DNA from: Acidobacteriota bacterium
GTDB taxonomy: Bacteria; Acidobacteriota; Terriglobia; Terriglobales; Acidobacteriaceae
Direction: 5' to 3'
Length of the DNA: 32,293 nucleotides
Assembly: GCA_003225555.1 (NCBI GenBank)
Contig: QIAM01000043.1
Coordinates: 1-32,293 of the forward strand
Shown: positions 1 through 32,293 of the stretch, one piece after another
Position numbering within the stretch: the stretch's first letter is position 1
Layout: each line of letters starts with the position of its first letter
Translations under genes and position numbers: made by a program
The notes under the pieces: model-generated
Databases searched by the model: none
What the model saw: only the letters and a program-made list of their open reading frames with translations
What the model was told of the DNA's origin: nothing

Positions 1-1569
1 AACCATGAGGATGCAGGTGCGAGTCCCCGTCCCCAAATCCTGAGTGCCCATCTTCAGGTCCACCGAGCCATCAGGATGGATAGTCAGATCGCAGTCGCTG
101 GCATGGCCGCGTCCGCCCCAGGTATGAAAAGAAACTCCGACCCCGCGCACCATTCCGTCAGAAGGGGCCTGTCTGCGCGGATGCCATTTCTGCTTCCAGC
201 CCATCAACTCTGACGCGATGCCGAGCTCTTCGCGATATATATTCTCTCGCTGCTTCGTTAGGTTGAGGTTCTTGCCGAAAAATTCCACTGGGTCCATGTT
301 CAGCTTGGCTGCAAGGTCGTCTAGAGCGCACATTGTCAGCACCGCAGCCTGCGGATGATTCGGCGCTCGCCAGGCCCGTGCGGGACCGATGTTGTTGCGA
401 ATGGCTGTGTGCTCCTGCCGCTGGTTCGGAATATTGAAGACGTAAGGAATTGGTGGCATGCCGCCACCACCGGGCCCACCCGTGCCCCAGGAGTTGGATT
501 GCCACGCGACGACCGTGCCATCTTTTTTCGCCGCGACTTTCACGCGAGCGTACGCAGAAGGGCGCGCTCCCGCAACCTTTAACTCCGTATCGCGCTCCAG
601 CATGACGCGGACTGGTTTGCCCCCAGCCTTCTTGGAGACTTCTGCGGTAAAGATTCCCCAACGATCCGGCGAAAACTTGCTACCGAATCCGCCGCCGATG
701 TTGTCCTGATGAACTCGAATGTTGGTTGCCGGAATCTTCAGCGGCTCCGCCATCTGGCCGGGAATGCCGGAAACGTTCTGCGTTGAGATGTGGGTAAAGA
801 GGTGTTCCTGATCCGTCCACTCGGAAATCGATCCATGACTTTCGAGACAACAGTGTGTAATGACCGGAATGCCGTATAGACCTTCGGAAACAACATCGGC
901 CTCGGCGAAAGCCTTGTCGGGTTCACCAAGCGTCTGTGCGGCAGCTTTCTGATAATTCGACGGCGGCTTGCTGCTGGCTTCGGGATGAATGGTTGCGGAA
1001 CCGATCGCCTCCAAAACGGCGTCGGTTGCGCCATCCGCCTTGAGCATCTTCAGTTCGTCTTCGCTCGCCTTCTTAACGAGACCATCCCGCTGGATAGTGC
1101 TGACCATCTGGTTAGCGGGTACCTGGTTATCGAGCATGTCGTCGATTGCATCGACGCTGAGCGGTCCTTCTTCTTGCGCGCTGCCCTTGGGTGGCTCGGC
1201 GTCGCTGACTAGATGTGGAAGTTGCTGGAATTTCACCTTGATGGCGCGGATGGCGTCTTCCGCCGTGGGTTCATCGACCGCTGCCACCGCGACAATATCG
1301 TCTCCCGCCCAGTGAATGTTTGCGCCCGGCCCCTGCACAATGTGCACGGCCTTAACACCCGGCATTTTTTCAGCCGCGCTAGTGTCGATGCTCACGACCT
1401 TGGCATGCGCGTAGGGACAGCGCAGCACCTTGCCGTAGAGCATGCCGGGGCGATGGACATCGTAGGTGTACTTCGCCTGTCCGGAAACTTTGGCGGGAGA
1501 GTCAACGCGCGTGACACGGGTGCCAATCAACGTGCGGTGTTGAGCGTCAGGCCATGCATAGTCTGGCAT
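1..1569 (-). CDS. Xanthine dehydrogenase/aldehyde oxidase family molybdopterin-binding subunit (partial)
   Basis: This is the N-terminal 523 residues of a large molybdenum-cofactor subunit of the CoxL/IorB/XdhA type; the rest lies beyond the left edge. It would hydroxylate or oxidise an aldehyde, purine or N-heterocycle and pass electrons to the 2Fe-2S subunit encoded just upstream. The start ATG has AAAGGAG about 9 bases before it and follows the TGA of the small subunit by 3 bp. The N-terminus (IGTRVTRVDSPAKVSGQAKY) is the usual start of the a/b hammerhead domain. The molybdopterin motif GGGFGSKF lies at about residues 292-299, and RAWRAPNHPQ and MGTQDLGTGT follow. About 85 residues (roughly 128-212) sit between the hammerhead and the second domain and look longer than usual. 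The substrate cannot be told from sequence. The family is certain. Confidence 0.9.
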   Translation of the reverse strand, partial: MPDYAWPDAQHRTLIGTRVTRVDSPAKVSGQAKYTYDVHRPGMLYGKVLRCPYAHAKVVSIDTSAAEKMPGVKAVHIVQGPGANIHWAGDDIVAVAAVDEPTAEDAIRAIKVKFQQLPHLVSDAEPPKGSAQEEGPLSVDAIDDMLDNQVPANQMVSTIQRDGLVKKASEDELKMLKADGATDAVLEAIGSATIHPEASSKPPSNYQKAAAQTLGEPDKAFAEADVVSEGLYGIPVITHCCLESHGSISEWTDQEHLFTHISTQNVSGIPGQMAEPLKIPATNIRVHQDNIGGGFGSKFSPDRWGIFTAEVSKKAGGKPVRVMLERDTELKVAGARPSAYARVKVAAKKDGTVVAWQSNSWGTGGPGGGGMPPIPYVFNIPNQRQEHTAIRNNIGPARAWRAPNHPQAAVLTMCALDDLAAKLNMDPVEFFGKNLNLTKQRENIYREELGIASELMGWKQKWHPRRQAPSDGMVRGVGVSFHTWGGRGHASDCDLTIHPDGSVDLKMGTQDLGTGTRTCILMV

Positions 1570-1572
1570 AGG

Positions 1573-2208
1573 TCAGGCTCCTTTCTGCGCGACGTGCGCG
1601 ATGGCTTTGCGAATTCCGTCATAGGTCCCGCAGCGGCAAAGATTACCGCTGAGACCGCGGCGAATATCTTCCGGCGTAGGATGAGGATGCTTATCGAGAA
1701 ATGCCTTGCAGGAGACGACAAATCCGGGAGTGCAGAAGCCGCACTGCGAACCGTCGTTCTCCACGAACGCCTGCTGCACCGGATGCAGCTTGCCGTCCTG
1801 CATCAACGATTCGACCGTCGCGATCGGCTTGTGCTGAGCTTCAATGGCAAGCACGGAACAGGAGTACACAGTCTTGTTGTCCATCAGAACCGTACAAGCG
1901 CCGCATTCCGCACGATCGCAGACGCGCTTGGCTCCGGTCAGTTCAAACTGATCGCGCAGGGCATCCAGCAAGGTGACGCGGGGCTCCAGATTCGCCTTAT
2001 AGTTCTTGCCGTTGATAGCGAACTCCATCGGGACCTTACCGGGTCCGTACACCGGAACTTCCTGGCCCGCCGCCATGACCATCTTCGGTCCTGCGACCAG
2101 GGGCACCGCCACTGAGATCCCGGAAATTTTGAGGAAGTCACGCCGGGAGACGCCCGAGCTTTCTGAATTTTCGTTGGGAACTTTCGGATTCTCATCGTCA
2201 TCGCGCAT
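1573..2208 (-). CDS. 2Fe-2S subunit of a molybdenum hydroxylase, Tat-exported
   Basis: This 211-residue protein is the small iron-sulfur subunit (CoxS/IorA/XdhC type) that carries electrons from the molybdopterin subunit encoded 3 bp downstream. The N-terminus has a twin-arginine signal (SRRDFLKISG, then a hydrophobic stretch to about residue 45), so the pair is probably assembled in the cytoplasm and moved to the periplasm. The plant-type ferredoxin cluster motif is CDRAECGACTVLMDNKTVYSC-like (CxxxxCxxC then C; residues about 97-117). The second cluster motif is CGFCTPGF with NLCRCGTYDG near the C-terminus. I chose the ATG at 2208 because GGAGG lies 8 bases before it; an in-frame start 27 bases upstream lacks such a site. 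The electron acceptor is not visible here; a membrane cytochrome gene could lie further left. Confidence 0.92.
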   Translation of the reverse strand: MRDDDENPKVPNENSESSGVSRRDFLKISGISVAVPLVAGPKMVMAAGQEVPVYGPGKVPMEFAINGKNYKANLEPRVTLLDALRDQFELTGAKRVCDRAECGACTVLMDNKTVYSCSVLAIEAQHKPIATVESLMQDGKLHPVQQAFVENDGSQCGFCTPGFVVSCKAFLDKHPHPTPEDIRRGLSGNLCRCGTYDGIRKAIAHVAQKGA

Positions 2209-2255
2209 GAACGAAACCTCCGTGCGTGAATACAAACCAGAATCGTTTAATGGGT

Positions 2256-2284
2256 AATATAGCCCCGGACCAGAGGATCGGCCA
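2256..2284 (-). promoter_or_regulatory. Possible sigma70-type promoter of the molybdenum hydroxylase operon
   Basis: On the minus strand TATATT (2256-2261) is a good -10 box, with TGGCCG (2279-2284) 17 bp upstream as a poor -35 box. It would place the transcript start about 40 bases before the small-subunit ATG. The remaining intergenic DNA to 2433 shows no gene. Confidence 0.25.
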
Positions 2285-2402
2285 ACCCTTTACCTTCGTT
2301 GACCGAACAACACAATTCGCTAGCCCCTTTGGTTGACGGCAAGTCCTACAGGGTTGCGGATGACGTTCTAAGTGAACTCCTAATTTTTGAATCGCCGCGA
2401 TC

Positions 2403-2421
2403 GTTTTCACTGGTTGAAAAC
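2403..2421. repeat. Perfect 7-bp inverted repeat with 5-bp spacer
   Basis: GTTTTCA and TGAAAAC flank CTGGT. The repeat lies 12 bp past the stop codon of the uronate isomerase-like gene and upstream of the molybdenum hydroxylase operon. There is no T-run on either side, so it is a weak terminator candidate at best; an operator is equally possible. Confidence 0.35.
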
Positions 2422-2433
2422 ATTCCACCAAGA

Positions 2434-3753
2434 TCACCGAGCCTGCGAAGGGCTCACAGCAGAACTCGTCCATTTTTCAAAGTTCGAGCGGAACAGGCGG
2501 TTAACGTCCCGCTGGATATCCTGCCGTCTTATTCTTCCCCCGTCGCGCAATAGCAGCCGGTAGGTTTCCGTAAGAACGCCCGCCAGTATCGCCCGCGTGT
2601 TACGCCACTTGTAAATCACCTGCTCCAGAACTCGCGCGTCGGAATGTTGTGGGATGAAGCTGGCCCCGAGCATCTCAATGCGCTCGCGCGTAATCTCCTC
2701 CACAATCGAGGGATTGTTCAGAAACCACCAGCAGCCAAATGGCATGAGATTGCTGAACTTTCTGGCATACACGCAGAGTTCGTGCTGATTCTCTCGGCTG
2801 AGCACGCTCACCAAAAACCGATTCTCCGGAAAAGTTCGACACAAGTTCTCTAGCGCGCGAAGGTCTCCTCTGCCGACCCCATCCCCGGCCAAGCGTATTC
2901 TCGGATTGACTTGGTAACGGACGCCAATCATTAGCGAGAGCGGCAGATCCGCTTCGCGGCACCAGGGCAGAACCGCGCCCCCCAGGATCCTGTTGCCGAT
3001 TGTTTCCACAGGGAATTGGAAAGTATCCGGCAGCGAGACAGCCGCATACACTGGGCTCATGCGCTCATGCCAGTCATCTAAGAATCTGCGAACTTCCGCC
3101 AAGGTCCTGTCCGACGCCTGGGGATCCACCGCATAACCTTGCGCGGCCAATATTTCCCAGTGCCCAGGCCAGTCACGAATCAGACGGTCGAGGCGCAGCG
3201 CAGCTTTGAACCGCGGATCGCTCTGCACCTCCTGCATCCAGACCCGTTGCTCTTCCGGATGGAGCGGATCGTTGGTCATGACCGCGGTCTCTATCCCCGC
3301 CATGGCAAACGTATTCCGAATGTGAGACCCGATACTTTGCGCTCGAAAGAACGACCGCGATTCGTCCAGGTCCGAGGTGTCAGTTGGTAAATCGAACGCC
3401 TTGAGAACAGCAACAATTCCCCGCGTAGCTTCCGATACCGGAGTGTTTTCGACGAACAACGCCTGCCAGATGGCATCAGCCTGCTCTGCCTTCGGAAGCT
3501 GCCAGTAGTGCTCCGGAGACATTTCGGACGAGCGGAAAAACTCAGCTTCAAGATAATGATATGTAAGCAGTTCGTCGAGTCCCCAAAGACCGAGATTGCC
3601 GAATGCGGGAGAAAATAGATGTGTGTGAATGTCGATGAACGCCGTGGTCGACAGTATTTCCTCGACCGCGGACGCGAGATGCTCGGGTGACAGCAAGCTC
3701 TGGAGACCGACATCGTCGCTCGGGATGGGTTGCTTGATCGATCTTATTTCCAT
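2434..3753 (-). CDS. Uronate (glucuronate) isomerase-like protein, UxaC superfamily
   Basis: This 439-residue cytoplasmic protein belongs to the amidohydrolase-fold uronate isomerase family, which interconverts D-glucuronate/D-fructuronate and D-galacturonate/D-tagaturonate. Shared features with UxaC are the HxH metal motif (DIHTHLF, H43 and H45), the following Leu-rich stretch with HYLEAEFF, TNDPLHPEE (residues 160-168), FGCWWF (339-344) and a late SDAR (371-374) matching the catalytic Asp-Ser-Arg of UxaC. It is shorter than the usual 460-470 residues and clearly divergent, so the substrate may differ. The ATG has AGGA 6 bases before it. It is transcribed away from an SDR gene across a 146-bp gap and sits near a hexuronate-type transporter, which supports a sugar-acid role. 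The family is fairly sure and the exact reaction uncertain. Confidence 0.8.
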   Translation of the reverse strand: MEIRSIKQPIPSDDVGLQSLLSPEHLASAVEEILSTTAFIDIHTHLFSPAFGNLGLWGLDELLTYHYLEAEFFRSSEMSPEHYWQLPKAEQADAIWQALFVENTPVSEATRGIVAVLKAFDLPTDTSDLDESRSFFRAQSIGSHIRNTFAMAGIETAVMTNDPLHPEEQRVWMQEVQSDPRFKAALRLDRLIRDWPGHWEILAAQGYAVDPQASDRTLAEVRRFLDDWHERMSPVYAAVSLPDTFQFPVETIGNRILGGAVLPWCREADLPLSLMIGVRYQVNPRIRLAGDGVGRGDLRALENLCRTFPENRFLVSVLSRENQHELCVYARKFSNLMPFGCWWFLNNPSIVEEITRERIEMLGASFIPQHSDARVLEQVIYKWRNTRAILAGVLTETYRLLLRDGGRIRRQDIQRDVNRLFRSNFEKWTSSAVSPSQAR

Positions 3754-3786
3754 TGTGATTCCTGCGTGCTCCCGGCTCAGGACGGA

Positions 3787-3801
3787 TGAATTCCAAATTC
3801 A
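3787..3801. repeat. 6-bp inverted repeat in a divergent promoter region
   Basis: TGAATT and AATTCA flank CCA in the gap between the divergently transcribed isomerase-like and SDR genes. The place fits an operator shared by both genes. No bound regulator can be named. Confidence 0.3.
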
Positions 3802-3832
3802 AGAAAAACGATAAACGATCCTTCGAGCAACA

Positions 3833-3862
3833 TTCAATGATGCTCTCTCTCTCCCTTATAAT
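3833..3862 (+). promoter_or_regulatory. Likely promoter of the SDR gene (perfect -10 TATAAT)
   Basis: A perfect TATAAT lies at 3857-3862, with the weak -35 candidate TTCAAT at 3833-3838 (18-bp spacer). A start at about 3869 would leave a 31-base leader before the SDR ATG at 3900. No clear Shine-Dalgarno sequence is visible there. Confidence 0.45.
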
Positions 3863-3899
3863 TGCCCTCCACTAGCCTTAGCCTTGCTGCACGAATTCT

Positions 3900-4676
3900 A
3901 TGGGCCATCCTCTTCTCGATCTTAGCAATAAGACCGCCGTAGTAATCGGCGGCACGAGCGGCATCGGGCTGGCGCTCGCCAAGGCACTGGCTATGGCCGG
4001 AGCAAATGTTGTTCCCTCAAGCCGGCGGGCGGAACAGGTGCGCAATGCCGTCTCCGAAGTTGAAGCCCTGGGCCGGCAATCATTTGCCCAAACTTGCGAC
4101 GTCACCGACAACCCGAGTGTGGAGGATCTTCTGCAGGCCGCCAGCCGCGAATTCGGGGAGATCCACATTCTCGTAAATTGTGCCGGCCGTACCAAGAAGA
4201 TGCCGACGCTCGACTTTCCGGAATCAGAGTGGCAGGCAATCCTCGAAACCAATCTGAATGGAACCTTGCGCGCGTGTCGGGTATTTGGCAGGCACATGAT
4301 CGAGCGACGATATGGCCGCATCATCAATATCTGTTCGCTGTCTTCGTTTGTCGGGCTGTATGAAGTTGCCGCGTACGGAGCCAGCAAATCTGCGGTTGCT
4401 TCCCTGACCAAGTCTCTCGCCGTCGAGTGGGCCATGCATGGCGTTTGTGTCAATGCGCTCGTGCCAGGAGTTCTGCGCACAAAATTGAATGCCACCCTGC
4501 TCGATGGTACAGCGCGAGGAAAAGAATTCTTGCTTCGCACTCCCATGCGGCGGTTTGGAAACGTCGATGAGCTTGCCGGCGCCGCTGTGTTCCTCGCCTC
4601 AGACGCTGCCAGTTTCATCACCGGCCACTTACTGGTTGTGGACGGCGGCTTTCTGGCAAGCGGCGTCAACCAATGA
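3900..4676 (+). CDS. Short-chain dehydrogenase/reductase (SDR), sugar or sugar-acid type
   Basis: This 258-residue classical SDR is an NAD(P)-dependent oxidoreductase of the FabG/gluconate 5-dehydrogenase/KduD kind. The cofactor motif GGTSGIG is at residues 17-23, NCAG at 93-96, and the catalytic Ser146, Tyr159 and Lys163 (YGASK) are all present. The C-terminus (SFITGHLLVVDGG) is typical. It is probably a cytoplasmic reductase for a keto-uronate or a dehydrogenase for a sugar. The window has no UxaB-type tagaturonate or fructuronate reductase, so this gene could fill that step between the uronate isomerase-like protein and the altronate dehydratase homologue. That is an inference from neighbours only. 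It converges on the MFS gene, with 7 bp between the stop codons. Confidence 0.9.
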   Translation: MGHPLLDLSNKTAVVIGGTSGIGLALAKALAMAGANVVPSSRRAEQVRNAVSEVEALGRQSFAQTCDVTDNPSVEDLLQAASREFGEIHILVNCAGRTKKMPTLDFPESEWQAILETNLNGTLRACRVFGRHMIERRYGRIINICSLSSFVGLYEVAAYGASKSAVASLTKSLAVEWAMHGVCVNALVPGVLRTKLNATLLDGTARGKEFLLRTPMRRFGNVDELAGAAVFLASDAASFITGHLLVVDGGFLASGVNQ

Positions 4677-4683
4677 CTGATGC

Positions 4684-6024
4684 TCATCCATTTTCGATCT
4701 TCACCGGCTGGATTCTAGGAATTAGAATCTGAATGCTGCCCAGCGCCAGAAGATACGCGGAGCCCGCAATGACGAACGGGACCACGTAACTGCCGGTTGA
4801 CTGCAGCACATGGCCAACCACCTTCGCGATCAACATCCCTCCAAGCGCCCCGGCCATCCCACCGATACCAACTACCGAGGCTACGGCCCGCGCCGGAAAC
4901 ATGTCGGAAGGCAAAGTGAAGAGATTGGCCGAGAATCCCTGGTGCGCTGCGGCTGCGAGCCCGATCAGCAGAACCGCACTCCACATGCTCTGCGTGCGGT
5001 AGGCGAACACGATCGGAACCACGCAGAGCGCGCATATCAACATGGTGATCTTTCTGGCCGCATCAACGCTTTTGCCGCGTCCGATGAGCCTCGACGAAAG
5101 CCAGCCGCCGGCCACACTGCCAACGTCGGAGAGCACATAGATCACCATGATGGGCACACCAATTTGCATCAAGGCGAGGCCGTGCTGACGCTGAAGAAAG
5201 TCCGGCACCCAAAAAAGGTAAAACCACCAGATGGGATCGATCAGGAACTTCCCTACTGCAAAGGCCCATGTTTGCCGGTACGGGAGCAGGTTCAGCCATT
5301 TCATTTTGGCGAACGGTTCCTGCCGATCGCTGCGAATGTAAGCCAACTCGGCCGCTGTGACTCGGGGATGTTCCTCAGGCCTGCGATATAGGAGCAGCCA
5401 GAAGATCAGCCAGACGAATCCCAGCGCGCCCGTGATGACAAAGGCCCAACGCCATCCCCAATGGGAGGTGATCCAGGGAACCAGAAGTGGGGTGATAATC
5501 GCCCCGAGGTTTGTCCCTGCGTTGAATATTCCCGTGGCGAATGATCTTTCTTTCTTTGGGAACCATTCGGCCACGGTCTTGATGCTGGCCGGAAAAACAC
5601 CCGCCTCTCCAAACCCAAGTGCGGAGCGGAGGACAACAAAGCTGGTGAAAGAACTTCCGGCCGCGTGAGCCATCGAGGCCAGACTCCAGAAAGCCATGGC
5701 CAGTGCATATCCCAACCGCGTACCCACACGATCGATCAACCAGCCCACACCGAGCATGCCTGCCGCATACGCGGCCTGAAAGGCAATCACGAGATTGCCG
5801 TAATCAATTTCATTCCAGCCCAGGTCGTGTTGCAAACTGATCTTGAGCACGCCCAGAACCTGGCGGTCCATGTAGTTCTTCGTCGTCCCAAACATAAGAA
5901 GCGCGCAGATGATCCAACGGAAGTATCCAGCAGGGGATACTGCGTGACTTTCGTTTCTTTTAGCCGAGGAGTCGGATCCTGATAATGGCGCGACTTTAGC
6001 CGGTGCGAGGTGCTCTTGGTTCAT
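4684..6024 (-). CDS. MFS transporter, hexuronate (ExuT-like) / ACS family
   Basis: This 446-residue inner-membrane protein has about twelve hydrophobic segments and the marks of the anion:cation symporter branch of the major facilitator superfamily. These are NYMDRQVLG at the first helix, GFGEAGVFPAS followed by WFPKKERSFATG, and a central charged loop after RRPEEHP. Family members import hexuronates (ExuT), glucarate/galactarate or related organic anions by proton symport. The neighbouring uronate isomerase-like and altronate dehydratase-family genes favour galacturonate or glucuronate. The first 30 residues form a polar cytoplasmic tail. It is divergent from the GH28 gene; an inverted repeat lies between the two starts. 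The family is sure, the substrate is inferred. Confidence 0.88.
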   Translation of the reverse strand: MNQEHLAPAKVAPLSGSDSSAKRNESHAVSPAGYFRWIICALLMFGTTKNYMDRQVLGVLKISLQHDLGWNEIDYGNLVIAFQAAYAAGMLGVGWLIDRVGTRLGYALAMAFWSLASMAHAAGSSFTSFVVLRSALGFGEAGVFPASIKTVAEWFPKKERSFATGIFNAGTNLGAIITPLLVPWITSHWGWRWAFVITGALGFVWLIFWLLLYRRPEEHPRVTAAELAYIRSDRQEPFAKMKWLNLLPYRQTWAFAVGKFLIDPIWWFYLFWVPDFLQRQHGLALMQIGVPIMVIYVLSDVGSVAGGWLSSRLIGRGKSVDAARKITMLICALCVVPIVFAYRTQSMWSAVLLIGLAAAAHQGFSANLFTLPSDMFPARAVASVVGIGGMAGALGGMLIAKVVGHVLQSTGSYVVPFVIAGSAYLLALGSIQILIPRIQPVKIENG

Positions 6025-6028
6025 GGCG

Positions 6029-6057
6029 GCGTTCCGGCGATTCTAGCAGTGGAACGC
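6029..6057. repeat. Spaced 7-bp inverted repeat between divergent MFS and GH28 genes
   Basis: GCGTTCC (6029-6035) and GGAACGC (6051-6057) are perfect inverted copies, 22 bp centre to centre, which is about two helical turns. The repeat lies directly upstream of the MFS start codon and about 65 bp before the GH28 start. It could be a dimer binding site controlling both genes. Confidence 0.35.
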
Positions 6058-6122
6058 GACACATTCAGCCGTGCTTCATGGGATACACTATCAATCCGAG
6101 TGTGGCAGGAGGAGAACGATTC

Positions 6123-7711
6123 ATGTCGACCAAGAGGGCCAAGCGAAGAGATTTCCTGAAATTGGCCGGCGCGGGACTTGCGGGCTCCGCACTCGCAGGT
6201 GTTGCAACTGCTGGCACGGCCCATCCCGATGCTGCAGGCACTGGCGATAGGTTCAATGTAAGGGTGTTTGGAGCCAAGGGCGACGGCACGACATTGGATA
6301 CGACTGCGATCAACAAGGCGATCGAAGCTGCTGCCGCTGCCGGAGGCGGCACAGTCTGTTTCTCAGCCGGAAATTATCTTTGCTATTCCATTCATCTCAA
6401 GAGCAACGTTGCTTTCTTTCTCGGGCCCGGAGCAACGATTATCGCTGCCGATTCGCCCGCCCAGGGCGGTACCGGATACGATCCCCCCGAACCAAATGCG
6501 TTCGACAAATACCAGGACTTCGGCCACAGCCACTGGCACAACAGTCTGATCTGGGGCGAGGAGATCAGCAACGTTTCAATATTCGGCCCTGGACTCATCT
6601 GGGGAAAAGGTTTGAGCAGAGGCAGTGGAGATGCAGCCCTCGCTGCGGGGGTAGGCAACAAGTCCATCAGTCTGAAGAACTGTCACAACGTTACCTTGCG
6701 CGACTTCTCCATGCTTCATGGCGGGCACTTCGCCATTCTGGCCACGGGTGTCGACAATCTCACGATGGACAATCTCAAAGTCGACACCAATCGCGACGCC
6801 ATCGATGTCGACTGTTGCCGTAACGTGCGGATATCGACAGCGTCAACTCGCCCTGGGATGATGGAATTTGCCTGAAGAACTCGTACGGCCTGGGATTTGC
6901 GCGACCCACGGATCATGTGACGATCACAAATTGCTATGTCACTGGCGGGTACGAGGAAGGCACGATGCTCGATGCCACCTACAAGCGCTTCCCTCTAGAC
7001 CCGAAAGTGCCTCGTAATGGCCGGATAAAATTCGGAACCGAGAGCAACGGCGGATTCCGCAACATCACTATTGCGAATTGTGTGATCGAAGATTGCCGCG
7101 GGATCGCTCTCGAAACCGTCGATGGCGCACGGTTGGAAGACGTTTCCATCACTAACGTTACGATGCGGGACATCATCGATGTGCCGTTTTTCCTCCGTCT
7201 GGGCCGACGTATGCGTGGTCCTGAAGGCACTCCCGTAGGCCAGTTGCGCCGAGTAATCATTAGCAATGTCATCGCATCCAACTGTGCATCGCGCCAAGCC
7301 GCGATCATCACCGGCATTCGCGGCCACTACATTGAAGATTTGAAGCTCAGCAATATTCATCTGCTGCACCAGGGAGGAGGTACCGCAGAAGATGCCAGGA
7401 TCCAACCCCCTGAACTGGAGAATGACTATCCTGAACCCAGCCGGTTTGGTCCCATGCCGGCGCATGGGTTCTATATCCGTCATGTCACGGACATCGAAAT
7501 GCGCGACGTTGACGTGAAGTTTATGAAGGAAGACTTCCGTCCCGCATTTCACCTCGACGATGTCAAAGCAGCGTATTTCACCCGTATCAAAGCCGCGCAC
7601 ACGGCAGATGTACCGAGCTTTGTCTTGAAGAACGTCGAGGATTTCCGCATTCTCGACAGTCGGCCTATTTCAGATATTGATGTGGACAACGTGAAGGAGA
7701 AAACAGTGTGA
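6123..7711 (+). pseudogene. GH28 polygalacturonase-like protein, interrupted by a frameshift
   Basis: Two adjacent frames together encode one pectinase-type right-handed beta-helix protein of about 529 residues. The first (from the ATG at 6123, AGGAGGAG 8 bases before it) has a Tat signal (KRRDFLKLAG), the N-terminal FNVRVFGAKGDG typical of exo-acting GH28 and pectate-lyase-3 proteins, and NRDAIDVD with one catalytic Asp. It leaves the correct frame at about 6834-6836 and stops at 6875. The second frame resumes at once with DSVNSPWDDGICLK, which holds the Asp pair, and continues with the GRIKFGTESNGGF region to the stop at 7711. One missing base (net) explains the break. The intact enzyme would hydrolyse galacturonan or rhamnogalacturonan in the periplasm or outside the cell. 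Real mutation and sequencing error cannot be told apart; both halves are well conserved, which suggests a recent event. Confidence 0.8.
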
Positions 7712-7808
7712 TCCGGAGAATATGAACCATAGATCGTTCGCCTGGCATTCCGAGCGCGGCCTTGCTATTCGCAGTACTAGGGCGCAGTGACTAAAATAGA
7801 CGACGTAC

Positions 7809-9488
7809 ATGAGTTCAAACCATTCAATCCAGACACCGGCCCGGAGCACGGTCCTGAGGCTCGATCCACGGGACAACGTGCTGATCGCGTTACAAGACCT
7901 GCGAAAGGGCGACCTCGTGAGTTTTTCAGGTCGGGAATTCGTTCTGGCATCAGATGTTCCGGCCAAGCACAAGTTCGTAACGGAGAATCTCGCGCCCGGC
8001 AGTGATGTCATCATGTACGGTGTTCTTGTCGGTAAAGCCAGGGAATCCATTCAAGTTGGGGAAATCCTGACGACACGCAACACCAATCACGAATCAGCGC
8101 CCTACCAAGAAAGCTCACACCGGTACGAGTGGACTCCTGTAGACGTGACTCGCTATCTGCAGCGCACCTTCCTCGGATACCGGCGCCACGATGGACAAGT
8201 TGGTACGCGCAACTATTGGCTGGTGGTGCCGCTGGTCTTCTGCGAAAACCGAAATATCGATGTAATGAAACAGGCATTTGAAGAGGAGTTGGGCTTCGCT
8301 CCTCCCAAGATCTACCGGCAACAAGTGGCTGAACTGGTCACGCGTTATCACGAAGGAACGCTGAGCGACACCCAGAGACGCTCGCTCGAACAAGACCTGC
8401 CGACTTCTACGCGTCCGAGAGTGTTTCAGAATGTTGACGGCACTAAATTCCTCATGCACGAAGGCGGTTGCGGTGGTACGCGCGAGGATTCTACCAATCT
8501 TTGCGGCTTGATCGCGGGCTATATTAATCATCCCAACGTGGCGGGAGCGACTGTGCTCAGCCTTGGCTGCCAGCACTCACAGATTGGAATTCTCCGGGAG
8601 CAGATCAACCGGCGTAATCCTGATCTCACCAAGCCGTTGCTGTTGTTTGAGCAGCAGCAGAGCGGATCAGAATTCAAGATGCTCTCCGAGGCCATCCAGG
8701 CGACTTTCTTAGGTTTGGTTGAAGCAAACAAGGCGAAACGCGCGCCCGGTGAGCTCTCACATCTATGCATGGGCCTGAAGTGCGGAGGCTCTGACGGATT
8801 TTCCGGTATCTCGGCAAATCCAGCCATAGGCCATGTTTCCGACATGCTGGCGGTTCTGGGGGGAAGAACAATTCTGTCAGAGTTTCCGGAACTCTGCGGC
8901 GTCGAGCAGGAACTGATTGACCGCAGCGTCAACAGTGACGTCGGCGGTCGATTCATTCAGTTGATGCGCGACTATGCCGCTCGGGCCAAGGCAGTTCGCT
9001 CCGGCTTTGACATGAATCCTTCTCCGGGAAATATTCGAGATGGACTTGTGACTGACGCGATGAAATCCGCCGGTGCAGCCAGAAAAGGTGGAACTTCGCC
9101 AGTGACGGCGGTGCTCGACTATCCTGAGTACTCCACACAGCGGGGACTCAACCTGCAGTGCACGCCGGGGAATGATGTCGAATGCGTGACGGCGCAGGTC
9201 GGCGCGGGAGCGAATGTCGTTCTGTTCACGACTGGGCTGGGCACTCCGACGGGGAATCCCATCGCACCTGTGATCAAGATTTCGACCAACTCCGATCTCG
9301 CGCGACGGATGCCGGACATCATTGACATCGACGCGGGCGGCGTCATCTCAGGCGAGAAGACAATCGAGCAGATGGGAGACTCGATCTTGGAGCTGGTGAT
9401 TCAAGTCGCGAGCGGTGAGCTGCGGACCAAGGCAGAGTTGCTAGGCCAGGACGATTTCATTCCCTGGAAAAGAGGTGTTTCGCTCTGA
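7809..9488 (+). CDS. Altronate dehydratase family protein (UxaA-like)
   Basis: This 559-residue protein has both parts of the altronate/galactarate dehydratase family: an N-terminal SAF domain (about residues 13-95, ending GKARESIQVGEIL) and the large UxaA core. The core is marked by FLGYRRHDGQVGTRNYW, EGGCGGTRED, LKCGGSDGFSGI and the late TTGLGTPTGNPIAPVIK. UxaA removes water from D-altronate to give 2-keto-3-deoxygluconate, using a metal. It is somewhat longer than E. coli UxaA (about 495 residues). The next genes are a sugar lactonase and a rhamnose/fucose-type mutarotase, so the substrate could instead be another aldonate such as L-fuconate. No clear ribosome site precedes the ATG. The family is certain, the substrate open. 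Confidence 0.87.
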   Translation: MSSNHSIQTPARSTVLRLDPRDNVLIALQDLRKGDLVSFSGREFVLASDVPAKHKFVTENLAPGSDVIMYGVLVGKARESIQVGEILTTRNTNHESAPYQESSHRYEWTPVDVTRYLQRTFLGYRRHDGQVGTRNYWLVVPLVFCENRNIDVMKQAFEEELGFAPPKIYRQQVAELVTRYHEGTLSDTQRRSLEQDLPTSTRPRVFQNVDGTKFLMHEGGCGGTREDSTNLCGLIAGYINHPNVAGATVLSLGCQHSQIGILREQINRRNPDLTKPLLLFEQQQSGSEFKMLSEAIQATFLGLVEANKAKRAPGELSHLCMGLKCGGSDGFSGISANPAIGHVSDMLAVLGGRTILSEFPELCGVEQELIDRSVNSDVGGRFIQLMRDYAARAKAVRSGFDMNPSPGNIRDGLVTDAMKSAGAARKGGTSPVTAVLDYPEYSTQRGLNLQCTPGNDVECVTAQVGAGANVVLFTTGLGTPTGNPIAPVIKISTNSDLARRMPDIIDIDAGGVISGEKTIEQMGDSILELVIQVASGELRTKAELLGQDDFIPWKRGVSL

Positions 9489-9509
9489 CGCGTCCTGGAA
9501 ACATTTCGG

Positions 9510-9680
9510 GTGGCTTTCGAGTGGACGGTAAAGGCCATCATTACAGGTGCTGCCGGTAGCATTGGTCGAGCTATTGCACACAGATTTACCATGAGCGGTT
9601 GCCGCACTCTTTTTCTTTGCTCCGACGATGCATTCATCACCGGTGCTGACTATGCGATTGATGGAGGTTTTCTTGAATCT
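9510..9680 (+). pseudogene. SDR remnant with a large internal deletion
   Basis: One open frame starting at GTG 9510 joins the two ends of a short-chain dehydrogenase. The first 36 residues carry the cofactor motif (ITGAAGSIGRAIAHRF), and residues 38-57 carry the C-terminal signature (SDDAFITGADYAIDGGF). The roughly 180-190 residues that should lie between, with the catalytic Ser-Tyr-Lys, are missing. The frame stays open past the remnant and overlaps the start of the next gene. It sits between the dehydratase and the lactonase, so the ancestral operon probably had an SDR here, for example a sugar or ketodeoxy-acid dehydrogenase. The product cannot fold as an SDR, so I call it a pseudogene. 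Confidence 0.75.
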
Positions 9681-9726
9681 GCGAGGGTGAAGCTTCTGCG
9701 AGTCCCCTCGATCTTGCCGATACCTC

Positions 9727-10566
9727 ATGCATATCGATTCCCACCAGCACTTCTGGCGGTACGACAAACGCAGAGATGCGTGGATCACGGATGAAATGTC
9801 GGTTCTCAAGCGTGATTTCCTGCCTGACGACTTGATTCCCGAGTTACGCGCCAACCGAATCGACGGATCGATAGCCGTGCAGGCCGGTCAGTCCGAGCAG
9901 GAAACGCTCTTCCTGCTTGAGTTGGCGAGCCGATTCAGTGAGATCAAGGGTGTGGTGGGTTGGGTCGACCTTTGTTCGCCGGAACTGCCGGAGCGTCTGG
10001 AATACTTCTCGCAATTCGAGAAGCTGTGCGGCTTCCGGCATGTTGTCCAATCTGAACCCGATGATCGATACATGCTGCGGCAGGACTTTCTTGCAGGAAT
10101 TGCATCTCTCCAACGATTCCAGTTCACCTATGACATCCTGATCTATCCGCAGCAGCTGCCCGCTGCAATCGAATTGGCCGCAAAGTTTCCTGAGCAACGA
10201 TTTGTGGTCGACCACCTTGCCAAGCCTCCTATTCGATCGAGGGAGGTCTCGGATTGGGCGCGGAGCATGAAGACGATCGCGACGAATCCGAACGTATATT
10301 GCAAACTGTCCGGTCTCGTTACGGAAGCGGACTGGCATGATTGGCACGAGACTGATTTCAAGCCATACCTTGACGTGGTGTTCGGCGCCTTTGGCCCCGA
10401 CCGGCTTATGTTCGGCTCCGATTGGCCGGTTTGTCTGCTGGCCGGAACCTATCAACACGTGAAGGAGTTGGTTGCCGGCTTCATTCGCCACTTGCCCATC
10501 ACGCAGCAGGAGCAAATCTTCGGCGCGAATGCGACTCACTTTTACGGATTAAAGACACTCTTATGA
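9727..10566 (+). CDS. Amidohydrolase family sugar lactonase (L-fucono-/L-rhamnonolactonase-like)
   Basis: This 279-residue cytoplasmic protein is an amidohydrolase-2 TIM-barrel metal hydrolase of the type that includes L-fuconolactonase and L-rhamnonolactonase. Visible motifs are the HxH metal pair (DSHQHFW, H6 and H8), VDHLAKPP (H163) and MFGSDWPVC (D232). It would open the lactone made by a sugar dehydrogenase to give the aldonate, the substrate type of the dehydratase encoded upstream. Its stop overlaps the start of the mutarotase gene (ATGA), indicating translational coupling. Other members of this family hydrolyse different lactones or decarboxylate aromatic acids; the coupled mutarotase is the best argument for a sugar substrate. 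Confidence 0.85.
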   Translation: MHIDSHQHFWRYDKRRDAWITDEMSVLKRDFLPDDLIPELRANRIDGSIAVQAGQSEQETLFLLELASRFSEIKGVVGWVDLCSPELPERLEYFSQFEKLCGFRHVVQSEPDDRYMLRQDFLAGIASLQRFQFTYDILIYPQQLPAAIELAAKFPEQRFVVDHLAKPPIRSREVSDWARSMKTIATNPNVYCKLSGLVTEADWHDWHETDFKPYLDVVFGAFGPDRLMFGSDWPVCLLAGTYQHVKELVAGFIRHLPITQQEQIFGANATHFYGLKTLL

Positions 10567-10901
10567 ACCGACGCTACTGTCTGACCCTCGACCTGAAGGG
10601 CGATCCGGAGTTGATCGCTGAGTACAAGAGATATCACAAGAAGATTTGGCCCGAGATCACCGCCAGCCTGAAGTCGGCCGGTATTGAAGACGCCGAAATC
10701 TATTTGCTCGGGACCCGCATGTTCATGATCCTGGAAGTGGATGATCGTTTTTCGTTCGACGCAAAAGCTGAGGCTGACAGGAACAATCCCAAGGTCCGTG
10801 AATGGGAGGAGTTGATGTGGAATTTCCAGCAAGCGCTGCCACAAGCCAAACCAGGTGAGAAGTGGTTGTTGATGGAAAGGATTTTCAAGCTTGAGCAATA
10901 A
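10563..10901 (+). CDS. L-rhamnose/L-fucose mutarotase (RhaM family)
   Basis: This 112-residue protein matches the RhaM/DUF718 family, small dimeric ferredoxin-like enzymes that interconvert the alpha and beta anomers of L-rhamnose or L-fucose. The signature is HKKIWPEI (H25) followed by GIEDAEIYLLG and a W-rich C-terminus (REWEELMW). The length is about that of the family (104-115 residues). It is translationally coupled to the lactonase by an ATGA overlap and lies 17 bp before the GH97 gene. The combination of mutarotase and lactonase suggests a non-phosphorylating oxidative route for a 6-deoxy sugar. Which deoxy sugar is used cannot be read from sequence. Confidence 0.88.
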   Translation: MNRRYCLTLDLKGDPELIAEYKRYHKKIWPEITASLKSAGIEDAEIYLLGTRMFMILEVDDRFSFDAKAEADRNNPKVREWEELMWNFQQALPQAKPGEKWLLMERIFKLEQ

Positions 10902-10918
10902 CAGAAAAAGGTGACCTT

Positions 10919-12883
10919 ATGAGAATGTTTCTAATCGCAGTCTTGCTATTGGTAGCACCAGCGTTTGTGTGGGTATCCGGTGCAGCGGCGCAATCCAGCT
11001 ACGACCTGCGCTCGCCGGACAATCGAATTGAAATCCGGGTCCGCACCGCTGAGCGCCTGCGCTATGATGTCGTTCTGGAAGGTAGGGCCCTGTTGCAGGA
11101 TTGCACGCTTAGGCTCGATGTTGAGCACAAAACATTGGGTGTTGCCCCGAAAGTCACCGATGCCAAGCAGCGCACTAATGACCAAATCGTCGAGCCTGTG
11201 GTGCGCCGGAAATTCGCCAAGGTCCGCGATCACTACAATGAACTGCGTCTAAGTATGGACGGAGGTTACACCGTGGTGTTTCGCGCTTACAACGAGGGTG
11301 CCGCTTACCGCTGGGAAACTTCTCTTCCGCAGAAGCAAGTCAAGATCTATAACGAAGAAGGGAATTTTAACTTTTCCAGTAACTTCATCGTGTACTACCC
11401 GCAGGAAGACAGCTTCTATTCGCACAACGAGCGCAAGTACCTTCCGCAACATCTGAGCGAAATCGCTCCACAGTTCATTGCTACGCTACCAGCGGTGGTG
11501 GATGTTGGAGAAGGCGCGAAGATGGCGATCGCGGAGTCGGATGTGGACGACTATCCGGGCCTGTGGCTGCATGGTGCTGCGCCAAGCTTTGGACTGGCTG
11601 CGACATTTCCTCCGTATCCATTGAAGGAGACTCAGACCAGCGATCGCGATTACAAGGTAACGGAAAGTGCCGACTACATTGCGGTCACGTCCGGCACTCG
11701 AACTTTTCCGTGGCGAGTGATGGGCATTGCACAGAAAGATGGCGACCTGCTTACGAATCAGATCGTGTGGCTGTTGCAGAAGCCGTCGCAGGTGCAGGAA
11801 ACGTCGTGGATCAAACCCGGAAAAGTGTCATGGGACTGGTGGAACGATTGGAACATCGATGGCGTGGCCTTCCATGCTGGAATCAATACGCAAACCTACA
11901 AGTACTACATCGACTTCGCAGCGAAGTACGACCTTCCCTACATCATTCTCGACGATGGCTGGTACAAGCTGGGCAATCTGCTTGAGGTCTCGCCAGAATT
12001 AGACATGACAGAGCTCGCTGCGTATGCAAAGCAAAAGAACGTCGGCCTCATCTTGTGGGCGTCGTGGAAGACGCTGGACGATCAGATGACTCCTGCACTC
12101 GATCAGTTCGAAAAGTGGGGCGTCAAGGGCATCAAGGTGGATTTCATGCAGCGAAGCGATCAGATCATGATCAATTACTACCACCGCGTATGCCGGGAAG
12201 CAGCCAAGCGGAAAATGCTGGTGGACTTCCACGGAGACCAGAAGCCGGCAGTCATGACTCGCACCTGGCCCAACCTGATCAACACCGAAGGCGTGCGCGG
12301 GATGGAGTGGAGCAAGTGGAGCTGGGAATCTGAACCCAAACACAACGTCACGCTGCCCTTCACGCGGATGTTCCTAGGCCCCATGGACTACACCCCGGGC
12401 GCGATGCGAAACGCAACAAAGTCCACCTTCGCCCCAATCAATCACCAGCCGATGGCAATGGGCACGCGCTGCCACCAACTCGCGATGTATGTGGTTTATG
12501 AGGCGCCCCTACAGATGCTCTCAGACAGCCCGTCGAATTATCTCCGCGAGCCGGAGACCATGGAGTTTCTTGGGCCGGTGCCAACTGTGTGGGACGAGAC
12601 TCGCGTGCTCGATGCGCGGATCGCCGAGTACGTCTTAGTCGCCAGGAAGAATGGGTCTGATTGGTATGTGGGCGCGATGACAGACTGGACGGCACGTGAT
12701 CTCGAAGTGGATTTGTCGTTCCTGCCGGAAGGGCGCCTCAACATGGAAGCATACCAAGATGGGGTCAATGCCGATCGGTCGGCCAGCGACTACGAGAAGA
12801 CGACTGCCCAAGTCAACCGAACGACGAAGGTGAAAATTCATTTAGCGCCGGGAGGCGGATGGGCCGCGAGAATTCATCCGTGA
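10919..12883 (+). CDS. Glycoside hydrolase family 97, probable retaining alpha-galactosidase type
   Basis: This 654-residue secreted enzyme has a signal peptide (residues 1-24, ending GAAAQ), the N-terminal GH97 beta-sandwich (about 26-290), a TIM barrel from WDWWNDW (305-311) and a C-terminal beta domain. GH97 contains inverting alpha-glucosidases (SusB) and retaining alpha-galactosidases. The KVDFM motif places an Asp at 408 where retaining members have their nucleophile, and INTEGVRGMEW (E457, E463) holds the acid/base candidate. The retaining type is therefore favoured; confirmation needs an alignment. AAAAGGTG lies close before the ATG. It ends the plus-strand operon and converges on an SDR gene with only 10 bp between, leaving no room for a separate terminator. 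Confidence 0.9.
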   Translation: MRMFLIAVLLLVAPAFVWVSGAAAQSSYDLRSPDNRIEIRVRTAERLRYDVVLEGRALLQDCTLRLDVEHKTLGVAPKVTDAKQRTNDQIVEPVVRRKFAKVRDHYNELRLSMDGGYTVVFRAYNEGAAYRWETSLPQKQVKIYNEEGNFNFSSNFIVYYPQEDSFYSHNERKYLPQHLSEIAPQFIATLPAVVDVGEGAKMAIAESDVDDYPGLWLHGAAPSFGLAATFPPYPLKETQTSDRDYKVTESADYIAVTSGTRTFPWRVMGIAQKDGDLLTNQIVWLLQKPSQVQETSWIKPGKVSWDWWNDWNIDGVAFHAGINTQTYKYYIDFAAKYDLPYIILDDGWYKLGNLLEVSPELDMTELAAYAKQKNVGLILWASWKTLDDQMTPALDQFEKWGVKGIKVDFMQRSDQIMINYYHRVCREAAKRKMLVDFHGDQKPAVMTRTWPNLINTEGVRGMEWSKWSWESEPKHNVTLPFTRMFLGPMDYTPGAMRNATKSTFAPINHQPMAMGTRCHQLAMYVVYEAPLQMLSDSPSNYLREPETMEFLGPVPTVWDETRVLDARIAEYVLVARKNGSDWYVGAMTDWTARDLEVDLSFLPEGRLNMEAYQDGVNADRSASDYEKTTAQVNRTTKVKIHLAPGGGWAARIHP

Positions 12884-12893
12884 GACTTTCCGG

Positions 12894-13691
12894 TTACGAG
12901 GCGGGTTTGGATTGTAGTGCGCGTGTGGCCCCGGTCGAGATCCCGCCGTCCACCAGCAGTGTTTGTCCGGTCACGTAGCGGCTGGACTCTGATGCAAGAA
13001 ATACGATGGCTCCATCCAGGTCGTTTGGTTGTCCCGGCCGTTTGAGCGGGATGCGATCGCAAAGATACTCGACCCATTCCGGATTCTCGTAGAGAACCTT
13101 GTTCTGCTCCGTGCGGAACCAACCGGGGGCGAGGCAGTTCACCGTGATCCCATCTTTCCCCCAGTCGTCGGCCAGGCTCATGGTCAGTTGCCGAATGCCT
13201 CCACGACTCGCTCCGTAAGGCGCGAGCCCTGCATAGCCCGCGACACTTGTTACCGACCCAATGTTGATAATGCGTCCGTATCGGCGAGGAATCATGTGAC
13301 GCGCCACGGCTTGCGCGACGAAGAAGCTTCCCCTGAGATTGGTATCGAGAATCAGATTCCAATCGTCCCACGTCACTTCGAGCGCAGGCTTGCGGACATT
13401 GCAGCCAGCGTTGTTGACGAGGACATCGAGACGGCCAAACTCTTCTGCGGCAGCCTCTACCATCCGCTCGATGCTTTCCTGGCTGCGCACGTCGAGTTCG
13501 AGGGAAATCGCGCGCCGGCCAAGAGCCTTGATTTCCGTTTCGAAAGGCAACACGTGATCGCGATTGCGGCTGGTGAGAACTAACTCAGCGCCCGCTTTTG
13601 CCAGGGCTCGCGCGAAGTGCTGACCTAACCCTCGGCTGGTTCCGGTGACGATCGCTACCTGGCCGGTAAGGTCAAACAGTTCGTTCTTCAC
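12894..13691 (-). CDS. SDR with Lys-to-Arg change in the catalytic motif
   Basis: This 265-residue protein looks like gluconate 5-dehydrogenase or KduD. It has the cofactor motif TGTSRGLG (residues 16-23), NNAG (93-96), Tyr159 and the C-terminal RYVTGQTLLVDGG. The catalytic YxxxK motif reads YGASR, so position 163 is Arg. The codon is CGT, at about 13203-13205. Lysine there normally lowers the pKa of the Tyr and binds the nicotinamide ribose, so activity may be reduced or the protein may have another role. The start is GTG, overlapping the TGA of the alcohol dehydrogenase (GTGA), so the two are translationally coupled. It is the last gene of the long minus-strand operon. Confidence 0.87.
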   Translation of the reverse strand: MKNELFDLTGQVAIVTGTSRGLGQHFARALAKAGAELVLTSRNRDHVLPFETEIKALGRRAISLELDVRSQESIERMVEAAAEEFGRLDVLVNNAGCNVRKPALEVTWDDWNLILDTNLRGSFFVAQAVARHMIPRRYGRIINIGSVTSVAGYAGLAPYGASRGGIRQLTMSLADDWGKDGITVNCLAPGWFRTEQNKVLYENPEWVEYLCDRIPLKRPGQPNDLDGAIVFLASESSRYVTGQTLLVDGGISTGATRALQSKPAS

Positions 13692-14728
13692 GAGACCGTC
13701 CCCGGAGTGAGAACAACTTTCATCAAGTTGGGCTCACGCGCGTAGAGCCGTTCAAACCACTGTGGACCTTCCTCCAGAGGAGCGATTGCGGTGATGAGTG
13801 GTTGGACTCGAATCGCACCACTATTCATGAGTTCTATTGCGCGAGGGTATTCGCCCGCGGAAGCGCACGATCCTTGCAGCCGAATCTGGCGAGTGACGAC
13901 CTTTTGCAGCGGGAGAGTTACCTCAGGTGAGATGTTGCCTACGAGAATGACCGAGCCTCCCTTACGAACACTCTCGATTGCGGCTGCGACAGTCTCGTTC
14001 TTTCCGACGGCTTCGACTGCAATTCCAACCCCGGTTCCGTCCGTAAGGTGCTGCACCTGCCCCAACATCTCCGGTCCCGCCGGTAAGACGCCGGTTGCCC
14101 CTAGTTCTTGCGCACGTTTAAGTCGCGTGCTGTCTACATCGGCGACGAATACGCGTGAACAGCTAGCCACACGCAGGGCTTGCTGCACGAGAAGTCCGAT
14201 TGTGCCTGCTCCCACGACGAGCGCGGTGGTATCAGGCGGAATCAGAACCAACGAAACAGCATGGATCGCGACCGCCACCGCTTCAAGCATCGCGGCTTCG
14301 GCGAACGACAGATTCTCGGGTAGTTGATACACGATGCCCGCAGGCACAACCACGAATTCTGCAAAAGCTCCCGCTCGACGATAATCCCCGCAGGAAACGC
14401 CCAAGACCTGGCGGTGATCGCACAGATTTACTTCACCTCGGCGACAGGGAGCACACTTCCCACAAGAGACCGTCGAGTCAAATGTAACGCGGTCCCCTTG
14501 CGACAGACCTTTCACGTTGTCTCCGAGGGCCACAACTGTTCCCGCCGCCTCATGGCCCATAACGATGGGTGGAATGCGCCGCCCGGAAGAGCCATCGTAG
14601 CCGTGAACATCGCTGCCGCAGATACCGCAGGCCGCGACGCGCACAAGAACTTCACTCGGACCAGGCTCAGGCACAGGGAGATCCGCAAGTTCAAGATGAC
14701 GGTACTTTGACAGCAGCAGTGCTTTCAT
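13688..14728 (-). CDS. Zinc-dependent alcohol/polyol dehydrogenase (MDR family)
   Basis: This 346-residue medium-chain dehydrogenase resembles the sorbitol (L-iditol), threonine and galactitol-phosphate dehydrogenase branch. The catalytic zinc ligands are in CGICGSD (C37) and GHEAAG (H59, E60). The structural zinc site is CGKCAPCRRGEVNLC (C89, C92, C95, C103). The NAD-binding Rossmann motif is VVGAGTIG near residue 172. It would oxidise a sugar or polyol in the cytoplasm. It begins 6 bp after the stop of a CRTAC1/UnbV gene and overlaps the following SDR, so it should share a transcript with the beta-propeller and TPR genes. The substrate is unknown; a neutral sugar released by the local glycosidases is a reasonable guess. 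Confidence 0.9.
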   Translation of the reverse strand: MKALLLSKYRHLELADLPVPEPGPSEVLVRVAACGICGSDVHGYDGSSGRRIPPIVMGHEAAGTVVALGDNVKGLSQGDRVTFDSTVSCGKCAPCRRGEVNLCDHRQVLGVSCGDYRRAGAFAEFVVVPAGIVYQLPENLSFAEAAMLEAVAVAIHAVSLVLIPPDTTALVVGAGTIGLLVQQALRVASCSRVFVADVDSTRLKRAQELGATGVLPAGPEMLGQVQHLTDGTGVGIAVEAVGKNETVAAAIESVRKGGSVILVGNISPEVTLPLQKVVTRQIRLQGSCASAGEYPRAIELMNSGAIRVQPLITAIAPLEEGPQWFERLYAREPNLMKVVLTPGTVS

Positions 14729-14734
14729 CGTGTT

Positions 14735-16519
14735 CTACTTCGTTTGCAGTTTCGCGGCCGGAACAATCCCGCCGCCTTCGCGGATCGTGAGTATCTGATT
14801 GGCCTTCACCTGTGTGAACTTTTCAATCTTCTGGGTGGTCGGCCACTTAACTTCGATGAGATCAACAGTCTCGGCCTTGCCCACTCCGAAGTGAAGTCGC
14901 AGATCAGACTGCGACATCACGCTTGAACCGCTGTGGACCTCATCCATCTGCGCATGATTGCCCGTCACCACGCGTACCCGAGCGCCTATTGCAGTGCGAT
15001 TGCACTTTGTTCCGACCAGCTTGATCTTGATCCAATTCTGCTTGTTGCCACCATCGTTACGCAGCAGGGAAGGCAGATCGTTCATGTTCAACACTAGAAC
15101 GTCGATGTCGCCATCATTGTCGTAATCCCCGAAGGCGGCGCCCCTGCTGGAAAATCGTTCGCTGATGCCGGGGCCCAGTTCTGACGAGACCTCTTTGAAC
15201 TGCCCCTTGCCCATGTTCTTGTACATGAGTCTCGGATTCTTGTAAGTCTGGCCGATCTCGTGTCCCTCCATCTCCGGATAAACGTGTCCGTTGATCTGGA
15301 GAATGTCTGGCCAGCCGTCGTTGTCATAGTCGATCGGTCCGCAGCCCCAGCCGACGTAGCGATTGTTGATCCCGATGCCGGACGCAAACGTCACATCGCT
15401 GAAGGTTCCGTCCCCGTTATTGCGATAGAGATTGCAAGTGTCGTCCGCAAAGTTCGTCTTGAAAATATCAAACCAGCCGTCGCAGTCGTAATCGGCAACC
15501 GCTACCCCCATGCCAGCCTGCTCATGACCGTCTTCGCTGTAAGCACAACCGGCCATCACCGCGATGTCAGTGAACGTCCCGTCGTGATTGTTGTGATACA
15601 GGATGCTTGGCTGCGAGTCCACAGCGACATAGATATCGGGCCAGCCATCGTTGTCAAAATCGTAAGAAACGGGTGTAATGGAATATCGCGGACCCGGTTT
15701 CAGAATTCCTGTCTTCTCGGACACGTTAGTAAAAGTTCCGTCACCATTGTTGTGATAAAGAACGTTGGTATCGCCGGTCAGACCGCGGGGACCGCACATC
15801 ACCGGAATTCCTTTCCACTGGCAAACCGCAGGATCGGTGGAGGGAGTTTTCGCAGGATCGAGCTTGATGTAATTGCAGACCAAGAGGTCGAGATGGCCGT
15901 CGCGGTCGTAGTCAAGAAACGTGCACCCGGCGCCCCAGCGAATCTGCTCATCGTAAACTCCGGCCTTGTGGGTAACGTCGGTGAACGTGCCGTCGCCGTT
16001 GTTGTGGAACAGGACGTTGTGCCCCCAGAAGCAGCAGAACAGATCATCCCAGCCGTCGTTGTCGTAGTCGCCCACGCAGACTCCAGTTTGCCAGCCGGTG
16101 CGCGCCAGTCCGGATTTCTCCGTGACATCAGTGAAGGTTCCGTCGCGATTATTTTTGTAGAGATGGGATGTCGGTGCTTGGCCTTGCGGCCAGTGTTCGC
16201 CGAATCGCGTTCCGTTGGTCAAGTAGATATCGAGCCAACCGTCGTTGTCATAGTCGAAAAACGCCAGCCCACTTCCCTTGGCCTCCACGATGTACTGCTT
16301 ACGATTGACGCCGCCCCAGACATTGGGCGCAGTCAGCCCGGCCTCACGAGCGACGTCGAAGAACACAACCGGAGAAATGGCTGGAGGATTCGCAACCGCT
16401 GCCGGCCTCAGCACAAGGCCGCGCTTCCATTTCCAGATGGGCGTTGTGAGAGCGTCGACGAGAGTGCTGCCCAGCACGACGAGGGAAGAGCCAAGGAAAT
16501 GTCGCCGAGGGAAGTTCAT
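14735..16519 (-). CDS. CRTAC1 family FG-GAP/VCBS protein with ASPIC/UnbV domain
   Basis: This 594-residue exported protein has seven calcium-binding loops of the DxDxDGxxD type (for example DYDNDGWLD, DYDRDGHLD, DFDNDGWPD), matching a seven-bladed beta-propeller, each blade preceded by NNxDGTFTDVT. An ASPIC/UnbV domain occupies about residues 495-580. The N-terminus (FPRRHFLGSSLVVLGS) looks like a Tat or Sec signal. I start at the ATG at 16519, 2 bp after the upstream stop, because the longer frame adds 38 residues that overlap that gene and are not signal-like. The family's molecular function is unknown; a glycan-binding or cell-surface scaffold is plausible. It is a close paralogue of the gene upstream. 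Confidence 0.9.
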   Translation of the reverse strand: MNFPRRHFLGSSLVVLGSTLVDALTTPIWKWKRGLVLRPAAVANPPAISPVVFFDVAREAGLTAPNVWGGVNRKQYIVEAKGSGLAFFDYDNDGWLDIYLTNGTRFGEHWPQGQAPTSHLYKNNRDGTFTDVTEKSGLARTGWQTGVCVGDYDNDGWDDLFCCFWGHNVLFHNNGDGTFTDVTHKAGVYDEQIRWGAGCTFLDYDRDGHLDLLVCNYIKLDPAKTPSTDPAVCQWKGIPVMCGPRGLTGDTNVLYHNNGDGTFTNVSEKTGILKPGPRYSITPVSYDFDNDGWPDIYVAVDSQPSILYHNNHDGTFTDIAVMAGCAYSEDGHEQAGMGVAVADYDCDGWFDIFKTNFADDTCNLYRNNGDGTFSDVTFASGIGINNRYVGWGCGPIDYDNDGWPDILQINGHVYPEMEGHEIGQTYKNPRLMYKNMGKGQFKEVSSELGPGISERFSSRGAAFGDYDNDGDIDVLVLNMNDLPSLLRNDGGNKQNWIKIKLVGTKCNRTAIGARVRVVTGNHAQMDEVHSGSSVMSQSDLRLHFGVGKAETVDLIEVKWPTTQKIEKFTQVKANQILTIREGGGIVPAAKLQTK

Positions 16520-16521
16520 AG

Positions 16522-18285
16522 CTATTTGCCAGGCACCTTTGGAAACTTCCGCGGCACAATTCCCGAGCCTTCCTTGATCGCGAGAATCTGATCGATGGCC
16601 ACATTCAGGCGATCCACTTGTCCGCTGGGCCACGTAATCTCCAGGGATGCGATCTTGGTGCGTGATCCCAAACCAAAATGAATCCGGGGATCGCTCGCTG
16701 ACATGTAACTCATTCCGCCTTTTGCCTGCTCAACATGGACGAATCCCTCGGAGGTTACCTTCAACAAGGCTCCGATGCCATCCCGGTTGGATCGTGTTCC
16801 GATCAGAAGAACTTCCAACCAGTGGTTCGCGCTCCCACCGTCGTTGCGCAGCAGGGAAGGGTAGTCGCCGCGGTTGTTAATGGCGATATCAATGTCCCCA
16901 TCGTTGTCGAAGTCGGCCGTGGCCAAGCCCCGACCGGCGATGGGCCGCACGAAGTCCGATCCCAAAGAATCTGAGACTTTCTCGAACTGCCCATTCCCTA
17001 CATTGCGAAACATCAACAGCGGCTCTTTGTAAGAAACTTCACTGTGATAAAGCTGAATATTATCGAGCATGGCGCCGTTCAATTGCAGGGTGTCGACCCA
17101 TCCATCGTTATCGTAGTCGACGAACTTCATCGACACGCCGCTCAACAGAATAGCCTTGTTGCCGATGCCACAACGGTATGTATCGTCAGTGAAAGTTCCG
17201 TCCCGGTTGTTGTGATAGAGGCGGTTCAGCTCGAAATCCAGATGCGTGATGTATACGTCCAGCCAGCCGTCTCCGTCGACATCGGCGGCATCGATTCCCA
17301 TGCCCGCTTCGTATCTGCCATCCTCGCTCGCGGCGAGACCGGAAACCAGCGACACATCCTCAAACGTGCCGTTGTGCTTATTGATGAATAGAAAATTCGG
17401 CCACGAGTCGTTGGCGATAGCGATGTCGGGCCAGCCGTCATTATTGAGGTCCGCCAGCACGACGCCCATGCCCTTGGCCTCCGGCTTGCCGACTCCAGAC
17501 GCGTCGCTTACGTCGGTGAATGTGCCATCGTGGTTGTTGTGGTAGAGCTTGATTCTCTGACCCTTGTAGTTGCCGGGATGGCAGTACGACCGATAGCCTG
17601 GGCGATGCTCGCCGCACCAGAGATTATTCTTTGGCGTCCACTCGATGTAGTTGGTGACGACCAGGTCGAGCCAGCCGTCTTTGTCGTAATCAAACCACCC
17701 GGCGCTGGTTGACCATCCGCCTTCGTCAGCGACGCCGGCCTTTGCGGTCACATCGGTGAAGGTTCCATTTCCGTTGTTGTGGTAGAGGATGGCGCGGCCG
17801 TAGCCGGTGACGTAGAGATCGGGATATCCGTCGTTGTCGAAGTCCGCGACGGCGACTCCTTGTCCGTACTGGTCTTTTCCTCCGACGCCGGCTTTCTCCG
17901 TGACGTCGGTAAAAGTTCCATCGCCATTGTTGTGGTAAAGCGCGGAGCGCAAGGGACTGGGCGGTTTGTAAATGTCAGTGGCCGCAGATTGTACGAAGAA
18001 CAGGTCTTGGAGTCCGTCCTGATCGTAGTCGATCCACCCGACGCCCGTGCCCATGGTTTCAAGGTAATACTTTTCTTCGGTTTGAGTGCCATCCTGGCGA
18101 AAGGTGATTCCTGCACTCTGCCGAATATCCGTGAAATGGACTGCATTCGCAGAAGAGCGTAGCCTTCTAGACTGCCCAGCCTGGGGCGTTGAATTGCCCG
18201 ATGAGATGAGTGCAGCGCTGACTGCGAGAATAGCGCCACAAGTTGGTCCGAAGCCGAGTCCCATACTACGAAGGTTGTTCCCCAT
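16522..18285 (-). CDS. CRTAC1 family FG-GAP/VCBS protein with ASPIC/UnbV domain (paralogue)
   Basis: This 587-residue protein has a hydrophobic export signal (about residues 8-32), seven DxDxDGxxD-type loops (DYDQDGLQD, DFDNDGYPD, DYDKDGWLD, DLNNDGWPD, DVDGDGWLD, DYDNDGWVD, DFDNDGDID) and a C-terminal ASPIC/UnbV domain with IGTRSNRDGIGA and HFGLGS. It should form a calcium-stabilised seven-bladed propeller outside the cytoplasm. A TTG codon 33 bases upstream could extend it into the preceding gene, but the ATG at 18285 gives a cleaner signal peptide. The gene is 13 bp after the TPR gene and 2 bp before its paralogue, which points to tandem duplication within the operon. No function is established for the family. 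Confidence 0.9.
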   Translation of the reverse strand: MGNNLRSMGLGFGPTCGAILAVSAALISSGNSTPQAGQSRRLRSSANAVHFTDIRQSAGITFRQDGTQTEEKYYLETMGTGVGWIDYDQDGLQDLFFVQSAATDIYKPPSPLRSALYHNNGDGTFTDVTEKAGVGGKDQYGQGVAVADFDNDGYPDLYVTGYGRAILYHNNGNGTFTDVTAKAGVADEGGWSTSAGWFDYDKDGWLDLVVTNYIEWTPKNNLWCGEHRPGYRSYCHPGNYKGQRIKLYHNNHDGTFTDVSDASGVGKPEAKGMGVVLADLNNDGWPDIAIANDSWPNFLFINKHNGTFEDVSLVSGLAASEDGRYEAGMGIDAADVDGDGWLDVYITHLDFELNRLYHNNRDGTFTDDTYRCGIGNKAILLSGVSMKFVDYDNDGWVDTLQLNGAMLDNIQLYHSEVSYKEPLLMFRNVGNGQFEKVSDSLGSDFVRPIAGRGLATADFDNDGDIDIAINNRGDYPSLLRNDGGSANHWLEVLLIGTRSNRDGIGALLKVTSEGFVHVEQAKGGMSYMSASDPRIHFGLGSRTKIASLEITWPSGQVDRLNVAIDQILAIKEGSGIVPRKFPKVPGK

Positions 18286-18298
18286 CACCGGAGTTTTG

Positions 18299-20854
18299 TC
18301 ACAAGGTCCGGTCGGCAAGCGACAATGCTAGCTGCAATATTTGCTGCCTTGCCACCATCGGCATGGGTTCGCGGATCGACGAAGCAGGCGCCGGTGCCTT
18401 GGAGAGAGCTTCTTCAATCCGATTCACGTCCAACCCGCCAGCCTTGCTACCCTTAAAGCGATTCAGCACTTCCCGAGCTTTCTCGATTTGTCCTGTCTGA
18501 TAATAAAAAACACCCAGCGTGGAATAACTGCCGGCCCACTCTGGCAGTAGCTCCACGGCGCGCTCTAGGCGCTCCGCAGCCTCGGCAGTCTTGCCTTGAA
18601 GGACTGATACAAGACCGAGCCCCCACAGGATTTTCCCGGAACTCGGAATCCGGGCGCGTCCTGTTTGCAGCGTCTTTTCGGCTCCGCTTACATCGTTTTC
18701 GCGAAGCTCGATCAGTGTGAGCGAGAGGTAGTACTGGTCGTTGTCGGGATTCCGATTGATAGCATCGCGAAAGATTTCGAGCGCTTTGGCCGCGTCTCCA
18801 AGGTGCGAGTAGATATCTCCAAGAAGAGCGAGATGGGTATCGTCCTGCTGTCCCTTGGCCGAGACTTTCTGAGCAACTTCCAGCGCTTCGTTGTAACTGC
18901 CTTTGCGAAAGTAGGCATCGGCGAGATCGAATTTCACATCGTCGGAGTCGGGATTCGCGTGCAACGCCGTCTGGAAATGCTGGATCGCGTCGTCATACAA
19001 CCGATAGCGCGCAAGCAGTACACCCACCCCAGTCTGGGTTCGATAGTCATTAGCGCTTATCTGGTCCAGTTGCCCGAGAGTTTCCCTGGCCTCTTGGCGT
19101 TTCCCGAGCTTGAGGTAAGCTTCCGCCAAAAGGTAAAGATTTTGTGGCTGGTTCGGATGCAGACGAGCTTGCTCGCTCAGTTCCGCCAGGTCGAGTTGAG
19201 TGCGTTCCTGCGGAGCAAGCTTGGACCGGTTGTCAAGGTAGTCAAAAAGGTGCTGATACGGATACGGCCCGGTCGACGAGTCTTTCGAGAGCGTTTGGAA
19301 AACGTTCAAATCCCGTTGCGCGGCCTCGAGTTGGCGAAGACTTCTCTCCACCATGGCTAGTTTGTAGTATCCAGAAGCAGGATCGTGGCTTACACGAACG
19401 TAGCGTCGCAGCAGAGTCGCGGCATCTTCAAATTTCTTATTCTTGGTTCGGAGGTTCGCAAGCTCCAGCAGCGCTTCGGAGAAATCGGGATTCGAACGAA
19501 GCGCCTGTTGAAATAACTCTTCTGCTGCTGCGTCGTTCCCCTGCCTCTCTTCGATGTATCCCAGGTTGAACAAGCAAGATGCGTTGCGACGGTCCTGCTT
19601 GAGCCCGTCCTGAAAGTACTTCCTTGCTTCATCGAATCGCCCTAAGTGGCGGTACGCAAGGCCCATGAAAGCGTAAGATCGCGCCGAGGGATCCAGTTCG
19701 ATGAGTTTCTTGAACTCGTCGATGGCCTTTTCTGCCTTCCCCGACATGAAGTAGCTCTCGCCCAGGGCAGCGTGAAGGTCCGCTCTTTGGGGCGCAATTT
19801 TCAATCCGGATTCCAGCAGTGGAATCGCGTCCTCGAAATAATTCTGGGTCATGCTGACCCGCGCCATCAGGAAGATGATGTCCGTGTTCTGCGGGTCCAG
19901 CTTTTTGGCAAGCACTAGCAGGTCCAAAGCATCCACCGGCCTCGTCTGATCGGAACAGACTTGGGCTAGCAGATACAGGGTCTCAGGCGAATCGGGCTGC
20001 AGCTTCAGAGCCCGATTCAACGTCAATTCGGCTTTCGCGTAGTCGCGACTGCGCAGATAAACTTGTCCCAGGTTGTAGAGCGTCTCGAACGTTTCGGGCT
20101 GTAGCGCATTGGCTTTTTCCAATTCCACCTTCGCCAATCCGTACTGTTTTTCTGAAGCCAACAAGACACCCAACGTGAAATGCAACTGGACATCGTTCTT
20201 CTTTTCGACAGAAATTTCCCGGGCCAGCTTCACTCCGTCTGCGGTTCTGCCCGCCCGCAGGTAGGCACGAGTCAGGTTAAAGCGGGTTTCCATATTCCAT
20301 GGGTGCACTCGCTGAAAGTGCAGGATGGCCGCGGCGGGAGCCCCCGTAGCCATCAGCAGCAGGCCTAGGTTATAGTTTCCGTCACGATTGGCAGGGTCAA
20401 GGCGCAGGACTTCTCTAAACTCTTTTTCCGCAAGACCGAGCTTTTCTTGGGCCAGGTAAACGTTAGCCAGATTGTTATGAGTCTTTGTCGAACTAGGAGC
20501 GAGCCTCAGCGCATGCTGGAACGCTTTTGCGGCTTCCCCGTAGTTTTTCTGGCTGGCGTAGACAATGCCCAGCAAGTTGTATCCTTCGGCGTTGGACGGA
20601 TTCTGTTTGAGTTGTTTTTCTACCTCATTCCGGGCTTCGTCAGTATGCCCTTCGCGAAGCAATGATTCCGCTTCCGCGAAAGGCGATTGGGTTACGGAAG
20701 AATGCGATGGCATGCGGCGCCCGGATTCGGTCTGCTGGGCTGCCTTTCCACTCGACGAAAACAAAATCAACCCGAACGCAAGAATGGCGGGCACCCCGGG
20801 TCGAAGATACGCGGTGCGCGCTGATGCATGCGGAGATAAGGTATCGAAGGGCAT
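18299..20854 (-). CDS. Large exported TPR-repeat protein
   Basis: This 851-residue protein has a signal peptide (about residues 18-39, ending GKAAQQ) and then about twenty tetratricopeptide repeats up to about residue 815. Typical units read AEGYNLLGIVYASQKNYGEA and THNNLANVYLAQEKLGLA. TPR arrays form helical solenoids that hold other proteins, so it probably acts as a periplasmic or outer-membrane scaffold. It lies 20 bp after the CRTAC1-redoxin-TPR gene and 13 bp before the next CRTAC1 gene, so it likely partners those propeller proteins. No enzymatic domain is visible. No strong ribosome site is seen before the ATG, which fits translational coupling. Confidence 0.9.
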   Translation of the reverse strand: MPFDTLSPHASARTAYLRPGVPAILAFGLILFSSSGKAAQQTESGRRMPSHSSVTQSPFAEAESLLREGHTDEARNEVEKQLKQNPSNAEGYNLLGIVYASQKNYGEAAKAFQHALRLAPSSTKTHNNLANVYLAQEKLGLAEKEFREVLRLDPANRDGNYNLGLLLMATGAPAAAILHFQRVHPWNMETRFNLTRAYLRAGRTADGVKLAREISVEKKNDVQLHFTLGVLLASEKQYGLAKVELEKANALQPETFETLYNLGQVYLRSRDYAKAELTLNRALKLQPDSPETLYLLAQVCSDQTRPVDALDLLVLAKKLDPQNTDIIFLMARVSMTQNYFEDAIPLLESGLKIAPQRADLHAALGESYFMSGKAEKAIDEFKKLIELDPSARSYAFMGLAYRHLGRFDEARKYFQDGLKQDRRNASCLFNLGYIEERQGNDAAAEELFQQALRSNPDFSEALLELANLRTKNKKFEDAATLLRRYVRVSHDPASGYYKLAMVERSLRQLEAAQRDLNVFQTLSKDSSTGPYPYQHLFDYLDNRSKLAPQERTQLDLAELSEQARLHPNQPQNLYLLAEAYLKLGKRQEARETLGQLDQISANDYRTQTGVGVLLARYRLYDDAIQHFQTALHANPDSDDVKFDLADAYFRKGSYNEALEVAQKVSAKGQQDDTHLALLGDIYSHLGDAAKALEIFRDAINRNPDNDQYYLSLTLIELRENDVSGAEKTLQTGRARIPSSGKILWGLGLVSVLQGKTAEAAERLERAVELLPEWAGSYSTLGVFYYQTGQIEKAREVLNRFKGSKAGGLDVNRIEEALSKAPAPASSIREPMPMVARQQILQLALSLADRTL

Positions 20855-20874
20855 TCAGTCTGCGCCGTTGCAGC

Positions 20875-23800
20875 TCAATGTAGCATTTCCAGTTCCTGCT
20901 GAGCCATCTTATGTTGCGGTTGCTGGTGCAATAGTGTCAGCAGTATGTCTCTAGCCTTTTCCTTATTGTCCAGGATCACATACAGGCGGGCTAGATTCAC
21001 ATACGCTTGATCAAAATTTGGGTTGGATTTGATGCAAGCCTTGAATTTCTCCTCCCCTTCCGGATACCGGTGTTCTCTCACGAGAATAACGCCAAGATTG
21101 TTGAGCGCGTCGGGATAGTCCGGCCTGGTGTTGACTGCTTTTTCCAAATACTCCAGGGCCCGCGCCATCTCGTCTTGCTGGGCATACAGCATTCCCAGGC
21201 TGTAGTTTGCCTCGGGATCGTCAGGCTCAACCTCGATCGCGTGGAGAAGCAACTTTTCCGCGTTAGCAAATGACTTTTGGCGCCGGTAAAGGTTCCCTAG
21301 GTTTACAAGCGCAATCGGGTAGTCCGGCCTCAATTCCAGCGAGCGCGTGAAGTTTTGGATGGCTTCCTCATCGCTTTTTTCCTGGGCCGCGACCATTCCA
21401 AGATTATTCCATGCTTCCGGATAGTTCGGACGCATCTTTACCGCCTGTTCGAGGTACTGGCGGGCGTTGTGTGAATCATTCCTTCGCAGATAAAGCGTCC
21501 CCAGATTGTAATAAGCCTCCGGATCGTCCGGCCGAGCCGCTATCACCTGCCTGAAAGAAGTTGCCGCCTGCTCCAGATATCCGCGCTGGAAAAATGCGAC
21601 TCCGTAGGTGAAGTCATTACGCAGGAATTCCCCCTGGTAGAGCTTTCCCTCAAACGGAAGACCCCTCCGCATACGTTCCCCCACAGTACGCGGAACTGAC
21701 CGCACATCTTCCAGCAATCGTTCGGGATTCACCGGCCCCTGATAGACCTTAACGATCATGCCCTCGGGATCGACGAGGAAAGAGATAGGCACGCCGAGAT
21801 CCCTGCGGCGGTCAAACAAGTAACGATAGATAACGTTGTAGATGCCAGCCACTTCCGGGGTGGCCATCAAAGTGGGGAAGGAGAAGCCTTGTTTTAAGAC
21901 GAGAGAACGTACTTTTGGGACGTTGACGAGATCGTCCAAGTTCACAGCGACGATCTGTAGGCCACGCGCCGTAAGCTTTGATTGGTGCTGCCGCAGTAGT
22001 GATAACTGGTCGCTGCAGGACGACGAATCGGTCACCCAAAAGCTCAAAATCAGAAAGCCCTTTTGGAAAGACCGAAGATCCCATTGCTTACCGTCGATGT
22101 CATGCAAAGAGAACTCTGGCGCGCTCAAAGGCTGAATGAGCCAAGTCTCGATCGACGACGGCAAATCTGCGGGCTTCTCGTCCGCGTGCGGATGAACCCG
22201 CGGCGAGGCAACGAACGGTTTGGCAAGATATTTCTCTGAGCCTTCTTCGATTTCGATTCGATGATTGATTGGCAGTTGCTCGAATGATTGCGTTCGCCCA
22301 CTCGGCCAGTGAATGGTGGCCCGGACCGTGCCCTCGAACGTCCCCACTCCGAAGAAGAGCTCCTTGGTGTGCTGAGACAAGAATCCCGAGCCGGCCTGAA
22401 GATATTTCGTCTGGCGATGCTCTGCTGCCTCGACTGTGACAGCGGCTCCGATCGCATCACGATTGCTCTTTGTCCCCCGCAAACGGAACGCGATCGAGTT
22501 CCCCAAATCCTTCATCGCGTTGTGCAAGATCCGGAGTTGTGGTGCGTTTCGGTTCTTGAGAATTACTTCCAGCCGTCCGTCGTGGTCCAGGTCGGCGAGC
22601 GCAAACGAGCGGCTGTCGTCCGGAAAATCAAGCCCGGCTATGGCGGAGACATCTGAAAACGTGCCGTCGTGATTGTTCAGATACAAAACATTCCGCTCGC
22701 GGCCGTTCCATGTGGCGTCGGACCGGATCAACTCGTTGATCGCATTCCACCCTCGCTCATAGTTGAACGAAGCACTGGAGTCTGGCGGTGATTTCGCGAC
22801 GACCTGCCGCCAGAAGAAGCTGGCAAGATCGCGTGCATCAGCTCCGGAGATATACCCATTGGCGATGTACAGGTCAGGATAGCCGTCATGATCGAAATCC
22901 CACGCGTCCGAAGACCAAGCCCATCGGCCCATCTCGACTCCCGCTGGCTGGCTGACGCTTTTGAACCGTCCATTTCCCTGATTCTGGTAGAGAGAATTGC
23001 CGCGAGCGTGTTGGCGGTAAAGGGCTCGAATCGTCTCAGGATCTTTGGGATGAAAGGAATTTTGGGTGGAAATTCGCATGCCGGCGGCAGACCACATGTT
23101 GCCAACAAAAATGTCTTGCTTGCCGTCGCCATCGAAATCGAACCAGCTGGCGCTCATCCCTGCGCCCGCTTCCTCAACCCCCGCTTCGGACGAGACAACT
23201 GTGAACGTTCCGTTGCCGTTATTCCGATACAGATTGCTCCGCCCGAAGTCGTTGGCCACGTAGAGATCCGGACGTCCATCTGAGTCGCAGTCTCCCCAGG
23301 CACAAGCGAAGCTATAACGATCATTGTCCACATAAAGCCCGGCGACCTGTGTGCGATCGCGAAAGGTTCCGTTGCCTTCGTTGTGGAGTAGAAAGTTCGG
23401 AGGTCCATTGCGCGCATCAAAGTACGGAGCGGGATAGTGATACTGGTCCAAGCCAAGGTAGTAGCTGTAAAGACAAAAATAGATATCCAGAAATCCATCG
23501 TGGTCGTAGTCGGCAACGGCGGCATGTGTAAAGGTGCCTTGCGGAGGTCGCACAAAGTTGAAGGCATCGCGTTTTAGCGAAAAGTCTCCGTTGCCCTGAT
23601 TCAGGAATAGCAGAGGCCCACTGCCGCAAACGACGAGAAGATCCTGCAATCCCTTGTTCTCGAAGTCCGCGAACAAAGCGCTGGCTGTTCCATCCAGCAC
23701 GCCCACTCCTGATTTCTCAGTCACATCCTCGAACGTCCCGTCACCTCGATTGCGATAGAGACGGTTTGGAAGTCCCGAGGGCTGGCACACGTAAATCTCA

Positions 23801-24702
23801 TCCCAGCCGTCATTGTCGATGTCGCCGACAGCTACGCCGTTGTTGCCGTACACGTTGATCCCGCAGGCGGCGTCTAGCACCGTACGCCAGTGGTCAACCC
23901 CGCGCAACATTTGGTTCCGGTATGACTCAGTTTGACCAAGGGCTTGCGAAGTAATGTCTACGAATAGTGGTTCGCGAGCGCGACTGACAGTTTCTTGCGT
24001 CGCCTGCCACCTGGTTGCTTGCCAGTCGTTCGATACACCGCGCGACCACAAGGTCAACCAACGTCCCACACGCTGCTCGCGCGCAGAATCTCGTCGAGTT
24101 CCGACAAGGTCGTAACGAATCTCGAGCTGAAAGGTGTGTGGAATGCCGGCTCGCTCCTCGATAGCAGTGAGTTCGAATTCAGCGACCTCGACTCGCGCCA
24201 TTTGCGAGAAATAGGTTTTGATTTCGCAGAGGAACTGCTCGCGACCTGGCTTCACCTGGGCAGTAAAGCGCCTTCGATAAATCTCGATTCCTCCTTCCGC
24301 ACGCAGAGCCGTTTCCTGGATCGGCGAAAGCGAAGCCGCTTCGATTGCAGGGTCCACGAATTTCGCGATGACGTCGAGAGCAGGCGGAGCCGACTTTAGA
24401 GTCTGACTCCAATCACCGAGAAGTTGCATGATTTCCCATGCGTACTTCTCGGTAACGTACTCGTCACCGCCCGGAACCGCCTGGCGAAGAAGATCTTCGA
24501 GTGGAGACTTTGCAGGATCGTGGGGTGTGAAACGAAAGTCCGAGAAGGGAAGAGAGAACCCGCGATCCCAAATGGTTTTTGGGAAGAAAGGCCCGACGGG
24601 CAAGCCATGCAAGGGCGATGGAAGCAAAACCATGGGCGCCCATCGCATTCCCTTGAGGAAGGCCCGGCGTGAAGTGAAGTTTTCGTCTTTACGACTCGCC
24701 AT
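20875..24702 (-). CDS. Multidomain CRTAC1/UnbV - redoxin - TPR fusion protein, Tat-exported
   Basis: This 1275-residue protein starts with a Tat signal (SRRAFLKG, residues 11-18). About 220 residues of unrecognised alpha/beta sequence (roughly 50-270) follow, then a propeller region with seven calcium-loop motifs (DIDNDGWDE, DFENKGLQD, DYDHDGFLD, DCDSDGRPD, DFDGDGKQD, DFDHDGYPD, DLDHDGRLE). Next come an ASPIC/UnbV domain (about 770-850), a thioredoxin-fold AhpC/TlpA-like domain (about 862-1010) and seven TPR units to the end. The redox motif that would be WCxxC reads DSSSC, leaving only Cys896. I use the ATG at 24702; a TTG 21 bases upstream is also possible. It is the first gene of the six-gene operon, 95 bp after the LacI gene. 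Function is unknown; a periplasmic scaffold with a redox or binding module fits. Confidence 0.88.
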   Translation of the reverse strand: MASRKDENFTSRRAFLKGMRWAPMVLLPSPLHGLPVGPFFPKTIWDRGFSLPFSDFRFTPHDPAKSPLEDLLRQAVPGGDEYVTEKYAWEIMQLLGDWSQTLKSAPPALDVIAKFVDPAIEAASLSPIQETALRAEGGIEIYRRRFTAQVKPGREQFLCEIKTYFSQMARVEVAEFELTAIEERAGIPHTFQLEIRYDLVGTRRDSAREQRVGRWLTLWSRGVSNDWQATRWQATQETVSRAREPLFVDITSQALGQTESYRNQMLRGVDHWRTVLDAACGINVYGNNGVAVGDIDNDGWDEIYVCQPSGLPNRLYRNRGDGTFEDVTEKSGVGVLDGTASALFADFENKGLQDLLVVCGSGPLLFLNQGNGDFSLKRDAFNFVRPPQGTFTHAAVADYDHDGFLDIYFCLYSYYLGLDQYHYPAPYFDARNGPPNFLLHNEGNGTFRDRTQVAGLYVDNDRYSFACAWGDCDSDGRPDLYVANDFGRSNLYRNNGNGTFTVVSSEAGVEEAGAGMSASWFDFDGDGKQDIFVGNMWSAAGMRISTQNSFHPKDPETIRALYRQHARGNSLYQNQGNGRFKSVSQPAGVEMGRWAWSSDAWDFDHDGYPDLYIANGYISGADARDLASFFWRQVVAKSPPDSSASFNYERGWNAINELIRSDATWNGRERNVLYLNNHDGTFSDVSAIAGLDFPDDSRSFALADLDHDGRLEVILKNRNAPQLRILHNAMKDLGNSIAFRLRGTKSNRDAIGAAVTVEAAEHRQTKYLQAGSGFLSQHTKELFFGVGTFEGTVRATIHWPSGRTQSFEQLPINHRIEIEEGSEKYLAKPFVASPRVHPHADEKPADLPSSIETWLIQPLSAPEFSLHDIDGKQWDLRSFQKGFLILSFWVTDSSSCSDQLSLLRQHQSKLTARGLQIVAVNLDDLVNVPKVRSLVLKQGFSFPTLMATPEVAGIYNVIYRYLFDRRRDLGVPISFLVDPEGMIVKVYQGPVNPERLLEDVRSVPRTVGERMRRGLPFEGKLYQGEFLRNDFTYGVAFFQRGYLEQAATSFRQVIAARPDDPEAYYNLGTLYLRRNDSHNARQYLEQAVKMRPNYPEAWNNLGMVAAQEKSDEEAIQNFTRSLELRPDYPIALVNLGNLYRRQKSFANAEKLLLHAIEVEPDDPEANYSLGMLYAQQDEMARALEYLEKAVNTRPDYPDALNNLGVILVREHRYPEGEEKFKACIKSNPNFDQAYVNLARLYVILDNKEKARDILLTLLHQQPQHKMAQQELEMLH

Positions 24703-24797
24703 CCTCGAGTGCCCGCGGAGCAAGGACCCCAGGTTCGCATGCTAGCACTGATCCAACCCCGTAACTATTCGAAGGGGTGTTTTTTGGGAACGAGTTA

Positions 24798-25811
24798 TCA
24801 AGCAGGTTGTTCAAGGGGCGCGGGTCCCGACGAATCTCCCAAGACAAGTTCCGCCCCGATCTCGTACTCCTTACCCTGAGGATTGGCCGAGCCGGAGAGT
24901 TCGTGCAAGGCGTCGGCGGCAATCTGCCCCAGAGTTTCACGATGGATGTCCACAGTTGTAATCGACGGATTGCTGTATTCGGCCAGGCTCGTCTTGTCGA
25001 ATCCGGTGATCGAAACATCCTGGGGCACCCGGCATCCCGACTTCAGCAGACCTTTGATCACACCGACGGCAGTCAGATCGTTGATGGCCATCACGGCCGT
25101 AGGACGGGGCGACAGCTTTGCGATGGCTAATCCGGCGGCCAGTCCGCCGTGAAAGCGCAAGTCCCCAGGCAAGACGGGTCCCGGTTTTAATCCCAACGCG
25201 GACATACATTTTTCGTAGGCACGTAAGCGCTCAACATTCGATTTCAGCCCGGGCCTTCCCGCAACAAAGGCGATTCTCCGATGTCCGCACTGGTAGAGAT
25301 ACTTCACAATTTGCTCGACTCCGGAGAAGTAGTCGATTCGCAGATTGCTCATGTATCCGCGGACGGGCGCCGGATCGAGAAGAGTTACGGCAATTTTCCT
25401 TCGCGCCAGTTCATGAATCAGCCGCATGCTGATCTCCGAGGTCATGATGGCAACGCCCCGGACTTTGTGTTCCATCATTCTCTCCGCCGCCAACCGGGTT
25501 CTGCGAGGATCATAGTTGGTGTCGCTGAGGATGGCGTCATAACCAAGCTGACGGGCGCGGATTTCAAAACTCTTGATCACCTCCGGGAAGAAGGGGTTTT
25601 CGATGTCGGAAACGATGATGCCAAGAGTGCGACGGTCCCCCGAAGCCAGATGGCGGGCATGAACGTCGGGAATGTATCCCAAGCGCTTGACGGTCGAAAG
25701 AACAAGGCGGCGCGTGCGGCGTCCCACCTTTCCAGTCTTGTTCAAGACGTTGGAAACAGTGGCGGTGGAGACCCCTGCGGCCTTCGCGACATCACGAATG
25801 GTGAGGCTCAT
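24798..25811 (-). CDS. LacI family transcriptional regulator
   Basis: This 337-residue protein has the LacI-type helix-turn-helix at the N-terminus (TIRDVAKAAGVSTATVSNVL, residues 4-23), the hinge helix (ARHLASG with Leu55) and a periplasmic-binding-protein-like effector domain (from RTLGIIVSDIENPFF to the C-terminus). Such proteins usually repress carbohydrate genes until a sugar binds. The VSTATVS recognition helix is like that of CcpA and PurR, which read palindromes with a central CG. One such site lies just downstream of its own probable promoter. It is followed after 95 bp, on the same strand, by the CRTAC1/TPR/dehydrogenase operon and is divergent from the TonB receptor, so both are likely targets. 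The effector is unknown. Confidence 0.93.
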   Translation of the reverse strand: MSLTIRDVAKAAGVSTATVSNVLNKTGKVGRRTRRLVLSTVKRLGYIPDVHARHLASGDRRTLGIIVSDIENPFFPEVIKSFEIRARQLGYDAILSDTNYDPRRTRLAAERMMEHKVRGVAIMTSEISMRLIHELARRKIAVTLLDPAPVRGYMSNLRIDYFSGVEQIVKYLYQCGHRRIAFVAGRPGLKSNVERLRAYEKCMSALGLKPGPVLPGDLRFHGGLAAGLAIAKLSPRPTAVMAINDLTAVGVIKGLLKSGCRVPQDVSITGFDKTSLAEYSNPSITTVDIHRETLGQIAADALHELSGSANPQGKEYEIGAELVLGDSSGPAPLEQPA

Positions 25812-25860
25812 GGCCTGATCGTTCGACCCTAGTCAACGAGGTTCACAACTGCTCTGAATT

Positions 25861-25880
25861 CTGCGGAAACGTTGTGGGCA
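25861..25880. promoter_or_regulatory. Candidate LacI-family operator
   Basis: The sequence GCGGAAACGTTGTGGGC has the central AACGTT core with CG at its axis (25870-25871) that LacI-family proteins favour; the outer parts match only partly. It sits about 18 bases after the predicted transcript start of the LacI gene, where binding would block transcription, so autoregulation is likely. Confidence 0.45.
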
Positions 25881-25894
25881 CGAAATGGAGTCGG

Positions 25895-25923
25895 AGTATA
25901 GCCCAGGAAAAAATACTTGACAA
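25895..25923 (-). promoter_or_regulatory. Sigma70-type promoter of the LacI gene
   Basis: On the minus strand TTGTCA (25918-25923) and TATACT (25895-25900) are separated by 17 bp, each matching the consensus at five of six positions. Transcription would start near 25888, about 75 bases before the LacI ATG, and might read on into the CRTAC1/TPR operon because no terminator is seen after the LacI gene. Confidence 0.6.
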
Positions 25924-25946
25924 TGCATGAGGCGGGGTGGTATTCC
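25917..25946 (+). promoter_or_regulatory. Candidate promoter of the TonB receptor gene, overlapping the LacI promoter
   Basis: A perfect -35 box TTGACA (25917-25922) overlaps the -35 box of the opposite promoter by five bases. The -10 candidate TATTCC (25941-25946, 18-bp spacer) is weak, so an activator may be needed. The palindrome CACTAGTG (25950-25957) lies at the expected start. The leader would be about 210 bases. Confidence 0.4.
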
Positions 25947-25985
25947 GCACACTAGTGTTTTTGGACTAGATTCTTCGCGTCAAAA

Positions 25986-26010
25986 GGTTAAGCGGTTAAG
26001 TTCGGTTGAT
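25986..26010 (+). repeat. Short direct repeats in the TonB receptor leader
   Basis: GGTTAAG occurs at 25986-25992 and 25994-26000, followed by the partial copy GGTTGAT at 26004-26010. The 8-10 bp spacing could mark a binding site for a regulator, or be chance. Nothing else is recognised between 26011 and 26130. Confidence 0.25.
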
Positions 26011-26133
26011 TTCCAGCTTTTTAGCGTAGTTCGTTTCCATTCACTGGCTCACCGAATTTCTGTGAAACCTAGTATTCGCTCTCTTGCGACGGTTGGGGAC
26101 CTTGACCCAAAGATAGATAACACGCGGTGCAGA

Positions 26134-26151
26134 GCTTGCCGAGTTGCAAGC
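26134..26151 (+). promoter_or_regulatory. Hairpin next to the ribosome binding site of the TonB receptor gene
   Basis: GCTTGC (26134-26139) and GCAAGC (26146-26151) pair around a 6-base loop, ending 2 bases before the AGGAGAAGG ribosome site. It could protect the messenger 5' end or influence translation. No riboswitch class is recognised. Confidence 0.35.
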
Positions 26152-26164
26152 CTAGGAGAAGGCC

Positions 26165-29100
26165 ATGAAGCCGAAGACCGTTCTTGGAATCCTGCCAGCT
26201 TGGTTGGTGTTGGTCGGCGGTATGGTGTTAAGCGCGGGACTCCTCCATGCACAAGTGGACACCGGCAGCATTACCGGCACCGTCAAGGACGCTTCCGGTG
26301 CCGTAGTCAGCGGCGCCAAGGTCACGCTCACCAACGAAGGCACCGGCGCCGCCCTCACCACCACAACGACTTCGGATGGCGTCTACAAGTTCTCGCCGGT
26401 CCGAATTGGCAATTACAAGATTGATGCTACCGCTCAAGGTTTTCAGACGGTCAGCCAGACCCACGTTATAGTAAACGTAAGCGCCAACGTGCTGGTTGAT
26501 TTCACACTCAAGCCAGGCAGCGCGACGGAAACTATAGAGGTAACCGCGGCCCCGCCTGCGTTGCAGACCCAGGACGCCTCCGTCGGCCAGGTCGTGGACT
26601 CACGCAATGTCAACAACCTCCCGTTGAATGGGCGAAACTTCACATTCCTCGCCCAACTCGCTGCCGGCGTGAACTCGCCACAGGCGGACACGCGGGGTAA
26701 TGCGGCCACCGGCGCCTTCGCAGCCAATGGGAATCGTCCGGCGCAGAACAATTACATGCTGGATGGTGTGGACAACAATTCGGATACGGTTGACTTCCTA
26801 AACGGCACGAACTTTGTCGTCCTTCCGCCAGTCGATGCGATTCAAGAGTTCAAAGTTCAAACCTCAGACTTCAGCGCGGAGTTCGGCCGTTCCGGAGCCG
26901 CCGTCCTCAATGCCACGGTCAAATCCGGAACCAATCAGTTCCGCGGCAGTGTCTGGGAGTTTTTCCGCAATGACAAGCTGGATGCTGCGGATTATTTCGA
27001 GCGTGGCAAGAAGGGCGAGCTCCGTCAGAACCAATATGGGTTTACGATTGGCGGTCCGGTCATCATTCCGCACGTGTTTGACGGGCATAACAAGATCTTT
27101 TTCTTTGGTGACTATGAGGGGTTCCGGCGGCGCCAGGGTATTCCTCATGCCGGCACAGTTCCGACCCTCGCCGAACGAAACAGTGGTTACACGGACTTCA
27201 AGGATCTGATCACTGGACAATCGGGTACACAAACCGATGCCTTAGGCCGGACGATCCCAATCGGAACCATTCTGGATCCTGCTACCACGCAACCGGGTGG
27301 AACCGGATTTGTGCGCGAGCCGTTCATGGGTCCAGCCAGCACCTGCCCAGTTAACGCTCCCGCCGGCTTTACCTATACGCTGGCCGGGTGCGATCTGAAT
27401 GTCATTCCAGCTGGCAGATTGGATCCAAATGCCATCGCCCTCTTGAATCTTTATCCGTCGCCGACCAACACCTCCGCGCTGCTCGGCAATTACAATGTTT
27501 CGCCGAAGGACAAGGAAGACAAACAGTCCTTCGACACCCGGCTGGACGTTAATTTTGGCCAGAAAGATCAGGCATTCTATAGATTCAGCCTGGTCGACGA
27601 CCCGCATCTTATTCCGGCTATTTTCGGGGGCATCGCGGACGGCGGAGGGTTTCAGGAAGGGCCTCAGACTGCCCTTGCTGAGGCGAGTGCGTTAGCCTGG
27701 ACCCATGTATTTTCGCCGACCGTGATCAACGTGGCCCGAGTTGGCCTGAATTACCTGCACACCACGCGCGTTTCGCCTGCCGCCAATGATCTGAGCAACC
27801 TTCCCGGGAAGTACGGCGTCCAAGCCATCCCTCAGCAACACGAGAATGGCGGACTTCCTGCGTTCGGGATCAACGGGCTGGCTACACTTGGCGGTAACGC
27901 CTTCCTTCCGTCAGACGAAGTCAGTTCTACCATTCAAGTCAACGATGACTTCACCAAGATTTACGGCAAGCATACCTTCAAGATGGGTTTTGAGTATCAG
28001 CACGTGAAGTTTTCGACGTTACAGCCACCCTGGTCGCGCGGGCAATTCAATTTTGACGGTACGTACACCGATGTTGCGGGCGGCGGACACCCGGGAAGCA
28101 CGGGCCGGGCCCAATTCTTGCTGACTCCGACCGCAGCGACCAACGGAGGAACAGTCGACTATGCTGGCGGTCCGAACAGCATCTTCGTCTCAAATATTTC
28201 GCTCACGGACAATGGAAAGAATTATTACGGTACCTACATCAATGATGACTGGAAGGTTTCGCCCAAGCTGACACTCAACCTGGGCCTGCGCTGGGACTTC
28301 TTCGGGCTCGTCTATGAGCACCGCGGCAACCAGGCCAATTTCGTCCCCAGTGGGCCTCCGACCGGTTCTCCGATGTACATCATCCCGCAGGGACCGAATG
28401 CTAATAACCTCTCTACGGATCCCACGACCGGCTTTACCACTTTGCTCGCGAAGGACGGTATCGCGCTAGCCGTGACGAATAAGTATGGCAAGGGTTTGGG
28501 CACTTCGCAGAAAGCGAATTTTGCGCCTAGGGTTGGTTTCGCTTACCAGGTGACCCCGAAGTTCGTAGCTCGGGGTGGTTTTGGACTTTTCTACAACGGC
28601 TTCGAGAACAGAGGTTTTTCTCCGAACTTGGGCGAGAATTATCCCTTCCAGTTCAACTTTTCGTTCTTCTCGCCCAACGATATTGATCCCTACGTCTATA
28701 ACGGATGCACGACCGCAGGTCCGATTGGGAATGCAACATTGGAGACTGGATTCTCCTGTACACCGCTCGACCCACTTTTGGTTAACGCAAACGGTTTGGG
28801 ACTGCGCGGGATCCAGTTCAAATACGTCACTCCCTACTCGATGAGCGGGAATTTCACTCTGCAATATCAATTAACTCCGTCTCTTTCGGTCCAGACAGGC
28901 TATGTAACCTCGCTGGCACGGCATCTGGAGGTATTCCCGGGTTCGAACCAGGTCACGCAACTCTTGCCCAACCAAGACAACACGGGTGCCGGGATCGATC
29001 GGCAAAAACATGTTCAGTTCCAGGATTTCGGATACGGGTCGAGCGACGCGACCACAGATGGAAACAGTTACTACCACGGTTTACAGGTAAAGGTTGAAAA

Positions 29101-29941
29101 GCAGTTTGCTGCTGGGCTGAATTTCTTGGGCACGTACACATGGTCCAAAGTGCGTTCTGATGCCCTTGACCTGCTTAACGGGTTCTCTGGAAATGGTTAT
29201 CGTGCTCCACAGGTGCCGGGTTTCGGGATTCACCACGACTACGGCCTAGCCAATTTCGACGTCAGGAATGTAGTGCACTTCAGTGGAGGCTATGCACTTC
29301 CTCTTGGTAAGGGCAAGCGTTTCATGGGCAATGCCAATGGCTTCGCCGATGCCGCGGTGGGAGGGTGGAGTCTTCAGTGGATCGCAACCCTGCAAGGCGG
29401 CCAGCCGTTCAAGATTGATTGCCCCAGTGGAACGACCAGCGGTACAGATTGCCTCGCGTTTGTAATTCCGGGGAAGAATCCGAAGATTTCGCGACACGTG
29501 GATCCAACCAACGGGTATGTGGCTGTGTTGAACCCGGCTGCATTTGCACAGCCCTGCCAGTTGAAGGCCACCACTGCGGATCCGACAGGGCCAAGCGCAC
29601 CGATTCCTGACTCGCCGAGCGGATGTATTCCCCTGACGGGCCTTGGCGCCCTGGGTGGTTCTCAGCCGTCCCAGATCGAAGGACCCGGGTACCACCGGTT
29701 GGATTTTTCGGTTTTCAAGAATTTCCAGCTCAGCGAACGCGTGCGCATGGAGTTCCGCTCGGAGTTTTTCAATATCGTCAATCACCCGAACTTCAACGCA
29801 CCTGGGTTCGGCGGCAACGGCGTTGTCGCGGTATCCGGATCGACGAATTTCTATGATTCAACTTTTGGCGAGACCGGATCGACCCGCGACGGTGCCTACA
29901 GTTCGCGAGAGGTTCAGTTCGCGCTAAAGCTCTACTTCTAG
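26165..29941 (+). CDS. Oar-like TonB-dependent receptor with carboxypeptidase regulatory-like domain
   Basis: This 1258-residue outer-membrane protein has a signal peptide (residues 1-30, ending LLHAQ), a carboxypeptidase regulatory-like beta-sandwich (about 33-115, SITGTVKDASGAVVSGAKV), a plug-like domain (about 125-260, with RNVNNLPLNGRNF and YMLDGVDNN) and a long beta-barrel ending in LKLYF with the C-terminal Phe of outer-membrane barrels. Acidobacteria carry many such proteins, thought to import oligosaccharides or other large nutrients using TonB energy. AGGAGAAGG lies 4 bases before the ATG. It is divergent from the LacI gene, which suggests sugar control. The cargo could be pectic or galactose-containing oligosaccharides, judged only from the linked GH28 and GH97 genes. 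Confidence 0.92.
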   Translation: MKPKTVLGILPAWLVLVGGMVLSAGLLHAQVDTGSITGTVKDASGAVVSGAKVTLTNEGTGAALTTTTTSDGVYKFSPVRIGNYKIDATAQGFQTVSQTHVIVNVSANVLVDFTLKPGSATETIEVTAAPPALQTQDASVGQVVDSRNVNNLPLNGRNFTFLAQLAAGVNSPQADTRGNAATGAFAANGNRPAQNNYMLDGVDNNSDTVDFLNGTNFVVLPPVDAIQEFKVQTSDFSAEFGRSGAAVLNATVKSGTNQFRGSVWEFFRNDKLDAADYFERGKKGELRQNQYGFTIGGPVIIPHVFDGHNKIFFFGDYEGFRRRQGIPHAGTVPTLAERNSGYTDFKDLITGQSGTQTDALGRTIPIGTILDPATTQPGGTGFVREPFMGPASTCPVNAPAGFTYTLAGCDLNVIPAGRLDPNAIALLNLYPSPTNTSALLGNYNVSPKDKEDKQSFDTRLDVNFGQKDQAFYRFSLVDDPHLIPAIFGGIADGGGFQEGPQTALAEASALAWTHVFSPTVINVARVGLNYLHTTRVSPAANDLSNLPGKYGVQAIPQQHENGGLPAFGINGLATLGGNAFLPSDEVSSTIQVNDDFTKIYGKHTFKMGFEYQHVKFSTLQPPWSRGQFNFDGTYTDVAGGGHPGSTGRAQFLLTPTAATNGGTVDYAGGPNSIFVSNISLTDNGKNYYGTYINDDWKVSPKLTLNLGLRWDFFGLVYEHRGNQANFVPSGPPTGSPMYIIPQGPNANNLSTDPTTGFTTLLAKDGIALAVTNKYGKGLGTSQKANFAPRVGFAYQVTPKFVARGGFGLFYNGFENRGFSPNLGENYPFQFNFSFFSPNDIDPYVYNGCTTAGPIGNATLETGFSCTPLDPLLVNANGLGLRGIQFKYVTPYSMSGNFTLQYQLTPSLSVQTGYVTSLARHLEVFPGSNQVTQLLPNQDNTGAGIDRQKHVQFQDFGYGSSDATTDGNSYYHGLQVKVEKQFAAGLNFLGTYTWSKVRSDALDLLNGFSGNGYRAPQVPGFGIHHDYGLANFDVRNVVHFSGGYALPLGKGKRFMGNANGFADAAVGGWSLQWIATLQGGQPFKIDCPSGTTSGTDCLAFVIPGKNPKISRHVDPTNGYVAVLNPAAFAQPCQLKATTADPTGPSAPIPDSPSGCIPLTGLGALGGSQPSQIEGPGYHRLDFSVFKNFQLSERVRMEFRSEFFNIVNHPNFNAPGFGGNGVVAVSGSTNFYDSTFGETGSTRDGAYSSREVQFALKLYF

Positions 29942-29950
29942 GCTTGAATT

Positions 29951-29990
29951 CCCCGCAGAAAGCGCTTGGCACAAGCGCTTTCTCGCGGGG
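29951..29990 (+). terminator. Strong hairpin after the TonB receptor gene
   Basis: An 18-19 base stem with one bulged base (CCCCGC...GCGGGG outside, AAGCGCTTG/CAAGCGCTT inside) closes on a 3-base loop, 10 bases after the stop codon. No T-run follows, so it may stop transcription with a factor or protect the 3' end rather than act as a classic intrinsic terminator. Confidence 0.65.
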
Positions 29991-30060
29991 AGCAGATTCT
30001 TCCGCTGATCCTGATGCCCCGGGCGTCCCCGATCAGTGCTAACATACGAACGCCGTGGCT

Positions 30061-31470
30061 ATGAGACATCAGATGCAGTGGTCTGTGCGTCTCGTACTCT
30101 TGGCGTGTGTGCTGCCCGGTGTAGTTCATGCTCAAGAGAAGCAGAAGCTTGAGAGCGAGTTTCAGGCAGCCGTTGCACAGTATGACGCAGGACACTTTCC
30201 CCAAGCTGCGACTCAATTGGAAAACCTGGAGCGCAAGATCCCCGACAGTTTCGAAGTTCAGGAACTCCTGGGCCTCGTCTATTCTGCGCAGTCGCAGGAT
30301 GCCAAGGCCCGGCCCCATTTCGAGAAGGCTGTGCGCCTGAAGCCGAATTCGGCTCCTGCCCGAACCAATTTCGCTACCAACCTCGCGCGCTTAGGAAAGC
30401 TTGGCCTGGCCGAACCGGAGTTCAAGAAGGCAGTCGAACTCGAGCCCGGAAACTACGACGCTAACCACAATCTCGGCGAGTTCTACGTTCAAGCGGGAAA
30501 GATTGCCGCGGCTACGCCTTTTCTGGAAGCGGCACAGCGGATCAATCCCGCGTCTTACGGCAACGGCTACGATCTGTCCCTCGCCTACATTCAAACCGCA
30601 AGGCTCAAGGAAGCCAGGCAACAGGTCCAGGACCTGATGAGACGAAAAGACACCGCCGAGTTGCACAACCTGTTGGGCCAGATTGAAGAGAAAGACGGGC
30701 AATTCGTAGCGGCGGCGAATGAATTCGAAATCGCCGCACATGCGGACCCCAGCGAGAGCAATCTGTTCGACTGGGCAAGTGAACTGCTTCTTCACCGGAC
30801 GCTGGAGCCTGCAATCGAGGTTTTCCGGCAAGCGAGCGTGCGCTACCCTAGTTCGCCCCGGTTAGCGATCGGTCTCGGTGTAGCTCTCTATTCGCGAGGG
30901 AAATATGACGAGGCGGTCACGTCTTTGATCAAGGCTGCCGATCTGAATCCGTCTGACCCCCGTTGTTACCTTTTCCTGTCGAAGGCCCATGACAGTTCGC
31001 CCACGCAGGCAGAAGAGGTGATCCAGCGCTTTCGCCGGTTCGCCGAATTGCAGCCGCAGAACCCGCGCGCATCGTATTACTATGCGATGAGCATGTGGAA
31101 AGGGAAGCGTGCCCGGGATGGCAGCCTTGATCTCCACCAGATCGAGTTGTTGCTTAAGACAGCAGCCGCGCTCGATCCGAAATTTGCGGAAGCCCATTTG
31201 CAGTTGGGCAATCTTTACTCGGAACAAAACAAGTATGCGGAAGCCGTGCCCGAGTACGAGAAGGCGCTCGAACACAACCCTGATCTCGCCGACGCGCACT
31301 ATCGATTGGGACAGGCCTATGTTCACACCGGCGCAAAAGACCGCGCTCAGCAACAGTTGGAGATTTATCAACGCCTCCGCGCACAGCATCTCGCCGAACT
31401 TGACGAGCAGAGAGCCGAGATTCGCCAATTTGTTTATTCAGCAAAGGATGGCGCGAACGCAAAGCCCTGA
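30061..31470 (+). CDS. Exported TPR-repeat protein
   Basis: This 469-residue protein has a signal peptide (about residues 1-24, ending GVVHAQ) and about ten to twelve tetratricopeptide repeats, for example VQELLGLVYSAQSQDAKARP and AHLQLGNLYSEQNKYAEAVP. It should be a periplasmic or outer-membrane-associated scaffold. A GTG two codons upstream (30055) is an alternative start; neither has an obvious ribosome site. It lies after the TonB receptor hairpin and before the Tat-exported protein gene. TPR proteins commonly follow Oar-like receptors and CRTAC1 genes in acidobacterial genomes (from memory), so it may serve the same complex as the large TPR protein on the other strand. No catalytic domain is visible. 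Confidence 0.88.
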   Translation: MRHQMQWSVRLVLLACVLPGVVHAQEKQKLESEFQAAVAQYDAGHFPQAATQLENLERKIPDSFEVQELLGLVYSAQSQDAKARPHFEKAVRLKPNSAPARTNFATNLARLGKLGLAEPEFKKAVELEPGNYDANHNLGEFYVQAGKIAAATPFLEAAQRINPASYGNGYDLSLAYIQTARLKEARQQVQDLMRRKDTAELHNLLGQIEEKDGQFVAAANEFEIAAHADPSESNLFDWASELLLHRTLEPAIEVFRQASVRYPSSPRLAIGLGVALYSRGKYDEAVTSLIKAADLNPSDPRCYLFLSKAHDSSPTQAEEVIQRFRRFAELQPQNPRASYYYAMSMWKGKRARDGSLDLHQIELLLKTAAALDPKFAEAHLQLGNLYSEQNKYAEAVPEYEKALEHNPDLADAHYRLGQAYVHTGAKDRAQQQLEIYQRLRAQHLAELDEQRAEIRQFVYSAKDGANAKP

Positions 31471-31473
31471 TCT

Positions 31474-31501
31474 TTGAAAAGCCATTGTACATAGCTATAA
31501 G
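31474..31501 (+). promoter_or_regulatory. Sigma70-type promoter of the Tat-exported protein gene
   Basis: TTGAAA (31474-31479) and TATAAG (31496-31501) are separated by 16 bp, each matching the consensus at five of six positions. The transcript would start near 31508, about 24 bases before the ATG, just after the TPR gene. Confidence 0.5.
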
Positions 31502-31531
31502 CTTATCAATATCTTCGGTGGTACCGGAACT

Positions 31532-32293
31532 ATGTTGTCTGATATCAGCCGCGCTCTCGCCCGCAGTCGCCGCGAGTTCCTGCGTAGTGCCGCGGGCGTC
31601 GCTCTGGGTAGCGCACTGTTGCACTCCAGTCCGTTCGCTCGGGCAGCGATCACCGCGAAGCGCAGGAAAGTAGTGGTGATCACCTTCGGTGGAGGAGCAC
31701 GAGACCAGGAGACTTTTGCGCCAGAAGGTCAGGAAAACATTCCGCACCTCATACGTGAACTCATCCCGCAGGCGACCTTCTTTACCCAAGTCGTGAATCG
31801 CGGAATCCTGGGCCACTATGTTGCGACCGCAAGCCTGGCCACTGGCGTCTACGAAACGATCAACAACTTTGCCTCGCTTCCGCCCGAACATCCGACCGTC
31901 TTCGAATACTTCCGAAAAGACTTGAAGCGGCCCTCCTCAGACGCCTGGGTTGTGGCTCCCAGCAATGGTTTCAACCGGATTGGAGAAAGCAGTCACCGTG
32001 CCTACGGCGCCGGGTTGGGAGCCAGCGTGATTTTGCCAAAGCATTTGCTGACCGCCGCCATGTCAGGCCGCATCACGAATTACGAACACCTGCTGCGCGA
32101 CAACTATGAAACCCCGTTCTACGCCCCCGAACTCGGGGGCAGTGAGTTTGAGTTGCATCAACTGGAGATGATCCTGAAGCTCTCGGTCGATGACTTTAAG
32201 GCACATGCTCGGACCCTATCGAGTCCAGACGAACTCTCCGTCTATATCGCGCGGCAGTTGATGCGGCAGGTAGCGCCCAGCCTTCTGTGGATC
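31532..32293 (+). CDS. Tat-exported protein, possibly alkaline-phosphatase/sulfatase-like fold (partial)
   Basis: The first 254 residues are present and the gene runs off the right edge. The N-terminus has a twin-arginine signal (SRREFLRSAAG, residues 13-23, then a hydrophobic segment to about 38), so the product acts outside the cytoplasm. The start of the mature part (KVVVITFGGGARDQETFAPEG) followed by NIPHLIRELIPQATFFTQVVNRGILGH-like sequence resembles alkaline-phosphatase superfamily proteins such as sulfatases, in which an early Asp binds metal and a nucleophile follows. The match is loose and the C-terminal metal ligands lie outside the window, so the fold is tentative. It has its own promoter candidate behind the TPR gene. 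Confidence 0.6.
   Translation, partial: MLSDISRALARSRREFLRSAAGVALGSALLHSSPFARAAITAKRRKVVVITFGGGARDQETFAPEGQENIPHLIRELIPQATFFTQVVNRGILGHYVATASLATGVYETINNFASLPPEHPTVFEYFRKDLKRPSSDAWVVAPSNGFNRIGESSHRAYGAGLGASVILPKHLLTAAMSGRITNYEHLLRDNYETPFYAPELGGSEFELHQLEMILKLSVDDFKAHARTLSSPDELSVYIARQLMRQVAPSLLWI

Follow-up and report, generated by a model that had tools for sequence, protein, structure and literature searches.

The closest described counterparts of the locus analysed here are the SusCD-type PULs of Bacteroidota, with which it shares a locus-bound regulator, a TonB-type receptor, adjoining exported proteins that might bind substrate, and glycoside hydrolases. It differs from them in that the receptor is of the OMP_b-brl_4 type with CarboxypepD_reg (we take it to be Oar-like), the regulator is of the LacI family, and SusD (PF07980) had no match in the genome concerned (86% complete), in a search that detects a Bacteroides control. 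Substrate binding would here have to be supplied by the CRTAC1 propellers together with the TPR proteins. The Sus-type analogy drawn in the original prediction, made from this DNA alone, was supported in that the layout is Sus-like, with SusD absent from it. SusB of the SusCD-type PULs likewise belongs to GH97, although the GH97 found here is of alpha-galactosidase type. For Candidatus Solibacter usitatus, PMC3174227 lists ASPIC/UnbV proteins and TonB-dependent receptors as paralogue families, in passages that give no locus, regulator or substrate; CRTAC1-family genes lie beside hydrazine-synthase-like subunits in a different setting (PMC12758564), and integrin-type propellers occur in bacteria (PMC3192720). 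Among the open-licence papers listed in literature searches, none was seen to assign a function to bacterial UnbV/CRTAC1 proteins.

The window, the whole stretch of DNA analysed, is an entire contig of 32,293 bases whose end truncates the final plus-strand gene (Table 1). The six minus-strand genes of the original prediction were recovered with exactly the spacing it gave (20, 13, 2, 6 and −4 bp), Pfam backs each of its domain calls, and the neighbours it named (LacI, TonB-type receptor, GH97 and GH28, the last as two ORFs) are all in the window. By gene order, the six genes are a portion of a larger divergent unit. The receptor arm of that unit had been left outside the predicted cluster. Given that the LacI gene lies on the same strand, 95 bp upstream of FUS, the operon may begin at LacI. 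With a probability of about 0.55, we read the cluster as one half of a conserved locus with two divergent arms, which likely serves galactoside utilisation under the control of LacI and in which CRTAC1 proteins would do the capturing.

Table 1. Features of the window, with the evidence for each assignment.
Feature	Positions	Strand	Basis
GH28 halves, each an ORF in its own frame	6003-6875 and 6917-7711		looks frameshifted
Sugar-acid dehydratase (GD_AH family) and lactonase, neighbouring catabolic genes that may lie outside the unit	7809..10566	+	lactonase closest to L-fucono-1,5-lactonase, with a score below cut-off
GH97, retaining alpha-galactosidase type, convergent with SDR	10919..12883	+	Pfam; bit scores to 3a24 and SusB (2d73)
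SDR: short-chain dehydrogenase, 265 aa, usual ADH partner	12894..13691	-	Pfam
ADH: zinc-dependent medium-chain dehydrogenase, 346 aa, lineage-specific operon addition	13688..14728	-	Pfam
CRT1: CRTAC1/UnbV beta-propeller, 594 aa	14735..16519	-	twin-arginine signal (MNFPRRHFLG) by eye
CRT2: CRTAC1/UnbV beta-propeller, 587 aa	16522..18285	-	Pfam; Sec-type signal by eye
TPR: tetratricopeptide protein, 851 aa	18299..20854	-	Pfam; signal peptide by eye
FUS: fusion of CRTAC1 (FG-GAP + UnbV_ASPIC), degenerate redoxin (AhpC-TSA/Redoxin) and TPR, 1275 aa	20875..24702	-	Pfam; twin-arginine signal by eye
LacI-family regulator, apparently local to its own locus	24798..25811	-	Pfam; operator co-occurrence
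Operator-like palindrome ACTTAACCGCTTAACC (read on - strand), LacI/receptor intergenic region	25986..26001	.	comparison of loci
TonB-type outer-membrane receptor (CarboxypepD_reg + OMP_b-brl_4, 679 bits)	26165..29941	+	Pfam
TPR2: TPR protein 3' of receptor gene	30055..31470	+	Pfam; gene order in relatives
PHOS: alkaline-phosphatase-superfamily-like, cut by contig end	31532..32293	+	order in relatives; twin-arginine signal by eye

Conservation of gene order around CRTAC1, the check proposed with the original prediction, was found: the order recurs across Acidobacteriota, and the arrangement is not a matter of chance. FUS homologues, of which at least 120 were listed, had 68–100% identity over 96–100% coverage; related loci were taken at a FUS score threshold of 1,400 bits, with two lower-scoring loci in which FUS is split (L042 and L058) retained by hand. 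In 35/38 related loci with sufficient sequence upstream, the CRTAC1 operon and the receptor gene are transcribed away from each other, and 18 of those 38 also have the LacI gene, which upholds the proposed tie of the operon to both. On this comparison, CRTAC1 genes and an outer-membrane receptor gene form a conserved block in many soil Acidobacteriota, and about half of the blocks include a sugar-type regulator as well; the LacI-less form is carried by Terriglobus roseus (L032) and Paracidobacterium acidisoli (L018). In L035 and L042 a LacI relative is placed differently, and neither is counted among the 23 LacI loci. L006 and L008 each rely on another contig from their own genome, which carries X401, PHOS and TPR2, so that the join there is a presumed one. 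X401, a 401-aa neighbour, matched no Pfam family over cut-off, nor did two full-length relatives of PHOS, whose superfamily label is our own reading of motifs. Within the operon, TPR is downstream of FUS in 26/36 related loci and CRT2 is present in 18/36. The layout does not require FUS: the locus of one congener (G023) reads LacI-TPR-CRT2-CRT1-ADH-SDR, with no FUS there.

The regulator combines a LacI helix-turn-helix with a sugar-binding domain, and its own promoter region holds a CG-centred palindrome, a predicted site. Such an operator-like palindrome was present upstream in 20/20 LacI loci compared with 1/17 LacI-less loci, three more of the latter having no stretch to scan. L006 has LacI but lacks the site in the 287 bp preceding it, and L004 is cut there; L042 has a weak site and L035 none in the LacI-receptor gap. 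With a longer pattern at ≤2 mismatches, the window site was the sole match in the 4.42 Mb of its own genome, although a control with the operator pattern written backwards produced three chance matches there, so that the single match alone is no proof. A scan of the same genome with TTAARCGYTTAA for a wider LacI regulon returned no sites, and the window has no second operator site before GH97. LacI probably regulates its own locus through the palindrome, to which binding is predicted.

The suggested link to glycan enzymes was strengthened by the comparison. Galactosidase families (GH97 of alpha-galactosidase type, GH36, GH42 and GH2) or galactokinase were found at either end of 14/20 assessable LacI loci, in a tally made by hand. 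With the window counted, there were 23 LacI loci, of which three (L007, L013 and L058) were excluded because they were too short and six (L009, L010, L011, L012, L025 and L039) showed no galactosidase in the available flanks. The same enzymes occurred in 0/40 background regions, 37 of which came from genomes where no LacI locus was seen; the queries had themselves been derived from the loci studied here and their relatives. Among LacI-less loci, which share the propellers and the receptor, 2/18 carried such enzymes, so that galactosides are not what the family as a whole uses. GH2, GH31 and GH42 also contain other activities. In most loci the enzymes are located outside the operons; GH36 scored >300 bits in 7/17 LacI genomes, in one of which it lay beside the locus, and two of ten off-locus GH97 neighbourhoods proved to be the locus itself. 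Gene order, the LacI-operator pairing and this recurrent galactosidase or galactokinase company are features of the compared loci themselves, and the galactosidases give a stronger substrate lead than the original prediction had. Varied galactosidases at both ends, the strongest clue, are invisible from a single genome.

The window's GH97 scored 579 bits to 3a24, which we take to be BtGal97b, against 165 bits to SusB (2d73), and SusB-type starch use was rejected on these scores. Its KVDFM motif retains D, presumably the nucleophile, where 5e1q carries G; alpha-galactosidase activity is predicted. GH97 has the same position in G002, G021, G023 and G031. Because the window also holds uronate genes, pectin is a possible substrate: in a locus for rhamnogalacturonan or galactan-decorated pectin, galactosidases would trim side chains and the uronate genes at the left would process the backbone. 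The GH28 halves, a BH0493-type uronate isomerase (427 bits) and the GD_AH dehydratase, all left of the operon, fit such a locus, as does a UxaA-like gene adjoining ADH-SDR in L160. However, searches of related loci with the window's proteins showed no recurring uronate genes at the core, whereas galactosidases recur, and GH28 is apparently frameshifted; we consider a pectin locus unlikely.

A broader role has also to be weighed, given the 27 UnbV domains and 33 receptors of PF25183 type in the window's genome (merged from 41 receptor matches by treating the fragments of each of two genes as one receptor and omitting three short matches, of which two exceeded the cut-off). Of 21 UnbV clusters in that genome, 14 lie ≤8 kb from a receptor, and few are near a LacI relative in the stretches taken from it. 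These numbers, together with the rarity of galactosidases at LacI-less loci, would suit a general outer-membrane capture or surface-assembly module in which UnbV propellers and TPR proteins are combined with a large number of Oar-like receptors to handle different cargoes, galactosidases being passing company in one branch. The galactosidase company of the LacI branch is, however, far above background and recurs with non-homologous enzymes, and we consider a general module of this kind unlikely.

The headline of the original prediction, a join to sugar dehydrogenases, was not supported as worded. It had named the scattering of CRTAC1 genes in relatives, without dehydrogenases or TonB receptors, as evidence against itself; the receptor is kept, in favour of the link, but ADH-SDR is missing from most related loci, and an obligatory dehydrogenase partner was rejected. 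ADH orthologues (E ≤ 1e-120) were found in 105/299 genomes of the class. Among the 29 best ADH matches beyond the window, SDR adjoins ADH in 27 and CRT1 lies within the 1.5 kb flank in one. The pair joins the CRTAC1 operon in four of the six genus genomes having ADH (the window's own, G002, G021 and G023); in the others, the contig begins at ADH (G031) or CRT1 is not at the ADH place (G030). ADH had no specific NCBIfam model over cut-off, and the sole match of SDR was a broad 'glucose 1-dehydrogenase' subfamily (232 bits, cut-off 215). By its distribution, ADH-SDR is a portable pair outside the conserved core, joined in the genus and a few other lineages.

This portability, the single CRT1 among 29 ADH loci and two ADH neighbourhoods outside the genus (L142 and L143) with nothing galactose-like among the scanned ORFs are what lineage-specific readthrough would predict, ADH-SDR having been inserted downstream of CRT1 to share its promoter with no functional tie. 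Yet three different placements of the pair at the locus were seen: following CRT1 (genus g1 and L169), one gene further along (L008), and past GH2-GalK at the opposite end (L015/L250). In L141 a distance of 2.3 kb separates it from GH2. Readthrough therefore appears rather doubtful. Judged by identical ORF scores, L164 and L172 probably correspond to the L008 and L015 places; L172, with GalK beside ADH-SDR, also scores as L250 does, probably the same place, and was not counted twice.

All three CRTAC1 proteins have FG-GAP repeats and UnbV_ASPIC domains over Pfam cut-offs (UnbV_ASPIC 76 bits in CRT1, 65 in CRT2 and 64 in FUS; cut-off 23.4). The predicted structure of CRT1 matches vertebrate CRTAC1 (cartilage acidic protein 1, PDB 9etn); unlike it, the CRT proteins are bacterial, have export signals and stand in an operon with TPR proteins, and no common function is known. 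Foldseek ranks 2–8 were PVL-type seven-bladed lectins (Psathyrella velutina lectin, 2bwr/4up4), which are sugar-binding propellers, at 17–19% identity and TM 0.33–0.37 on the query; none was in the VIA top 50, which has no value for exclusion. The model of FUS residues 45–1020 was poor (pLDDT 66.8). An active thiol-disulfide redoxin in FUS was rejected: the N-terminal nucleophile Cys of CxxC is replaced in 20/20 aligned homologues (S in 16, A in 3, V in 1), with the second Cys retained in 18/20.

We infer glycan capture by the CRTAC1 propellers. Under the galactoside reading, the predicted secreted, lectin-like propellers would, at the cell envelope, bind sugars that contain galactose and hand them over to the TonB-type receptor encoded beside them, filling the capture role of Bacteroides SusD, with the TPR proteins as a possible scaffold for receptor and propellers. 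LacI would bind the palindrome and be released on a galactose-type signal; GH97, or GH36, GH42 or GH2 in relatives, would free galactose, and ADH and SDR, perhaps with the outlying lactonase and dehydratase, could oxidise the sugar where galactokinase is absent or supplemented. More tentatively, Acidobacteriota may possess SusD-free TonB-dependent glycan loci in which Oar-like receptors would have CRTAC1/UnbV propellers, present as tens of paralogues in each genome, as their partners for substrate binding. Each set would be specific for a glycan of its own, the LacI branch seen in the window being the one for galactosides. Because the locus comes with a predicted class of substrate, a regulator that has a single candidate site in the genome and named strains with the LacI-less form, the role of the propellers becomes directly testable. 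If the wider reading is true, it would provide the first function for the bacterial CRTAC1 family and, through the fold in common, a lead on vertebrate CRTAC1, for which it would suggest glycan binding.

The six minus-strand genes, with their gaps, are as first described, with domains in agreement with Pfam, although on sequence comparison the conserved unit is larger than this cluster. Twin-arginine signals, identified by eye and retained in the family consensuses, begin FUS, the CRTAC1-degenerate redoxin-TPR fusion (SRRAFLKG), and the CRTAC1 propeller CRT1 (PRRHFLG); in the second propeller, CRT2, and in TPR the signal peptide looks ordinary, also by eye. Because of these N-termini, export is predicted for all four proteins; the dehydrogenases ADH and SDR are cytoplasmic enzymes.

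FUS relatives in the broad sense are abundant (7,961/8,000 scored candidates pass E 1e-3), and at least 120 homologues, among the matches listed, showed 68–100% identity over 96–100% of the query. Named genomes were scanned for FUS loci, with ORFs annotated by comparison with the window's own proteins, and among the best 80 of 97 loci a divergent layout recurred: <PHOS <TPR2 <receptor on one side, LacI> FUS> TPR> CRT2> CRT1> on the other. Forty-four loci formed a close set (FUS >1,400 bits; L042 and L058, whose genes are split, were included by hand). Of the 38 close loci with ≥1.5 kb upstream, 35 had the divergent receptor and 18 had LacI. Where ≥4.5 kb lay downstream, TPR was present in 26/36, CRT2 in 18/36 and CRT1 in 28/36; LacI-less loci, among them that of Terriglobus roseus (L032), often came down to the receptor, FUS and CRT1. 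X401, a 401-aa protein matching no Pfam family, adjoined PHOS wherever both were observed, and was single-copy in each of 14/17 LacI genomes. A protein combining CarboxypepD_reg with TPR (518–590 aa) often lay downstream of CRT1, mostly convergent.

Coordinates of features in the window and related loci
Feature	Location	Strand
FUS, TPR, CRT2, CRT1, ADH, SDR	window 24702..12894	-
LacI	window 24798..25811	-
TonB-type receptor	window 26165..29941	+
GH97	window 10919..12883	+
GH28/rhamnogalacturonase, first ORF	window 6003-6875	+
GH28/rhamnogalacturonase, second ORF	window 6917-7711	+
BH0493-type uronate isomerase	window 2434-3753	-
X401	L010:636-1910	
X401	L012:816-2021	
CarboxypepD_reg and TPR protein	L010:20140-21696	
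Second FUS paralogue (L112)	G000:C111:4270-8109	
Second operator-like site	L044:22523	

Within the genus, close FUS (59–64% identity) was seen in just 2/36 congeners, G002 (two ORFs) and G006 (two contigs), although it is common elsewhere in the Acidobacteriota, a pattern pointing to patchy loss or to transfer. The window's own genome holds a second paralogue, L112 (52% identity, no LacI core, a TPR protein 1.25 kb beyond). In most congeners with a full-length FUS, the best such FUS is of this kind. An L112-type FUS has galactokinase 1.1–1.3 kb away in G034 (L095) and in G023, where L150 and L099 are one and the same place.

A CG-centred palindrome, ACTTAANCGCTTAACC, is common to the stretches between the receptor and LacI genes. 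Scored over 14 letters, with 11 or more counted as a site, it was found in 20/20 LacI loci, including the window, L022 (sites at 11, none above) and L039 (inside an over-long ORF, picked up by a wider scan). As the motif was derived from these loci, the fair test is the contrast with LacI-less stretches, of which 1/17 (L017) attained 11 (Fisher 1.3e-9). L137 also had a site; none occurred within the 287 bp of L006. At ≤2 mismatches the window's site was the only match in its genome (three for the backward control pattern), so the regulator looks local to the locus. A second operator-like site in L044, ~28 bp upstream of a GH2 ORF, hints that LacI there may also control this enzyme.

What the locus acts on is suggested by its company. 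Flanking ORFs matched GH36 (L005), GH2 (L002, L044, L022), GH42 (L034), GH31 (L015) and galactokinase (L002) in Pfam, and GH97 was observed in L004, L015, L022, L034 and the window's genus. In first-round flanks such a gene occurred in 8/12 LacI loci with ≥2.5 kb of flank, against 2/18 LacI-less close loci (Fisher 0.004), 4/30 distant loci and 0/40 background regions of 20 kb (6.6e-7), 20 from four megabase-contig genomes and 20 from congeners (three from locus-bearing G023); the background remained 0/40 with more queries at 60 bits. Of ten GH97 neighbourhoods that had seemed off-locus, two proved to be the locus's other end (L232, <GH97 <X401 <PHOS <TPR2 <receptor; L230, TPR2> PHOS> X401> GH2> ... 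GH97>); GH97 adjoined ADH-SDR in L236 and GH2 in L227, and the remaining six had no comparably clear context. None of four GH36 neighbourhoods was at the locus. Sequence beyond X401, taken from twelve genomes, brought in a GH42-like gene (L242), GH2 (L243; a weaker 165-bit match in L248) and, in L250, X401> GH2> <GalK ADH> SDR>, GalK being galactokinase. By hand, the final tally was 14/20 LacI loci with a galactosidase family or galactokinase; the other flanks carry MacB, PQQ, TetR, GMC and further genes, and six LacI loci therefore lack a galactose pointer in the flanks covered. Inherited order alone could explain such company only with difficulty, the enzymes being mutually non-homologous. 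The window's GH97 scored 579 bits to 3a24 and 576 to 5e1q, retaining alpha-galactosidases, against 165 to SusB, and it retains an Asp absent from 5e1q.

The window also has pectin- and uronate-side genes. Its GH28 is split between frames. The downstream ORF's frame has no stop for some way ahead of the start, which makes a frameshift or a sequencing error likely. The uronate isomerase (427 bits to 2pnk) matched no Pfam or NCBIfam family at the thresholds used.

ADH orthologues were found in 8/61 genomes at E ≤ 1e-60, the window's own counted, and in 105/299 class genomes at E ≤ 1e-120. With 1.5 kb of flank, SDR adjoined ADH in 27/29 loci and CRT1 in 1/29 (L169); L164 and L172, whose scores are identical to those at L008 and L015, are probably those same places. 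CRT1-ADH-SDR with convergent GH97 occurred in the window's genome, G002, G021 and G023, the last having the full layout minus FUS at that place; the G031 contig, which opens with ADH, still carries SDR and GH97, and G030 has ADH-SDR without CRT1, with GH2 2.3 kb away. Outside the genus, L142 and L143 had no galactose gene among scanned ORFs. ADH-SDR is read here as a catabolic pair recruited to the locus more than once.

Across the window's genome (4.42 Mb, 86% complete; the window is one entire contig), 27 UnbV domains fell into 21 clusters, 14 of which had at least one of the genome's 33 PF25183 receptors no more than 8 kb away (~14% expected, p 4e-8), and a search for SusD_RagB gave no match, the Bacteroides control being detected. 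Together these support, without proving, a role for the propellers as receptor partners.

UnbV and TonB paralogue families have been named in Solibacter (PMC3174227), and among the open-licence papers listed, titles and opening abstract text yielded no description of this locus. The original gene observation stands, while the reading moves from a dehydrogenase operon to a likely galactoside locus, LacI-controlled and receptor-coupled, with the CRTAC1 propellers as its likely binding proteins.
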